Shown: positions 1 through 64,000 of the stretch, in pieces | Layout: each line of letters opens with the position of its first letter | Position numbering within the stretch: position 1 is the first letter of the stretch | Notes under the pieces: generated by a model | Databases searched by the model: none | The model's input: the letters and a program-made list of their open reading frames with translations, nothing else | Told to the model about the DNA's origin: nothing | Position numbers and translations under genes: made by a program | Source: Posidoniimonas polymericola | GTDB taxonomy: Bacteria; Planctomycetota; Planctomycetia; Pirellulales; Lacipirellulaceae | NCBI RefSeq assembly: GCF_007859935.1 | Contig: NZ_SJPO01000019.1 | Location: 1-64,000, forward strand | Direction of reading: 5' to 3' | Length of the DNA: 64,000 nt

Positions 1-76
1 TCGTCGAACCGCCTAGTGCGGACCCGCATGCTAGGTGGTGTGGGGAGGGTCACCGGCAACGGTGGCCCTTACCCGG

Positions 77-559
77 TTATCCCGCGTTTGACAGTGGTGG
101 TCTACCTGGAAATCTCGCCGCCTGCCGCCGCAGTGACGCGACTGTTGCATCAAGGTCAATACCGGCCATTGGGAAATTAAGAACGATTGTGTCACCATCG
201 CTGCCCCACGGCGGCAGCAATTCCGATGATAGATGTACAAGTAGCGACGTAAAGGATTCGTCAAGCGTGAATTCAAGACATCGTTCCGTAAAATAGGCTC
301 CGTGAGTTTTGATTTCGTTGCTTTGCACCGAGGCCAGCCAGTCAATGAAACGCGACAATTCATTTGTGTCCATCGTTGTAAATTCACCGCGCCAGTGACC
401 GTCAGCATTGCCGAACCGATGTGAAACAACCAAAAAACGGCCCGTGTCGAAATCTTCGTCAGCGGGGTTGTCGTCTGTCGGCCCAAGTTCTTCGTCTGGA
501 AATTCGTAACGTTCCACCGTCAGCGTAAACAAGTTGCCGCTTTTGGATCGAAGTTCCAT
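77..559 (-). CDS. WapI-like immunity family protein
   Basis: This 160-residue cytosolic protein resembles the WapI-type immunity family, whose members neutralise contact-dependent or polymorphic toxins. The match is to the family layout: an N-terminal MELRSKSGNLFTL strand, a VERYEFPD motif at about residues 15-22, an acidic loop, then HWRGEF and a helix ELSRFIDWL at about 67-75. I chose the ATG at 559 because family members start this way. The longer frame begins at a TTG 19 codons upstream and adds residues that do not resemble the family. No toxin gene is visible next to it; the partner could lie beyond the left window edge, or the gene may be an orphan. The assignment rests on motif resemblance only. 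Confidence 0.6.
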   Translation of the reverse strand: MELRSKSGNLFTLTVERYEFPDEELGPTDDNPADEDFDTGRFLVVSHRFGNADGHWRGEFTTMDTNELSRFIDWLASVQSNEIKTHGAYFTERCLEFTLDESFTSLLVHLSSELLPPWGSDGDTIVLNFPMAGIDLDATVASLRRQAARFPGRPPLSNAG

Positions 560-879
560 TCTGCGCCCTGAGCGGGATAACAAGATATGGGTGGGGTTTA
601 CCTCCGTATAACGCAATAATACAAATCCTTCTTGTTCGCTGCAAATCTGGGCGGGGACTGAGCTTAGAGCGATTGGGGATCGACCGTGCCATTTTATTAC
701 CGGAATTGCGAGCGTATTTCACGGAGGATATCCTCGGCGTCGCCATCCCTAACTCGCGTCGGTTGTCACAACCTCGGTCAGGTTGCGCTGGTCTTCACCT
801 GCTTGAGCTTCATCTACGGTAGCGTCTAATGCCCGCAAGACCCCTAGAGCCTTGCGCGCGAATGGGGGCCCGTGCTTCG
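560..879. other. Intergenic region with a shared palindrome
   Basis: No gene is supported here. The stretch lies upstream of the WapI-like gene and downstream of the glycosyltransferase. Its only structured element is the GGTTGTCACAACC palindrome at 761-773, which lies in a 21-base string repeated exactly at 25441-25461. Confidence 0.5.
761..781. repeat. Palindromic 21-nt repeat, copy 1
   Basis: The string begins GGTTGTCACAACC, a 6-base inverted repeat around a single C, and continues CTCGGTCAG. The same 21 bases recur at 25441-25461 in the accessory region, where an extra GA before the string extends the palindrome to 8-base arms. Flanking bases differ, so this is a short dispersed repeat. 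Confidence 0.6.
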
Positions 880-1968
880 CTACACGCCAACCACCCCACA
901 CTCCGCCAGCATCGCTTCAATCGCTTCCGCGGCATCGGCCGTCCCATCAAAGCTCAGGTCGCTCTCGGCGAGTTGTCGGCGGTAGGTCTCCCGCTCGTTC
1001 CAGAACGTGAGCAGGTCGTCGCGGTTCACCTCTTCGAGCAGCCGCCAGTCGCCGCCCCCTAGCTGCTTGAGGAAGCAGGCGTTGATGCGTTGCTCGTGGT
1101 GGTTCTGCTCGGGCAGGGCGAGCACCGGCTTGCCGAAGTAGAGCGACTCGCCCAGCAGCTGGTTGCCGGCGGCGGCGATCACCGAGTCGCAGTCGGCCAG
1201 GTTGTCGAGGAAGGTGGTCTCGCTGACGGGCAAGAAACGCAGGTTGGCGTCGTCGGGGCGTTCGCCCAGGCCGTACACGCGGACCTCCATCGGCAGGGCC
1301 TTGAGGTCCTCGAGCACCTGCGGCGGCGTCGCGCGGCGGAGGTACGACAGCACGTGCTGGCCCTGGGTTGGCTGGCGGCCCTGGACCGCGGGGCGCAGCA
1401 GCGGGCCGACCTGCGTGGCGTCGGACCACGAGGGCAAGAGCGGCGGCTTGTAGAACGCCGAGATGACGGTCTTCTGCTGGCGGATGCCGAACGCCCACAC
1501 CGACCACCCCATCGCCCAGGCCCACCGCTGCAGCTGCAGCGGCAGCGAGCCGAGGTCGTAGGCGATCATGAAGTGCTGGTGGTCGAGGCTCAGCACCGGC
1601 ACCTTGCACTTGTGGGCGGCGCGGGCGAGGGTCGGCTCGAAGTCGCAGACCAACAGGTCCGGCTTGTCGCGGCGGAAGTCCTGGGCGAGCCGGTTGACCG
1701 TCTTCCGCATGTTCCACCAGGTGGTCATTCCGCTGGAGATGGTCTTGGCGAGGTCGAGCTTGCCCTGCGAGTAGTGGAACTTGATCCCCTCGGTCTCGCG
1801 GACCTCGACCTCGGGGTCGTGGTCGTACTCGGCGCGGAGGAACTCGAGCGCGTCGAACGAGCTGTACAGCACCAGCCGGTGGCGGTCGCGGAGCCGCTCG
1901 ACCATCGACCGCGCACGGGCGGCGTGGCCGCGCCCCTCGCCCATCACGCTGTAGAAGATAGTGGCCAC
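880..1968 (-). CDS. MJ1255-type glycosyltransferase (GT28-like)
   Basis: A 362-residue cytosolic or membrane-associated glycosyltransferase of the MJ1255/VC2487 type, related to the UDP-sugar GT-B enzymes of family GT28 and MurG. The N-terminal motif FYSVMGEGRGHAAR is the glycine/histidine loop of this family. A C-terminal Rossmann half contains VIAAAGNQLLGESLYFGKPVL, the usual sugar-nucleotide site. The start is inferred as GTG at 1968, because the frame upstream runs through an intergenic inverted repeat and reads as low-complexity sequence. The gene lies downstream of btaB on the same strand, separated by that repeat. A role in making a sugar lipid under phosphate stress is attractive but is inference from position only. 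The acceptor is unknown. Confidence 0.75.
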   Translation of the reverse strand: MATIFYSVMGEGRGHAARARSMVERLRDRHRLVLYSSFDALEFLRAEYDHDPEVEVRETEGIKFHYSQGKLDLAKTISSGMTTWWNMRKTVNRLAQDFRRDKPDLLVCDFEPTLARAAHKCKVPVLSLDHQHFMIAYDLGSLPLQLQRWAWAMGWSVWAFGIRQQKTVISAFYKPPLLPSWSDATQVGPLLRPAVQGRQPTQGQHVLSYLRRATPPQVLEDLKALPMEVRVYGLGERPDDANLRFLPVSETTFLDNLADCDSVIAAAGNQLLGESLYFGKPVLALPEQNHHEQRINACFLKQLGGGDWRLLEEVNRDDLLTFWNERETYRRQLAESDLSFDGTADAAEAIEAMLAECGVVGV

Positions 1969-2002
1969 TGGGATCGCTGCTGACTCGAGGGGAGGGGGGG
2001 AA

Positions 2003-2129
2003 GGCCACGAAAAGGCACGAAAGGTCACAAAAAGTCGTGCCTGCTTTCGTAGCACTGAGCTCGGGCCTGCCACGCTTGGCAGTGACGGAAACGCGATTCT
2101 TTTTGTGCTTCTTCGTGCCTATTTGTGGC
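2003..2129. repeat. Imperfect long inverted repeat
   Basis: The left arm (2003-2034, containing GGCCACGAAAAGGCACGAA) pairs with the right arm (2099-2129, containing TTCGTGCCTATTTGTGGC) with roughly four in five positions complementary. It fills the gap between btaB and the glycosyltransferase. It could fold as a large hairpin in RNA, or be a small repeat element. Confidence 0.65.
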
Positions 2130-2145
2130 TATTCCTTCAGCTGTC

Positions 2146-2877
2146 TCAGGCTGGCTTACGCCCGACAAACCGGTAGTGGGGGGGCTTGATGACCGGCACC
2201 CAGGGGAGCTTGCCGTAGTCCTCGTGGATGCTCACCTTCTCGAACCGCGACATCAGGTACGGTACATGGTCGGCGCTCGGGTGGACGTTGTCTAGAGAGA
2301 ACCAGACCGGCCACAGCGAGCGGGTGAACCAGGAGTGCCGCTTCAGCCCCTCAGCGGGGAACTTGCGGCTGATGTAGAAGTCGGCCACGCCGATCACCCC
2401 GCCCGGCTTGAGGATCCGGTAGGCCTCCTGCAGGGCGGAGAACCAGTCGGGCACCATGGTCAGCGAGTACGTGAAGGTCACCAGGTCGACCGACTCGTCG
2501 GGGATCTCGAGGCGGGTGATGTCGGCGTGCATGGTCCGCACATTGGCCCAGCCGCGGTCGGCGATCCGCTTGTCGGCGACCTTGAGCAGCGACTCGGAGA
2601 GGTCGGCCAGCGTGACCTGGCCGAAGTTCTCGAGCCGCGCGCCGAACCGCTCGGCGTTCATGCCGGTGCCCGAGCCCATGTCGACCCAGCTGGCGCCCGG
2701 CTCGGCCGGCAGGTCGGCGAACAACTCGTCCCGCCCGTGCAGCATCCGCTTGCGGAACTCGTCGTAGTCCTCGGCCTGGCCGGAGTAGAAGCTGTCGAGC
2801 CGCTCCTGATGGGTCTCACCGCGAATGGGCGAGAGAGTCAGGTGATACAGGGTCTTGAGCTGACTGAGGGCTGTCAT
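2146..2877 (-). CDS. btaB: BtaB-like SAM methyltransferase (betaine lipid synthesis)
   Basis: This 243-residue class I methyltransferase is the probable BtaB, which N-methylates diacylglyceryl-homoserine three times to give the phosphorus-free lipid DGTS. Motif I VDMGSGTG lies at 65-72, the acidic loop with D91 follows, and LKPGGVIGVADF at about 156-167 is the usual post-motif III region. The C-terminal half is rich in Trp, His and Tyr, as in lipid-acting relatives. The ATG lies 62 bases inside the 3' end of btaA in another frame, so the two are very likely co-translated, as in the btaA-btaB pair of Rhodobacter. Identity is strengthened more by the BtaA neighbour than by the sequence alone. 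Confidence 0.85.
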   Translation of the reverse strand: MTALSQLKTLYHLTLSPIRGETHQERLDSFYSGQAEDYDEFRKRMLHGRDELFADLPAEPGASWVDMGSGTGMNAERFGARLENFGQVTLADLSESLLKVADKRIADRGWANVRTMHADITRLEIPDESVDLVTFTYSLTMVPDWFSALQEAYRILKPGGVIGVADFYISRKFPAEGLKRHSWFTRSLWPVWFSLDNVHPSADHVPYLMSRFEKVSIHEDYGKLPWVPVIKPPHYRFVGRKPA

Positions 2878-4120
2878 CGTCCGCGGAGTTGTCGAGTGAT
2901 GGTTGGCTAGAGGCGGACGGCGCGCCGCCCTTGTGGAGCGTGGCGATCGAGAAGCTGGCGTAGGTGTTCACGCGGTCCTTGACGTGCAGCTCGTCGGCGA
3001 GCGGGCGGTTGTACTCGAGCAGCTCGCCCAGGCGGCGGGTCTGGCCGTTCACCTGGACCTCGATCGGGTCGACGAAGTCGCAGATCACCGCGGCGCCGCG
3101 CCACAGGAAGCGGGCGCCCTCGTCCGCGCAGTCGACGATCGCCTGCCACTGCTTCTGCAGGACGTCGAGCATGTGCTCGGCCATCCAGTCCATGTGGTCC
3201 AGCAGCACGTAGTGCGAGTAGCTGGACTTCTTCTGGAGCAGGTGGTCGAGGATCGTGTTGGTGTGCGTGTGCACGCGGTCGGCGAGGCCATCCTTGAGCC
3301 GCAGGAAGTGCTCTTCCTTGAGGTAATTGGGGCAGCACTCCGGCGTGTACGATCCGGTCAGGTAGACCCGCCAGAAGTAGTTGTCCTTGATCGGCAGCTC
3401 GCCGAACACGTGGTCGAGCTGGTCCTCGATGAACTTGACGATGCCGCCCGGGTAGTGCCGCTCGAGCTGGGTGCGCTGCGCGCGGGGCACGCCGAGCAGC
3501 GACAGCGTGGCGTCGCGGCGGAGGAACCACTTGATCCACGGACCCCAGAACGCCGGCTTGACGTCCTTGGTGTAGACCTCGCGCTGCTCCTCGATGGTTT
3601 CGGCGGCGAGCATGCGTTCGATCGCCGGGCGGATCTTCACCCAGCGGTCGATGTAGATGTCGTTGATGCCCCAGGCGAACATCCCGGCCGAGCCGCGGAA
3701 GTAGAAGCTGTCGCGGCGGCCGGCGCCGAGGAAGAACTTGCCGTTCTTGTCCCAGTACTTGGCTGCTTCGTCGGGCAGGTGCGGGCGGAGCCGCTGGTAC
3801 ATGCGGTCCCAGTCCGGCGCCTTGCCGTTGCCGAACAGCTCGAAGAACTCGGCGTGTTCCAGCTCCTTGATGCCGGCCTTCTTGAGTTCCAGGAGCGCGT
3901 TCTGACGCGGGTTGACGTCGACCGTGTCGATCCGCTCCGGTTCGTCGAGGGCGTAATCCAGCGCGTTGCAGCCGGCCGACGTGATCACCATCAGCCGGTC
4001 GCCGGCGCCGAGCTCCAGCGCGACGCGGTCGAGCCGGGGGTCTTCCCAGCACGTGTTGTAGACCAGTTGGTTGCCGTGGCACAGCTTGAAGACAGCGCGG
4101 CTGACGTGAGTCGCGAGCAT
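2816..4120 (-). CDS. btaA: BtaA-like diacylglycerol 3-amino-3-carboxypropyltransferase
   Basis: A 434-residue DUF3419-family protein, the probable BtaA. BtaA moves the aminocarboxypropyl group of SAM onto diacylglycerol to make diacylglyceryl-homoserine, the first step of betaine lipid synthesis at the membrane. Diagnostic stretches are VYNTCWEDP at 20-28, ITSAGCNALDY at 46-56 and VDVNPRQNALLELK at 67-80, forming the SAM site. The long central part, with WGPWIKWF, ECCPNYL and LLDHMDWM, is also typical. The last ~35 residues are Ser/Pro/Asp-rich and overlap the start of btaB, so this tail is probably not part of the fold. Bacteria usually express these genes under phosphate limitation. I saw no convincing Pho box. 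Confidence 0.9.
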   Translation of the reverse strand: MLATHVSRAVFKLCHGNQLVYNTCWEDPRLDRVALELGAGDRLMVITSAGCNALDYALDEPERIDTVDVNPRQNALLELKKAGIKELEHAEFFELFGNGKAPDWDRMYQRLRPHLPDEAAKYWDKNGKFFLGAGRRDSFYFRGSAGMFAWGINDIYIDRWVKIRPAIERMLAAETIEEQREVYTKDVKPAFWGPWIKWFLRRDATLSLLGVPRAQRTQLERHYPGGIVKFIEDQLDHVFGELPIKDNYFWRVYLTGSYTPECCPNYLKEEHFLRLKDGLADRVHTHTNTILDHLLQKKSSYSHYVLLDHMDWMAEHMLDVLQKQWQAIVDCADEGARFLWRGAAVICDFVDPIEVQVNGQTRRLGELLEYNRPLADELHVKDRVNTYASFSIATLHKGGAPSASSQPSLDNSADDDSPQSAQDPVSPDSLAHSR

Positions 4121-4205
4121 AAACGGTCTCTATCGTCGGATAGGCGCCCTGGGCCCTCCACGCGCTAAGACACGCTGCGGCGGTGCTGAGTGGGCGAGAA
4201 CAAAC

Positions 4206-4225
4206 GGGGCCGCCTGAGTGGCCCC
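4206..4225 (-). terminator. GC-rich hairpin between plcP-like gene and btaA
   Basis: GGGGCC (4206-4211) and GGCCCC (4220-4225) enclose an 8-base loop. On the minus strand the stem is followed by a weakly T-rich GTTTGTT. It could attenuate or end transcription from the plcP-like gene before btaA, but the T-run is poor. Confidence 0.35.
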
Positions 4226-4299
4226 CGTAATCCGTTGATTGGACCGGACCGCGGGTCTCAAATCAAGAGCCCGACCAGCCGCCAGGCTGCGCAGTCTGC

Positions 4300-5154
4300 C
4301 TATTTGCCCGCCATCACGCTCTCGACATCCGCCGCGACGCCCCGACCCGCACAACCCGCACCGGCCGTGGCGAGCGCCGTGGCGGCGGGCAGCTCGTCGA
4401 TGACGCTGCCGTCGCGTCGCAGCAGGTGGAACCCGCCGTCCTCGTACTCGACCAGGGCGGAGCAGTTCTCGACCCAGTCGCCCGTGTTGCAGTACGACAG
4501 GCCGTCGATGTCGATGATCCGCGGGGCGTGGATGTGCCCGCAGATGATGCCCTCGCAGTCGGAATCGCGGGCGGTTTGGACCAGCTTGTCCTCGAACTCG
4601 CTGACGTGGCGGACCAGCAGCTTGACGCGGCGTTTGACCATGCCGCAGAAAGCGTACGGGTCGGTCTTCTTGCCGCGGAGCTTGTTGACCATCCAGTTGG
4701 TCGAGAGCAGCACGTCGTACGCGAACGACGCGGTCCACGAGAGCCACTGGGCGTTCTGCTCGATCGAGTCGAACTGGTCGCCGTGCATCACCAAGAACCG
4801 GCGCCCGTCGGCCGCTTGATGGACAAACTGGTCCTTGACCTCCACGACGCCGAAGTTGGCGATGAAACCACGCAGGAATTCGTCGTGGTTGCCCGGCGTG
4901 TAGAAGATCTTGGCGCCGCGGCGTTTGAGGTCCATCAGCCGCTGCAGGATGCGGTCGTAGACCGGCAGCCACCGCCACTTCCGCTTCAGCTTCCAGCCGT
5001 CGATAAAGTCGCCGACGATGTACAGCTCACGCGGCTCGAACTGCTCGAGCAGCTCGAGGAAGGGCTCGGCCTGGGAGTGCCGGCAGCCCAGGTGCACATC
5101 GCTCACAAACAACGTTCGCACCACCCGCCCGTTCCATCCTTGGCAATCGGACAT
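4300..5154 (-). CDS. plcP: PlcP-like metallophosphoesterase (phospholipase C-like)
   Basis: A 284-residue calcineurin-like metallophosphoesterase of the COG2908 (LpxH-like) group. All metal motifs are present: SDVHLG (D19, H21), GDFIDGW (D49), GNHDE (88-92), HGDQFD (124-129) and GHIHAPR (206-212), plus NTGDW. COG2908 enzymes are often labelled UDP-diacylglucosamine diphosphatases. One branch is PlcP, which cleaves phospholipids to diacylglycerol during phosphate starvation (known from Sinorhizobium and marine bacteria). Here the next genes on the same strand are btaA and btaB, which consume diacylglycerol, so the PlcP reading is favoured by context. The start is the ATG at 5154 with GAGGAGA about eight bases upstream; an in-frame start 15 codons earlier lacks this. 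An LpxH-type role cannot be excluded. Confidence 0.75.
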   Translation of the reverse strand: MSDCQGWNGRVVRTLFVSDVHLGCRHSQAEPFLELLEQFEPRELYIVGDFIDGWKLKRKWRWLPVYDRILQRLMDLKRRGAKIFYTPGNHDEFLRGFIANFGVVEVKDQFVHQAADGRRFLVMHGDQFDSIEQNAQWLSWTASFAYDVLLSTNWMVNKLRGKKTDPYAFCGMVKRRVKLLVRHVSEFEDKLVQTARDSDCEGIICGHIHAPRIIDIDGLSYCNTGDWVENCSALVEYEDGGFHLLRRDGSVIDELPAATALATAGAGCAGRGVAADVESVMAGK

Positions 5155-5449
5155 GCGTCTCTCCTCGCAAGGGGTTTGTAGGCCAGACAACGACGCCATC
5201 TCCTCGGTTGCGGTCGCCCCAGTGGGGCTCTGACTCGACTGGTTTCTTCCGACGATTTACCGCCCCGCGGCGGTTCCTGCCGGCGGGTCGGCCCGGGCGA
5301 AGCGGACAGCCGTTTCGCCCACTAGTAGTCTCGTCGAAAAATATGAGGGTCCGGCGAGGTTTGAGTGCGGTGGGGGTTAAACTTCGGTTCAGATTCGATG
5401 AAGGCGGGCCCACATCGATCTTTCAATCTAACGAATTTCTCTTCGCCCG

Positions 5450-6025
5450 TCAGCTGTGCATTCTTGGGTCCGAGTCGCCCTCGGCGATGATTTTTGCCTC
5501 CAGTTCGGCAAGCTCGTCGAGCCGGGCCATCACCTCTGCGGAAGTCGCAAAGTCTTTCGCAAGGCGGGTGTAGGTCGTGTGGTGGCGGGCCTCGGACTCG
5601 AACAGGCTCTGGTAGAAGGCTGCTAGCTCCGGCTCCTTCACCCGTGCGGCCAGGGCCTGGAACCGCTCGCAGCTGCGGGCCTCGATCAGGCCGGCGACCA
5701 GCAAACGGTCAACCGCACGGTGCGGCTCCTGCTTGCGGACCAGGTCGTTCAGTTTCCGGCCGTAGCTGCTCGGCTTCAGCCGGCGGAGCTTCGAGCCGCG
5801 CTTTTCCAGCAGCTCGATCACCATGTGAAAGTGCTCGAGCTCCTCGTTCACGATCTCGGTCATCTCGCGGCAGAGTTCGAGGTTCTCGACGTACGCGAAG
5901 ATCAGGTTCAGGGCTGTGCCGGCCGCCTTTTTCTCGCAGTGGGCGTGGTCGATCAGGATCAGCTCAAGCGACTGGTCGACCTGCTTCAGCCAACGCTCGT
6001 CAGTGTCCGACTTAAGGTGCAGCAT
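5450..6025 (-). CDS. miaE: tRNA-(ms2io6A) hydroxylase MiaE
   Basis: A 191-residue ferritin-like di-iron protein matching MiaE, which hydroxylates the isopentenyl group of the modified adenosine at position 37 of tRNAs reading U-starting codons. Candidate iron ligands occur in the expected helices: E31, the EELEH motif at 61-65, E116 in [10 protein letters not shown], and E144/H148 in ESEARHH. Length fits the family. Its start overlaps the 3' end of cobB by 14 bases, so it is probably the last gene of a pyrC-SDR-cobB-miaE transcript. Confidence 0.9.
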
Positions 6026-6740
6026 CGGTTTCGTTTCTGCCTAGGAAAAACCCCGGCACAACCTGGGTCGCTGGGCCGTAGATCTGGTAGTCAAAGGAGC
6101 TGGCGACCTCCGACGGCTCTAGGTTGAGCTCCACGGTCGCGGCTCCGGCCGCCCGGGCGGTGTCGACAAAGCCGGCGGCCGGGTACACGTTACCCGAAGT
6201 GCCGATCGCCACAAACAGGTCGCACCGCCGCAGGGCGTGCTGGATCTCGACCATGCAGTGCGGCATCTCGCCGAACCACACAATGTGCGGCCGCAGGGCG
6301 CCGGGCCGGCCGCAGCACTCGCAGGGGGTCCGCGGCGTGATGTCGCCGCGGCAGTCGAACTCCTGCCCCGACTCTTGGCAGTGGACCTTCAGCAGCTCCC
6401 CGTGCATGTGCAGCGCGCCGGTCGAGCCCGCCTGCTCGTGCAGGTTGTCGACGTTCTGCGTGACCAGCGTAAAGTCGCCGGGGAACCGCTGCTGGAATTC
6501 GACCAGCGCCCGGTGCGCGTCGTTCGGCTCGACCTCGTTCAGCAGCTGCTGGCGGCGGAGGTTGTAGAAGCGGTGCACGAGCTCTGGGTCGCGGCGGAAG
6601 CCGTCGGGCGAGGCGACCTCCTCGATCGCGTGCTCCTCCCACAGGCCGTCTGCATCGCGGAACGTGCGGATGCCGGACTCGGCCGAAATGCCCGCGCCGG
6701 TCAGCACGACAATCGATTGGAATCCGTTCGGGTCGATCAT
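6012..6740 (-). CDS. cobB: NAD-dependent protein deacylase CobB (sirtuin)
   Basis: A 242-residue class III sirtuin very close to E. coli CobB in motif pattern. [14 protein letters not shown] (15-28) binds [15 protein letters not shown] (94-105) is the second NAD loop and H113 in HMHGE is the catalytic base. FYNLRR carries Y59 and R62, the YxxR pair that lets this class remove succinyl and malonyl groups as well as acetyl. The zinc region is reduced (C121, C140, C143), as in CobB itself. It probably deacylates lysines on metabolic enzymes, including acetyl-CoA synthetase in relatives. It starts four bases after the SDR gene stops and overlaps miaE. Confidence 0.93.
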
Positions 6741-6744
6741 CGTT

Positions 6745-7617
6745 CTAGCCTACCCCCGCGGCGTCGCGTTGAGCGTCGGCGTTCGAACCGGCCGCGGCCG
6801 GTTGCGTCATACCGGCAAGTTCTTTGGCGGCGCGTCGTTCGACGTACAAACGCAACACGCCGGGGCAGAGCCGCTTGAGCAGCCACATCCGCTGGGCGCG
6901 GCCGCCAAGCACGGCGACCGCCTCACCCTTGGCGGCCGCCGCCAACGCCAGGGCGGCGACCTGCTCGGGCGTGAGCTGGGCAGAGTCGTAGAACCGCCCG
7001 GAAGCGTCGCGGAACGCGTCGGTCGCGAACCAGCTCCGCTTGAACAGCGGCGTGCGGACCACGCCGGGCGCAATCACCGTGACGTTGAGCCCGTGCGGCG
7101 CGAGCTCGGGACGCAGCGACTCGGACAGCGCCAGCACGCCGGCCTTGGACGCGTTGTACGCGGCGAAGCCGGGCGGCGTGACCGCCGCGAAGATCGACGA
7201 GACATTCACGATGCCGGCCCGCGGCCGCAGGCCGGCCGGGCGGAGTCCGCCGCTCTCAATCAGCCACGGCCCGAGCACGCGGCAGCCGAGCAGCGTGCCC
7301 CGCAGGTTGACGTCGATCACGCGGGTGAGGGCTTCGAGCGGGCAGTCGACCAGCACGCCGCCGACCAGCATGCCGGCACAGTTCACCAGCAGGTCGAGGC
7401 GCGGCCAGCGTTGCCGCAGATCGGCCTCGAGGGCCAGCCAGTCGTCCTGCTGCGCGACGTCGCAGCGGACGGCGTCGGGCGACTCGGCTTCGGTGCAGTC
7501 AACCCGCGCCACGGTCCAGCCCGCGGCGGCGAGCTGGTCGGCGATTGCCCTGCCGATTCCCGACGCGGCGCCGGTCACCACGGCGTAGCCAGTCGGGGTT
7601 GGGGGCGTCGGGGGCAT
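6745..7617 (-). CDS. Short-chain dehydrogenase/reductase
   Basis: A 290-residue classical SDR oxidoreductase. The nucleotide loop TGAASGIG is at 15-22, the NCAG motif at 79-82, the catalytic serine at about 140-141 (VNVSS) and the catalytic YNASK at 154-158. D40-type acidic residues after the second strand (VARVDC) suggest NAD preference, which is weak evidence. The substrate is not identifiable. The C-terminal ~50 residues are Ala/Arg-rich and extend past the normal fold. It sits 39 bases after pyrC and four before cobB, in an apparent operon of unrelated functions. Confidence 0.85.
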
Positions 7618-7656
7618 CGCGGCGGAGCAGGGCAGGGGAGCGGCAAAGCCCCTATC

Positions 7657-8982
7657 TTACCCCGCCCAGTAGCCACCCCGCGAGTGGTCGTAGATCGCCT
7701 CGCGGCCCCGCACCGCGTCGTCGACCCGGCCATCGCCGAAGACCTGCTGGCCCATGACCCAGGTGCTGACCGGCCAGCCGGTAAGCGACTCGCCGTGCCA
7801 GGGGCTCCAACCGCACTTGGTGAGCTGCTCCTCGTTGCGGACCTCGGCGGTCTTGTTGAGGTCGACCAGCACCAGGTCGGCGTCGTAGCCAGGGGCGATG
7901 CGGCCCTTGCCGACGATGTCCCACACCCGCGCGGGGGCGTCACACATCCAGTGCGCGACCTGCGGCAGCGTGCAGCGGCCGCGGCTGACCTCGTTGAGCA
8001 TCAGGGCGAGCGAGTTCTCAACCGCCGGCAGCCCCGAGGGCGACTGCGGGTACGGCTGCTGCTTCTCTTCTAGCAGGTGGGGGGCGTGGTCGGTCGCGAT
8101 CACCTGGATGCGGCCGTCGAGCAGCGCCTGCCAGATCTGCTCGTTGTCCTCGGCGTGCTTGAGCGAGGGGTTCATTTGGATCAGCGTGCCGAGCCGGTCG
8201 TAGTCGCCCGTGTTGAATAGCAGGTGGTGCGGGCAGGCCTCGCCGGTAATCAGGCCGCCGTGGTCGGCCAGCAGGTGGGTCTCGGCCCCGGTCGAAATGT
8301 GCAGCACGTGGAAGCGGTGGTGGTGCCGCTTGGCGAGGTCGATCGCGCGTGTGGTCGCGATCATTGCCGCCTGGTGGTCGCGGATCCGCGAGTGGTCGTG
8401 CACGTCGGTCGTGCCGGCGAGCCGCTCGGCGTTCGCGCGGACGGTGGTCTCGTCCTCGCAGTGGGCGGTGAGCGGCAGGGTGGTCTCGGCGAAGATCCGC
8501 TCGAGCGCCTCCTGCTGATCGACCAGCAGGTTGCCGGTGCTGGAGCCGATGAAGATCTTGATGCCCGGCGTCCGCTCGGCCGCCTTCAGCTCTTCCACGT
8601 TGTCCGGCGTGGCGCCGATGTAGAATCCGTAGTTCACCCGGCACTTGCCGCTGGCCAGCGCGAGCTTCTCGTGCAGCCGCTCGACAGTGATGGTGTTCGG
8701 GTTGGTGTTGGGCATCTCGAGGAAGGTCGTGACGCCCCCCTTTGCGCACGCGCGGCTGGCGTGCTCGAGGTCTTCCTTGTGCGTCAGGCCCGGCTCGCGG
8801 AAGTGGACCTGGTCGTCGATGACGCCCGGCATCAGCGTCAGCCCGGCGGCGTCGAGGGTCTCGTCGACGGCCAGCTGCACCGCGGGGCCGACGTCGGCGA
8901 TCTTGTCGCCCTCGACCACGACGTCGAGTTGGGCGACCTCGCCAGGCAGCACGACCTGGGCGTTCTTGATGAGGGTCTTCAC
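7657..8982 (-). CDS. pyrC: Dihydroorotase (QxH-variant subfamily)
   Basis: A 441-residue amidohydrolase-fold dihydroorotase, which closes carbamoyl-aspartate to dihydroorotate in pyrimidine synthesis. TAHCED, VLHIST and ATDHAPH supply metal and catalytic residues, and MPNTNPNT and REPG bind substrate. The usual N-terminal H-x-H metal pair reads Q58-V-H60 ([13 protein letters not shown]). I recall the same [10 protein letters not shown] form from Bacteroidetes enzymes, so this is probably a functional subfamily and not decay. The start is taken as GTG at 8982, where the family's [10 protein letters not shown] strand begins; the upstream 35 codons look non-coding. It is probably the first gene of the pyrC-SDR-cobB-miaE group. 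Confidence 0.88.
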
Positions 8983-9093
8983 GTAGGCGGGACTGGGACG
9001 GCGGGCGCGGGGGATGGGCTGGTTCAAACCCACACGATAAGCCTCACACCAGCGGTCCGCTACCCACCGCTCCGCTGAGAATCGCAAGCTCCA

Positions 9094-9190
9094 GTAGCCG
9101 ACGGATCACATCCGTCGGATGCGCTACGGCAAATGTTCCTGACGGGCGAATCGCACGCAGGGTCTCCGGCAGATGTAATCTGTCGGCTAC
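9094..9190. repeat. 97-bp imperfect inverted repeat
   Basis: The arms GTAGCCGACGGATCACATCC... (9094-9118) and the complement of 9166-9190 agree at about 20 of 25 positions. The element lies between the pseudo-hydrolase and pyrC, both on the minus strand. A smaller hairpin (CCGACGGAT/ATCCGTCGG) nests in the left arm. It could act as a terminator-like structure or be a miniature repeat. Confidence 0.7.
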
Positions 9191-9205
9191 TAACCGAGAG
9201 CGGCC

Positions 9206-9958
9206 CTAGACCTTGGCCGCGGCCGCGCCGCACACGATCTCCATCATCCAGCGGTCGAAGTCGGCCAGCATGGCGGTGGTCAGGTCGTCGCCGCCGGGGT
9301 ACTGGCGGACGCTCACCGTGGCGCCGGCCGAGTGCAGCAGCCGCAGGTCGTCGCAGAGCTGCTGCTCGGGGTACTCCTGGCTCTCGCGGCTGCTGGACAG
9401 CAGGATCGGCAGCGAGCGGAGCTCGTTGACGCGGCCGAGCGGCGAGTTGCCGGTCGGCAGGGCGCCGTCGAACGTGGCGGCGCCGGCGAACGTTTCTGGG
9501 TGACGCATCGCCAGCCGCATGGCCAGCGTGCCGCCAGCTCCGACGCCGGCCAGGAACACCCGGCGGTCGTTGATGTTGAACCGCTGGGCCTGCTGGAGGG
9601 CGTCGAACACGCGGTCGGCGGCCTCCTCGACCGAGTCGGGGGCGTCCGACCACGCGTAGCCGCCTTCTACCTCGAGGCTCTCGTCGACGCCCCGCGGCGC
9701 GACGGCCAGGTAGTTGCGGGTGCTGACGTGCCGCATGACGTGGGGCAGGTCGCACTCGTTCTGGTCCTGGCCGTGCAGCCAGACGACCAGTGGGTAGGCG
9801 TAGTTGCGTTCGAAGTTCTGCGGCACGAAGGTCGAGACCGGCGTCTCTTCTCCGGAGGCCTCGTAGAGCTGGATGCGGTCTTCGCTGGGGCGCTCGACCG
9901 TGCTCGTGAACGCAAGTTTGATGGCGGGGAGGGGGGACATGCTCTTGAAACGGTTCAT
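9206..9958 (-). CDS. Alpha/beta-hydrolase-fold protein lacking catalytic Ser and His
   Basis: A 250-residue protein with the esterase/PHB-depolymerase-like alpha/beta hydrolase layout: an oxyanion-side VVWLHGQDQNE (58-68), a nucleophile-elbow region VFLAGVGAGGTLAMRLA (134-150), and a late strand ending VRQYPGGDD (217-225). In active relatives the elbow reads G-x-S-x-G and the late loop PGGH. Here the nucleophile position is Gly140 and the histidine position is Asp224, so the classical triad is gone. It may bind a ligand or protein without hydrolysing it. No N-terminal signal peptide is obvious. It is a single gene between mdh and pyrC. An alternative start is ATG six codons downstream. Confidence 0.75.
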   Translation of the reverse strand: MNRFKSMSPLPAIKLAFTSTVERPSEDRIQLYEASGEETPVSTFVPQNFERNYAYPLVVWLHGQDQNECDLPHVMRHVSTRNYLAVAPRGVDESLEVEGGYAWSDAPDSVEEAADRVFDALQQAQRFNINDRRVFLAGVGAGGTLAMRLAMRHPETFAGAATFDGALPTGNSPLGRVNELRSLPILLSSSRESQEYPEQQLCDDLRLLHSAGATVSVRQYPGGDDLTTAMLADFDRWMMEIVCGAAAAKV

Positions 9959-10195
9959 GCGGAGTGGTCTGTCGTCGCGGGGGAGGGGGCCGGGTCAGGC
10001 GGGGCGGCGGGCTGCCGGGCAAGAGGCGTTTGGTGGCGGAGCAGGCTGCGGCATGGTCACCTCGGGCGGGGTTCGCTGCGGGCAGTAGGGCCGGTCGTCA
10101 CGCGGCGTGACAGCCGACTTGGCAAACGCGAACGGGGACGATAAATCAGTCCGCCGGGGGTGTCAACGGAAGGCTGCAGAATCGCCGCCGGCGCC

Positions 10196-10217
10196 AGCAC
10201 ACGCGGGCGCGTGTGCT
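10196..10217 (-). terminator. Perfect 10-bp hairpin downstream of mdh
   Basis: AGCACACGCG (10196-10205) and CGCGTGTGCT (10208-10217) form a perfect stem about 20 bases after the mdh stop. No T-run follows, so it may be a 3' stabiliser or a Rho-dependent end. Confidence 0.5.
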
Positions 10218-10237
10218 AGCACGGCGGGATGCGAGGG

Positions 10238-11512
<1,275 letters not shown>

Positions 11513-13597
11513 ATGGCCAGCGGCGACGGAGCGGACCAAGGATGGGTCCGCCGTGCCCAAGACCTGATCCTGCCGGTCGCCATTATCGCCAGCGTGCTGG
11601 TGATTATGGCGCCGCTGCCGCCCGCGTTGATGGACGTCCTCCTGGCGGCCAACATCACGGTTTCGGTCATCGTGCTGCTGACGACTATCTACGTCCGCAC
11701 GCCGCTGGAATTCAGCATCTTCCCGTCGCTGCTGCTCGCCACGACCCTCGCCCGGCTGGTGCTCAATGTCGCGACGACCAGGCTGATCCTGACCGGCGCG
11801 CCGCGCCTCAAGGAGCACGCAGCGGGCGACGTCATCATGGCCTTCAGCGACTTTGTCGCCGGCGGCGACCGGATCGTCGTGGGCCTGATCATCTTCTCGA
11901 TTATCATCATCATCCAGTTCGTGGTGATCACCAAGGGCGCCACGCGCATTAGTGAAGTCGCCGCGCGGTTCGCGTTGGACGGCATGCCCGGCAAGCAGAT
12001 GGCGATCGACGCCGACCTGAACGCCGGCATCATCGACGAGCGTCAGGCGAAGGCCCGCCGCGAAGAGATCACCGAGCAGGCCGACTTCTTCGGCGCCATG
12101 GACGGCGCCAGCAAGTTTGTCCGCGGCGACGCTGTGGCCGGCATCATCATCACGGTGGTCAACGTGCTGGGCGGCCTGATCATCGGCGTCGCGCAGGAGG
12201 GGATGTCGCTGGCCGAGGCCGGCTCGCTGTTCACCCGCCTGACCATCGGCGACGGCCTGGTGAGCCAGGTGCCCGCGTTCCTGATCTCGTTGGCGGCCGC
12301 GTTGCTCGTGACCCGCAGCTCACAGAAATCCAACCTGCCGCAGGAGTTCCTGGGGCAGCTGTTCTCGCGTCCGCAGGCGTTGATGGTCACCGGCGCGTTC
12401 CTCGGCGTGCTGATCTTCACGCCGATGCCCCGGATCCCGGTCGCCGCGCTCGGCCTGTCGTGCGTCGGGCTGGCCCGCGTGCTAGGCCGCAAGGAGTCCG
12501 AAGCCGAATCGGCCAAGGAGAGCGAAGAGGAATCGGCCGCTGCGGCGCCCAAGGAAGAACGCGTCGAGGACTTCTTGTCGGTTGACCCGATGGAGCTGGA
12601 GCTCGGCGTCGGGCTGATCCGCCTGGCCGACCCCAACCGCGGCGGCGACCTGCTGGACCGCGTGCAGCGGGTGCGTCAGAACGTCGCGGCGGAGATCGGC
12701 ATCATCATGCCGAAGGTCCGCATCCGCGACAACATGCGGCTCGACCAGAACCAGTACCGCATCAAGATCGCCGACATGCCGATCGCCACCGACGAGGTCG
12801 AGCCCGGCAGCCTGCTGGCGATCGACTCGGGGCTGACGACCGGCGCGGTCGAGGGGGTCGACACCAAGGACCCCGCCTTCGGCACCGACGCCAAGTGGAT
12901 CTCGCCCGGCCGTCAGGACGAGGCCGAGATGCTCGGCTGGACGGTCGTCGAGCCGGGCGCGGTGCTCGCCACGCACCTCACCGAGATCTGCCGCCGCCAC
13001 GCCGACGAGATCCTCACCCGCGACTCCGCCAAGCACCTGATCGACGAGCTCAAGGCCAGCTCGCCCACCGTGGTGGACGAGCTGATCCCCGGCGTGATGA
13101 CGCTGGCCGAGGTTCAGACCGTCCTGCAGCACCTGCTGCGGGAGCAGATCTCGATCCGCCAATTGTCGATCATCCTCGAGGCGCTCGGCGACCACGGCGG
13201 CAAGACCAAGGACCCGGTGCTGCTGACCGAGTTCGTCCGCCACCGCCTGGCGCGGCAGATCTGCACCCGCTACCGGGACCGCGAGAACCAGCTGCACGTC
13301 GTGGCGGTCGACCCGGGGTTGGAGGACCAGATCCGCGGCGGCTTCGAGCACAACGAACGCGGCCTGTTCATCCGTATGGCGCCGCAGCAGATCGAGGCGC
13401 TCGTCGACAAGCTGCGGGGCGAGCTGCAGAAGCTGTCGGTGATGGGCCACACGCCGATCGTGCTGGTCAGCCCGCAGATCCGCGCCGCCCTCAAGCAGAT
13501 GACCGAGACCCACCTGCCAACCCTCGTGGTGCTGAGCTTCAACGAGGTCACCCGCGACACCAGCATTGTCACCCACGGGCTGGTCTCCGCCGCCTAA
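11513..13597 (+). CDS. flhA: Flagellar export gate protein FlhA
   Basis: A 694-residue inner-membrane export-gate subunit of the flagellar type III apparatus. About eight membrane segments fill residues 15-310, with the conserved cytoplasmic loop GMPGKQMAIDADLNAG in the FHIPEP region. An acidic linker near 330-355 (SEAESAKESEEES) leads into the cytoplasmic domain that docks chaperone-substrate complexes. I chose ATG 11513 because CGGAG sits eight bases before it and the resulting length matches the family; in-frame ATGs at 11477 and further up would add a non-conserved leader. It is the first gene of the flhA-flhF-flhG-small ORF-fliA set. Confidence 0.95.
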   Translation: MASGDGADQGWVRRAQDLILPVAIIASVLVIMAPLPPALMDVLLAANITVSVIVLLTTIYVRTPLEFSIFPSLLLATTLARLVLNVATTRLILTGAPRLKEHAAGDVIMAFSDFVAGGDRIVVGLIIFSIIIIIQFVVITKGATRISEVAARFALDGMPGKQMAIDADLNAGIIDERQAKARREEITEQADFFGAMDGASKFVRGDAVAGIIITVVNVLGGLIIGVAQEGMSLAEAGSLFTRLTIGDGLVSQVPAFLISLAAALLVTRSSQKSNLPQEFLGQLFSRPQALMVTGAFLGVLIFTPMPRIPVAALGLSCVGLARVLGRKESEAESAKESEEESAAAAPKEERVEDFLSVDPMELELGVGLIRLADPNRGGDLLDRVQRVRQNVAAEIGIIMPKVRIRDNMRLDQNQYRIKIADMPIATDEVEPGSLLAIDSGLTTGAVEGVDTKDPAFGTDAKWISPGRQDEAEMLGWTVVEPGAVLATHLTEICRRHADEILTRDSAKHLIDELKASSPTVVDELIPGVMTLAEVQTVLQHLLREQISIRQLSIILEALGDHGGKTKDPVLLTEFVRHRLARQICTRYRDRENQLHVVAVDPGLEDQIRGGFEHNERGLFIRMAPQQIEALVDKLRGELQKLSVMGHTPIVLVSPQIRAALKQMTETHLPTLVVLSFNEVTRDTSIVTHGLVSAA

Positions 13598-13645
13598 ACG
13601 AACCGACTGTTCGCGTCCCATCGCCGTTAGCCATCCCCCACTAGC

Positions 13646-14824
13646 ATGTCGTCCATCAAAACCTACCGAGCGAAGAACCTCCGCGACGCGCTCGACCTGA
13701 TCCGGGCCGACCTCGGACCCGAGGCGTCGGTGCTGCACACCCGCGAGGTGCGCCGCGGCCTGCTGGGGCGGATGCTGCACGGCGCGCAGATCGAGGTGGC
13801 GGCCTCGACGACCGTCGACGTGCCGAGCCGGTTTGCCCCCGAGGCGGTGGCGCCCGAGCCGGCCGCCCAGCAGCGTGAGCCGCAGCCGCCCTCGCTGCTC
13901 GACGTCGACTACCGCGCCCGCTACCGCGAGGCCGTGCGGCTGCAGTCATCGCCGGAGCTCGACGAGCTGGGCGCCCGCATCAAGCAGCTGTACTCCGACT
14001 CGGGCTCGGACGCCGCTTCGAGCCGCGACATGCCGGACGCCTGCTTCCACGCGTTCACCGACCTGATCGAGGCGGGCGTCGACGAGACCACCTGCCGCGC
14101 CCTGCTGGAGGAGGCCCGCCGCGGCGTTCCCGACGCCCAGGCGCACGACTTCCACGCGTTGTGGGGCGGCATCGAGCGGCTGGTCGCCGACCAGCTGCCG
14201 ACCACCGGCGGCATCCGCTTGGCCGAGGGCGAGCGCCGCATCGTCGCGTTGGTCGGCCCGACCGGCGTCGGCAAGACCACCACCATCGCCAAGCTGGCGG
14301 CCAACTTCCGCCTCCGCGAGCACCGCCGCGTCGGGCTCGTGACGGTCGACACCTACCGCGTCGCGGCGGTCGAGCAGCTACGCACCTACGCCGACATCAT
14401 CGACCTGCCGATGGAGGTGGTCGGCACGCCCCGCGAGATGCGCGAGGCAATCGGCCGGCTGTCGGACCTCGACCTGGTGCTGGTCGACACCGCCGGCCGC
14501 AGCCCGCGCGACGAGGTCAAGATCCAGGAACTCAAGTCGATGCTTGGCGAGGCCCGCCCGCACGAGGTGTGCCTGGTCCTGAGCTGCACGTCGGGCGAGC
14601 AGAACCTGAAGGTCACCGCGGACAAGTTCGCGCCCGCCGGCGTGACCTCGATGATCTACACCAAGCTCGACGAGGCGACCAGCCTCGGCCACCTGCTGCC
14701 GGTCACCCGTTCGCACGGCCTGCCGGTCAGCTACCTGACCGACGGTCAGAACGTGCCGGACGACATCCAGATCGCGAGGTCGTCTGACCTCGCCCACCGC
14801 CTGTTCGAGGCGCCCGCCCAATGA
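13646..14824 (+). CDS. flhF: Flagellar biosynthesis GTPase FlhF
   Basis: A 392-residue SRP-type GTPase that places and numbers flagella at the cell pole. The N-terminal B domain contains MSSIKTYRAKNLRDALDLI, typical of FlhF. The G domain has GPTGVGKTTT at 204-213, DTYR, DTAGR and TKLDE. A variable Pro/Ala-rich linker lies at about 55-90. It follows flhA after 48 bases and overlaps flhG by four bases (ATGA), indicating translational coupling to its usual partner. Confidence 0.95.
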   Translation: MSSIKTYRAKNLRDALDLIRADLGPEASVLHTREVRRGLLGRMLHGAQIEVAASTTVDVPSRFAPEAVAPEPAAQQREPQPPSLLDVDYRARYREAVRLQSSPELDELGARIKQLYSDSGSDAASSRDMPDACFHAFTDLIEAGVDETTCRALLEEARRGVPDAQAHDFHALWGGIERLVADQLPTTGGIRLAEGERRIVALVGPTGVGKTTTIAKLAANFRLREHRRVGLVTVDTYRVAAVEQLRTYADIIDLPMEVVGTPREMREAIGRLSDLDLVLVDTAGRSPRDEVKIQELKSMLGEARPHEVCLVLSCTSGEQNLKVTADKFAPAGVTSMIYTKLDEATSLGHLLPVTRSHGLPVSYLTDGQNVPDDIQIARSSDLAHRLFEAPAQ

Positions 14825-15672
14825 ATCAGCAAGCGAGGCTCTCGCAGGATCAGGCGGTCGCGTTGCGGCAGCTGGTCCGCGCCGCGCGGGTCGCGGCCGG
14901 GCAGCCGGTCGACGCGCCGATCGCCGGCGGCCGCACCGGCGGCGGGCGGATGATCGTCGTGGCCGGCGCGAAGGGCGGCGTCGGCGCCACGACCGTGTCG
15001 CTGATGCTGGCGCGGGCGTTGGCCGAGAGCGGCGAGCCGACCCTGCTGGTCGACGCCAACCTCCGCCAGGCCGACCTGGCCCAGCTGACGCAGGCGCCGA
15101 CGAGCGGCCGCCCTGACCTGGCCGACGTGCTGTCCGGCTCGTGCCGCACGGCCGAGGCGCGGATCGATCTAGGAAACAACCTTTCGCTGCTGCCGGGCGC
15201 CTGGGCGCCGGCCGCCCAACCCGACGCCAACGCCGACGCGGTCGGCCGCTGGCTCGAGGACCTGGCGGGCGCCGTGAGCGGCGGCGAGCACTGCGTGCTG
15301 GACGTCGGCGTGGGGATGAAGCCGTGGACCGAGCCGCTGTGGCGCCGCGCCTGCCGCGTGGCGCTGGTCACCACGCCCGACAAGCTGTCGGTGCTCGACG
15401 CCTACGCGGCGGCCAAGCTGGCCCGTGGCGAGGGGGTCGACACCGAGGCCGGCCTGCTGGTCAACCGGGCGACCGACGCGCCGGCGGCGCAGGGCGTCCA
15501 CCGGCGGGTCGAACAGACCTGCCAGCGGTTCCTCGGCGCCGCGATGCCGATGCTCGGCTGGGCCCCGGACGACCCCCGCTGTGCGATCGACCCGATGTCG
15601 GCCTCGACACGCTACGCCAGGACCTGGACCCACGCCCTGATTGCCCCCGGCTCCGCCGCCCGCGCCGCGTGA
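14821..15672 (+). CDS. flhG: FlhG/YlxH MinD-like ATPase
   Basis: A 283-residue ParA/MinD-family ATPase of the FlhG (YlxH, FleN) type, which limits flagellar number and works with FlhF. The N-terminal ~30 residues carry a short basic helix with a DQAVALRQL segment, as in FlhG proteins that touch FlhF. The deviant Walker A motif is KGGVGATT at 51-58, and a switch-like LLVDANLRQADL follows. Its start overlaps the flhF stop. Confidence 0.9.
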   Translation: MNQQARLSQDQAVALRQLVRAARVAAGQPVDAPIAGGRTGGGRMIVVAGAKGGVGATTVSLMLARALAESGEPTLLVDANLRQADLAQLTQAPTSGRPDLADVLSGSCRTAEARIDLGNNLSLLPGAWAPAAQPDANADAVGRWLEDLAGAVSGGEHCVLDVGVGMKPWTEPLWRRACRVALVTTPDKLSVLDAYAAAKLARGEGVDTEAGLLVNRATDAPAAQGVHRRVEQTCQRFLGAAMPMLGWAPDDPRCAIDPMSASTRYARTWTHALIAPGSAARAA

Positions 15673-15845
15673 GTGGGCCCGTGCCGGAAGCGACAACCCC
15701 TGCGAAAAGAATCCACGACGAATTGTGATGAAGACTCAAGCGACCCACGCCGGCAGACCGATAAAGTGTGAAGAGCCATTGCCGCGCCCTGGTGCGTTAA
15801 AATGGCTCGGCTGCATCGAGTTTAACGCCAGCAGAGACCAGATTC

Positions 15846-16082
15846 ATGGCACGGGACTTCGCCGGATACTTGGGGAGCCTGGGCATGATTGTCGCGCTGA
15901 TGCGCGGCGCCATGCACGGGGGCGGGATCGATGGGACGATCCTCCAAGCGGTGGCGAGCCTGGCGTCGTTTGCTGTGGTGGGCGCCGTGATCGGCGCGAT
16001 CGCAGAGACGGTCGTGGACGAGTCGGTGAGGACTCAACTCGAGAAGCAACTGGCCGAAGTGGAATCCGCTGAGGCCAACTGA
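15846..16082 (+). CDS. Small membrane protein in flagellar operon
   Basis: A 78-residue protein with one or two hydrophobic segments: a weak one near residues 10-20 (LGMIVALM) and a clear one at about 37-54 (VASLASFAVVGAVIGAIA). A charged amphipathic tail, VRTQLEKQLAEVESAE, follows. I do not recognise a named family. It lies between flhG and fliA on the same strand with normal codon use, so a role in flagellar assembly or anchoring is a reasonable guess but not shown. Confidence 0.7.
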   Translation: MARDFAGYLGSLGMIVALMRGAMHGGGIDGTILQAVASLASFAVVGAVIGAIAETVVDESVRTQLEKQLAEVESAEAN

Positions 16083-16201
16083 CAGGCATCGACTCTCACA
16101 CCCTCGGCCCCGGGCCGGCGGTGATACAACTAGACGCCCCGGCTTGGCCGGGGCACGCGTCGCACGGATCGCGACGCGGATAGCTTATCATGGAGGATTG
16201 C

Positions 16202-17044
16202 ATGGCAACGACGTTCGCCAAAGCCTACGACGCAGAGACCCTCGACGCACGCCAGGCCGCCAAGGAGGCCCGCCGAGCCGAGATGCTGATTGTCTGGAAG
16301 GCGTACAAGGAGAACCCCGACAGCAAAGCTATCCGCAACCAGCTGGTCGAGGAGTACCTGCCCCTGGTCAAGTACAACGGCGAGCGGATCTGGAGCCGCC
16401 TGCCGGACGGCGTCGAGCTGGACGACCTGATCTCCGCCGGCGTGTTCGGCCTGATGGACGCCATCAACGCCTTCGACCTCGAGCGCGGCGTCAAGTTCGA
16501 GACCTACTGCGTGCCCCGCATCCGCGGCGCCATGCTCGACGAGCTCCGCAGCATGGACTGGGTCCCAAGGCTCGTCCGCAGCAAGGCCAGCAAGCTCAAC
16601 GAGGCGGTCAAGAAGCTCGAGGCCAAGTACGGCCGCTCGCCGACCGAGATCGAGCTGTCCGAGCACATGGGACTGTCGGTCCAGGAGCTCGAGAAGATGG
16701 TCACCGAGGCCAACGCGGTCAACCTGATCAGCCTCAACAAGAAGTGGTACGAGACCGACAGCTACAAGGACGTCCGCGAGATCGACATCCTCGAGGACAA
16801 GAAGGGCGAGGACCCGACCCGCCGCGTGCAGAAGTCGGACCTCATGCGGCTGGTCACCAAGGGCCTGAACCGCAACGAACGGCTGATCATCATCCTCTAC
16901 TACTACGAGGAGCTGACGATGAAGGAGATCGGCGCCACGCTCGACCTCTCCGAGAGCCGCGTCAGCCAGATGCACTCGGCCATCGTCCAGCGGCTGCAGG
17001 GCCAGCTGGGACGCCGCCGCCCCGAGTTCGGCGCCGCCGGCTGA
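16202..17044 (+). CDS. fliA: Flagellar sigma factor FliA/WhiG (sigma-28)
   Basis: A 280-residue sigma-70 family factor of the FliA/WhiG group, which directs RNA polymerase to late flagellar promoters. Region 2 contains VEEYLPLVKYNGERIWSRL and the DDLISAGVFGLMDAINAFD and FETYCVPRIRGAMLDELR stretches. Region 3 includes WVPRLVRSKASKLNEA. Region 4 has LTMKEIGATLDLSESRVSQMHSAIV, the helix-turn-helix for the -35 box. The ATG at 16202 is preceded five bases upstream by GGAGG, which decides against the ATG four codons earlier. A strong terminator closes the operon 30 bases after the stop. Confidence 0.95.
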   Translation: MATTFAKAYDAETLDARQAAKEARRAEMLIVWKAYKENPDSKAIRNQLVEEYLPLVKYNGERIWSRLPDGVELDDLISAGVFGLMDAINAFDLERGVKFETYCVPRIRGAMLDELRSMDWVPRLVRSKASKLNEAVKKLEAKYGRSPTEIELSEHMGLSVQELEKMVTEANAVNLISLNKKWYETDSYKDVREIDILEDKKGEDPTRRVQKSDLMRLVTKGLNRNERLIIILYYYEELTMKEIGATLDLSESRVSQMHSAIVQRLQGQLGRRRPEFGAAG

Positions 17045-17074
17045 TCCGGCCCCGCGACCACGCGAGCACCCACC

Positions 17075-17106
17075 ACGCCCCCCGTCGCCGGACGGGGGGC
17101 GTTTTT
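17075..17106 (+). terminator. Rho-independent terminator after fliA
   Basis: A perfect 12-bp stem, ACGCCCCCCGTC (17075-17086) with GACGGGGGGCGT (17091-17102), a GCCG loop and a T5 run. It ends the flagellar transcript. Confidence 0.93.
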
Positions 17107-17287
17107 CGTTTGCGCCGGTTGTAACGGCCCGGCGCGCGATGCCGGGACCCTCTAAGCTGCAAGGTCGGCGCCGGCCGATCCGCCCTTGGGGCGTGATGAT
17201 GCAAACTGCCTGCTTGGCGCTCGACGGGTTGCCGCGGTGTCCTAGACTCCTAGGAGACTCACCGCTATCCAGCCCGGAGCCCGGGGA

Positions 17288-18268
17288 ATGCCCTCGCTCA
17301 CTGCCAAACCATCGACGCCCGCCACGCCGAGCGGCTACTGCGCCCTGTCCTCGGGGCTGCTGCAGCTCTCGGAGAAGGCGTTGGCGTCCTACTACTGCCT
17401 GCCGGATAGCGGCACGACCCCCCAGCTGCTCTGCTCGCGCGGGGCGACCCCGTCGGCCGACGCGATGGCCCGGCTCCGCGAGCAGGGCTACGGCCGGGTG
17501 CTGATCACCGAGAAGGAATTCCCGGCGCTGAGTGAGCGCCTCGTTGGCAAGACCGGCGCGATCCTCACCGACACGCGGCTCTCCCAGGCCGAGCGGTTCT
17601 CGATGCTGCTCGCCGCCCGATCCAACGAGGCCGAAACAGTGCAGCGGCTGCTCAAGCCGATCCGGTTGGTTGGGCTCGCCAAGCAGGCCGCCGAGGACAT
17701 CTTCGAGCTGCTGCACGCCGGACGGGTGGCGCCAGCGGAGCTGTTCCACGCCCCGCGGTTTGGTTCGCGGTGGCTGATCCACGGCGCCAACGTGGCCTGC
17801 TACAGCGTGCTGCTGGGGATCGCGACCGGGATTCAGGACCAGGAGGACCTGCGGCGGCTGGCGATCGCGGCCATGCTGCACGACCTCGGGCAACGCTGCG
17901 ACGGCGACAAGGAGTACGCCAAGCTGACCCGCGAGGAGAAGCAGGACGCCCACGACTCGCACCCCCAGCGCGGCTTCGAGGAACTGCTCGGCGACTCGGA
18001 CCTCGACCGACGGCAGCTGATGGTTGTTTACCAGCACCACGAGTCGCTCGATGGCGGCGGCTTCCCGGTCGGCGTTCTCCAGGACGAGATCGCCCCCTGG
18101 GCGATGATGGTGCGGGTGGTCGACGAGTTCGACGAACTTACCACTGTAGAACCCGGTAGGGCGAAGCCGAACCCCGAGACGGCCTTTCGCAAGCTGCGCG
18201 AGCGGGCGGGCAAAGACCTGAACACGGAGATGCTGCGATGCTGGATGCAGGTAATGAGCAAGGCGTAA
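17288..18268 (+). CDS. HD-GYP-like phosphohydrolase (HD domain)
   Basis: A 326-residue protein whose C-terminal half is an HD-type metal phosphohydrolase of the HD-GYP branch, enzymes that degrade cyclic di-GMP. MLHDLGQ gives H198/D199, HPQRGFE at 225-231 and QHHESLDGGGFPVG at 249-262 follow. The signature GYP reads GFP (GGGFP), and VVDEFDEL supplies a further Asp. The N-terminal ~140 residues show no recognised sensor motif. Its last 31 bases overlap the PilZ gene, so production and sensing of the signal may be coupled. It lies 180 bases beyond the fliA terminator and needs its own promoter. Activity on c-di-GMP is inferred. Confidence 0.85.
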   Translation: MPSLTAKPSTPATPSGYCALSSGLLQLSEKALASYYCLPDSGTTPQLLCSRGATPSADAMARLREQGYGRVLITEKEFPALSERLVGKTGAILTDTRLSQAERFSMLLAARSNEAETVQRLLKPIRLVGLAKQAAEDIFELLHAGRVAPAELFHAPRFGSRWLIHGANVACYSVLLGIATGIQDQEDLRRLAIAAMLHDLGQRCDGDKEYAKLTREEKQDAHDSHPQRGFEELLGDSDLDRRQLMVVYQHHESLDGGGFPVGVLQDEIAPWAMMVRVVDEFDELTTVEPGRAKPNPETAFRKLRERAGKDLNTEMLRCWMQVMSKA

Positions 18269-18672
18269 TCGACAAGCTGTGGTCGGTCGCCGCTACCCAC
18301 GCCATGGTGCCGGCGCAGGACCGCCGCTCCTGGCAGAACAACGCCGCCACACCAACCCGCTTCGACTCGCGGCGGACTTTCGGGCGCTACACCTACGGCC
18401 GCCGCGCGATCCTGCTCTTGGATGGCCGCACGCTGGGCGTGTACCTCAATGACGTCTCGCGGGAGGGCGTCGGGTTCTTCTCGCCGGTGCAGCTCTTCCC
18501 CGGTCACGCCTACACGCTGGTGATGCCGGGACCAACCAAAGTGCAGGTCGACATCCGCCGCTGCCGTCGGGTTGGTGAAGAGAGCTACCGCTGCGGCGGC
18601 AGGTTCGTCGAGGGCGAGTACCTGCCGCCCGAAGAGGCAGGCGAGCCCGCGGAAGGCGGCGGCGGGATCTAG
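18238..18672 (+). CDS. PilZ domain protein
   Basis: A 144-residue cytosolic protein with a PilZ fold. RFDSRRTFGR (about 42-51) supplies the arginine motif and DVSREGVGFFS (about 73-83) the D/N-x-S-x-x-G motif that bind cyclic di-GMP. GGAGA lies seven bases before the ATG, inside the end of the HD-GYP-like gene. The last ~15 residues are acidic and Gly-rich. Near flagellar genes such proteins often tune motor output (YcgR-like), but no YcgR-N domain is present. Confidence 0.85.
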   Translation: MLDAGNEQGVIDKLWSVAATHAMVPAQDRRSWQNNAATPTRFDSRRTFGRYTYGRRAILLLDGRTLGVYLNDVSREGVGFFSPVQLFPGHAYTLVMPGPTKVQVDIRRCRRVGEESYRCGGRFVEGEYLPPEEAGEPAEGGGGI

Positions 18673-18700
18673 CCGGCGGCCCAATCGGCGTGGCCAGCGC

Positions 18701-19243
18701 TCAGCGGCCGCGCCAGCCGCGACCCTCGAATGGCTTGAGGCCACGTTCGGCGCGGCGCTCGTTGATCATCCGCGTCATCTGCTGCATGGTTGATCGCATC
18801 TCCGGGGTGGTCCGGTCGAGCCGCGACTTGCGGCGCTCGTCGCGTTGGGCGTCGGTCATCTGGCCGCGGTCGCCGCGGGGCGGGCTGTCGGATCTCCGCG
18901 TTTCCCACTCGCGGCGGCGCTGCTCCGACTCGTCGATCATCTGGTCGAGCTCGCGGTTTCGTTCGGCCCTGGGCATCGCCTGCAGCTCGTACAGCCGGGT
19001 TTGCATGCCGGCCATCCGGCCCTGCATCATCGGTTCGAACAGCTGCCTGCGCTGCTCGTCGCTTAGGTCACGGATCCGGTCGCGGAAGGCGTCGCGGTCC
19101 TGCTCGGAGAGCTGCTCGCGGTTCTCAAACTGCTGACGCAGTTCGGCGACCTCCGCGTCTTCTCCGCCGAACAGGCCAAGCATCCACGCCGCCAGCAACA
19201 GCAGCACCAACACGGCGGCTGCGCCGCCCTGCTTCTTGTTCAT
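18701..19243 (-). CDS. Membrane-anchored coiled-coil protein of unknown function
   Basis: A 180-residue protein with a short basic N-terminus, one hydrophobic segment at about 8-25 (AAAVLVLLLLAAWMLGLFGG) and a long highly charged helical region rich in Arg, Glu and Gln (about 30-115). A Pro/Arg-rich stretch and a short tail follow. It is probably bitopic with the coiled coil outside or facing the cytosol; orientation is unclear. The ATG at 19243 has AGGGAG seven bases upstream, preferred over a GTG two codons earlier. It follows the pseudopilin gene by 21 bases, so the pair may be one transcript. No family recognised. Confidence 0.65.
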   Translation of the reverse strand: MNKKQGGAAAVLVLLLLAAWMLGLFGGEDAEVAELRQQFENREQLSEQDRDAFRDRIRDLSDEQRRQLFEPMMQGRMAGMQTRLYELQAMPRAERNRELDQMIDESEQRRREWETRRSDSPPRGDRGQMTDAQRDERRKSRLDRTTPEMRSTMQQMTRMINERRAERGLKPFEGRGWRGR

Positions 19244-19264
19244 CAACACGCTCCCTGTGCGAGG

Positions 19265-19906
19265 TTAGTCGGCCACGATCAGGCCGTCGACGTGACCGTC
19301 GAGGTAGAGGAAATTGCGCGAGCCGTCCTGCCCCGGGGTCCCGTGGAACGACTCGTAGTCGAACACAATCCAGACGTCGTGCGTGCCGCGGGTCTCGCCG
19401 CGGCGGGTCTGCAGCACCTGCTGGCGGGTCTTCCCCTCCAGGCGGAACGACGGGTACTCGTAGCTCAGCCCCTCGTTCGCGTAGTAGGGGTCGCCGTTGG
19501 AGTAGGGCTGACCGTCGGGGCGGACGTAGCCGTCGTAGGCCAGGCGGTCCTCGTTGTACTTAAGCGGGCCGTAGTCACCGGGGCAACGGTACATCCCCTG
19601 GTTCGACTCGCCGTACTCGGCCAGCACCTTGAAGATCGGCCACGTGCTCGGGTCGGCCTCGTCGAGCGGCGTCGCCGAGGGGAGGATGGCGGCCGCGGGG
19701 AACTTGCCGCGTTCGCCCTGCCGGTCGAGGTACTGGGTCAGCGCCAGGCCAACCTGGCGGAGGTGCGACTTGCACTCGGTCCGCCGCGCTGCCCCCCGCG
19801 CCGCCTGCACGGCTGGCAAGAGCAACGCCAGCAGCACGCCCACGATGCTGATCACCACAAGCAACTCAACGAGGGTAAACCCCCGCACGCCATGACGCAG
19901 TTGCAT
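19265..19906 (-). CDS. Type II secretion/pilin-like pseudopilin
   Basis: A 213-residue pseudopilin. The prepilin site and N-helix are [11 protein letters not shown] at about 7-17, with the usual Glu at position +5 of the mature form, followed by a hydrophobic stretch to about residue 33. The C-terminal domain ends [11 protein letters not shown], the H-x9-DG style motif common in planctomycete pseudopilins. I chose ATG 19906 because AAGGAG lies six bases upstream; the open frame extends 96 codons further but reads as non-coding. Planctomycetes carry many such genes and their individual roles are mostly unknown. Confidence 0.85.
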
Positions 19907-19977
19907 TGCAGACTCCTTGCGCGGCCGCGTTGGACGTCGGCCGCGCGTCGGCTGCAACGCCGACGGCCAACCAACAT

Positions 19978-19998
19978 TGTTTGACAATCGTTCAAACA
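19978..19998. promoter_or_regulatory. Candidate operator palindrome
   Basis: TGTTTGA and TCAAACA (7-base arms, 7-base spacer) lie in the gap between the divergent pseudopilin and small lipoprotein genes. A TTGACA hexamer overlaps it on the plus strand. It could be a regulator site or promoter; nothing else in the 317-base gap stands out. Confidence 0.35.
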
Positions 19999-20223
19999 CC
20001 GACACGGCGCGCGGGTGGCGAAAGTTTTTTGGCTTCGCCCGTCCGCGAACTCGGCCTGCTAGCAGGTGGCTCTCAATCGCAGCGAGCCGGTGCGTGGGCG
20101 GCAGAGTATCCCGCAGCGTAGGGCAGCTTACTAAGCACGAGCAGACGCGATGCCGATGATCTGCCATAGTCCCGCCCTGCGACGCGGCAGCCAACCTTAC
20201 CCCACCCTCAGGCGCTACGAACC

Positions 20224-20406
20224 ATGCCCAAGACCACTCTCAAGCTGCTGGCCCTGATGCTGATGTCAACCGCTTGCCTGGCCGCGACCGGCTGCCACCT
20301 CATGCCGGGACGCTCGCACTCGAGCGACGACGCGGGCTCCATGGGCGCGTGCAGCGGCGGCGGCTATCGCAGTGGCGGCGCGTGCTCGATCGGCGCAGCG
20401 ATGTAG
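20224..20406 (+). CDS. Small secreted lipoprotein
   Basis: A 60-residue protein with a lipoprotein signal: [20 protein letters not shown] then AATGC, a plausible lipobox with Cys24 as the lipidated residue. The mature part of only ~37 residues is Gly/Ser-rich with two further cysteines (GACSGGG and GACSIG). No family recognised. It stands alone between divergent and convergent neighbours. Confidence 0.6.
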
Positions 20407-20448
20407 GCTCACCGCTCGGCGGCGGGGTGGCCCGCTGCGCTGCCCGGA

Positions 20449-21192
20449 CTAGCGGTTGAACTGCGGCCTGGCGACCACGCCGGGGAACTTGCCCTCTCCG
20501 TTCTCGGCCGGCGTGCGGCCGAGCACCAAGTCGCACTCGGCAGAAAGCTCGCCGAGCTGCGACCCCTCGATCGGGCGGAAGTCGACCACCACGCTGTCAC
20601 GCTGGGCGTCGGACAGGCCGCGGAGGATGCCGTCCCGTTGGTTCTGCGGCTCGCCCTTGACAAAGAACTGCGTCGTTAGCACGCGATGACCATTCTGGCT
20701 CACCGCTACGTGGATGTGGGGCGTGCGGCCAGGGTACGGGACCGGCTTGATCGTGCGGAAGTAGTAGCGGCCCTGGGAGTCGGTCAGGAAGCGGCCGTAC
20801 CCCTGGAAGTTCTTGTCGCGGGCGCCCGCGCCGTTGGAGCCCGAGTGCAGGTAGACGCCGTGGTTGTCGACCTGCCAGATCTCGATCACCGCGTTGCGGA
20901 GCGGCTCACCCGCCGGGCTCAGTGCGCGGCCCGACAGGTGCGTGATCGCCCCGACCGCGTGGTCGATGGCGTCGTTGACGATGAGGAGGTCGTTGTCGGT
21001 GTCGAGCGGCAGGCTGTCGGGGTAGAACGGCCCCTCGGTCATCCGCGGTGTGGCGAGCAGGTCGGCCAACGCCCCACTCGGCAGCCCCGCCAGGCCGGCA
21101 GCGGCGGCGCCTATGCGGGCCGTGTTCCGCAGGAACAGGCGGCGAGAGAGCTCAAAACGGTGGGACAACTCGGATGCGTGGTGGTCCATCAT
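20449..21192 (-). CDS. Tat-exported intradiol ring-cleavage dioxygenase-like protein
   Basis: A 247-residue protein of the intradiol dioxygenase family (protocatechuate/catechol dioxygenase fold). A twin-arginine signal, SRRLFLRNTARIGAAAAGLAG, lies near residues 16-36, so it acts outside the cytoplasm. The iron site is recognisable: Tyr in DNHGVYLHSG, Tyr in QGRYYF and the two His of TPHIHVAV. TEGPFYPD is also typical. Whether it cleaves catechol-type aromatics, perhaps from algal or plant matter, is inferred. Two adjacent ATGs (21192, 21189) are possible starts. No degradation-pathway neighbours are present. Confidence 0.85.
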   Translation of the reverse strand: MMDHHASELSHRFELSRRLFLRNTARIGAAAAGLAGLPSGALADLLATPRMTEGPFYPDSLPLDTDNDLLIVNDAIDHAVGAITHLSGRALSPAGEPLRNAVIEIWQVDNHGVYLHSGSNGAGARDKNFQGYGRFLTDSQGRYYFRTIKPVPYPGRTPHIHVAVSQNGHRVLTTQFFVKGEPQNQRDGILRGLSDAQRDSVVVDFRPIEGSQLGELSAECDLVLGRTPAENGEGKFPGVVARPQFNR

Positions 21193-21327
21193 CAAGGCCT
21201 TGTGGTGAGCGGCTGACGGAAACGTCGGCCGGGAGTAAACCCCGCGGGCGGCGCCAGGGGCCGACGGTTTAGGAGAGATTTCGTGCTCGGCGTGTCCCCA
21301 CGTCAAACGGAAAACTCACCGGCGATT

Positions 21328-23169
21328 CTACTCCAGTTCCGCGGTACGCGTCCGCGTTGCGGCAATCTCTACCGCGGGGAGCTCGTAGCACGCCATCTCG
21401 ACGCCGTTGCGGACGAACAGCCGGCCGTGCGCCAGCACCGGGTGGTTCCAGGTTTTTCCCTCGAGCACCTGCATGCGGCTGAGTTCCCGCGGGCCCTCGG
21501 GCGAGGGCGCCATCAGCACCAGCTCGCCGGTGTGCTCGGTCATAACCAACAGCGCGTCAGACTTCTCCGCCAGCACCACCTGGCCGCAGCCAAACTGTGT
21601 CTGCCGACGCGTCCGCTTCGGCCAGGCGAGCTCGCCGGTGCTGGCGTTGACGCAGGTGAAGAACTTGTCGTCGAAGCCGTACAGGTAGCCGTCGTGCAGC
21701 AGGAAGTCGTTGAAGTAGGGCCGCAGCACGCGGCTCTGCCAGAGCGTCTCGGTCGACCAGCGGCCCTCGTCGTGCGCGACCCGGATGCCGTGGGCGCCGT
21801 ACCCGTAGCCGCTGGCCAGCACCAAGGTCTGCTCGTCGACCACCACCGGCTGGGCGATGCGGGGGAACTCGCCGGTGCTCCACTCATAGAACCACAGCCG
21901 CTCGCCGGTCGCCGGGGCGAGCGACTCCAGACCGGCATTCGAGGTGCACAGCAGCTGTGGCGCGCCGTGCAGCTCGACGAGCATAGGCGTGCAGTAGGAG
22001 TGGTCGCCGACGCCGGCGGTCCAAACCGGCTCGCCGGTCTCGCTGTCGTAGGCGACGACTGCCTGACCTGTGGGGTCGGCGTCGCCCGGCGGGTTTCCCG
22101 CGTAGACCACCACCAGGGCCGACTCGCCGTGGGGAACGATCAACGGGCTGCTGGCGAATCCCCACTCAGGGGGCGCGTCGCGCGGCAGGTCGTCGGTCAG
22201 GCTCCGCTGCCACGCGACCGCGCCGGTGGCCGCGTCCATCCGCGTCACGGCGCCGGCCGCCCCGCACGAGTAGACAGCGCCGGCGGAGAAGCTGGGCGTC
22301 GCGAGCGGCCCGGGGCCGGACTCGACCTTGTAGAACCGCGCCGGGGTCGTGGCGGACCAGGCCTCGTCGCCGGTGTTGCCGTTGTAGCAGACGGTCGCCT
22401 CGAGCTCGCCGCGCTGCTCCTGCGTGTAGACCCGGTCGCCGATCACTGCGAAGGACGACCAGCCGGGGCCCACGCGCCGCCGCCAGAGCTGACGCGGCGC
22501 GTGCAGCCCCCAGTCGGTGGGGAACGCCGCGCCGTGGAAGACGCTGTCTTGGTCGGGGCCGCGGAACGCGGGCCAGTCGCCCGGCGAGAGCGAGACCTGC
22601 TGGTCGGTCCCCGGGGTGGCAGCGTCGTCGCTGCGGTTTTCTTGTCGGTTGTAGCGGCGTTGCGCGAGGAAAATCTCCTCCGCGGTCGGCAGTCCCCGCC
22701 AGGACAACTGCAGCGCGAGTGTGCCGTCGCTGCCGTCGACGCGCACGCCGCTCCACACGACCACGGTCATGATCAACCACGCCAACGCTACCCAGCGGGC
22801 GGCGTTCCACGGCAGCGGCTTCGACAAGAGGAAGCCGAACGTGGTCGCCGACAACAGGCACGGGATGAGCATCGTCAGCAGCGGCATCGGCTGGCTGGCG
22901 GTGGGGTGGAACAGGAACTGCGTGCCGACCAGCAGCAACGCCGCCAAGAGCAGCAGGCCGCTCACGCGGTCGGGCCACGGCACGCGGCTCGCCAGCAGCC
23001 ACCAGACAAGGTAGCCGACCGTCCCGCCGCCGAGGCCCACCATCAGCGACCACATGGTGGCCATCCCAAACGGGACGAGCGAGGTCGGCACGATGATCGA
23101 GGCCCACATCACGACCACCAGCAGCACCGCCGGCCAGACGCGAAGAGGGTTGGGGTTCGCTGCAGCCAT
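21328..23169 (-). CDS. Membrane-anchored PQQ-type beta-propeller protein
   Basis: A 613-residue protein with an N-terminal membrane domain of about five hydrophobic helices (residues ~10-165) and a large exported PQQ-like beta-propeller. The propeller blades are marked by repeats such as AVIGDRVYTQEQRGELEATVCYN, YSCGAAGAVTRMDAATGAVAWQ and VVAYDSETGEPVWTAG. DWPAFRGPDQDSV before the propeller is a typical planctomycete lead-in. No catalytic PQQ-dehydrogenase residues are obvious; a binding or scaffold role is more likely. The ATG at 23169 begins just before the first membrane helix; the open frame upstream reads as non-coding. Confidence 0.8.
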   Translation of the reverse strand: MAAANPNPLRVWPAVLLVVVMWASIIVPTSLVPFGMATMWSLMVGLGGGTVGYLVWWLLASRVPWPDRVSGLLLLAALLLVGTQFLFHPTASQPMPLLTMLIPCLLSATTFGFLLSKPLPWNAARWVALAWLIMTVVVWSGVRVDGSDGTLALQLSWRGLPTAEEIFLAQRRYNRQENRSDDAATPGTDQQVSLSPGDWPAFRGPDQDSVFHGAAFPTDWGLHAPRQLWRRRVGPGWSSFAVIGDRVYTQEQRGELEATVCYNGNTGDEAWSATTPARFYKVESGPGPLATPSFSAGAVYSCGAAGAVTRMDAATGAVAWQRSLTDDLPRDAPPEWGFASSPLIVPHGESALVVVYAGNPPGDADPTGQAVVAYDSETGEPVWTAGVGDHSYCTPMLVELHGAPQLLCTSNAGLESLAPATGERLWFYEWSTGEFPRIAQPVVVDEQTLVLASGYGYGAHGIRVAHDEGRWSTETLWQSRVLRPYFNDFLLHDGYLYGFDDKFFTCVNASTGELAWPKRTRRQTQFGCGQVVLAEKSDALLVMTEHTGELVLMAPSPEGPRELSRMQVLEGKTWNHPVLAHGRLFVRNGVEMACYELPAVEIAATRTRTAELE

Positions 23170-23511
23170 CGCGCGACGCGTCCTTGTGTCTAGGTTAGCC
23201 CGGTGTCTTGGGAAGCCCGTGTCTGGGGAATAATCGTGCCGGGCAAGCCTGGGCCGCAGGGGATCCGGGCGGCGACCAGGGGAGGGCGGGCAGTGGCCCG
23301 ATTCGGTCGCCGCCGCTATTGTACGTCCGGCACGCCGGTTTGGCACTACGAGAGCCGACCTGCTTCCCGCAGCCATCAAGAAGCTTCGCGCAACCATCGG
23401 GCCTTGCGCCGCCAGAGACCCCGGCCGACCAGCGGGAGGCCGGACCTCGAGTTTCGACGCCCGAAGCTACGGCCCATTCACCGCGCAACCATCACGCAGG
23501 AGCCCCTCACC
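23170..23511. other. Divergent intergenic region, nothing recognised
   Basis: The gap between the PQQ-propeller gene (minus) and the nitroreductase gene (plus). It must hold promoters for both, but I see no clear hexamers, repeats or hairpins. Confidence 0.4.
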
Positions 23512-24120
23512 ATGGACACCCTCGATGCGATCGAGCAGCGCCGCTCTGTCAAGCAGTACGACTCCTCCGTCGAGATGCCCGAGGAGGACATCCAGCGGCT
23601 GCTGGACCTGGCCCTCCTCTCGCCCACCTCGTTCAACATCCAAAACTGGCGGTTCGTTGTGGTCCGCAACCCGGAGCAGCGGAAGCGTCTGCGGGCGGCG
23701 GCGTGGGACCAGGCCCAGGTCGAGGACGCGCAGCTGCTGCTGGTGCTGTGCGGGGACCTCAAGAGCTGGGACAAGGACCCGGCCCGCTACTGGCGCAATG
23801 CCCCCGAGGCGGCCCAGCAGCAGATCGTGCCGATGATCGGCGAATTCTACACCAACCAGGGCGAGCAGACCCAGCGCGATGAGGCAATGCGCAGCTGCGG
23901 CATCGCCGCGCAGACGCTGATGCTGGCGGCCAAGAGCATGGGCTACGACAGCTGCCCGATGATCGGTTTTGATCCGCAGCAGGTCGCCGAGCTGATCAAC
24001 CTGCCCGACGACCACGCCATCGGCCTGCTGCTGGCGATCGGCAAGGCGGCCGCGCCGGCCCGGCCGCGGGGTGGGCAGCTCGACAAGGACGAGGTGGTCG
24101 TCACCGACCGCTTTGCGTGA
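23512..24120 (+). CDS. Nitroreductase family protein
   Basis: A 202-residue FMN-dependent nitroreductase-family oxidoreductase. IEQRRSVKQYD at about 6-16 holds the FMN-phosphate arginines, SPTSFNIQNWRFVVV at about 37-51 the flavin loop, and GLLLAIGKAA near the end the closing strand. The protein is cytosolic and normally reduces nitro groups or quinones with NAD(P)H; the physiological substrate is unknown. AGGAG lies ten bases before the ATG. Confidence 0.9.
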   Translation: MDTLDAIEQRRSVKQYDSSVEMPEEDIQRLLDLALLSPTSFNIQNWRFVVVRNPEQRKRLRAAAWDQAQVEDAQLLLVLCGDLKSWDKDPARYWRNAPEAAQQQIVPMIGEFYTNQGEQTQRDEAMRSCGIAAQTLMLAAKSMGYDSCPMIGFDPQQVAELINLPDDHAIGLLLAIGKAAAPARPRGGQLDKDEVVVTDRFA

Positions 24121-24740
24121 GGTCAGTTGTTCAAGGAATGGACAAGGCCGCGGCACCAGCAAGCGAGCACTAAGGGAAGTATCCCTGCACCTCACGGACC
24201 GCCGGTGGTGCTCCCCGCTTTCGCGTCGGGCTTGTATTGAGGGAAACCTCATGGCCCCCGGCTCTGCCGGAAGTTTGAACGTACCCACTACAGCGAGCCA
24301 CTGTCCGGCAGTCCGCCCTTGGCGCCCGTTTCGCCCTGGCCGCAAGCTGGTCAGCCGCGCAAATCAGCAGCGTCACCAGCCGATGCAATGCGTCAGCCGG
24401 CCGCCCGGACGCGTCGGTGTTCGACCAGGAACAGGAGGACGCAGAGTGAGCCGAGGAAGAATACGACCGAGCTGCTCCTCTGCTGTCTCTGCGATCTCCT
24501 GTTCAAATCACCTACAAGCCCTTCGTGTGGCAGCGACTCTCGCCCGCGATGAAGTCCGCCCGCCAACAGGTTCGGATCGGGCGACAGTCGGTGTCGCTTG
24601 CGACAAGAGGCGATCGATTCGCAACCGGACGTAGGCCTCAAATTGCCTCTTGTGCTGCGTGCACCAACGCGTCGACGGAATGGGCTCCGAATCGCCGAGG
24701 TTGGGCACACCGCGGGCAGTTTGGAGGTACTGCCGACCTG
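24121..24740. other. Gene-poor accessory stretch
   Basis: No intact gene is supported. Two minus-strand open frames overlap at 24393-24710: one carries a hydrophobic end (SSSVVFFLGSLCVLLFLVE), the other a charged stretch (QHKRQFEAYVRLRIDRLL). Together they could be a broken small membrane-protein gene, but no family is recognisable. A short stretch near 24196-24240 reads on the minus strand as NTSPTRKRG, a phrase I associate with dispersed planctomycete intergenic repeats. Confidence 0.4.
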
Positions 24741-24857
24741 CCTAACGAAAGCGATAACTGGCCTTTATACAGCCAGCAAAGACAAGTGAACAAGATGAAG
24801 ACAGGCTCTCCGCAACGACGGCAGCTGTATAAAGGTCCAGTTCATCGCCTGGTTAGC
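24741..24857 (-). other. attC-like integron recombination site
   Basis: Inverted arms 24741-24774 and 24824-24857 pair almost end to end. Outer ends read GCCTAAC and GTTAGC, close to the RYYYAAC/GTTRRRY core. Inside, AACTGG/CCAGTT and CCTTTATACAGC/GCTGTATAAAGG pair, with single unpaired bases (an extra G and an extra A in one strand), as in the extrahelical bases of attC sites. Total length ~117 fits attC. On the minus strand it begins seven bases after the stop of the AT-rich gene. Confidence 0.65.
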
Positions 24858-24863
24858 TGCTTT

Positions 24864-25193
24864 TTAGGCGGTTGCCCATGTTGAGACTACGGAATGGAAC
24901 TCGGCTGGGTCGTTTGGAGTGAAGCGAACCTTCTTGAAATAGCCATGCTTCTTTGTTATTTCAACATGAGGAAATAAGTCTGCGAGGTCTAATTTGAGAG
25001 CCCAGAAAACGGAGCGAATTACTGGTGGTTTGCAAATTTTAATTTCAGTAAATTCTGATTTTGGAATAACAATGACTTTTCTGAAAAATTCAAATTCAAG
25101 TTCAATTCGGTCGCCATAGACTCGGTAGCAATTCCAAAGACTTCTGAACGAAGGTTTGGTTTCAAATAAGAGTGTGTTTTCTGGAGAACTCAT
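24864..25193 (-). CDS. AT-rich hypothetical protein in cassette-like unit
   Basis: A 109-residue, probably cytosolic protein with no recognised family. It is rich in Phe, Lys, Glu and Ile, with a likely beta-strand pattern (RIELEFEFFRKVIVIPKSEF) and no signal peptide. Base composition is clearly lower in GC than everything around it, and codons such as ATT, AAA and TTT are used freely, a sign of recent transfer. The start ATG at 25193 lies within 16 bases of a GTTAGC core-like site, and the stop is seven bases from the attC-like hairpin. This compact layout is that of an integron gene cassette. No integrase lies in the window. Confidence 0.7.
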   Translation of the reverse strand: MSSPENTLLFETKPSFRSLWNCYRVYGDRIELEFEFFRKVIVIPKSEFTEIKICKPPVIRSVFWALKLDLADLFPHVEITKKHGYFKKVRFTPNDPAEFHSVVSTWATA

Positions 25194-25232
25194 TTAAAGT
25201 GCAGCTAACAATAAATGGACAGAAACAAATCT

Positions 25233-25345
25233 GCCTAACCCATTAAGCAGTCGGCTCCATTGTCGTCGCAACACCAGCCGCCTACAAGGTTTGCGAACTC
25301 GACGGGGGGAGAATCGACGAGATAGACAGAACTTAACGCGTTGCC
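25233..25345 (-). other. Second, degenerate attC-like inverted repeat
   Basis: GCCTAACCCATTAAGCAG at 25233-25250 partly matches the complement of ACTTAACGCGTTGCC at 25331-25345, about 13 of 17 positions. It lies just upstream of the AT-rich gene, where a cassette array would have the previous site. An additional GCAGCTAAC core-like string sits at 25201-25209. Much weaker than the first site. Confidence 0.35.
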
Positions 25346-25440
25346 AGCGAAAGGGGACCTGAAAGTACGTGGAGAAGCTTCATCCAGCTGCAGCTGAAGA
25401 GGCTTTCCTACCGCGTTTTCACACTCATTTAACCTGCCGA

Positions 25441-25461
25441 GGTTGTCACAACCTCGGTCAG
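25441..25461. repeat. Palindromic 21-nt repeat, copy 2
   Basis: Identical over 21 bases to 761-781. Here the palindrome reads GAGGTTGTCACAACCTC, with 8-base arms around a central C. It lies ~60 bases before the first copy of the 356-bp repeat. Confidence 0.6.
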
Positions 25462-25501
25462 ATTTGTGACCCCCGCAACTGCACAGGACTCATCGTCCTT
25501 T

Positions 25502-25857
25502 GCAGTGTATCAAAGTCTTATCGTCTCGCCGGGCCACGTGGTTTCAGGAACTGCGTCTGGGTGGCGGGCGCCAGTTGTGGTCCCGGCCGCAGCTGCAGCC
25601 GGCTCGGTCCTATTGATCGCTGCGCCGCCAATGGACCGAGGCCGACCAATGGAAGGCCGGCTTCCGTGCGAGCAGTCTCAACGTGGCGGGGTCATTCGCC
25701 GCGCAGTCGTGTATAAGGGACGTCTGGGCGGCCACAACTGTCGACCGTTTTGTTGTAGAGATGAGCCGGCAGGCGCGGTCTAACTAGCAGGGTACAGGAG
25801 CACCGTTTTGCCAGGACAGACCCACGGCTGGCGCCGTGGGCTGGGGCGTTGCTGCGC
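25502..25857. repeat. 356-bp direct repeat, copy 1
   Basis: This copy and the one at 28566-28921 are the same length and nearly identical by eye, with scattered substitutions. Both end with the hairpin CCCACGGC/GCCGTGGG. They flank the pseudopilin and PEP-CTERM genes in direct orientation. A shared open frame (ending ...ANGPRPTNGRPASV...) exists in both, but the differences fall mostly at amino-acid-changing positions, so I do not treat it as a gene. Confidence 0.85.
25821..25840. repeat. CCCACGGC hairpin repeat
   Basis: CCCACGGC, loop TGGC, GCCGTGGG. The same 20-mer occurs at 28884-28903 and, reverse-complemented, at 48146-48165; variants are at 29151-29170 and 52228-52247. Confidence 0.7.
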
Positions 25858-25880
25858 CGGGTGCGGAGCGGAAGAGGGCG

Positions 25881-26912
25881 TCAGGGGAGATCATCCCCAT
25901 GAATGGTCGCCATCGCCCGCCAGACTCGGAGCTCGACGTGGTCCGCCACAAAACGGACGCTGCCGTCGGCGTAGGCGGCGTTGACTCCGCTGGGGTGCTG
26001 GCTGCGTGCGGCCCGCCAGCCGAACGGAGTGAAACGCTGTTGATCGTTGCCCGCTAGCAGCACCCCCATACAGTCTGGCGTTGATGCGTTCGGCGCGTCG
26101 TGGTGGTTGTACAGGCCGCAGCGGAATTCTCCGTTGGCCCATGAGAAGCCGCGCGGATCCTTGTAATTCCAGGTTTCGCTAGACCTGCAACCGGCGGTGG
26201 TGAGCGGCGCCTGGAACATCATCTTGTAGTCGTACCGAGGATCCATGGTGGTTTGGCCCGGCACGCCTAAGGTGCTTTCTGAGAACAGGATTGTCTTGGC
26301 CAGGCCGTCGGTGATCTCTGCGGGGCGGGTCCTACTGTTGACGCCAAACGGGCCATCGACCGTCCGGGGCGTGCCCGAAACTCCCCCGGTGCCGGTGCTT
26401 GCCGCGTAGTTCGTCGGGCCGAACTGGGGGTGGATGCTTGCGCTGATATCCGAAGGGCAGAGGAACTCCGGCACGAGCTGGCGAACCGCCGAGACATTCT
26501 CGTCGGTCACCTCCGCGTTGATGTTCTTGTAGAGCGGCCTGGAGAGGTCGAGCGCGTCGTAAAGTGGACCGCCCTCGAGGTAGGGCAGCAATTGGGCGAG
26601 CGCCGACCACCGGTAAAATGTCCACTCACTGATTGTCAGGTCGCGCGGGGGCGGCTTGGCGACCGTGCCCGCCGGCAGTCCCCCCACGGCCGCCAGATGA
26701 TTCTGCGCGGCCAGGCCGACCTGCCTAAGATTGCTGGCGCAGGCGCCTCGGCGGGACGCCTCGCGGGCCATCTGCACCGCGGGCAGGAGCAGCCCGATCA
26801 GCACTCCGATAATCGCGATAACCACCAGCAACTCGACCAGCGTGAACGCGCGGCTCGCGTCGTTTGAGCGGTGCTGCACGGCGGCTCTGGCGATGGTTGG
26901 TAGCGGGGCCAT
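25881..26912 (-). CDS. DUF1559 pseudopilin
   Basis: A 343-residue DUF1559 protein. The prepilin motif [11 protein letters not shown] lies at about 21-31 with the hydrophobic N-helix to about 48 and MAREASRRGACASNLRQVGLA after it, as in the family. The C-terminal end carries the H-x9-DG signature (SQHPSGVNAAYADGSVRF). It starts three bases after the PEP-CTERM gene stops, so the two are one transcript. Such paired genes recur in planctomycetes; the pseudopilin may form part of a cell-surface export or fibre system, which is not established. Confidence 0.9.
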   Translation of the reverse strand: MAPLPTIARAAVQHRSNDASRAFTLVELLVVIAIIGVLIGLLLPAVQMAREASRRGACASNLRQVGLAAQNHLAAVGGLPAGTVAKPPPRDLTISEWTFYRWSALAQLLPYLEGGPLYDALDLSRPLYKNINAEVTDENVSAVRQLVPEFLCPSDISASIHPQFGPTNYAASTGTGGVSGTPRTVDGPFGVNSRTRPAEITDGLAKTILFSESTLGVPGQTTMDPRYDYKMMFQAPLTTAGCRSSETWNYKDPRGFSWANGEFRCGLYNHHDAPNASTPDCMGVLLAGNDQQRFTPFGWRAARSQHPSGVNAAYADGSVRFVADHVELRVWRAMATIHGDDLP

Positions 26913-26915
26913 AGG

Positions 26916-28175
26916 CTACCTGCGGCGGTGGAACAAGCCTCCCAGCACTGCCGTCGGTAGCAGCACTGCGGCGGCGGGCTCTGGGGTGACAGCGGTGAAG
27001 GTCTGCTCGACGATGACGGCGTTGTCACGCCACACTGTGTAGTCGGCCGCGTCGATTTGGCCGTCACCGTTGCCATCGGCGTTACTGAACGGTGTGACGC
27101 GGGCGCCGTACGACTGTCGCCACAACGCGTAGTCGGCGGCGTCGACGGCGCCGTCACGGTTGTAGTCGCCCGTAGTCTCGACAACGCCTGGCACGAGCAC
27201 CATCGAGCCGATGGGCGAAAGGTCCGAGGCCAGCCTGCCAAGGAACGCCCCCGAGGCGTCGTAGCGAAGCAGCTCGCCAAAGTTCTTGGGGCCGCCGCTG
27301 TAAATCGACGTAACGCCGAGCGTCGAGACTAGCAGTTCGCCCGACGGCATGTGAACCAGGTCCGACACATAGTGGATCCCGCCCTGATCGCCCGGCAGGT
27401 TGTCTTCGGGGTCGTAGTCAAGAGGGGCGGGCACACTGAACTCGGTCGTGTAGGCCCCCTGGTCGGAGAACTTAACTACGCGGTTGCTGATGAGGTCGGC
27501 GACCCAGAAGCTGTCGTCTTCGTTGACCAGTAGATTGGTGGGCGAGAAGAGGAAGCTTGCCTCTTCTGGGACCAGCTTCGTCACCGCGGGTTCGACGCCC
27601 GCGTAGACGGCGTTCTCGTTGGGATTGGCGTCCATCTCGATGACAAAACTAGTTGAGAGCAGTGTGCCGTCGCTTTGGAAACCGAGCCCTCCCGCCCCAC
27701 GCAGTCCGGTCACCGCGTCGGTGCGGCTGCCGTCGGTCACGTCGTAGCGGTAGACCTTGGTCCCCGCGTTGTCCGCCACGTACAGGTAGCCATCGGGGCC
27801 AAAGTGCAACCCGCCCGGCGCGGCAGTAATCTCTTCTCCGCCGGGCTCCGCCGGCGGGTAGTTCGGCAGCATCGCGAACACCCCGTCGCCGATCGGGGCG
27901 CCGGTCTGCAGGTCGTACTGCAGGATCTGACCAGCGAACCGGCTTGACACGTACAGCACCCCTGACCCGTCAACCGCCACTCCAGAAACTGGGCCAAACG
28001 CGTTAGGGCTGGCCGCTGCTACGCCCCAGCCTGGGATCGGCGCGCCGGTCAGCTCGTCAAACCTGGCGATGGTTCCCTCTTGAGACTGGGCCAAGAGAAT
28101 GTCAGCGGATGCAATCGAACAGTTCAAGCAGGACAACAAACAAGTCGCCATTAGACGCCACGATCCAACTGGCAC
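26916..28175 (-). CDS. Secreted beta-propeller protein with dockerin-like repeats and PEP-CTERM tail
   Basis: A 419-residue exported protein. A signal peptide covers about residues 1-24 (R7, then ATCLLSCLNCSIASA). An NHL/SMP-30-like propeller follows, with blades such as GVAVDGSGVLYVSS and GLHFGPDGYLYVAD. Two dockerin-like calcium motifs, DYNRDGAVDAADYALWRQ and DGNGDGQIDAADYTVWRD, sit at about 340-385. The tail PEPAAAVLLPTAVLGGLFHRRR is a PEP-CTERM sorting signal. The GTG at 28175 is preferred because AGAGGT lies about six bases upstream and the signal needs the arginine; ATG 28151 is the alternative. It is co-transcribed with the next pseudopilin. Confidence 0.85.
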   Translation of the reverse strand: MPVGSWRLMATCLLSCLNCSIASADILLAQSQEGTIARFDELTGAPIPGWGVAAASPNAFGPVSGVAVDGSGVLYVSSRFAGQILQYDLQTGAPIGDGVFAMLPNYPPAEPGGEEITAAPGGLHFGPDGYLYVADNAGTKVYRYDVTDGSRTDAVTGLRGAGGLGFQSDGTLLSTSFVIEMDANPNENAVYAGVEPAVTKLVPEEASFLFSPTNLLVNEDDSFWVADLISNRVVKFSDQGAYTTEFSVPAPLDYDPEDNLPGDQGGIHYVSDLVHMPSGELLVSTLGVTSIYSGGPKNFGELLRYDASGAFLGRLASDLSPIGSMVLVPGVVETTGDYNRDGAVDAADYALWRQSYGARVTPFSNADGNGDGQIDAADYTVWRDNAVIVEQTFTAVTPEPAAAVLLPTAVLGGLFHRRR

Positions 28176-28353
28176 GAGCCACCTCTACTTCGTCAATGGG
28201 TGCAAACATTCTGGGCGGGGGCCGGCGACTTGGGCCGGGGGGCGCCGCACGATTGCGGCTGGTGAGGCCCCGAATATAACACACCACGAGGATCGGATGT
28301 TACGCAAAATATCGGGGTTTTATTCGTGTTCTTAACGCCCCGGCTTGGAATGC

Positions 28354-28442
28354 TCATCTGCCGGCTCGTAGCCGAAGCACTGAAATAAAACGCCCAGCGG
28401 CGGTCGATCTCGTCCTCGGCGTTCTCGGGGGTCTTCGGCCGA
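28354..28442 (-). pseudogene. Frameshifted remnant of sulfotransferase C-terminus
   Basis: Read on the minus strand, this fragment encodes KTPENAEDEIDRRWAFYF and, after a one-base frame change, CFGYEPADE. The intact sulfotransferase ~0.9 kb away ends KTPETAKDEIDRRWAWYF then QRFGYAPADS. About 30 codons of homology remain; nothing of the rest of the gene is visible on its 5' side. It is a decayed duplicate, lying just outside the second 356-bp repeat. Confidence 0.8.
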
Positions 28443-28499
28443 GTGCCATGCCTACCAGCGACAGCGGGCAGCTATGCTTTGCACGATCTGAAACTCGAA

Positions 28500-28529
28500 C
28501 ATGCTCACCCGCTATCGCGTGTGAGCATG
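28500..28529. repeat. Hairpin CATGCTCAC/GTGAGCATG
   Basis: Nine-base arms with a 12-base loop. It resembles in layout the hairpin at 63427-63458 (CATGCCTAC...GCAGGCATG) that ends the last gene of the window. Here no gene end is adjacent, so it is probably a stray copy or the 3' relic of a lost gene. Confidence 0.5.
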
Positions 28530-28565
28530 GCGCCCCCAAGATCCTCGGCGGATTCATCGACCTGC

Positions 28566-28921
28566 GCAGTCTAGCAAGGTCTCATCGTCTCGCCGGGCCG
28601 CGTGGTTTCAGGAACTGCGTCTGCGTGGCGGGCGCCAGTTGTGGTCCCGGTCCCAGCTGCAGCCTGTTAAGTCTTATTGATCGCTGCGCCGCCAATGGAC
28701 CGAGGCCGACCAACGGAAGGCCGGCTTCCGTGCGAGCAGTCTCAACGTGGCGGGTTCATTCGCCGCGCAGTCGTGTATAAGGGACGTCTGGGCGGCCACA
28801 ACTGTCGACCGTTTTGTTGTAGAGATGGGCCGGCAGGCGCGGTCTAATTAGCAGGGTACAGGAGCACCGTTTTGCCGGGACAGACCCACGGCTGGCGCCG
28901 TGGGTCTGGGGCGTTGCTGCG
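28566..28921. repeat. 356-bp direct repeat, copy 2
   Basis: Second copy of the repeat at 25502-25857, same orientation, ~3.06 kb away. Similarity may extend weakly ~20 bases further upstream (GGATTCATCG against GGACTCATCG). No target-site duplication or terminal inverted repeat is evident, so the mechanism of duplication is unclear. Confidence 0.85.
28884..28903. repeat. CCCACGGC hairpin repeat
   Basis: Exact copy of the hairpin at 25821-25840, inside the second 356-bp repeat. Confidence 0.7.
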
Positions 28922-28975
28922 CGGTCGGTGAGGTTGGCTCGCGATGGAGAGGGTGGAGCTGCGAGCGGCGGCGGC

Positions 28976-29130
28976 TGGGACAAAACCCCAGGGACGGACA
29001 AGACCCCGCGGTGTGCCGACCGCTGAAATTCGCGGAAACGCAGCTAAACAAGTGTGAGAAGAGAATCCCGGGGGAAGTGCGGGCCGGGGTTTTGTCCCCT
29101 TCGCTCGATTTTTCGGACTAAACGAAGGGG
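28976..29130. repeat. Nested inverted repeats in intergenic DNA
   Basis: GGGACAAAACCCC (28976-28988) is perfectly inverted as GGGGTTTTGTCCC (29086-29098). Directly overlapping the right arm is a second hairpin, CCCCTTCG (29096-29103) with CGAAGGGG (29123-29130). The rest of this ~290-base stretch before the sulfotransferase gene shows no gene. Confidence 0.65.
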
Positions 29131-29150
29131 AGCAGATGTTGGTCGGCGAT

Positions 29151-29170
29151 CCCACGACTGGCGCCGTAGG
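29151..29170. repeat. Degenerate CCCACGGC hairpin
   Basis: CCCACGACTGGCGCCGTAGG differs at two positions from the exact copies at 25821 and 28884; both changes weaken the stem. Confidence 0.55.
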
Positions 29171-29210
29171 CTGGGAGCGAGTCAATGGAAAGCTAAGTCG
29201 CGGGGCAACG

Positions 29211-30401
29211 CTACCCGGTAGGGGAATCGGCCGGCGCGTAGCCGAAACGCTGGAAGTACCACGCCCAGCGGCGGTCGATCTCGTCCTTGGCGGTTTCGGG
29301 GGTCTTCAGCCGGTTGGGCTGGTAGTCCTTGAGCGACGCCACGTACTCGGCGAGGGCGGGCTGCATGGCGTCGTAGCCGGGGAGCTCGAGCGTGTCATAG
29401 ATCTGCTTCACCACGCCGAGCGGGTCGGCGGCGAGCTGCTCGTAGCGGACCTCGCAGTACTGGCCGGGGGCGAGGGCGTCGGCCTGTTGGTCGTAGTGGT
29501 CGTACATCGCCTCGTAGCACTGGTGGACGTGCTCGTCGAACTCCGGGCCGTACTCGTCGCGGAGTTGGAAGCCCTGGGCCTCGTACAGGGCGCGCCAGGT
29601 CCGCTGCATCGAGGGGAACAGCGAGTAAGGGTGGCGGCTGATGTGCACGAACTTGGCGCCGGGGAACATGGTCGAGAGGAACTCGATCCGCCCGGTGTGC
29701 GGCGGCGACTTCAGCAGCAGCCGCTTGCCGTGCTTGTAGGTCAGCGCGCGGTAGAAGAAGGTGATGGCCTCAATGAACCGGCGGCGGTCGTCGCCCGTGA
29801 CGTCTCGCATGGTGAGCGTGTCGAGGTGCTCGGCCGGGTCCTTGGGGAAGCCCATCCGGTAGTACATCGACGGCGCGCCCATCACGGTCAGGCCGAATTC
29901 GTCTTCCTGCGGCCGCCCCATGCCGGTGGCCATGTTGTCCATCGGCCGCTTCGAAGGGAGGAGGATGTTGAGGATCTTGCCGAGCCAGCCTTCACTCACG
30001 ACGAAGTGCCAGGGGGCGAAGCACTGGTAGGTCGTGGCGTAGCCGAACTGCCGGTCGCGGATCAGCAGCTCGTGCAGGTGGGTCGTGCCGCTCCGCCAGT
30101 GGCCGATGATGAACACCGGGGGGTGCTCGATCTTGGCGTCGCGGATTTTGCGGCCGAAGAGCAGCTGCTGCAGGCCGTACAGCGACGAGTTCCACGGAGT
30201 CATCTGCCCCAGCACCAACGCCATGCCGATCCGCTGCGGGTCGATCCGGTAGCCGTGCTGGCGGAGCATGCGGAAGAAGTGCGTGAACCGCATCCCGCTC
30301 CAGATCCGCAGCGCCCACCACGGGTAGCTGTTGAAGCCTTCGGTCGGCTTGCCGCCGGCCTTGGCTGCGGGAGATGGGTTGGGCGCTTGGGGGTCGGGCA
30401 T
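29211..30401 (-). CDS. Sulfotransferase family protein
   Basis: A 396-residue PAPS-dependent sulfotransferase (Sulfotransfer_3-like). The 5'-phosphosulfate loop is GHWRSGTTHLHELL at about 100-113, and the 3'-phosphate site is VHISRHPYSLFPSM. LLLKSPPHTGRIEFL, with its lysine and serine, and the C-terminal RYEQLAADPLGVV helix are family features. It transfers sulfate to an unknown acceptor, perhaps a carbohydrate or lipid. I prefer ATG 30401 over the frame start 37 codons upstream, whose residues are Ala/Arg-rich. A decayed C-terminal copy lies at 28354-28442. It is a single gene, convergent with none and followed by the repeat-rich region. Confidence 0.87.
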   Translation of the reverse strand: MPDPQAPNPSPAAKAGGKPTEGFNSYPWWALRIWSGMRFTHFFRMLRQHGYRIDPQRIGMALVLGQMTPWNSSLYGLQQLLFGRKIRDAKIEHPPVFIIGHWRSGTTHLHELLIRDRQFGYATTYQCFAPWHFVVSEGWLGKILNILLPSKRPMDNMATGMGRPQEDEFGLTVMGAPSMYYRMGFPKDPAEHLDTLTMRDVTGDDRRRFIEAITFFYRALTYKHGKRLLLKSPPHTGRIEFLSTMFPGAKFVHISRHPYSLFPSMQRTWRALYEAQGFQLRDEYGPEFDEHVHQCYEAMYDHYDQQADALAPGQYCEVRYEQLAADPLGVVKQIYDTLELPGYDAMQPALAEYVASLKDYQPNRLKTPETAKDEIDRRWAWYFQRFGYAPADSPTG

Positions 30402-30555
30402 CGGGCGGGCGAGGCCCGAATCGCGAGCGCGGGATCGTGTGGGCACGGTCCACCGCTGGCGATTCGAACAACTCTCGGCAGGGGCTCCCGCGGCAGACGC
30501 GCGGGCGGCCATTGGTTGAGCGGCGCGCCTTTCGGTCGGCGGCCGCTAAGATTGG

Positions 30556-31965
30556 TTACTCGGACGATCCTCTATTCTGACTCGGCGGGCCATCGGTTGA
30601 TACCCCGTCGAGGCCGGAGAGCCGGCTGGGGTCGACCGCGGGTTGCCGACGCGCGGCGCGCCCGAACTCGGCGTCCCGCTGGTTGGTGCGCCACACGACC
30701 AGCCAGACCAGCGCAAGCGACGCAGCAAACGCGAGACCCACGGCGACGCCCCACCCGGGGCCCGCCTGCTCCGGCGGCGCCAGCATCAGTGGGGCGCGAC
30801 CCACCAGAAGCGGCGCGAGCTGACGCTTGTCCTGGCCGTCGGCGTCCTGCTGCCTGGTGCGGTAGGCCCAGCGTTTGAACGAGAACCCCGCCGCCCGCAC
30901 GGGGACCTCGATCCGGTCGCCGAGCGGGAACCCATCGGGGATTTCCAACGCGCAGAACACGACCGGCAGGTTGCGCGAGTCGGCGGTGAACAGCTCGATC
31001 TCGTAGTACCGGTCGACGCCGTAGCGGGCGGAGACGCTCCGCTCGCCGGCAGCGGCGGCGGTCTCGATCGCCACGGCCCGCCGCGCGACGCCGTCCAGCA
31101 CGTACAGCTCGCCCCGCTGACGCAGGGCGTCGTTGAACAGCGGCGCGATCGGGTACCGGCCCGCGGACGTGTTCTGACGCACGTCGGCGATCAACGCCCG
31201 CTCGCGTTCCGGCGCCTGGGGGTCGTCAACCCACTGCTCGGCGTAGTTCGGCAGGTTGCGGCGGGCGAAGCGGGCCAGCTGTTGCGGGCCGATTTCACGT
31301 GTGGCTGAGAGCACCTCGTAGAAGGGCGCCGACTCGATCGCCCGCAGGCGGCCGCCATCGACAAGCAGGTCGAGCGCTCCGACGTTCACGCCGAGCGAGC
31401 CGAGCACCGATTCGCCGAAGTTGATGTGCGGGTAGGCCGGCGCGGTAGGCGACCACCGCCACGCTACGGCCAGCAGCGTTTGGTCATTCACTCGCAGCCC
31501 GAGCAGCTCTGCCCGCTGCGGCAGCACGCCCGACTCACGCCACGCCCGCGGCGCCGCAGGAGCGAGCACGGTCACGGCTGAGTCGCCGTCGGCCGCTTCG
31601 ATCCGCAGCCTGTCGCCGGCGTCGCTAGCGCCCGGCAGCGGCTCTACGCTGAGCACGCTCAGGTCGGCGACCACCGGGATCAGTGGTTCGGCGGAAGATG
31701 TGTTGGTGCGGGCGGCCTGCTCTTGGAGTTGGTCGGGGAACCGCCCCAGCCGGCCCGCGAGCCGCAGCAGGTCGCGGCGGTCGTCGGCGGACAGCGGCCC
31801 GTCGGTGGCCAGTCGTTCGCGCCGGTCGGCTGTCCAGCCGGACGCCTCGAGCACGACGCCCAGTGGGTCGTCGGTCGGCGGGGCCGGGGCGGTTGAGCCG
31901 GACGCGACAAGCACGCAGAGCAGCGGGATGAGCAGCAGCGGTTTCACACTCCTATGATACTCCAA
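30556..31965 (-). CDS. Secreted membrane-anchored protein of unknown function
   Basis: A 469-residue protein with an N-terminal signal peptide (KPLLLIPLLCVLVASGSTA), a large exported part and one C-terminal membrane segment at about 406-427 (VAVGLAFAASLALVWLVVW), then a cytoplasmic tail. Late in the exported part, CALEIPDGFPLGDRIEV, FSFKRWAYRTRQ and APLLVGRAPLML line up with YTLEPPDGVPINQPV, FFKNLSYQSQ and MPVVLARNVDL of the upstream neighbour, suggesting a shared domain. It starts two bases after that gene ends. Planctomycete-style; no known function. Confidence 0.75.
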   Translation of the reverse strand: MEYHRSVKPLLLIPLLCVLVASGSTAPAPPTDDPLGVVLEASGWTADRRERLATDGPLSADDRRDLLRLAGRLGRFPDQLQEQAARTNTSSAEPLIPVVADLSVLSVEPLPGASDAGDRLRIEAADGDSAVTVLAPAAPRAWRESGVLPQRAELLGLRVNDQTLLAVAWRWSPTAPAYPHINFGESVLGSLGVNVGALDLLVDGGRLRAIESAPFYEVLSATREIGPQQLARFARRNLPNYAEQWVDDPQAPERERALIADVRQNTSAGRYPIAPLFNDALRQRGELYVLDGVARRAVAIETAAAAGERSVSARYGVDRYYEIELFTADSRNLPVVFCALEIPDGFPLGDRIEVPVRAAGFSFKRWAYRTRQQDADGQDKRQLAPLLVGRAPLMLAPPEQAGPGWGVAVGLAFAASLALVWLVVWRTNQRDAEFGRAARRQPAVDPSRLSGLDGVSTDGPPSQNRGSSE

Positions 31966-31967
31966 AC

Positions 31968-32840
31968 CTACCCGGCCGCCCGGCGCACGACGAAGGTCAC
32001 CACCAGCAACGCCACCACGGCCGCGATCGCCGCCATCGTGAGCAGGTCACTGTTCTCGATCGGCTCGGCCGGGGCTGGCGCCTCGGGGAGCGGCGCTAAG
32101 TCGACGTTGCGGGCCAGCACTACCGGCATCGTGCCCGCCCCGGCCTGCGACTGGTACGACAGGTTCTTGAAGAACACCGCGGTGGCCGACGCCGCACGGT
32201 TGACTGGTTGGTTTATCGGCACCCCGTCGGGCGGCTCGAGCGTGTACACGGCGATGGGCCACACCTCGTCCCCCTCGGGTCGGAGAATCACGCGGTATAG
32301 TCGCTCAATGCCGAGCTCGTTCTCGGCGGGCGTCTGCGGCTCAACCCGCTGGATCGTCCCCGCGACCGGCACGGTGCGGCCGCGGTAGCCCTTTGCCTGC
32401 TCGGCGAACTGGGCGTAGGTGATCGGCGACGCCGAGAGTTTCTCAAGCGGCCCGTCGTGCGACTTGAGCTGACCCAGGATCGCGAACCAGGCGTCGGTTT
32501 CGGCGTCGAGGAACACGGCGTTGTCGCGGATGCTGTCGATTTGCGTCACGTTGAGCCACTGTCGCGTCTGCCCGAGCTCAACGCGGCGTGTATGCGGTCG
32601 GTCGGCCGGCGGCGAAGTCAGGGCGTTCAGCGGGCCGCGCGGCGTCGGCGCGGCCACTGGTTCGCCGCCGAATAGCTGCGCCAGCACCGCCCGCGAGCGT
32701 TCCGACCGCACCTGCCACGCCAGCATCGCCACTAGTCCAAGCGCGGCGACCATCACCAGCAGCCGCAGCTGCTCACGCCGCGCAAGGTAGTTGCGGGGCG
32801 GAGCCTGCTGGCGGTCGGATTGCGAGTCGAAGCGGAGCAT
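31968..32840 (-). CDS. Bitopic/two-span membrane protein, partner of the next gene
   Basis: A 290-residue protein with a membrane helix at about 25-45 (LRLLVMVAALGLVAMLAW), an exported domain, and a C-terminal helix at about 266-285 (LLTMAAIAAVVALLVVTFVV) plus a basic end. Its exported part shares the PDG-x-P and FFK/SY motif block with the protein encoded immediately downstream. The ATG at 32840 is chosen over a TTG six codons earlier. The two-gene operon probably makes a paired membrane assembly; function unknown. Confidence 0.75.
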   Translation of the reverse strand: MLRFDSQSDRQQAPPRNYLARREQLRLLVMVAALGLVAMLAWQVRSERSRAVLAQLFGGEPVAAPTPRGPLNALTSPPADRPHTRRVELGQTRQWLNVTQIDSIRDNAVFLDAETDAWFAILGQLKSHDGPLEKLSASPITYAQFAEQAKGYRGRTVPVAGTIQRVEPQTPAENELGIERLYRVILRPEGDEVWPIAVYTLEPPDGVPINQPVNRAASATAVFFKNLSYQSQAGAGTMPVVLARNVDLAPLPEAPAPAEPIENSDLLTMAAIAAVVALLVVTFVVRRAAG

Positions 32841-32884
32841 GGTCCCTGCAGGGTACAAGAACGCCGGCAGAACGCGTAGCCCAG

Positions 32885-33616
32885 CTACCGTCGTTCGCGC
32901 CGCATCCCGACAGCAGCCAGCGTTAACGCCAGGCAGGCGAGCCCGGCCGGCTCGGGTGCGGCCGTGACCGCGGCGTCGGGGTGAAAGTCGGTCCCGTAGT
33001 TGTCACGCCAGATCGTGTAGTCGGCGGCGTCGACCACGCCGTCCAGGTTGCCGTCGGCGTGCCAGTCGCCCGCGCCGACCGCGCCGGTCTGGCCGTACTC
33101 CTGCAGCCAGCGGGTGTAGTCGTCGTTGTCGACGTCAAAGTCGAGGTCGAAATCGCCGTCCGGCAGCGCCTCGACCATCACCACCGCCTCAAGGTCAAGC
33201 CGGCTAACGCCCGCTGGCAGGTTGACGTTGGTGATCGTGGAGTGCCCGTACCCGTTGGCGTCGATCTCAATCCGCACATCGGCCGAGAAGGTCAGGGTCA
33301 GGTAGGAGCCGCTGATCTGCTCGTCGATCAGCACGTAGGGAACCGGCGCCACGCCCGAGTTGGTGCGGTAGTCGCCCAGTTCCCCCAGCACGCTCACCGA
33401 GCCGAGGAAGGTCGCGGCGTTGGCCTTGGTGATCTCGTAGTCGAAGCGGTAGTTGGTGAAGCCGAGGTCCACGGCCGTGGGCGAAGTCCACAGGAACGGC
33501 GTCGACGATTCGGTGATCGACTCCACGATCGTCCACGTCGCGGGGTTCTCTGCCCACACGAACGACGGCGCCAGAGTCATACCCAAGGCCAGCAGTCCGC
33601 GGCGGAGAAGAGTCAT
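32885..33616 (-). CDS. Secreted protein with dockerin-like repeats and PEP-CTERM tail
   Basis: A 243-residue exported protein. MTLLRRGLLALGMTLAPSFVWA is a signal peptide. The middle ~130 residues look like a beta-sandwich with no named family. Two dockerin-like motifs follow (DFDVDNDDYTRWLQEYG and DGNLDGVVDAADYTIWRD), then PEPAGLACLALTLAAVGMRRERR, a PEP-CTERM sorting signal with the basic end. The protein is probably processed and attached to the cell surface or exopolysaccharide. The start at 33616 is set by the signal peptide. It lies upstream of the two-gene membrane operon on the same strand. Confidence 0.85.
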   Translation of the reverse strand: MTLLRRGLLALGMTLAPSFVWAENPATWTIVESITESSTPFLWTSPTAVDLGFTNYRFDYEITKANAATFLGSVSVLGELGDYRTNSGVAPVPYVLIDEQISGSYLTLTFSADVRIEIDANGYGHSTITNVNLPAGVSRLDLEAVVMVEALPDGDFDLDFDVDNDDYTRWLQEYGQTGAVGAGDWHADGNLDGVVDAADYTIWRDNYGTDFHPDAAVTAAPEPAGLACLALTLAAVGMRRERR

Positions 33617-33741
33617 GTCACGGGCTCGCGATGAGTGCGGGAAGCGGTCCCACCCATGATACTCAGGAACTCGGATCCCAACCAGCAACGGACGCGGCCC
33701 TCGCTAGACCCTCGGCGCCGGCTGTGGCCGGCTGGCTTGCG

Positions 33742-34977
33742 CTAGGCCGCTGTTTCGGGCCTGGTTCGTCCGTCGAGGATGCAGCTCACGTTGACGTCGC
33801 CCAGCACGTTGATCGTGGTGCGGCAGCGGTCGAGGAACCAGTCGACCGTCAGCAGGATCGGGATTTGCTCGATCGGCAGCCCCACGGCCGTGAACACCAG
33901 CGTCATCGTGACGATGCCGGCCTCGGGGATGCCGGCGGCGCCGACGCTGGCGATGATCGACGTGAACACCACAATCATCTGCTGCGAGAGCGACAAATCC
34001 ATCCCCAACAGCTGCGCGACGAACAGCGCGGCCATTGCCTCGTAAAGGGCGGTGCCGTCGTTGTTGAAGTTGGCGCCGACCAGGGCGCCCATGCTGGCCG
34101 ACTCCTCCCGCAGCCCGACCTTCTCGGTCAGGCAGGCGTACGTGACCGGCATCGTGGCGGTGGAGCTGTCGGTGCTGAACGCCATGACCAGCGCGTCACG
34201 CACGCCCCGCAGCACGTCTAGCGGCCGCGGCCAGCTGAACAGCTTGATCCGCACCAGGTACCACACGGTCTGCAGTCCCAGGGCGATTACGACCGCCAGC
34301 ACGAACGCACCCATCGCCTGGAATCGGCCGAAGCCCTCGACGCCGACCACCTTGGCGACAATTGCGAACACGCCGATCGGCACCAGCTGGATGATCCAGT
34401 GCAGCACCACCAGCAGCGTGTCGTAGGCAACCTCGACCAGGTCCTGCACCGTGCCGACCTCGCGGTGCTTCACGCCCCGCATCGCCACGCCGAACGCCAC
34501 GGCGATCAAGATCACGCCAATGATGTTCTGACGCCCGGCCAACGGCCCGAGGATGCTCTTGGGCACCTTGTCGATCAGCAGGGCCAGCGGGTTGGGGCCT
34601 TCTTCGCCCAAATCCTCGGCGACCGGTTCGGGCTCGATTTCAACCCACGAGCCGGGCTGCATCACGTTGGCCACGGTCAGGCCGATGACGATCGCCACGC
34701 AGGTATTCAGCAGCAACAGAAAGAACAGCCGGGCGGCCTGCTTGCCCTTTACCTCGCTGGTCATCAGCACGTGGGCCACGGCCACCAGGATCAGCGGCGG
34801 CGCGAGCGCCCCCAGCAATTGCAGGATCACCTGGCTCGGGATCTCGAGGATCCGCGCCCGTTCACCGAGCACCACCCCGGTAATGGCGCCGAGGACCAGC
34901 GCGATAACGATCCGCAGGTAGAGCGGGATCGCGTTCCAGCGGCCCAGCAGGCCCCGCGGTGGTGTGCTGTCGGTCAT
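33742..34977 (-). CDS. Dicarboxylate/cation symporter (DAACS family)
   Basis: A 411-residue inner-membrane transporter of the sodium- or proton-coupled dicarboxylate/glutamate family. About eight helices and two re-entrant loops are present: STDSSTATMPV is the first hairpin serine-rich tip, ANFNNDGTALYEAM replaces the usual NMDGTA motif, GAAGIPEAGIV is the second hairpin and NVLGDVNVS carries the conserved Asp. Substrate could be a dicarboxylate or amino acid. The ATG at 34977 begins the conserved LRIVIALVLGAITGVVLG region soon after. Paired intergenic hairpins lie just upstream. Confidence 0.9.
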   Translation of the reverse strand: MTDSTPPRGLLGRWNAIPLYLRIVIALVLGAITGVVLGERARILEIPSQVILQLLGALAPPLILVAVAHVLMTSEVKGKQAARLFFLLLLNTCVAIVIGLTVANVMQPGSWVEIEPEPVAEDLGEEGPNPLALLIDKVPKSILGPLAGRQNIIGVILIAVAFGVAMRGVKHREVGTVQDLVEVAYDTLLVVLHWIIQLVPIGVFAIVAKVVGVEGFGRFQAMGAFVLAVVIALGLQTVWYLVRIKLFSWPRPLDVLRGVRDALVMAFSTDSSTATMPVTYACLTEKVGLREESASMGALVGANFNNDGTALYEAMAALFVAQLLGMDLSLSQQMIVVFTSIIASVGAAGIPEAGIVTMTLVFTAVGLPIEQIPILLTVDWFLDRCRTTINVLGDVNVSCILDGRTRPETAA

Positions 34978-35029
34978 GCCGTTGTGTTCGTCCTGATACG
35001 GCGTTTCTTGGATGGGCGCGAGGCCGGCC

Positions 35030-35194
35030 GACTTTTGTCCCTTATTCCGACACGCGTTTATAGGGACAAAAGTCACCGACCACTTGGGGCATGGGCTTTT
35101 TGTATCTCTTGTTCTCGTAGCGGCTTACGGCATCGGTCGTGTTCGCGCTGCGGCGACTTTTGTCCGATCTTGCGCAACTCTTGGGACAAGAGTC
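35030..35194. repeat. Paired-hairpin intergenic element, copy 1
   Basis: Hairpin A: GACTTTTGTCCCT (35030-35042) with AGGGACAAAAGTC (35062-35074), a perfect 13-bp stem. Hairpin B, 125 bases on: GACTTTTGTCC (35155-35165) with GGGACAAGAGTC (35183-35194). Between them is T-rich sequence. The loop of A carries ATTCCGAC and ATA at fixed places, as in the copy at 59940-60100. It fills most of the gap between the symporter and flippase genes. Confidence 0.75.
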
Positions 35195-35342
35195 GACGGG
35201 GTGAACGCTGCGATCAAGTCACTATCGGAGATCGATCAAACAACGACGCCGACGGGCCCCGGTACAGCGCCGCGCTGACACCTAGTGGACCACAGCCGGC
35301 TCACACTTTCTACCGAAATCCGGTCAGAAAGACGCCGTCCGT

Positions 35343-36677
35343 TCACTGCTCGGCAAGCAGCGCATGGGCCTTGTGCGCCAGAGTCAGGTGCAACGCGATC
35401 AACGGCCCCGCGTACGCCGCCGCGGCCCCGACCGGCCCGTACCAGTTGGCCAGCACAACGCAAGCCGCGATGCTCACGACGGCCGCCAACGCGATCCGCG
35501 AGATCACGTACTGCTGCCGACCCGAGAACTGCAGGCCTATGGGCGCGAGCGAGAAGGTGGTGCTGATGGCGGCCCCGACGGCGATCACGCAGGTCGCCCA
35601 GTAGCCCTGATCGAACCCGGGGCCGTGCAGCCGCAGCAGCGGCCTGGCGAACACAAACACCACCGCCACGAACACCGCCGAGATCGTGCCGAACAGCAGC
35701 CGTCGCTGGCGGGTCAAGCGGGCCAGGCCGGCCCGGTTGTTCTGCTTGAGCATCAACGCCACCCGCGGCAGGTAGAAGCGGTTGGCGGACGTGGAGAACA
35801 GCACGATGAACGCGCCGGTCTGCATCGCCACGGCGAACACCGACGCGTCCGTGTGGAAGTTGGGGCTCAGCTCCAGCACGATCACGCCCGACTGCGCGAT
35901 GGCCGTCATCAAGAGCCCGTGCAGCAACAGCGGAGTCGACTCCCGCAGCCACGCGCGGGCGTCGTACCGGGGAGCGCCGTTGTGGGGGACGGGCTGATCC
36001 GTGCGGCGGGGGAGCCGCAGCCGCAGCAGCCAGCCCATCATCAGGGTCACGCCGAGCCACGCCGCCAGGAAGCTGAGGCTGGCCGTCGCGCCGGAGGCCG
36101 CGCCGTGCAGCCGCCACGCCAGCAGGTTGGCGGCGATCATCAGCAGCGGCAACGCCACGCGGTACAACGCGGCGGCGGCCACCGGTGCGCCGGCGGCCGT
36201 GACGGACTCCAGCAGCACCGAGAAGACCGACAGGATCGGCAGGCACGCCACGATCATCGGGATCGCGAAGTGGCTTCCGAGGTGGTTCAGCATCAGGGCC
36301 GACTCGACGGCCGAGTCGACCAGCAGGCAGATCGCGACGCTCACCGCGAACGTCGTGAGCAGGGCGAAACGCAGGAAACCAGCCAGGTGGGCCCGCTCAC
36401 CATGGTGCAGGTGCACCGGGACGATCTTCAGCGACAGCTTCTCGAGGCCCAGCGGCGCGATCGACGCCAGCAGCAGCAGCGTCGACACGCCGACGTTGTA
36501 GTCGTTGAAGTCCTCGCGGGTCAGGTTGCGGGCGAGGTAGATATTCAGGCTGTAGAACAGCACGTAGCCGACCGCCGAGAGCACGCCCAGCACCACCGGC
36601 CCCAGGCCGGCCTCCGCCGCGTCCCAATCGGAGTTGGGGTCGGGGTCCTCGATCGGGTTGTTCGGCGAGCGTAGCAT
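35343..36677 (-). CDS. Polysaccharide flippase (Wzx/MATE-like)
   Basis: A 444-residue polytopic membrane protein with about twelve to fourteen hydrophobic helices, of the lipid-linked oligosaccharide flippase type (MOP superfamily). The opening LGPVVLGVLSAVGYVLFYSLNIYLARNL then TREDFNDYNVG is the usual first helix and loop of this family. No adjacent glycan genes lie beside it, so its substrate is unknown. The following gene on the same strand is the symporter, separated by the paired-hairpin element. Confidence 0.85.
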   Translation of the reverse strand: MLRSPNNPIEDPDPNSDWDAAEAGLGPVVLGVLSAVGYVLFYSLNIYLARNLTREDFNDYNVGVSTLLLLASIAPLGLEKLSLKIVPVHLHHGERAHLAGFLRFALLTTFAVSVAICLLVDSAVESALMLNHLGSHFAIPMIVACLPILSVFSVLLESVTAAGAPVAAAALYRVALPLLMIAANLLAWRLHGAASGATASLSFLAAWLGVTLMMGWLLRLRLPRRTDQPVPHNGAPRYDARAWLRESTPLLLHGLLMTAIAQSGVIVLELSPNFHTDASVFAVAMQTGAFIVLFSTSANRFYLPRVALMLKQNNRAGLARLTRQRRLLFGTISAVFVAVVFVFARPLLRLHGPGFDQGYWATCVIAVGAAISTTFSLAPIGLQFSGRQQYVISRIALAAVVSIAACVVLANWYGPVGAAAAYAGPLIALHLTLAHKAHALLAEQ

Positions 36678-36777
36678 TCGGCCTCGACAACTCGGGGGAC
36701 GCCGCGAGCCGCGTCCGAAGCTTAGAGTATAGACTGCCCGCGCGCGAGAGGAGATGGGGTTCGGACCGCCTTAGCGT

Positions 36778-37752
36778 TCAGGGCGGAGCCGGATCGCCAG
36801 GAGAGCGAGCGGCCCGCCAACGCCGGCACAGGTCGGCCGCGGCGTCGGGCCAGTCGGGCAACAAAAACTCGAAGCCCGACTCGAGCAGCTGCCCGGGCAC
36901 GACGCGACGGCTCTTGAGCACCAACTCGGTCTCGGTCCGCAGGAAGACCGCTCCGACCTCGAGCATCCACTGCGTGCTCGGCAGGCCGACTCCCGTCCCC
37001 CAAGCCCGTCGCAGCCCGTACATGAACTCACGGTTGGGCAACGGGTGCGGCGAGGCGACATTGACGGCGCCGGCGAGAGAATCGTGTTCGAGGATCCAGT
37101 CGACCGCGCGGACGAAGTCGACGTCGTGCACCCACGACACGTACTGCCGCCCGTCGCCGTTGGTCCCGCCGAGCCCCTTGCGGACCAGGCCCAGCATCGT
37201 GTCGAACACGCCGCCGCGGTCGGGGCTCATCGTCATTGCCGAGCGGAGCAGCACCAGCCGCGTGCCCGGCAGGTTGAACGACTCGGCTGCGCGTTCCCAC
37301 TGGGACGCCACGTCGATGCTGAACCGCCAGGTGTCGGGCGCGTTAGGTTCTTCGCCGCCCAGGACGCCGGTCGCCTCGTCGTTGGCGGCGTCGTAGCGGT
37401 GGGCGTAGATCGTGGCGGTGCTCGCCTGCAGCCAAGTTTTGGGCGCAGACTGACAGCGTTCGATCGCCTGGCCGACCGCGCGGGTCGAGTCGATTCGAGA
37501 GTCCAGGATCTCGCGCCGGTTGGCCGCGTTGTAGCGGCAGTTGACGCTGCGGCCCGCCAGGTTGATCACGGCGTCGGCGCCCTCGAGCTCGCCGGCCCAA
37601 TCGCCGACCGTCTGGCCGTCCCAGGCCACGGTACGCCAAGGCGCCGGGGCGGGGCGGCGGCTCAGTACGACGACCTCGTGCCCGTCGGACGTCATCTCCC
37701 GCGCGAGGAGCGTGCCTACCTGTCCACTGCCGCCGGGGAGAACGATTTTCAT
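36778..37752 (-). CDS. TIGR01777 family NAD(P)-binding epimerase-like protein
   Basis: A 324-residue extended-SDR protein of the TIGR01777/YfcH type. GGSGQVGTLLAREM (7-20) is the nucleotide loop, VINLAGRSVNCRY (about 63-75) is diagnostic for the family, LQASTATIYAHRYD carries the Ser/Tyr region, and the C-terminal DUF1731-like part includes VLKSRRVVPGQLLESGFEF. Function in bacteria is not defined; a plant homologue acts in chloroplast division. Confidence 0.88.
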   Translation of the reverse strand: MKIVLPGGSGQVGTLLAREMTSDGHEVVVLSRRPAPAPWRTVAWDGQTVGDWAGELEGADAVINLAGRSVNCRYNAANRREILDSRIDSTRAVGQAIERCQSAPKTWLQASTATIYAHRYDAANDEATGVLGGEEPNAPDTWRFSIDVASQWERAAESFNLPGTRLVLLRSAMTMSPDRGGVFDTMLGLVRKGLGGTNGDGRQYVSWVHDVDFVRAVDWILEHDSLAGAVNVASPHPLPNREFMYGLRRAWGTGVGLPSTQWMLEVGAVFLRTETELVLKSRRVVPGQLLESGFEFLLPDWPDAAADLCRRWRAARSPGDPAPP

Positions 37753-37848
37753 GGGGAGGGCTCGCGGGGTGAGGGGGGCGGGCGCCGCGCGGGCGGGCCG
37801 CTACCTGTTCAGACACAGGCCGGGCGTTGAAGTTCGCCCCGCGAGGCG

Positions 37849-38517
37849 CTACAGCCCTTCGACAATCGGCAGCAATTCGTCTAGGCGGTCGATGCGGAAC
37901 TCGTAGCCGACTTCGTTGCACTCTTCTTCGCCGCCGTAGCCGTACGCGGCCCAGCAGGCGCGGAGGCCGGCGTTCTTGGCGAACCGCAGGTCCGAGGCCG
38001 TGTCGCCGACCATCAGCGTGCTCTCCGGTCGGGCGTCGGGAAAGGCGGCCCGGATCGCGCCGGCATACAGCGCCGGGTCGGGCTTCTTGGGCAGCACGCC
38101 GTTGTCGCCAAAGATGTGCTGGACGAGGCCGTCCATGCCGAGCTGACGGAGCGAGTGGGTGATCGCCTCCGGGCTCTTGTTGCTGACGATCGCCACCGGG
38201 CAGACCTCACCGCACGCGGCGACTGTGTCGGCCGCGTCTGGGAACGCCTCGACCAGGGTTTCCGCGGCCTCGTGGTAGATCGCCCGGTAGTGCTGCTGCC
38301 AGTCGTCGAGTTCCTCGCCGCCGAGTTCTTCGCCCCGCGGGTGCAACGCCCGCAGCGTATCGTGCAGCGAGATCCCACGGCCGATGGCGTGCGAAACGAG
38401 CTCCGGCTCGAGCTCAATCTGCCCTCGCTCGCGGAACACGCCGGTCAGCGAGTGGCTGATCGCCTGGTGCGTGGCGCAGAGTGTGCCGTCGTAGTCGAAG
38501 ATGATGAGGGAGGGCAT
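37849..38517 (-). CDS. HAD-family phosphatase (Gph-like)
   Basis: A 222-residue HAD hydrolase. The nucleophile motif is FDYDGTLC (7-14, with the two Asp), motif II is IVSNKS, motif III the lysine in LPKKPDP, and motif IV VGDTASDLRFAKNAG. The helical cap between motifs I and II fits phosphoglycolate phosphatase or pyrophosphatase PpaX-type enzymes. ATG 38517 is chosen directly before the first strand; the frame upstream crosses an inverted repeat. Confidence 0.88.
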   Translation of the reverse strand: MPSLIIFDYDGTLCATHQAISHSLTGVFRERGQIELEPELVSHAIGRGISLHDTLRALHPRGEELGGEELDDWQQHYRAIYHEAAETLVEAFPDAADTVAACGEVCPVAIVSNKSPEAITHSLRQLGMDGLVQHIFGDNGVLPKKPDPALYAGAIRAAFPDARPESTLMVGDTASDLRFAKNAGLRACWAAYGYGGEEECNEVGYEFRIDRLDELLPIVEGL

Positions 38518-38565
38518 GCGGGGAGGGCGGGGCGGCAGGGGGGCGAGCGTTGAGGCTGCAGGCTG

Positions 38566-38648
38566 GTAGGCCGGAACAAGCGGCAGCGCTGTTCCGGCGC
38601 TTCCGGGCTGAAACTGCCGGAACAGCGCTAACGCTTGTTCCGGCCTAC
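38566..38648. repeat. Near-perfect 33-bp stem inverted repeat
   Basis: Arms 38566-38598 and 38616-38648 begin and end GTAGGCCGGAACAAGCG / CGCTTGTTCCGGCCTAC and differ at two internal positions, with a 17-base loop. It separates the HU-fusion gene from the HAD gene, both on the minus strand, and could end transcription or be a mobile miniature repeat. Confidence 0.85.
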
Positions 38649-38654
38649 GCGACT

Positions 38655-39278
38655 CTAGTAGCAGTGCATGATCGAACGAGTCGCACAGCATTCAGGACAA
38701 AGGAAGACGTAGAGCATTCCAACGTCACCGATGCAGAACTTGCCACCGATCGAATCCAATTGCCCGTAGAACTGCATTTCGCTTCCGCAGCAAACGGGCG
38801 TTTCCGGGTATTGGATCCAATCCGGATCGCCTCCAAGTTTGAGCCTTTGCTCGTCGTGGTACGTATCGCTAATCCCCGCATTGAGTAGATCACTCGGGTC
38901 AGGGGAGAGCTTGATCTGCGGCAACTTCTCCCGTGACGAGTTACCTGAGGTCTCTTGCGGCCCGGCGGGAGCGCCCGCGGCAAACGACTCCTTGGCTGCC
39001 GTGTCCAACGTGAATTCAATCTCGGGCGGCGCTTTGAACTCGACCGCCTTGCCCGTGAATGGATTTGTACCAAGTTGAGACGGCGGTTGGACGACCTTGA
39101 ACTTGCCGAACCCAGGCAGCACAAACCCCTCACCGGCCTCTTCGTAGGCAGTGCTGGCGAGCGCCTTTAACAGTTTGACGACCGACTCCGGGGCGATGCC
39201 GGTTTTCTGCGACAGTTTCGCGACGAGCTTGGCCAACTTGCGATCGCCCTCAGTTCGTACGGTGTCGTGCGGAGCCAA
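38655..39278 (-). CDS. HU-like DNA-binding domain fused to a Cys-rich YwqG/DUF1963-like domain
   Basis: A 207-residue protein with two parts. Residues ~13-92 match the HU/IHF fold: LAKLVAKLSQKTGIAPESVV, FVLPGFGKFKVV and the DNA-arm region GTNPFTGKAVEFK. After a Ser/Gly/Pro linker (~95-140), residues 146-207 read LKLGGDPDWIQ, CCGSEMQFYGQLDS, FCIGDVGMLYVFLCPEC and end CATRSIMHCY. That resembles the C-terminal end of DUF1963/YwqG proteins and has seven cysteines (two adjacent pairs), possibly a metal site. The start is a TTG with GGGAG about ten bases upstream. It lies just downstream of acnA. Confidence 0.7.
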   Translation of the reverse strand: MAPHDTVRTEGDRKLAKLVAKLSQKTGIAPESVVKLLKALASTAYEEAGEGFVLPGFGKFKVVQPPSQLGTNPFTGKAVEFKAPPEIEFTLDTAAKESFAAGAPAGPQETSGNSSREKLPQIKLSPDPSDLLNAGISDTYHDEQRLKLGGDPDWIQYPETPVCCGSEMQFYGQLDSIGGKFCIGDVGMLYVFLCPECCATRSIMHCY

Positions 39279-39340
39279 AACCGCGGCTCCCGCCGCGGGC
39301 TGCTCTTGCTAGCGCCCAGCGCCCTCCAACCAGCGCCGGG

Positions 39341-42127
<2,787 letters not shown>

Positions 42128-42365
42128 AGCGAACTTGCGGTGGGGTAAAAGGAAGGGTGTCGGGGCTGGCCGCCGTGAGAGCGATGATAGCGGATTCGGC
42201 CCCGAGCGCGGAGTGGCCCGGCGCCGCGAAATGGGGGAGCGGCGACGCACTCACCCAGGTATATTGCGGCCTGGCGGGGAGCCCCGTCAGAGCCCCGGGA
42301 GAACCCGCGGAGAGCGTAGTGGACTAGTCGCCTACGCCGCGACACCGCAAATCAATGGAGATAGC

Positions 42366-43118
42366 ATGCCCCGCCCGCTCGTTGCATTCTGCCTGGGGAT
42401 CGCCCTGCTCACCGCGGCGTGCCGCTGCCCAGCCGCCGCCTACATCAAGTTCGACGGCGTCGACGGCGAGAGCACCGACCGCGGCCACGAGGGCTGGTCG
42501 GACCTCACGGCGTTTTCGGTAGACTACCGTGGCGGGACCACTCAGGCCGCCTCAATAGCAATGCGGTTCTCGATGCAGGCCGACAAGTCGTACCCGGAGC
42601 TGGTCGAGGGCGTCGGGCGCCGGGGGCTGTACGACACGATTGAAGTCGACCTCACCGACGAGGCCGGCGGGCAGCTGTTTGCCTACGAGCTCCGCCGCGG
42701 CGGGGTCACCGACCTCTCAATCGTGCACGACGCCTACGGCGGCGCGCGGCTGGTGGGCACGCTGATCACCCAGGAGATGTCCATCGAGCACGTCCCGTCC
42801 GGCGCCCAGACCCTGTGGGACTACTCCGGCACGGCGGCCGGCTTCGCGCCGCTGCCGGGCGACTTCGACTACGACGGCGATGTCGACGCGGACGACTACG
42901 CCAAGTGGCGGGAAAACTACGCCACCATGATGGGCAACATAGGCGGCGGCCCCGACGCCAACGCCGACGGCCGCGTCGATATGGCGGACTACACCGTGTG
43001 GCGGGCCAACTACTCCGGCCCGAACCTGCTCGGCCCCGCCGCCGCTCCCGAGCCGATGACGCTCGCCCTGGCGTTGCTGCTCGCCCCCGCGGCACTAGTA
43101 CGCCGCAAACGCCGCTAG
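42366..43118 (+). CDS. Hcp-like secreted protein with dockerin-like repeats and PEP-CTERM tail
   Basis: A 250-residue exported protein. A signal peptide ends near CRCPAAA (about residue 24). Next comes YIKFDGVDGESTDRGHEGW, strikingly like the opening of Hcp, the tube protein of type VI secretion, and the ~130-residue domain fits Hcp length. Two dockerin-like motifs follow (DYDGDVDADDYAKWRENY; DANADGRVDMADYTVWRANY), then PEPMTLALALLLAPAALVRRKRR, a PEP-CTERM signal. No type VI genes are nearby, so this is probably a surface protein using the Hcp fold. GGAGA lies five bases before the ATG. Confidence 0.85.
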   Translation: MPRPLVAFCLGIALLTAACRCPAAAYIKFDGVDGESTDRGHEGWSDLTAFSVDYRGGTTQAASIAMRFSMQADKSYPELVEGVGRRGLYDTIEVDLTDEAGGQLFAYELRRGGVTDLSIVHDAYGGARLVGTLITQEMSIEHVPSGAQTLWDYSGTAAGFAPLPGDFDYDGDVDADDYAKWRENYATMMGNIGGGPDANADGRVDMADYTVWRANYSGPNLLGPAAAPEPMTLALALLLAPAALVRRKRR

Positions 43119-43130
43119 GCTGCGCACAAG

Positions 43131-43209
43131 TAACCCATGGCGGAAGCCTTGGGGTAGGAGTTTGCCAGCGGCTTGCGGCCGGAATCCCCACGGCTTCCGC
43201 CGTGGGTTA
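43131..43209. repeat. Double inverted-hairpin element after Hcp-like gene
   Basis: TAACCCATGGCGGAAGCC (from 43131) is mirrored by GGCTTCCGCCGTGGGTTA (ending 43209), 22 of 24 positions complementary over the full arms. The right arm is also a hairpin by itself (CCCACGGC/GCCGTGGG). A related element follows the next gene. Confidence 0.7.
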
Positions 43210-43293
43210 ATGCTAGCGGGCAAGCCGATGGATGTGGTTCGACGCGGCCGCCCTGTGCTACCCTGCCGGCTCCATCATCCCGAGGGCTCATGC

Positions 43294-44094
43294 ATGCGAT
43301 TCCAACTGCTTTTCATGCCGCTTCGAATGCTCTCGTTGTTGGCTTGCTGCTCAGTCGCCGCCGCCGGGCCGCTGGTGTACCGGTTCGAGGGAGAGGTGAA
43401 CCGCGTCGAAGAAGGCGCCGCCCACGGGATCGCGCTCGGCGATTCAGTCTCCGGGTATATCTCGCACGATCCGAACGTCGAGAGTTTCTACCAAATTATC
43501 GTACCCTTAGACCCAGATAATGACCTAACGGATGATCGGAAGGTGGTAGTGTGCGATCCCCTCTGCGACTTTGGAGTGGATGACGAGGTGGTGGGGGCAA
43601 CCTACTTTCTTGCCGAACTCGGTTTCAGTGTCGGCGACAGTTTCCGGCTGGAGCAGCAAGCAGCCATCGGTGTGGGACCGTACTCGGAGCAGGATTCCGC
43701 TGACTTAGGGTTCCTCGCCGCACCGGCGCCCGTGCAGGTCTGGAGTTTGGGTAAGCTTGCCTCCCACTTGTCCCTGTTTCCTGCGGGTCCATTGCAACTC
43801 AACCCGTGGGCGGTTCTCCTTTTTGAAGACTTGCCGTATACGCCGCCTCGTTGGGAGAACGAGTGGACTGGAGAGCCTCTGTTGGCAATTCAGGACGTGT
43901 CGCCGCTAACCGATGCGGGGGGCATGATCAGTGGACTGATTGGCTTCTCCTCGAGAACGCCACCGTTTCACCGCGACTTGGAATCGGAGGTGTCCTTCAT
44001 TATTACGAGCATCGTGCTCGTTCCCACGCCGCCCGCGGAGTTGCTCCTGCTGGTTGCGGTGGGCTGGGCAGCTTCGGGCCGCGCACGCCGCTAG
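43294..44094 (+). CDS. Exported protein with PEP-CTERM-like tail
   Basis: A 266-residue protein with a signal peptide (MRFQLLFMPLRMLSLLACCSVAAA) and no named domain. The middle has beta-rich sequence with two close cysteines (VCDPLCDFG). The end, PTPPAELLLLVAVGWAASGRARR, is a PEP-CTERM-like sorting tail in which PEP reads PTPPAE. No dockerin-like repeat is present, unlike the other such proteins here. GC content is somewhat lower than that of the neighbours. ATG 43294 is set by the signal peptide. Confidence 0.75.
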   Translation: MRFQLLFMPLRMLSLLACCSVAAAGPLVYRFEGEVNRVEEGAAHGIALGDSVSGYISHDPNVESFYQIIVPLDPDNDLTDDRKVVVCDPLCDFGVDDEVVGATYFLAELGFSVGDSFRLEQQAAIGVGPYSEQDSADLGFLAAPAPVQVWSLGKLASHLSLFPAGPLQLNPWAVLLFEDLPYTPPRWENEWTGEPLLAIQDVSPLTDAGGMISGLIGFSSRTPPFHRDLESEVSFIITSIVLVPTPPAELLLLVAVGWAASGRARR

Positions 44095-44102
44095 GGCCCA
44101 CC

Positions 44103-44223
44103 AGCAACCCATGGCGGAAGTGGCGAGCCCGCCCCCAGCTAGAGGCCTGCGGCCGGGGTGCTTTAGAAGTACCCACGCTCGCGTTTGCGGCCGAAAGCCC
44201 TACGGCTTCCGCCGAAGGTTGCT
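44103..44223. repeat. Inverted-repeat element after second PEP-CTERM-like gene
   Basis: AGCAACCCATGGCGGAAG (44103-44120) pairs with CTTCCGCCGAAGGTTGCT (44206-44223), with the same AACCCATGGCGGAAG and CGGCTTCCGCCG core as the 43131-43209 element and a shared TTGCGGCCG inside. A divergent copy of the same family, again directly 3' of a PEP-CTERM-type gene. Confidence 0.6.
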
Positions 44224-44357
44224 GGGGAGGGGAAGGTAGGGGCTCGTCCGCGTTGCGCTATTTGTTGGCTAGCAATTGCCGCGGCGATCGATCAAGCTAG
44301 CGGGCTCGGCTTGTTCCGTTTCTCTTCGCGGTGTTTCTTCGCTGATGTGGTCTGTGT

Positions 44358-45725
44358 ATGCCTGTTGCTGGTGACCCCTACGCCCTGACGCCGGAAAAGG
44401 TCCGGGAGCCGCCGGCGTCGCTGCTGGGGCAGCTCGGCTACTGCGGGCCTGGGTTTGTGCTGTCGGCCTCGATTGTTGGCTCGGGCGAGTTGATCGCCAC
44501 CACGACGCTTGGCGCTACGGCTGGGTTTATCGTGCTGTGGGTGATCATCCTGAGCTGCGTAGTGAAGGTGGCGTTGCAGCTCGAGTTCGGCCGGCACACC
44601 ATCCTCTCGGGCCGCACGCCGCTGGAGTCGATCAACCGGCTGCCCGGCCCAAAGCCGGCCGGCGCGCACTGGACGATCTGGGGCTGGTTCCTGCTGCAGC
44701 CGCTCAAGATTGCGCAGATGGCCGGCATTGTCGGCGCGGTGGCATTGGTGCTGAACCTGGTTGTGCCGCAGATTTCCGTGCCGTTGTGGTGCTGGGTGAG
44801 CGCCGGAGTAGTGGGGCTGCTGGTCTCGCTGGAGCGGTACCGGATGATCGAGCGGAGCTCGCTCGCGCTGCTCGTCTTGTTCACGCTGCTGACCCTGACC
44901 TCGGTGGCGGCGCTGCAGTGGACCGAGTACGCCATCAGTGGGGACCAGGTGCTGAGCGGGCTGTCGTTTCAATTGCCGGCCGCGGCCACGATGGTGGTGT
45001 TCGCGGCGTTCGGCCTGACCGGCGTCGGCGGGGACGAGATCATCCAGTACGGGTACTGGTTGCTGGAGAAGGGCTACGCCGCCTACGCCGGCCCGCGCGA
45101 CGAGACCGACGCCTGGCGCGCCCGCGCCCGCGGCTGGATCCGCGTGATGACGCTCGATGCGTTGGCCTCGATGGTCGCCTACACGCTGGTCACCGTGGCG
45201 TTCTTCCTGCTCGGCGCGGCGGTGCTGCACTCGCAGCAGAACGTGCCCGAGGGGAACGCCCTGATCGAGAGCCTCGCCCACATGTACACCGACACGCTCG
45301 GCGCCTGGGCGCACTGGCTGTTCCTGCTGGGGGCGTTTGTTGTCTTGTTCTCGACGCTGTTCAGCGCGATGGCGGCCTGGACCCGGATGTACGCCGACGC
45401 CTTCGCCCAGGTGGGCCTGATCAACTTCCGCGACCAGGCCGAGCGGCGACGCACCGTTTTCTGGCTCGCCTGGGCGTTCGCCTTCTTGTGGGCCGGCATC
45501 TACCTGTTCTTCGAGAAGCCGGTGTGGATGGTCGCCCTTGGCGGCGTGGCGACCGCCGCCATCCTGCTCTTGGTCGTGTTCGCCGCGGTCATCTTCCGCT
45601 ACCGCGACACCGACCAATCGCTGCGGCCCAGCAAGCTCTTCGACGCCGCCCTCTGGTGCAGCATTGTCGCGATTGTCAGCTTCGTGGTGTACGGCCTGGC
45701 AGACTTGGCGAGCAAGTACCTGTAG
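44358..45725 (+). CDS. Nramp-family-like membrane transporter (divergent)
   Basis: A 455-residue polytopic membrane protein with about eleven helices, related to Nramp transporters. The first helix reads GPGFVLSASIVGSGELIATT, where metal-transporting Nramps have DPGN; here SIVGSGE takes its place. The sixth-helix region (VVFAAFGLTGVGGDEIIQYGY) likewise lacks the usual M-P-H metal motif. It is therefore unlikely to be a standard Mn/Fe importer; the substrate is unknown, and Nramp-related magnesium or organic-solute carriers are possibilities. Single gene. Confidence 0.75.
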   Translation: MPVAGDPYALTPEKVREPPASLLGQLGYCGPGFVLSASIVGSGELIATTTLGATAGFIVLWVIILSCVVKVALQLEFGRHTILSGRTPLESINRLPGPKPAGAHWTIWGWFLLQPLKIAQMAGIVGAVALVLNLVVPQISVPLWCWVSAGVVGLLVSLERYRMIERSSLALLVLFTLLTLTSVAALQWTEYAISGDQVLSGLSFQLPAAATMVVFAAFGLTGVGGDEIIQYGYWLLEKGYAAYAGPRDETDAWRARARGWIRVMTLDALASMVAYTLVTVAFFLLGAAVLHSQQNVPEGNALIESLAHMYTDTLGAWAHWLFLLGAFVVLFSTLFSAMAAWTRMYADAFAQVGLINFRDQAERRRTVFWLAWAFAFLWAGIYLFFEKPVWMVALGGVATAAILLLVVFAAVIFRYRDTDQSLRPSKLFDAALWCSIVAIVSFVVYGLADLASKYL

Positions 45726-45785
45726 ATAGCCGCTCGGCCGCAAGGCCGGCGGAGCCCACGGAGGCAGCCATGGGACGAACACCGC

Positions 45786-48017
45786 TTACTCCGGCCAAGG
45801 CTCGCTGGGCCAGTCGGTTGCGGCCTCCACCGGCGATAGCTTGATCTCCGGCAGTCCAGTCGTTGGGAACGACAGCTCGCCCGATTCATCAGCCGGTGGC
45901 GGCGATTCGAGCGTCATCTGCTCCATCAGGCTTGGCGTGCCGAGGGTGGCCTGGGGCGGCGGCTCGTGCCCGTCTACTTCGGGCGCGTCGAACAGCCGGT
46001 ACGAGGGGCCCGCCGACGGCGCGACGTTCTGCGCCACACGCGGGGCGGCGTACCCGGCGGGCGTCCGCTTCTGCTCGTTCTGGGCGACCTGCATGGTGGG
46101 CGGGCGGTTGTCCCACCGGGTGGCGTCGTTGTACATGGCGGCGGCGATCATCTCGTTGGTCAGGCCGGTCGCGCCCGAAAGGTCGGCGTCGTCGAGCAGC
46201 GTGGTGAGCGTCGACCGCAGGTGCCTGTAGGCGAGGGTCGTCTGGCCGAACCAGGCGCCGCCGAGGTTGGCCCCCTCGAGCCTGGCGCCCTTGAGCGACG
46301 CGCCGCGGAGGTCGGCCCCGCTGAGGTCGGCGCCCCGGAGGTCGGCGCCCGACAGGTCGGCGTGCGCCAGGCGGGCCTCGTGGAGCTGCGCCTTGCGGAG
46401 CGACGCGCCCTGCAGCCGCGCCTTCTCGAGCACGCAGAAGTTCATCACGGCGTCGTCGAACACCGCCTTGCGCAGGTCGGCCGGTGGGGCCTCGTCGTCC
46501 ATGCGGAAGCGGAGGAAGATTGCGTCGTGGAACTCCGCGCCCATGGCGACCAATCCGCGACAGGTGACGTCGGTGAAGTTGGCCCCCTGCGCCGACGCGC
46601 CGATGAAGTGAACGTCGGCGAACCGCGCCGCCTCAAAGTCGGCGAGCTGCAGGTTGGCCTGGGTGAGGTCGACCTCTTCTAGGTGGGCGTTCTTCCACCG
46701 GCTGCCGGAGAGGTCGGCCGAGCTGAGGTCGGAGTGCTTGAAGCAGCAGCCCTCGAGCCGCGCCTCGCGCAAGAGCGGCCCGCTGAACTCGGCGTAGGCC
46801 TCGCGCCAGCGCTTGCCGAGGTCCACCAGCCGGGCGTCGAAGGCGGGTGTGAAGCCGGGGTCGCGTTCGCCGCGGAAATTGAGCGAGTAGAACGGCGCGC
46901 CGTCCTGGTACTCGTTCTGCAGCTCGCGCTTGGTGCGGCCCCACTTGGGGGTGCGGTCGGTCGGGTGGAAGTGCACCACCTTCGCGTTCAGCCAGCTGAG
47001 GTCGGTCCGCCCCTCGAACGTGCGGTGGGTCAGCTCGCGCATCCCCAGCAGCACGATCAGCGCGATCACCCACTGGCCGGCGTGGGCCAGCCGGTTGCGG
47101 CGGAGTGTGAAGGCGCCTCGGGCCGCCAGCACGCTGCCGACCGCCACGTACGCGATCGCCGCGCAGGCGACCGCCTGCACCATCGATTGGGGCATGTCGT
47201 GCCGGATCGCGCACTGCCGCCAGACGCTGTACACCGTGATCGGGCCCAGGCCCCACGCCAGCAGCACCGAGAGCAGCGTCTGCGAGACGAACATCCGCGG
47301 GCGGTCGCGCAGCTGGCGCCACTGCCAGCGGACCAGGCCGAGCACCATCCAGCCGTGCGTCTTGCGGTCGATCGGCTCGCCGTCGGGGAACACGGCCGGC
47401 AGCCGGCCCAGCACGTCCCAGATTCGCTGCAGGTAGACGTGCAGGTAGCAGTAGACGCCGATCACCAGGAACGGGCCGAGCAGGAAGAACAGCTCGCTGG
47501 GGGCGTCGACGTCGAACACCGGCAGGCTCACCACACCGTCGTTGGTCAGCAGCTGCAGCTGCGTGGTGCTGATCAGCATCAGCCACACGAACGCGCACCC
47601 GCCGACCATCCACATGAAGATCGCCCGGGCGAAGTCGGCCGTGTCGCCGCAGCGGGCGGCCTCTTCGAGCCGCTCGATCGAGATGTTTTCAGGCAGCTCG
47701 GCGCCGGTCAGGTCGGTCCCGGCGAGCTGGCCAGCGATCAGGCCCTTGGCGCCGGTTAGCACACAGTCGCGGAGCGACGCCTCGCGGAGTCGGGCGTTGT
47801 GCAGCCTGGCGCCGTCGAGCCGGGCGCCGTCGAGCGTCGCGCCGCGGAGGTCGGCCCCCGACAGGTCGGCGCCCGCCAGGATAGCCCCCGAGAGGTCGGC
47901 GCAGCGGAGCTGCAGCGGTTGGTCGGGGAACTGGCGTCGGTGCTCGGCGATCGCGTCGGCCCCGCGCAACGCCAGCGGCACATGGAGCGGCTGCGGCGGT
48001 CGACCAAAGCGAGGCAT
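45786..48017 (-). CDS. Membrane pentapeptide-repeat protein
   Basis: A 743-residue protein with two blocks of A(D/N)LxG pentapeptide repeats that form right-handed beta-helices. Block one is at about 38-110 (LSGAILAGADLSGADLRGATLDGA). Block two is at about 415-620 (SSADLSGSRWKNAHLEEVDL through GADLRGADLSGADLRGASLKG). Between them are five or so hydrophobic helices at about 130-340. The last ~120 residues are Pro/Gln/Glu-rich. The helices place the repeat blocks on one face of the membrane, probably the cytosol. Function unknown; no effector or channel motif seen. Confidence 0.82.
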   Translation of the reverse strand: MPRFGRPPQPLHVPLALRGADAIAEHRRQFPDQPLQLRCADLSGAILAGADLSGADLRGATLDGARLDGARLHNARLREASLRDCVLTGAKGLIAGQLAGTDLTGAELPENISIERLEEAARCGDTADFARAIFMWMVGGCAFVWLMLISTTQLQLLTNDGVVSLPVFDVDAPSELFFLLGPFLVIGVYCYLHVYLQRIWDVLGRLPAVFPDGEPIDRKTHGWMVLGLVRWQWRQLRDRPRMFVSQTLLSVLLAWGLGPITVYSVWRQCAIRHDMPQSMVQAVACAAIAYVAVGSVLAARGAFTLRRNRLAHAGQWVIALIVLLGMRELTHRTFEGRTDLSWLNAKVVHFHPTDRTPKWGRTKRELQNEYQDGAPFYSLNFRGERDPGFTPAFDARLVDLGKRWREAYAEFSGPLLREARLEGCCFKHSDLSSADLSGSRWKNAHLEEVDLTQANLQLADFEAARFADVHFIGASAQGANFTDVTCRGLVAMGAEFHDAIFLRFRMDDEAPPADLRKAVFDDAVMNFCVLEKARLQGASLRKAQLHEARLAHADLSGADLRGADLSGADLRGASLKGARLEGANLGGAWFGQTTLAYRHLRSTLTTLLDDADLSGATGLTNEMIAAAMYNDATRWDNRPPTMQVAQNEQKRTPAGYAAPRVAQNVAPSAGPSYRLFDAPEVDGHEPPPQATLGTPSLMEQMTLESPPPADESGELSFPTTGLPEIKLSPVEAATDWPSEPWPE

Positions 48018-48145
48018 GCTAGCGTCCGGTGAGGGCCGTTCGGGACAGAACTAGGGCCGCGGATCGTAGCAGCGAGCCGAGGGCGGAGCCAGGGCGATTG
48101 CCGGTTTGCCGAAGCCGGCCGCTGAGCGGAGCCCCCACCGAGCAG

Positions 48146-48165
48146 CCCACGGCGCCAGCCGTGGG
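48146..48165. repeat. CCCACGGC hairpin repeat, inverted copy
   Basis: CCCACGGCGCCAGCCGTGGG is the exact reverse complement of the 20-mers at 25821 and 28884. It lies in the gap between the YIP1 and pentapeptide-repeat genes, both minus strand. Confidence 0.7.
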
Positions 48166-48184
48166 ACCGTGCACCGAGCCAGCT

Positions 48185-48904
48185 CTACATGCTGAAGGCC
48201 GCGCCGCCGACTACAAACAAGAACACGATCACCATCATCGGCACAGCCACCAGCAACCCCGCCAGAATCATCGCCCCCAGACCCCTCCAGGCCGAGAACC
48301 GATTGACCTCACCGAGGCACTTGCACAACGTCACGAAAGTCCAGATTGCCAGCACCCCTTCGGTGACTTGCCTGATGGCGACCAGGCCTTGCACGCGATC
48401 GGGACCAACTTGAAAGACGAGCAGCAGCGCCAGCAGGGTGATCGGCATGGCGAACAGGCTAGGCGTCGTTCCCCACGCGTAGGCGGCGCGGGTTTCGACC
48501 AGGTTGGCCCGGCCGCCAATCCAGTGAGCGGTGATTCTCATCAGCCACGCATTGAACAGCCAGAACAGCGGCATGAAGACCAGCCCACCAATAACGGCTC
48601 CCACCGTCGTGCCGACAGAGAAGCCGCTGATCGCCTGCAGCTGCGGGTCGGTTGCCGAGTCGGCGGCCCCGCTTAGCCCGGTTGAGAGTCCGGTCATCAG
48701 CACAATCGGCAGCACCATGTACCGCGGGTCCGTTTCGACAATCTGCCGGACCGTCGCCCTCGGCTGCGTCCAGATGCTGACCCACGGGTTGAGCGTCCGG
48801 CCGGTGAGCGTCGGGTCGAACGGCCGCTCGGGGTCCTCCGCCAGCGGCGCGGCGTATGGGTTGCTCGGCGGGACTTCCCGGATGTACGGGTCTTCTGAGT
48901 TCAT
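48185..48904 (-). CDS. YIP1-family membrane protein
   Basis: A 239-residue membrane protein with a Pro/Asp-rich N-terminal tail (DPYIREVPPSNPYAAP) and five hydrophobic helices. LNPWVSIWTQPRATVRQIVETDP before the first helix is the YIP1-family signature. Bacterial members are inner-membrane proteins of unknown role. ATG 48904 is chosen; the frame upstream is Pro/Arg-rich. It may share a transcript with the pentapeptide-repeat gene, separated by a short hairpin. Confidence 0.85.
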   Translation of the reverse strand: MNSEDPYIREVPPSNPYAAPLAEDPERPFDPTLTGRTLNPWVSIWTQPRATVRQIVETDPRYMVLPIVLMTGLSTGLSGAADSATDPQLQAISGFSVGTTVGAVIGGLVFMPLFWLFNAWLMRITAHWIGGRANLVETRAAYAWGTTPSLFAMPITLLALLLVFQVGPDRVQGLVAIRQVTEGVLAIWTFVTLCKCLGEVNRFSAWRGLGAMILAGLLVAVPMMVIVFLFVVGGAAFSM

Positions 48905-48989
48905 CGGGAACCGGGGGCGGGGAGGAGGCGGGCGTCGGTGGCCCAATCTAAAGGACGCCGCCACCAGAAGAAAGCTCGCCGCGGCGCAT

Positions 48990-49019
48990 AAAAAACCGAG
49001 CCCCGCAAGCGGGGCTCGG
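48990..49019 (-). terminator. Rho-independent terminator after pckA
   Basis: On the minus strand CCGAGCCCCGC pairs with GCGGGGCTCGG (48996-49019, 11-bp perfect stem) followed by a T6 run (48990-48995). It ends pckA transcription 35 bases after the stop. Confidence 0.92.
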
Positions 49020-49053
49020 CGAATGCTGCACTAGGTTTGTGGCCGCGGGGGCT

Positions 49054-50652
49054 CTAGACCGTCGCCGGCACCTTCGGGCCCGCTTCGACAACCGCGTTGT
49101 CAACGCCACCGGCGTACTTCTTGAAGTTCTCGACGAACAGGCCGGCGAGCTTGGCCGCGGTCTTCTCGTAGGAGTTCTCGCTGGCCCACGCGTTCTTCGG
49201 CACCAGGATCTCGTCCGGCACGTTGGGGACGCTGGTCACGACCTCGAGCCCAAAGATCGGGTCGATCTCGGTCGGGGCGTCCTTGATCACGCCGGAGTGG
49301 ATGGCGTCGACGATCGCCCGGGTGTAGGCGAGCTTCATCCGCTTGCCCGTGCCATAGGCCCCGCCGGCCCAGCCGGTGTTGACCAGCCAGACATTGGCGT
49401 TGTGCTTCTTCATCTTGTCGGCCAGGAGCTCGGCGTACTTGCCGGGCTGCCAGACCAGGAACGGGCCGCCGAAGCAGGGCGAGAAGGTCGCCTCGGGCTC
49501 GGTGACGCCGACCTCGGTGCCGGCCACCTTGGCGGTGTAGCCGCTGATGAAGTGGTACATGGCGGCCTCCGGGGTCAGCTTGCTGACCGGCGGCAGCACG
49601 CCGAACGCGTCGCACGTCAGGAAGATCACGTCGGTCGGGTGCCCGGCCACGCACGGGATCTTCGCGTTGTGGATGAACTCGATCGGGTACGCGCCACGGG
49701 TGTTCTGCGTGATCGAGGTGTCGTGGAAGTCGACGTGGTGGGTGTCCTCGTCGTACACGACGTTCTCGAGCACGCTGCCGAACCGCAGGGCCTGGAAGAT
49801 GTCGGGCTCGCTCTCGGGGGTCAGGTCGATCGCCTTGGCGTAGCAACCACCCTCGATGTTGAAGACGCCGTCGTCGTTCCAGCAGTGCTCGTCGTCGCCG
49901 ATGAGCCGCCGCTTGGGGTCTGCCGACAGGGTCGTCTTGCCCGTGCCGGACAAGCCGAACAGCAGCGACGACTGCTCGCTGTCCTTGGCGGCCGTGGCCG
50001 AGCAGTGCATCGACAGCACGTCCTGGGCGGGCATGAAGTAGTTCATCATCGTGAACACGCCCTTCTTCATCTCGCCGGCGTACTCGGAGCCGAGGATCAC
50101 CATCTGGCGGCTCTCTAGGTTCACGTCGACGCTGGTCTTGCTGGTCATGCCGCGGGTGTGCTTGTTGGCCGGGAACGCGCCGGCGTTGTAGATCACCACA
50201 TCGGGCTCGCCGAACTCGGCCAGATCTTCGGCCGAGGGGCGGATCAGCATCGTGTGCATGAACAACGCGTGGTAGGGCCGTTCGCAGATGACGCGAACCT
50301 TCAGCCGCGTGGTGGGGTCCCACCCGGCAAACGCGTCGACCACGTACAGCGAGTCACGCGTGTTGAGGTAGTCCTGGGCGCGCTCGAGGTTGGTCTCGAA
50401 CGTGTCGAGGTCGATCGGCACGTTGATCGAGCCCCACCAGACCTGGTCCTTCGAGGGGGCCTGCTCGACGACACGCTTGTCTTTCGGGCTCCGTCCGGTC
50501 TTGGCGCCCGAGTAGGCGACCAGGGCGCCACGGTCGGAGATCACCGAATCGGGCTCGCGACGCAGGGCCTCCTGGTACAGAACGGCCGGCGAAAGATTCC
50601 GCTTGACGTTCTGGACGGTGATCCCGTGTTGACTGATGTCGAAGTTTTCCAT
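49054..50652 (-). CDS. pckA: Phosphoenolpyruvate carboxykinase (ATP)
   Basis: A 532-residue ATP-dependent PEP carboxykinase, converting oxaloacetate to PEP for gluconeogenesis. Kinase-1a GLSGTGKTTLSADP, kinase-2 LIGDDEHCW with its Asp pair, RSPKDKRVV and NTGWAGGAYGTGKRMKL are diagnostic. ATG 50652 has GGGAG nine bases upstream and matches family length; the frame continues 96 codons further without support. A strong terminator follows. Divergent from avtA. Confidence 0.96.
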   Translation of the reverse strand: MENFDISQHGITVQNVKRNLSPAVLYQEALRREPDSVISDRGALVAYSGAKTGRSPKDKRVVEQAPSKDQVWWGSINVPIDLDTFETNLERAQDYLNTRDSLYVVDAFAGWDPTTRLKVRVICERPYHALFMHTMLIRPSAEDLAEFGEPDVVIYNAGAFPANKHTRGMTSKTSVDVNLESRQMVILGSEYAGEMKKGVFTMMNYFMPAQDVLSMHCSATAAKDSEQSSLLFGLSGTGKTTLSADPKRRLIGDDEHCWNDDGVFNIEGGCYAKAIDLTPESEPDIFQALRFGSVLENVVYDEDTHHVDFHDTSITQNTRGAYPIEFIHNAKIPCVAGHPTDVIFLTCDAFGVLPPVSKLTPEAAMYHFISGYTAKVAGTEVGVTEPEATFSPCFGGPFLVWQPGKYAELLADKMKKHNANVWLVNTGWAGGAYGTGKRMKLAYTRAIVDAIHSGVIKDAPTEIDPIFGLEVVTSVPNVPDEILVPKNAWASENSYEKTAAKLAGLFVENFKKYAGGVDNAVVEAGPKVPATV

Positions 50653-50887
50653 TGCAGTTTCTCCCTCATAAACCAATGTGTGACGGGGCCGAAGCGGGGC
50701 GACTGGCCCGTGGGCCTCTACGATCGGGCCGCAACGATTGGGCCGTAACTGTGCGGAACCGACACGTCCTCTTGTGCGGTCCTGCCCGCCTGGGCGGCTG
50801 CTTACCCGGCGATTACCATCTTCCCTAGAGGATTTAGGGCGCGTGAGCGACGGGCCTAACAACCGTGAATGTAACAAAGCGAATGAC

Positions 50888-52156
50888 ATGCCGTTAAGGA
50901 TCTCCGAAGCAGGAAATCGACTTTCAACCGCCACCGGCATCTACGAGCTGATGGACGACCTGGGCCACGCCATGACCGGCCCCGGCGCCGGCAAGATGCG
51001 GATGCTGGGGGGAGGCGCCCCCGCCGCCATCCCCGCGGCCCAGGAAGTCTGGCGGCGGCGGCTCGCCGAGCTGCTCGCCGACCCGGACCAGGTCGATCAG
51101 GTGTTGGGCGTCTACGACGCGCCGGCCGGCAGCCCCGCCTTCCGCAAGAGTGTTGCGGACTGCTTCCGGCGTGAGCTCGGCTGGGACATCACCGAACAGA
51201 ACGTCGCGGTCACGGCGGGCGGCCAGGCGGCGTTCTTCCAGCTGTTCACCCTGCTGGGCGACGCTACCCAGCCGATCGCGCTGCCGATTTCGCCCGAGTA
51301 CATCGGCTACGCCGACCAGGGGACCCAGCCCGGGCTGTTCCGCTCGCACCGCCCCAAGATCGAGGAGATCGGCCCGCACGACTTCAAGTACCACGTCGAC
51401 TTCGAGAACCTCGACCTCAGCGGCGCGGGCGCCGTCTGCGTGAGCCGGCCCACCAACCCCAGCGGCAACGTGCTGTCCGACCACGAGCTGGCCCGGCTGA
51501 CCCAGCTCGCCAAGGCCGAGGGCTGCCCGCTGATTGTCGACAACGCCTACGGCCAGCCCTTCCCGGGCGCGATCTTCACCCAGGCGAGCCCGCCGCCGTG
51601 GGACCACGACACGATTCTGGTCTACAGCCTGTCGAAGCTCGGCCTGCCCGGCACGCGGACCGGGGTTGTGATCGCGAGCGAGGAGATCGCCCGCCGAGTC
51701 GCCGCGATGACCGCCGTCGTGGGCCTGGCCAACAACAACACGGGCCAGGCAATCGTCGGCCCGCTGCTCGACTCCGGCGAGGCGCTCACGCTCAGCCGCG
51801 ACGTGATCAAGCCGTTCTACCAGGAGCGGGCCAAGCTGGCCCGCGAGATCCTGGCCGAGGCGTTCGGCGACGCGTTCCCGTACCGCGTGCACCTGACCGA
51901 GGGGGCGTTCTTCCTGTGGCTCTGGCTCCCCGAACTACCGATCGGTTCCCGCGAGCTGTACGAGCGGCTCAAGCGGCGCGACGTGCTGGTCGTTCCTGGC
52001 GACTACTTCTTCTACGGGCTGCCGGAAGGCGACAGCAGCTCTAACGAGTGGCCCCACCGCCGCCAGTGCCTGCGGCTGACGTTCTCGCAGAGCGAACAGA
52101 CCGTCCGCGAGGCGCTGGAGATTATGGCCGAGGAGCTGAGAGCCCTGCACGGCTAA
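50888..52156 (+). CDS. avtA: Valine-pyruvate aminotransferase
   Basis: A 422-residue class I PLP aminotransferase most like AvtA, which exchanges amino groups between valine and pyruvate (alanine). The start SEAGNRLSTATGIYELMDDLGHAM then MLGGGAPAAIP is characteristic. The PLP lysine lies in YSLSKLGLPGTRTG, the ring-binding residues in SRPTNPSGN and VDNAYGQPF, and a late arginine in LRLTFSQ. ATG 50888 matches the family N-terminus; a longer frame lacks support. Followed by a terminator-like hairpin. Confidence 0.9.
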   Translation: MPLRISEAGNRLSTATGIYELMDDLGHAMTGPGAGKMRMLGGGAPAAIPAAQEVWRRRLAELLADPDQVDQVLGVYDAPAGSPAFRKSVADCFRRELGWDITEQNVAVTAGGQAAFFQLFTLLGDATQPIALPISPEYIGYADQGTQPGLFRSHRPKIEEIGPHDFKYHVDFENLDLSGAGAVCVSRPTNPSGNVLSDHELARLTQLAKAEGCPLIVDNAYGQPFPGAIFTQASPPPWDHDTILVYSLSKLGLPGTRTGVVIASEEIARRVAAMTAVVGLANNNTGQAIVGPLLDSGEALTLSRDVIKPFYQERAKLAREILAEAFGDAFPYRVHLTEGAFFLWLWLPELPIGSRELYERLKRRDVLVVPGDYFFYGLPEGDSSSNEWPHRRQCLRLTFSQSEQTVREALEIMAEELRALHG

Positions 52157-52227
52157 CACAGCCAACTCGGGAGCCGCTGGTTGGCGCCGGTGTTGAAAAG
52201 ACCGTCGGCAATGAGCCAACGCAAAAG

Positions 52228-52247
52228 CCCACGGCTCCCGCCGTGGG
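52228..52247. repeat. CCCACGGC hairpin repeat, variant loop
   Basis: CCCACGGCTCCCGCCGTGGG: same arms as the copies at 25821, 28884 and 48146, with a different loop. Located ~70 bases after avtA. Confidence 0.65.
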
Positions 52248-52297
52248 CTGCTCGGTATCGCTGCTGAGTGGTGACTGGGCCGCGGCTGAAAATCAAA

Positions 52298-52348
52298 CGG
52301 GCCCGGGCGACGCTTCCCAATGATGCGTGCCGCCCGGACCCGGTTTTT
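52298..52348 (+). terminator. Terminator-like hairpin between avtA and clpX
   Basis: CGGGCCCGGGCG (52298-52309) pairs with CGCCCGGACCCG (with one bulge or mismatch), extended by a CGC/GCG step, followed by a T5 run at 52344-52348. It would end avtA transcripts; clpX ends ~100 bases beyond on the other strand. Confidence 0.75.
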
Positions 52349-52447
52349 CCGGGCGACTTAACCCCCGGCGGCGGCAGCGTCTAGCGCCCCCGCCCCGGGT
52401 TTGAACGTCGCCCAGGAATTTGATCTCAGGTTGTCAGTCGTGCGCTG

Positions 52448-53728
<1,281 letters not shown>

Positions 53729-54096
53729 AAACAACTCCTTTTCCCCGTTACTGCGTATGGCGCGGCCGGTGTGGCCGACGCGCTCCGCGGTTTATCCTGT
53801 GGTGCCGCTCGATGTCCGCATCTCGGCAGACACTGTTTGGGCGTCCGACGCCGCGGCCTGGGACCCCTCCGCCGTCTAGCGGGATGGGTCGTTGGGCTTC
53901 TTGCGTCCGTTCGCCAAAGCTTTGTCTACCGAGCCGCGACCACACGTCAGGCGGGGCTTCCTTGTCCACGCACTCTTTCGAGCAGTGTTCGCATCTCGGT
54001 ACGCATCGCTGACCGAATCCGTTCATCGGCTGGGGTGAGTTTCTTTCGCCACAGCGCTTTGCTAGCAACGCAAGGGCTCGCCAGGCGAACCCACCG
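53729..54096. other. Upstream region of clpX with an open stretch after the SHOCT-like gene
   Basis: No complete gene. From the TGA of the SHOCT-like gene the same minus-strand frame stays open for ~49 codons to a stop at 53947, including the plausible LTPADERIRSAMRTEMR. It lacks a start codon near its beginning. The rest of the gap is featureless. Confidence 0.4.
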
Positions 54097-54432
54097 TCAC
54101 AGGGCGCCGTGGCCCGCATCACCCGCAGCAGACGAACGGGACAGGTCTCTCTTCGCTTCGGCCAGCAGGGCTTCCATGGTGAGCGGCAGGTCCTCGACCC
54201 GCACGCCGCCCTCGAGTTGCCCCGCTAGCGTCGTCTTAATGGTTCGGTATTCCTCGTCGCTTAGCCCACCTTGGGAGTGCAGTTCCCTGAAGTTCGTGAG
54301 CATGTCGCTGGCGGTTGGGGTGTCTTCAGCCTCAACATCGCGCAATCTTTTCATCAGCCAAAACAGGCCGCCAGCCGCAGCAAGCACGACCGCAAACAAG
54401 AGCGCCGCTTCCGTCACCGGATGAATCGCCAT
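54097..54432 (-). CDS. Single-span membrane protein with SHOCT-like domain
   Basis: A 111-residue protein. One membrane helix near residues 7-26 (ALLFAVVLAAAGGLFWLM), a basic stretch, then a SHOCT-like short helical segment (TASDMLTNFRELHSQGGLSDEEYRTIKTTL) at about 40-70. The tail is charged. Such small proteins are common in planctomycetes; SHOCT segments are thought to oligomerise. ATG 54432 is chosen as the start before the helix. After its TGA the frame stays open for ~49 codons. Confidence 0.75.
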   Translation of the reverse strand: MAIHPVTEAALLFAVVLAAAGGLFWLMKRLRDVEAEDTPTASDMLTNFRELHSQGGLSDEEYRTIKTTLAGQLEGGVRVEDLPLTMEALLAEAKRDLSRSSAAGDAGHGAL

Positions 54433-54821
54433 GATCGAATCAAGCACCGTGTCGGACCGCGGCGGGACCATCGGGGATCAACGCCGGGGTCGTGTTGTTC
54501 GCATCGCCCCTGGTGGGAGACTCCCTGGACGGGTCCGTGGGTGAGCCCGCCGCGCAGCCGGTCGCCAAGGGGGAGTGTCCGCCGCGTGGCCCACCCCCCG
54601 CAATTATGCCGCTGTCGCTGGCCGTAGTCCAGAAAATGCCGCTAGCAGCGTCGTGACCCGGGTATTTTACCCGCCCCTCCTGGATCGCCAAATCGCAATA
54701 ATTCCGCTGTTTCGGCTCAGGTCCCCGCCAGCCCCGGCCCGCAACCGATAGGACCGGTGGAGGACCGCCGCGCGCGCACCTTATTCCCTAGCCCGTCTGC
54801 CGCGGTCCTCCGGAGAACCCC
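54433..54821. other. Intergenic region, nothing recognised
   Basis: A divergent gap between the SHOCT-like gene (minus) and the secreted protein gene (plus). One minus-strand open frame (54440-54691) has Gly/Pro/Thr-rich content with no family and overlaps the start of the neighbour; I do not support it. No clear repeats or promoter. Confidence 0.4.
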
Positions 54822-56576
54822 ATGACCCGGAAGACCACCCCTACCCGCCGCGGGCCGATACTCTGGCGTCTGCTGACGCTCGTGGCGGTGCTGCTCGCCG
54901 CGCCGCGGCCCGCCGCGGCCCAGGGGGCAGGGGAAACGGTCGTGTGGGGGCAGGACGTTTTTGTCATCCCTTATAAGTGGTCGGGCGGCTCGGACCGCGG
55001 CTCGGTGCGGGAGGTGGTGCTGTACCTCTCGGAGAACCACGGCGGCGACTGGAAGGAGGTCACCCGCGCCCGGCCCGACGTGCAGTCCTTCATGTACCGC
55101 GCGCCGGCCGATGGCGAGTTCTGGTTCGCGATCCGCACTATCGACAACGCCGGCGGCAAGTGGCCCGCCGGTCCGATGCAGCCCGAATTGCGGGTGGTGG
55201 TGGACACTCAGCTCCCCAAGGTTCAGATCACGCGGGCCACGCTTACGCCCGAGGGCGGGCTGAGCGTCGAGGCCAACGCCGCCGATCCGCAGCTCGACCC
55301 CAACGGGGCGACGATCTCCTACCAGCACCCGGCTACCGGCGCGTGGGTCGATGTGCCGGCGACTGTTGCGCCAGGATTTGCCGGCGCGGCGACCCTCCGC
55401 GGCAACGCGGTGCTGCCGCCTGGCACGCGCGGCGTGATGGTGCGTGTCTCGGTGAAAGACAAGGCGGGCAACCCAGCCAACGCCGGCGTGATGGCCACCG
55501 CGCCGTACGAGGCGTACCGCGGGGCGCCGGCGTTCGCGGCTTCGACCACAATCGACGGGCGGGGAGGTTGGTCGTCGGCCCCCACGGCGGGCGGCTACAG
55601 TGGAGCGGGGCCTTCGATGGGCGCTGCGACGAATGCGCCCGGCCTGCCAGCGGACCCCTTCACCAGCAGCACCGCGTTCGCCCCGGCACCGCCGCCGACC
55701 GAGTTCGGCGGCCCGACCGCGCCGCCGACCCAGCCGGCGCCCGCTGCGCAGGTCTGGCGGCCCGACAACACGCCACTGCCAAGCGTCGCCGCGAGCCCGC
55801 TGGCGAACGCCCCACCGACGCAGGTCTCCGCGACGCCGTCGACGCTTCCCAACACCCTGCCTTCAAACACCGGGCCTCCCAACACCATGCACTACGCGTC
55901 GAGCACGCCGCCGCAGCAACTGCCGGTCGCAGGCGGGGCTCCGACCGGGCCGCCGCGGCTGGTGGTCAACTCCGACCGCTTCGAACTCCAGTACGACCTG
56001 CACTCGGTAGGACGCTGGGGCGTGTCGAAGGTGGAGGTGTGGGGCACCGAGGACCGCGGCGCCACCTGGCGGAGGTTCGCGATCGACTCCGACCAGCGCA
56101 GCCCGGTGGACGTCCAGGCGCCGGCCGATGGCGTGTACGGATTTGCCATCATCGTGCAGAGCGTCGGCGGGCTTGAACGCCAGCCCCCGCAGGCGGGCGA
56201 CCAGCCGGACGTGTACGTCGAGGTCGACCGGTCTCGGCCGACCGCCGCGATCACCAGCGCCGTGCAGCCCGATGGCTACTTCGCCGACCACCTGAACCTG
56301 GCGTGGCAGGCCGGCGACGCCAACCTGGCCGAGCGGCCGATCTCGCTGCTGTACGCCGCCCAGCCGAGCGGGCCGTGGCTGCCGATCGCCTCGAACCTGC
56401 CCAACAGCGGGCGGTACTCCTGGCGGTTGCAGCGGCACCTGCCGGACCGGCTGTTTGTGCGGATCGAGGCCCGCGACACCGCCGGCAACATCGGCGTGGA
56501 CCAGACGCCACAGCCGGTCGAGATCCGTCTAAGCGAGTCGTCGGGCCGGATCCACCACGCCCGGCCGCTTCACTAG
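54822..56576 (+). CDS. Secreted multi-domain beta-sandwich protein
   Basis: A 584-residue exported protein. The signal peptide covers about residues 1-33 (RRGPILWRLLTLVAVLLAAPRPAAAQ). The rest has Ig/fibronectin-like beta modules: FVIPYKWSGG at the start, LVVNSDRFELQYDLHSVGRWGVSKVEVW late, and a closing NIGVDQTPQPVEIRLS strand. Two modules share a DGxYGFAI / DGEFWFAIRT phrase. A Pro/Ala/Thr-rich linker (about 230-370) separates the front and rear modules. No enzyme motif. Planctomycete-style conserved hypothetical, probably periplasmic or surface. Confidence 0.8.
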   Translation: MTRKTTPTRRGPILWRLLTLVAVLLAAPRPAAAQGAGETVVWGQDVFVIPYKWSGGSDRGSVREVVLYLSENHGGDWKEVTRARPDVQSFMYRAPADGEFWFAIRTIDNAGGKWPAGPMQPELRVVVDTQLPKVQITRATLTPEGGLSVEANAADPQLDPNGATISYQHPATGAWVDVPATVAPGFAGAATLRGNAVLPPGTRGVMVRVSVKDKAGNPANAGVMATAPYEAYRGAPAFAASTTIDGRGGWSSAPTAGGYSGAGPSMGAATNAPGLPADPFTSSTAFAPAPPPTEFGGPTAPPTQPAPAAQVWRPDNTPLPSVAASPLANAPPTQVSATPSTLPNTLPSNTGPPNTMHYASSTPPQQLPVAGGAPTGPPRLVVNSDRFELQYDLHSVGRWGVSKVEVWGTEDRGATWRRFAIDSDQRSPVDVQAPADGVYGFAIIVQSVGGLERQPPQAGDQPDVYVEVDRSRPTAAITSAVQPDGYFADHLNLAWQAGDANLAERPISLLYAAQPSGPWLPIASNLPNSGRYSWRLQRHLPDRLFVRIEARDTAGNIGVDQTPQPVEIRLSESSGRIHHARPLH

Positions 56577-56613
56577 CCGCCCGCGGGCGCGGTAGACTCG
56601 CCCCGCAGGGCCC

Positions 56614-57759
56614 ATGGCGGTCCCCTCTCCCCGGATCCCCGCAGCAGGCGGCCCAAGACACGGCCCGGTTGGTTCCTTGGCAAAAAACTCCTCGGCGGTG
56701 ATCGCGCTCGACTACTTGCTCGCCCCCGAGGCGAGCGAGCTGGGCTCGCTGGTGGTGGTCGCGGGCGACGAGCCGTTTCTCAAACGCGAGGTGATGCAGT
56801 CGGTCCGCGGGCGGTTGTCCGCCGACAACGAGCTGGCGTGCAGCGTCTTCGCCGGCCGCGAGTGCGACTGGCGGGACGTTTCCGATTCGCTCACCAGCGT
56901 CTCGTTGTTTGGCGGCGCGTCGGCCGCCGTGGTCGAGGACGCCGACACATTTGTCACCCGCTACCGGCCCCAGCTCGAGGACTACGCCGCCAAGGAGAAG
57001 CACCCCGGCACGCTGGTGCTCGACGTCAAGCAGTGGCCCGGCAACACCCGGTTGGCGAAGGCCCACGCCGGCAAGGGCGCCCTTATCAAGTGCCAGATCC
57101 CCGACCGGGGCGCCGAGCTTGGCGCCTTCCAGCGGTCGGCCAAGAAGTGGCTCGCCCAGCGGGCCGAGAGCACGCACGAGGCGTCGATCGACGCCGGCGC
57201 CCTCGACGCGTTGTTCGACCTGCTGCCGTTGAGCCTTGGCGTGATGGACCAGGAGGTGAGCAAGCTGGCCCTGCTCGCCAGCGAGACCAAACGGATCGAC
57301 GCCGCCCTCGTGCGCGCGCACGTAGGCGGCTGGCGGACCCGCAAGACCTGGGACATGATCGACGCCATCGCCGACGGCGACGCCCGGGGAGCCATCGAGC
57401 AGCTCGACCGCCTGCTCCGCGCAGGCGAGCAGCCGATCGGGCTGATGGCCCAGGTCGGGTCCTCGCTGCGGAAGTTCTCGGCGGCGGCTTGCCTGATCGA
57501 GCAGGCCGAGGCCGCCGGCCGCCGCACCTCGCTCCGCGACGCGCTCGAGCGGGCCGGCATCATGCGGTTCAAGCTCACCGACGCCGAGCGGCAGTTGAAG
57601 CAGATCGGCCGTGGCCGCGCGGCCCAGCTCGACCAGTGGCTGCTCGACTCCGACCTGGCGCTCAAGGGGCACAACAGCACCGCGAACCGCGCCCGCACCG
57701 AGCTCGAGCGGCTGATTGTCCGGCTGAGCAAGGCGGCCGACGAGCGCCGCGCCGGTTGA
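56614..57759 (+). CDS. holA: DNA polymerase III subunit delta (HolA)
   Basis: A 381-residue clamp-loader delta subunit. SLVVVAGDEPFLKREVMQSVR is the typical opening strand and helix, SVSLFGGASAAVVEDAD the loop around the sliding-clamp contact, and GTLVLDVKQWPGNTRLAK follows. The helical C-terminus includes RKTWDMIDAIADGDARGAIEQLDRLL and QPIGLMAQVGSSLRKFSAA. There is no ATPase motif, as expected for delta. The first ~25 residues are not conserved, so a TTG at 56677 is an alternative start. It follows the secreted-protein gene by 37 bases. Confidence 0.9.
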   Translation: MAVPSPRIPAAGGPRHGPVGSLAKNSSAVIALDYLLAPEASELGSLVVVAGDEPFLKREVMQSVRGRLSADNELACSVFAGRECDWRDVSDSLTSVSLFGGASAAVVEDADTFVTRYRPQLEDYAAKEKHPGTLVLDVKQWPGNTRLAKAHAGKGALIKCQIPDRGAELGAFQRSAKKWLAQRAESTHEASIDAGALDALFDLLPLSLGVMDQEVSKLALLASETKRIDAALVRAHVGGWRTRKTWDMIDAIADGDARGAIEQLDRLLRAGEQPIGLMAQVGSSLRKFSAAACLIEQAEAAGRRTSLRDALERAGIMRFKLTDAERQLKQIGRGRAAQLDQWLLDSDLALKGHNSTANRARTELERLIVRLSKAADERRAG

Positions 57760-57896
57760 GCCCACTCGCCAGCGGTGCTGGCGCCCGCATCTCGCTGCGG
57801 CGCTGGGCGGCAACTGACGTTGCCCGCCGGTCAACGTTGCCTTAACATCCGCGGCCCGTGCTATCAGCCAACCGCGTCTGTTTGGTCTTGCTTCCC

Positions 57897-59423
57897 ATGC
57901 CCCGTACCCGCCTGCTCACGTTCGTCTGCCTGTGCCTTGTGATGGGCGCGGGCTGCCAGTCGTCGCTCAAGTCGGTTGCGCGGGCCACCACAGGCCGCCT
58001 GGACCCGCCGAACATCGCCGGCCGCGCGCCGACGCCCGAGGCGCCGCCCGCCGGCCCGACGCCGCTCGTCGAGCCGACCCGCGAGGAGGCCTTTGCCTCG
58101 GTGCTGGGGGACCTGCAGGAGATCGGCCGCACCCACCCGGAGGCCCAGCGGCAGCTAGTCGCTCAGCTGGACAAGTCCGACCCGGCCCACTGGGACGGCC
58201 TCGTGCAGCGGATGAAGTCGGGCCTCGAGTACCGCCAGGAGCTCGCCGGCGAGTCGGCAACGTCGAGCGTGATGCAGACGTCGTCGCAGTCGCCCGCCGC
58301 TGCGGGGCAGCACTCGACCACCAACTACGCTTCGCACACGTCGGCCCCGCTGCCTCAGCAGCCCTCGACCTGGCCCGCCACGCCGCAGCTTCCCGGCGCC
58401 GCCCCCAGCAACGCCGCCGGCGTGATTCAGCCCGCCAGCCAGATCATCAACAACCCTTACATGCCCGCCGCTACGCAGCCGGCCGCGGGGCAGGGCGCCG
58501 AGTCGCGGCGGTTTGACCCGGAACTGACGCAGACCGCCGCCAGCGGCGCGATGTACCAGCAGGGCACCGCCGAGCACCGCTCGGCCCCCTACCCAGTAAC
58601 CACCCCCTCAACCGCCGCCGCCCAGCCGGTGAGCTTCGCGGCGAGCGCCAGCCAGCCGCCGGCGTCGGACGCCGCGGCCGAGCCGAACACACCCGCCGAG
58701 CCAACGACGCCCGCTTCCTGGGACGAGTCGCTGCAGGCGTCAATCGACCAACTGAAAGCCGAACTGCACGACCGCCCCCAGAGCATCGACGAGGCCTACC
58801 AGCACGTCCGCCTGCGGCTGCTGCAGCTCGCCGCCGGCAACCCCGACGACGCGGCCTCCGCGGCCCCCGGGCTGACCGCCACCGAGCAGCAGTACTGGTC
58901 GCACCAGATGCTGACCATCAGCACGCTGCTCGACAACGAATCGCAGCCGGAGGTCCGCCGCCGCGCCGCGGCCGGCGGCCTGCACCTGCAGCACGCCGTG
59001 ACCGCCCTCGAGCAGCTCGGCAGCCTGACCGTGGGCCACCTGCGGTTCTGCAAGGAGGTCTACGGTTTCGGGGCCTACGAGCCGCTCAAGCAGGCACGCT
59101 TCAAGCCGGGCGAGGAGGTCAAGGTCTATGCCGAGGTCGCCAACTTCAAGACCGTCACCACCGCCGAGGGCGAGCACACGTCGCTCGCCACGAGCTACCG
59201 CGTGCTCGACCAGCACGGCTCCCGCGTCGACGGGGGCGAGGTGCCGGTGGTCAACGACTACTGCGCGTCGCGTCGCCGCGACTTCCACATCCAGTACGGC
59301 ATTACGCTGCCCCGCGCGATCTACCCCGGTGAATACGTGCTCGAGCTGACGCTCACCGACCAGCTCGGCGACAAGATCGGCCACGGCACGATCGACTTCA
59401 CCATCGGCGCCGACGGCCAGTAG
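57897..59423 (+). CDS. Lipoprotein of unknown function
   Basis: A 508-residue lipoprotein. The lipobox VMGAGC ends the signal (residues ~14-20), and the Cys is followed by Gln/Ser. The middle ~200 residues are Ala/Pro/Gln/Thr-rich and probably disordered. A conserved-looking domain occupies the last ~180 residues: HLRFCKEVYGFGAYEPL, YAEVANFKTV, YRVLDQHGSRVDGGEV, YPGEYVLELTLTDQLGDKIG. The end resembles an Ig-like beta fold. The first ATG of the frame is 13 codons upstream; 57897 is chosen because the signal begins there. Same strand as holA, 137 bases on. Confidence 0.78.
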   Translation: MPRTRLLTFVCLCLVMGAGCQSSLKSVARATTGRLDPPNIAGRAPTPEAPPAGPTPLVEPTREEAFASVLGDLQEIGRTHPEAQRQLVAQLDKSDPAHWDGLVQRMKSGLEYRQELAGESATSSVMQTSSQSPAAAGQHSTTNYASHTSAPLPQQPSTWPATPQLPGAAPSNAAGVIQPASQIINNPYMPAATQPAAGQGAESRRFDPELTQTAASGAMYQQGTAEHRSAPYPVTTPSTAAAQPVSFAASASQPPASDAAAEPNTPAEPTTPASWDESLQASIDQLKAELHDRPQSIDEAYQHVRLRLLQLAAGNPDDAASAAPGLTATEQQYWSHQMLTISTLLDNESQPEVRRRAAAGGLHLQHAVTALEQLGSLTVGHLRFCKEVYGFGAYEPLKQARFKPGEEVKVYAEVANFKTVTTAEGEHTSLATSYRVLDQHGSRVDGGEVPVVNDYCASRRRDFHIQYGITLPRAIYPGEYVLELTLTDQLGDKIGHGTIDFTIGADGQ

Positions 59424-59468
59424 TCCGCACAACCAGCGGGTCGATCGCGAGGTCGGCTACGGCTAAGG

Positions 59469-59651
59469 TTACGGCTGCTGGGGCTCGTCGTTTTTCGCGT
59501 CGCCCTTGTCGTACTCGTCGGTCAGAACCGATGGGCAGACCTCTTTCTCCCCGCACTGGTCGCACACGATGTGGATCAGGTCGGGGCCGCTGAGCCGGAG
59601 GTGGTTGACCTCGCAGAGCTTGTAGAGCTCACGCAGGTGGGAGCAGGGCAT
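59469..59651 (-). CDS. Small cysteine-rich protein downstream of ccoS
   Basis: A 60-residue protein. Cys3, His5, Cys13, then CDQCGEKEVC (Cys30, Cys33, Cys39) suggest a zinc or metal-binding knuckle; the tail is acidic (DEYDKGDAKNDEP). No named family, but compact codon use and position 30 bases after ccoS suggest a real gene, perhaps for metal handling in oxidase assembly. That role is inference. Confidence 0.65.
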   Translation of the reverse strand: MPCSHLRELYKLCEVNHLRLSGPDLIHIVCDQCGEKEVCPSVLTDEYDKGDAKNDEPQQP

Positions 59652-59681
59652 GGGGTGTTTTCCTTGCGGCTTTGCGAGCCG

Positions 59682-59843
59682 CTATGAACGGCCGATGCGG
59701 GCGTCTTCGTCGTCCTCAAGCAGTCGTGCGGCCTCGCTGTCGAGGTCGTCGAGCTGCCCGTCTCGGACGGCCCAGCAGAACGCCACGACGCCCACACCCG
59801 CCAGCAGCAGGGCGACCGGCAGCATGATGTAAACGACCGACAT
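59682..59843 (-). CDS. ccoS: cbb3-type cytochrome oxidase assembly protein CcoS
   Basis: A 53-residue membrane protein, too short for most gene callers. [20 protein letters not shown] is one helix, followed by [20 protein letters not shown] and an acidic end (LLEDDEDAR). The pattern of a start-of-helix MSVxYI, then F-W-A-V-R-x-G-Q-x-D-D-L and a terminal DD is that of CcoS, needed to load heme and copper into cbb3 oxidase. No other oxidase genes lie in the window. Confidence 0.85.
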
Positions 59844-59939
59844 ACGTCATCGAGTGAAGGGGAATAAGGGCTAAACGACGCCCCCGATTGTAGCATTCTC
59901 GGCCCTGACTCACCTACTCGTTTGCACAACCGCGCGGCA

Positions 59940-60100
59940 GACTTTTGTCCCCAATTCCGACTTCGATTGATAGGGATAGAAGTCGCGGCCCATCGCCGGC
60001 CCCGAGGGCCGCTTGACGCTGCTATAGCAGCCTCTGCCAGATCAGCCTTGCGGTTTGGTCGAGGACTTTCGTCCCCTTCTGCTCGTCTGTGCGGACAAAA
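59940..60100. repeat. Paired-hairpin intergenic element, copy 2
   Basis: Hairpin A: GACTTTTGTCCC (59940-59951) with GGGATAGAAGTC (59973-59984), two mismatches. Hairpin B, 123-124 bases on: GGACTTTCGTCC (60063-60074) with GGACAAAAC (60093-60101 region). The order, spacing and the ATTCCGAC and ATA positions in the A loop match the copy at 35030-35194. The remaining ~300 bases to the next gene (60101-60396) show no gene. Confidence 0.7.
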
Positions 60101-60396
60101 CGGCGCTGCGGCGCTCGCCACTTGCCCGGATCCGCCGCAGAGGAGCTCCGCGCTACGACTTGATGTTGACCTCCATTGGACCGCGCGTAACCGCCGATTG
60201 CCACAACGAAATGTCCAGAAAAGCGGGCCCGTACTCCCACGACGGCCCCGCGGCGACCATTGCCGCTCGACACGCCACCCGGCGTCCGCCTCGCGGCGAC
60301 GGTTCATGCCCCATCGATTGCCCCGCGCGGTCCCCTTTGCTAGCCTGCCTGCGACGGCGCCCCTAAAAGCAACCCCGCACCCCGCCCAGGCAGACA

Positions 60397-61032
60397 ATGC
60401 AATCGGACGAAATACAGCCGAAGGTGTGGGTCGCTTGGTTCTCCGTCGGCTGCATCGCGGCGGCGACGGTGCTGACGTTCGTCGGCTCGTGGCTCACACC
60501 CGACGCGAACATGGTGGCCAGCACCATCAGCGACGTCGCCGCGGGGCCGTACGACTGGGTGCAAGACAGCGGCTTCTACATCCTCTCGGCGGGCCTGTTG
60601 GCGCTGGCGTACGGCATGTACAACCTGCACACCCAGCGCTGGCACTGGCTGGCGGCGATCGCCACGCTGCCGATCATGGCCGTCGCGGTCACCGTGATGG
60701 GGTTCTACCAAGAGTACGGCGACGGCGATCACGAGTCGGGCGAGATCCACATCTATCTGGTGTACGCGTTTGGGTTCGCGTTCTTGGCGCTGCTGCTGTT
60801 GTCGATCCCCCACCTGATGACCCACAACAGCTGGTGGCGACCGCTCAACCTGTGGTGGCTGGCCCTCTGGATCGCGGGCGCCGTCTACTACTTCAATATG
60901 GGCACCGGCTACGACGGCCTGGTCGAGCGCGCCCTGGGGTTTGCCTACCTCGCCTGGATGTTCCTGCTGGCGTGGCGGTTGGCGATTGAGGGCGGTTCCC
61001 CATGGGGCAAGACGGCAGCGACCACCGAGTAG
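60397..61032 (+). CDS. DUF998 family membrane protein
   Basis: A 211-residue membrane protein with six hydrophobic helices. GSWLTPDANMVASTISDVAAGPYDWVQDSGF after the first helix is the DUF998 signature, a family of unknown function related to Frag1/DRAM-like proteins. Starts near position 60397 with no strong Shine-Dalgarno. Divergent from ccoS. Confidence 0.85.
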   Translation: MQSDEIQPKVWVAWFSVGCIAAATVLTFVGSWLTPDANMVASTISDVAAGPYDWVQDSGFYILSAGLLALAYGMYNLHTQRWHWLAAIATLPIMAVAVTVMGFYQEYGDGDHESGEIHIYLVYAFGFAFLALLLLSIPHLMTHNSWWRPLNLWWLALWIAGAVYYFNMGTGYDGLVERALGFAYLAWMFLLAWRLAIEGGSPWGKTAATTE

Positions 61033-61294
61033 CCATCGCCCGCTCCGCGCTTGCCCGGCCGGGCCCTCACGCACATGCGCCAAACTCGCTTTCCCGGGCG
61101 CCGCAGAGAGTCCCCAGGCAGAACAGCCACCCGCGGGTCGCGAGCGCGGCCGCTTGTCGGCGGACCCGCAATCTATACAATTGAGTGTAGATTTAGTCGC
61201 ACAATGGAATGCGACACCCGGCCGGAGTCGCCCTGCCTGTGGGCCGCTTGCGAAGGGCACATGGGCGAGTGACAGCTCGAGTTTAGGAACGACT

Positions 61295-62755
61295 ATGAAA
61301 CCGCGAGAACGCCGCGACCCGGTCATCATTCAAGGCGGCATGGGGGTCGCTGTTTCGAGTTGGCGGCTCGCCCGTGCGGTCGCCGAGGCCGGGCAACTGG
61401 GGGTCGTGTCGGGCACGGCGCTCGACACCGTGATGGTCCGCCGGCTGCAGCTCGGTGACCCCGGCGGCCACGTCCGCCGGGCGCTCGCGGAGTTCCCCTA
61501 CCCGGCGATGGCGAGGAAAGTCCTCGACCGCTGCTACGTCGAGGGCGGCTTGGCCAACGGTGCGCCCTTCGTGCGGACCACGGTGCTGCCGCACGAGCCG
61601 TCCCAAGACGAGCTCGAGCTAGTGGTGGTCGGCAACTTTGTCGAGGTCTTCCTCGCCAAAGAGGACCACGACGGCCTCGTCGGCGTCAACTACCTCGAGA
61701 AGATCCAGACGCCGACGCTCGCCTCGCTGTTCGGCGTCATGCTGGCCGGCGTCGACTACGTGCTGATGGGCGCCGGCATCCCGCGGCTGATCCCCGGCAT
61801 ACTCGACAGCCTGCGGGATGGGCGGCCGGTCGAGCTGCCGCTGCAGGTCGACGGCGCCCAGGACGGCGACGAGTTCGTCTGCCGTTTCGACCCAATGAGC
61901 TTCGGCGGCGGGCAGATCCCGTGGCTGAACCGCCCCAAGTTCTTGGCGATCGTCTCGTCGGCGCCGCTCGCGACGATGCTCTGCCGCAAGTCGAATGGCG
62001 AGGTCGACGGCTTTGTCATCGAGGGCCCAACCGCCGGTGGCCACAACGCGCCGCCGCGCGGCAGGGCGTCGCTCAACGAACGCGGCGAGCCGATCTACGG
62101 CCCGCGCGACGCCGTCGACCTGAAGGCGATCGCCGCCCTCGGCCTGCCGTTCTGGCTGGCCGGCTCCTACGGCTCGCCCGACGGCGTAAAGCGGGCGCTC
62201 GAGCTGGGCGCCAGCGGCGTGCAGGTCGGCACGGCGTTCGCCTACTGCCGCGAGTCGGGCTTCCTCGACGTGATCCGCCACGACGTGATCGAGGCGTCTC
62301 GCCGCGGCGAGACCGACCTCGTGACCGACCCACTCGCCTCGCCGACCGGGTTCCCGATCAAGGTGCTGCAGGTTGAGGGCTCGATGTCGGACGAAGCCCT
62401 GTGCGAGCAACGCAACCGCGTGTGCGACCTCGGCTACCTGCGGCACGCCTACCGCAAGGAGGACGGCACGCTCGGCTGGCGTTGCCCCGGCGAGCCGGTC
62501 CCGGCGTACCTCAAGAAGGGGGGCCGGCAGGAAGAGACCGTCGGCCGCAAGTGCGTCTGCAACGGGCTGCTGGCGTGCGTCGGCCTGGAGCAGCGGCGCG
62601 GCGGCGGGCGGCACGAGCTGCCGCTCGTGACCAGCGGCGCCGACGTCGCCCACGTCGACCAGTTCCTCCGCGCGGACAAGTCGAGCTACTCGGCCGCCGA
62701 CGTGATCGAGAATCTGCTAACCGGCGTGCGGGCGGAGCCGCTGCAACCGGCCTGA
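61295..62755 (+). CDS. Nitronate monooxygenase/2-nitropropane dioxygenase-like flavoprotein
   Basis: A 486-residue TIM-barrel FMN protein of the nitronate monooxygenase family. IIQGGMGVAVSS at about 11-22 is the flavin phosphate start, VEGPTAGGHNAPPRG in the middle holds the conserved His, and GSYGSPDGVKRALELGASGVQVGTAF the second phosphate loop. The length exceeds typical enzymes (~330) because of a C-terminal ~110-residue Cys-containing extension (CRKEDGTLGWRCPGEPVP, KCVCNGLLACVG). That longer form is a recognised subgroup of unclear activity. AGGA precedes the ATG. It converges with the Rrf2 gene. Confidence 0.85.
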   Translation: MKPRERRDPVIIQGGMGVAVSSWRLARAVAEAGQLGVVSGTALDTVMVRRLQLGDPGGHVRRALAEFPYPAMARKVLDRCYVEGGLANGAPFVRTTVLPHEPSQDELELVVVGNFVEVFLAKEDHDGLVGVNYLEKIQTPTLASLFGVMLAGVDYVLMGAGIPRLIPGILDSLRDGRPVELPLQVDGAQDGDEFVCRFDPMSFGGGQIPWLNRPKFLAIVSSAPLATMLCRKSNGEVDGFVIEGPTAGGHNAPPRGRASLNERGEPIYGPRDAVDLKAIAALGLPFWLAGSYGSPDGVKRALELGASGVQVGTAFAYCRESGFLDVIRHDVIEASRRGETDLVTDPLASPTGFPIKVLQVEGSMSDEALCEQRNRVCDLGYLRHAYRKEDGTLGWRCPGEPVPAYLKKGGRQEETVGRKCVCNGLLACVGLEQRRGGGRHELPLVTSGADVAHVDQFLRADKSSYSAADVIENLLTGVRAEPLQPA

Positions 62756-62777
62756 GCGGCAGGGGACAACCTCCGCC

Positions 62778-63200
62778 TCAGTCGACCTCGCACAGCGGCA
62801 CGATCGGGCCGGACGAATCAATCAGCTGCTCGATCGTCACCCCGCCCAGCGACGCCTCGATCGCGGCGTAGGTCCTGTCGAGCTCGGTGTGCAGCGGGCA
62901 GAGCTTCTTGTGCGTGGTGAGCCCCAGCGGGCACTTGGTAATCCGCTCGACCGGCGCGACCGAGTTAACTACGTCCAGCATGGTCAGCGTCTCGGTAGGG
63001 CGGGCGAGCTCGTACCCGCCGCCGGGCCCCGGCCGCGACCGGGCGATGCCACACGCGCACAGGTCCTGCAGCACCCGCGTCAGGTACCGGCGGGGCACCT
63101 TGGTCTGCCCCGCCAGCGCGTCCGCCGACAGCGGCGCGTCCGGCGAGTTCCCCATGCAGGCCACGGCGCGGAGGGCGTATTCAGCGGTCTTGGAGAGCAT
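62778..63200 (-). CDS. Rrf2 family transcriptional regulator
   Basis: A 140-residue winged-helix regulator. [16 protein letters not shown] is the typical Rrf2 opening, [17 protein letters not shown] the recognition region, and [14 protein letters not shown] the wing. Cysteines at about 90 and 101 ([12 protein letters not shown]) and near the C-terminus could carry an iron-sulfur cluster, as in NsrR, IscR and RsrR. It may respond to nitric oxide, redox or iron status. The target genes are unknown. Confidence 0.9.
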
Positions 63201-63419
63201 CGCGGGCGGGAGGGGGGACGGTGGCAGCGTGAGAGCGTGGAAGCACGAACCGTGATTCTACACCATCGTGTGTCGCTGCCTGCAGTTGGGCGCCGCGTAT
63301 TGCCTTTGCTGGCGTCTTAGTGGGTTGCCGAGATCGACTCGCCGCCGGTAGTCGTTCCGCAGCGGCCAGATTTCATGCTCGCCCGCGGCGGCGGGTGAAC
63401 CTACCAAAGGTTGCGGCCG

Positions 63420-63458
63420 AAAAAGCATGCCTACACCCGCTGTCGGGTGCAGGCATGG
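63420..63458 (-). terminator. Rho-independent terminator after the last PEP-CTERM gene
   Basis: On the minus strand CATGCCTGCACCCG pairs with CGGGTGTAGGCATG (63427-63458, loop ACAG, one mismatch pair) and is followed by a C and a T5 or longer run (63420-63425). It lies ~12 bases beyond the gene's stop. Confidence 0.85.
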
Positions 63459-63470
63459 CATGGCGTCCGA

Positions 63471-64000
63471 CTATCGAATGCGACGCAGGGCGATTCCGAC
63501 CATCCCTGTGAGGCCAAGCAAAGCAAACGTAGTAGGCTCTGGAACGATCGCGTCGGCGTTTGTCATGACCGACGGGTAGAACTCGGTAGCGATGGGGGAC
63601 GCGTCTTCGTTGTAAAAGAGCACAGTATCGGCTGAATCGGTATCGCCAACCGCCGTAAGTAGGAACGTCATCAGGTTGTTGGAGTCCGCCTGCACAAATG
63701 CCGTCACGGCCGGGCCGAAGAAGTCGACTACGTCACCGGAACTGCCAACCGGGAAGGCAACCTGGCCCAGGAACACCAGCGCGGCGTCGTCCACCAGGTT
63801 GTCGGTCAGGTCGTCGGTCACGTAGGAGACCGTCGAGTAGGCGTCGGTCTGTACGATGTCTTCGCCGGTAGCACCATCGGGTACGCCCCACAGCTGGATG
63901 CTCTCGAGGGCATCGAAGTTGTTGCCTGCGGCGGTGCGTTCGATGTCGAATCGGACAGAAGCTTGCATCACCGGATCGCTGAACGCGTAGCCGCTGAACT
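63471..64000 (-). CDS. PEP-CTERM protein, N-terminus beyond the window
   Basis: The C-terminal ~176 residues of an exported protein whose start lies past position 64000; the frame stays open to the edge. VMQASVRFDIERTA and FDALESIQLWGVP suggest a beta-jellyroll-type domain (as in DNRLRE proteins). The tail, PEPTTFALLGLTGMVGIALRRIR, is a clear PEP-CTERM signal. No dockerin-like repeat is present in the visible part. Followed by a strong terminator. Confidence 0.8.
   Translation of the reverse strand, partial: FSGYAFSDPVMQASVRFDIERTAAGNNFDALESIQLWGVPDGATGEDIVQTDAYSTVSYVTDDLTDNLVDDAALVFLGQVAFPVGSSGDVVDFFGPAVTAFVQADSNNLMTFLLTAVGDTDSADTVLFYNEDASPIATEFYPSVMTNADAIVPEPTTFALLGLTGMVGIALRRIR

Follow-up and report, generated by a model that had tools for sequence, protein, structure and literature searches.

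A cassette gene, its attC and an attI in the window

The window (the whole 64,000-nucleotide stretch of contig C19 of Posidoniimonas polymericola that was analyzed) carries on its minus strand, at positions 24864-25193, an open reading frame of 109 amino acids with an ATG start. The base composition of this region differs from that of its surroundings, with a GC content of 0.41 at 24750-25249 versus 0.59 to 0.75 in those 500-base segments of 20000-29999 that lie outside it, and the low-GC gene reported in a preliminary description of this DNA is thus real. The same description gave the protein no function, which agrees with the lack of any match to it in Pfam, PHROGs, PADLOC, PDB sequences, plasmids or phages; a single-sequence structure model of the protein (mean pLDDT, 38.5) was too poor for use. 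A consensus scan of 24600-25550 detected no sigma-70-type promoter, so that the gene appears, like those of integron cassettes, to have no consensus promoter of its own.

Directly 3' of this single gene and in the same orientation lies an attC of 119 nucleotides with two extrahelical bases (24740-24858, minus strand), identified from DNA folds and covariance models. It combines the core sites AGCTAAC (R'', one base off RYYYAAC) and GTTAGGC (R') with folded arms, as expected of an integron cassette; the DNA fold reaches -24.1 kcal/mol (z score, -4.89), and none of 200 shuffled sequences folded equally well. The single unpaired bases occupy site positions 16 and 23, which are also unpaired in four other attC-like sites of the same genome (three on contig C2 and one on C3), one of the four being additionally unpaired at position 19. 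We built two covariance models, R1 and R2, on attCs of this and related genomes, with the window site left out. With filters off, a search of 24000-26000 gave the site 33.6 bits with R2 (E = 1.8e-10; runner-up, 6.7 bits) and 18.4 bits with R1 (E = 3.3e-4; runner-up, 7.2 bits), and the minus strand scored best. With default filters neither model reported the site, and in the genome-wide runs, with 150 candidates scored for each model, it was not among the matches listed, probably because of its long loop. The covariance-model check that had been proposed therefore gave significant scores with both models when filters were off and a miss with default filters, and the R2 score, the fold z score and the shared unpaired positions bear out the earlier claim that the hairpin is a true attC. 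Its placement right after the stop codon also stood, although the spacing is five bases by the present boundaries (24740-24858 and 24864) and not seven. A simple palindrome finder was unspecific (25 and 31 matches on the window strands versus 17 to 25 on shuffled sequences), and its output was used solely for picking candidates. The interspersed repeats present in the window and the genome would favor reading the hairpin as an ordinary one, or as an intergenic repeat, next to a small gene that is spurious or unrelated; however, the attC model score, the shared extrahelical positions, the attI described below and the homologous loci in other genomes leave this explanation with a negligible probability.

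On the 5' side of the gene, what had been taken for a weaker attC-like repeat is instead an attI (family A, ...TTAGGCAGATTTGTTTCTGTCCATTTATTGTT; 25207-25295, minus strand; crossover GTT at 25207-25209) with 80% identity to the attI that is linked to the integron integrase gene (intI) of this genome. Its conservation ceases at the GTT, which is followed after 13 bases by the ATG of the gene, and the cassette measures 463 bp from this GTT to that of the attC (24744-25206, minus strand; crossover to crossover), according to the boundary convention observed in the related genome G027. Model R3 scored the attI at 85.7 bits (E = 1.1e-24), but the window copy was among the 18 training sequences of R3, and the independent evidence for an attI is therefore the blastn match to the intI-linked site. 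Together with an upstream part, the attI forms a block (25205-25499, minus strand) that is 83% identical over 295 bp (blastn) to an orphan platform on C2 and that ends at the attI crossover, as seen when six platforms of this kind, taken from two genomes, were aligned. A TTG(T/C)NG-17-GACAAT pair was found by eye in all four attI-A sites of the genome; the consensus scan gave no promoter. The left part of the block holds a palindrome, CCGAGGTTGTGACAACCTCGG (25437-25457; one mismatch to its own reverse complement), with near-copies on C5, past the intI 3' end, and at the C2, C5:93k, C8 and C2:95k loci; it is not integron specific, since a similar site lies at 757-777 of the window without an integron. 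The right flank carries a motif, GCGGTGTGCCCAACCTCGGCGA (24692-24713, minus strand), of which the genome has eight copies with at most three mismatches (none in a reversed control), five of them no more than about 110 bases after an attC. At the copies at C2:757617, C1:143630 and C12:133136, the genome-wide attC runs list no attC, and these three may mark further or empty platforms.

Judged from its sequence, the unit at 24740-25296 (minus strand) is an integrase-less integron platform consisting of an attI and one AT-rich cassette that ends in an attC. The attI lies upstream of the first cassette, as in a complete integron, but no intI adjoins it, and the best tblastn match to an intI in the window had an E value of 0.57. 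An attI with one cassette and no intI points to an orphan platform rather than to a stray cassette. The preliminary description had suggested a CALIN (a cluster of attCs without an integrase) or a stray cassette: a true cassette with an attC and no nearby intI is indeed present, but the attI is at odds with a stray or attC-only element. Parts of PMC8618304 (The Natural History of Integrons) and PMC12901181 describe attG sites and the insertion of cassettes off target, and the attC without a nearby intI would suit an origin as a CALIN or by attG-like insertion; this origin is nevertheless very improbable, given that the insertion point carries a conserved attI that matches the intI-linked one.

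The integrase and the two attI families

The statement that no integrase is present held for the window but not for the genome, in which the advised search for intI found a single integrase above the cutoff. This gene lies on contig C5 (465613-466572, minus strand), scores 440.7 bits with TIGR02249 against a cutoff of 265 and has a frame without stops, and the five other TIGR02249 matches in the genome stayed below the cutoff (at most 80.6 bits). The adjacent attI reads TGCTTAATGGGTTAGGCAGAATTGCTTCTGTATACTTATTGTTAGC and resembles the window sequence that ends at 25205 (minus strand). Contig C5 ends about 0.5 kb past this attI, after one open reading frame, and about 0.7 kb past intI. Locus L093 (5700-7700; C2, about 95.7-97.7 kb) contains a group II intron, recognized by the Rfam models RF02001 and RF01998, that lies within or next to an attC but on the other strand; a 479-amino-acid open reading frame there reads like a reverse transcriptase. 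Contigs C21 and C4 also start with the intron end sequence, which points to more copies and to contigs broken within arrays. Arrays that break contigs, together with the early end of C5, could mean that the window locus is an assembly artifact, namely, a piece of the C5 intI array broken at a contig end. However, the locus is situated 24 kb into C19 and is flanked by genes that neighbor each other in the same-genus genome G001, and the same arrangement occurs in one-contig and two-contig genomes (G011 and G027), making an artifact extremely improbable.

A blastn search with window positions 25190-25345 recovered copies on C19 (the window itself), C2 (90%), C3 (75%) and C5 beside intI (80%), and four more short matches, all with E values above 1. 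The genome thus has three orphan attI-A sites (on C19, C2 and C3) without intI, and three attCs follow the C2 copy and one follows the C3 copy. Further attCs, for which a whole-genome search had also been recommended, were found, e.g., at C2, C3, C5:93k and C8:93k. Among 59 genomes (this one and 58 relatives), a 101-base attI-A query was present in 6, and a sequence model of 18 attI-A sites matched at least 26 places in at least 10 of the 43 family genomes. There were at least four sites in the P. polymericola genome, six in G011, four each in G021 and G017, three in G004 and one each in G061, G032, G019, G026 and G013; the matches in G026 and G013 and one of those in G011 were weak (E above 3e-5), and the intI-linked G017 site had an E value of 3.4e-5. 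All attI and attC counts are lower bounds, with 101 candidates scored for attI-A and 150 for each attC run, and the related genomes are species representatives, several of them fragmented. A match to intI at E ≤ 1e-40 was obtained in 10 of the 43 family genomes. The attI-A sites adjoined intI only on C5 and at one G017 site, where intI carries one in-frame TGA, and the remaining 24 of 26 did not. A pattern scan matched 11 contigs, of which those from Nostoc, Ignavibacteria, Desulfobulbus and a marine-glass MAG were rejected as likely due to chance, their upstream parts being unmatched.

Four attC clusters of the P. polymericola genome (C5:93k, C8:93k, C2:95k and C5:350k) start with a second attI, ...GAAGAAGTTTCTGTCTAATAACAAGTT, and this attI-B also adjoins intI in G027 and, in a more diverged form, in G004. 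A search with one 116-base query (E ≤ 0.001) placed attI-B at 45 or more sites, partial and weak matches included, in at least 17 of the 43 family genomes. Minimum numbers per genome were 6 for P. polymericola (one of only 23 bases, hence five or six places besides the orphan attI-A sites), 10 for G027 (from the best 20 of 26 candidates), 6 for G016, 5 for G007 and 1 to 2 for the others. The IntI of P. polymericola may not use these sites, since attI-B differs from the attI linked to its gene. Overall, at least 21 of the 43 family genomes had a match to attI-A or attI-B, weak ones included, and 16 of these 21, among them some fragmented assemblies, had no intI match at E ≤ 1e-40. In G027, at least 10 attI-B sites accompany one intI, and the platforms lie up to megabases apart.

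Crossovers, polarity and the corresponding locus in the same genus

Both families behaved as attI sites with respect to the crossover. For attI-A (n = 18), mean pairwise identity was 0.84 in the 24 bases up to the GTT versus 0.31 in the next 24, and for attI-B (n = 19) the values were 0.97 and 0.31; the sites used were the 18 of 26 A sites and 19 of 25 B sites with a recognizable core, and because they were chosen by the core motif, the identities before the GTT are inflated and the informative part is where identity drops. Of 51 attI sites, 45 (22 of 26 A sites and 23 of 25 B sites) had an attC in the same orientation no more than 3 kb downstream, and two of the six sites without one lie at contig ends (514 and 601 bp). 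Around the 51 attI sites, 100 attC matches were downstream in the same orientation, 7 were upstream (at two tandem attI sites and within one long array) and none was on the opposite strand. This count comprised the R1 and R2 matches at E ≤ 0.01 plus the window site, with near-duplicates of the two models entered once and with opposite-strand matches that overlapped a same-strand attC set aside as palindrome reflections; at most 11 of the 100 attCs were training sequences of R1 or R2, all at attI-A loci and none at B loci. It drew on the 26 attI-A matches and on 25 of the 45 attI-B matches (6 from P. polymericola, 10 from G027, 5 from G007 and 1 each from G021, G019, G062 and G061) and omitted loci L069 and L070, which duplicate L128 and part of L126; the crossovers of five B sites were placed by hand, two of them (L180 and L181) being without a GTT. 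The window unit falls within a class of dispersed orphan platforms, defined by an attI with one or more cassettes, no intI and several occurrences per genome at unrelated loci.

The only same-genus genome among those searched for attI-A was G001, and it is collinear with the window on both sides of the locus: window positions 20465-23190, 23512-24121 and 25897-27962 correspond to 6733-9435, 9629-10238 and 10258-12316 of its locus L207. The flanking genes are about 20 bp apart in G001 versus about 1.77 kb apart in the window, and the stretch that G001 lacks spans 24122-25896 (approximate limits). Query and model searches of G001 gave no match to attI-A or attI-B. On this sequence comparison, G001 is best read as having an empty site at the locus, although a deletion in G001 may have occurred instead of an insertion here. 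The objection that the gene and hairpin might be fixed at this place in all close relatives does not apply, as the collinear G001 locus has no such unit. The neighboring nitroreductase gene was found in 17 genomes, including that of P. polymericola, and of the four regions compared only G001 was collinear on both sides. The stretch missing from G001 also contains an interspersed repeat of about 372 to 373 bp (25486-25857, plus strand; 94% identical to 28550-28922) that does not belong to the integron proper; because this repeat runs into the left end of the platform block, the limits given for the insertion are approximate. Elsewhere in the window, positions 38566-38648 form an 83-bp palindrome, with 84% agreement between the stretch and its reverse complement.

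Shared cassettes, intI remnants and relation to known systems

Cassettes shared between sites were found in G027. Three of its orphan platforms, L162, L164 and L165, have the same 172 bp leading to the GTT and diverge after it. Platforms L163 and L168, in contrast, are 87% identical over 103 bp (blastn; 53 of the last 100 positions agree without gaps), and the next 512 bases, from GTT to GTT, are identical, with identity stopping at the GTT of the attC; by sequence, one 512-bp cassette is present at two platforms without intI. Similarly, the intI-linked array L087 contains the first cassette of L162 (4 mismatches in 897 bases), and the sequences differ beyond both crossovers. Ends that coincide with both crossovers would be unexpected of a segmental duplication, and the sharing fits action in trans by the single IntI of G027; the same cassette may also have been taken twice from outside, or have been inserted in cis before intI was lost. 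In the P. polymericola genome and in G021, G011, G017, G007 and G004, platform stretches were shared between sites but, among matches of more than 120 bp at more than 85% identity, none of cassette length was found between platforms, so recent exchange was observed in G027 only. Matches of about 130 bp in G007 were rejected as shared cassettes, being copies of a palindromic interspersed repeat (GGGGACAGGTCC ... GGACCTGTCCCC) at L171 8378, L172 10270 and several places in L175. Two longer shared stretches were also seen. In G011, L076 543-5245 and L125 12493-17165 share 4.7 kb at 93%, with open reading frames of 310 to 520 amino acids, several kilobases from two orphan platforms and in different relative orientations. 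Within the intI-linked array L087 of G027, 11979-12646 and 14123-14790 agree over 668 bp at 99.7% and are probably duplicated cassettes.

Because the same captured genes occur at different sites of a related genome, one enzyme encoded elsewhere probably loads the cassettes. We consider it probable that the window unit is an orphan platform among several dispersed attI outlets and that the single IntI of the genome most likely loads and removes cassettes there in trans. We infer that the enzyme encoded at C5:465613-466572 would insert and excise the window cassette by attI x attC recombination, that the cassette would be expressed from the platform and that several cassette outlets in the cell would be served by one enzyme.

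The main rival is that a once complete integron at this locus, or copies of one, lost intI and left an inactive attI with its last cassette. In a tblastn search of 49 loci (E ≤ 1e-3), truncated intI lay at five orphan sites: the C-terminal 64 amino acids in G032 (92% identical to the IntI of P. polymericola), 91, 55 and 29 amino acids in G007 and 45 amino acids in G017. These five sites are relics; two more matches, with 27 to 32% identity, were taken to be other recombinases. Additionally, G011 (one contig, six attI-A sites) and G021 have attI sites and no intI match at E ≤ 1e-40, and parts of PMC9024848 present CALINs as proposed degraded integrons. The truncated genes and the lack of such a match in G011 imply that some platforms are now inactive unless another enzyme serves them. 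However, the same search detected no intI remnant around the C19, C2 and C3 sites, five G021 sites or nine G027 orphan sites. An upstream block unlike the intI-linked one is common to the six platforms of type A that were compared and to most of those of G027, a genome that has both identical platforms with different cassettes and different platforms with the same cassette. With this evidence on both sides, descent of the window unit from a decayed integron is unlikely, if still to be reckoned with. A tblastx comparison of the flanks of 17 attI-A loci (best 25 pairs listed) returned the platform and isolated short matches, and none of the pairs listed had shared neighboring genes, except for the G032 intI remnant. 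More tentatively, and with somewhat less than even confidence, we propose for the Lacipirellulaceae a distributed integron with one integrase and up to nine extra attI platforms, in which the remnant-free platforms (about 170 to 295 bp, ending at the crossover) would be a non-autonomous element that multiplies on its own and offers new capture and expression sites to a shared cassette pool.

The window unit resembles a chromosomal integron (intI, attI and a cassette array) in the anatomy and orientation of its attI, attC and cassette and in having a related attI with intI in the genome; unlike there, intI is not adjacent, and a genome has several attI sites, on different contigs or, in G027, megabases apart. 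It resembles a CALIN in having an attC without a neighboring intI but differs in its conserved attI and in its one attC, and passages of PMC9024848 set two attCs as the default minimum at which IntegronFinder 2.0 reports a CALIN. CALINs are presented as degraded, off-target or rearranged, with attI placed close to intI, in sections of PMC9024848, PMC12444791 and PMC8618304, and a passage of PMC12444791, on Xanthomonas integrons, states that CALINs are mobilized in trans. The unit also resembles attG sites, genomic cassette targets away from an integron, but portions of PMC12901181 and PMC12444791 describe these as divergent from classical att sites, whereas the target in the window is an attI copy. 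Among the matches listed, the open-license PMC literature gave no description of orphan, repeated or dispersed attI platforms, and the passages cited here likewise mention no attI platform that recurs across loci. According to the part of PMC9024848 on detection, IntegronFinder 2.0 detects no attI outside class 1, and such platforms are thus a type of site that lies outside its search beyond that class. If our reading is true, cassettes could reside at many places in the genome while depending on a single enzyme, and repeated attI platforms with shared cassettes would explain some CALINs.

The delta-attI-type cassettes of class 1 and 2 integrons, as treated in parts of PMC12901181, are likewise attI copies away from the position next to intI, and such copies are reported there to be functional in IntI1 assays; they sit inside mobile arrays, whereas whole platforms occupy separate loci here. 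Tandem attI sites in the same orientation, about 1.3 to 2.9 kb apart, were observed in G004 (L071 12191/13468) and G011 (L125 5595/7681 and L074 8941/11812, the second of the latter pair being weak) and recall delta-attI-type cassettes. In G034, two integron integrase genes with equal scores lie 2 Mb apart (G034:C1:2048489 and 4117625), with attCs at the same relative places, and probably represent a duplicated complete integron.
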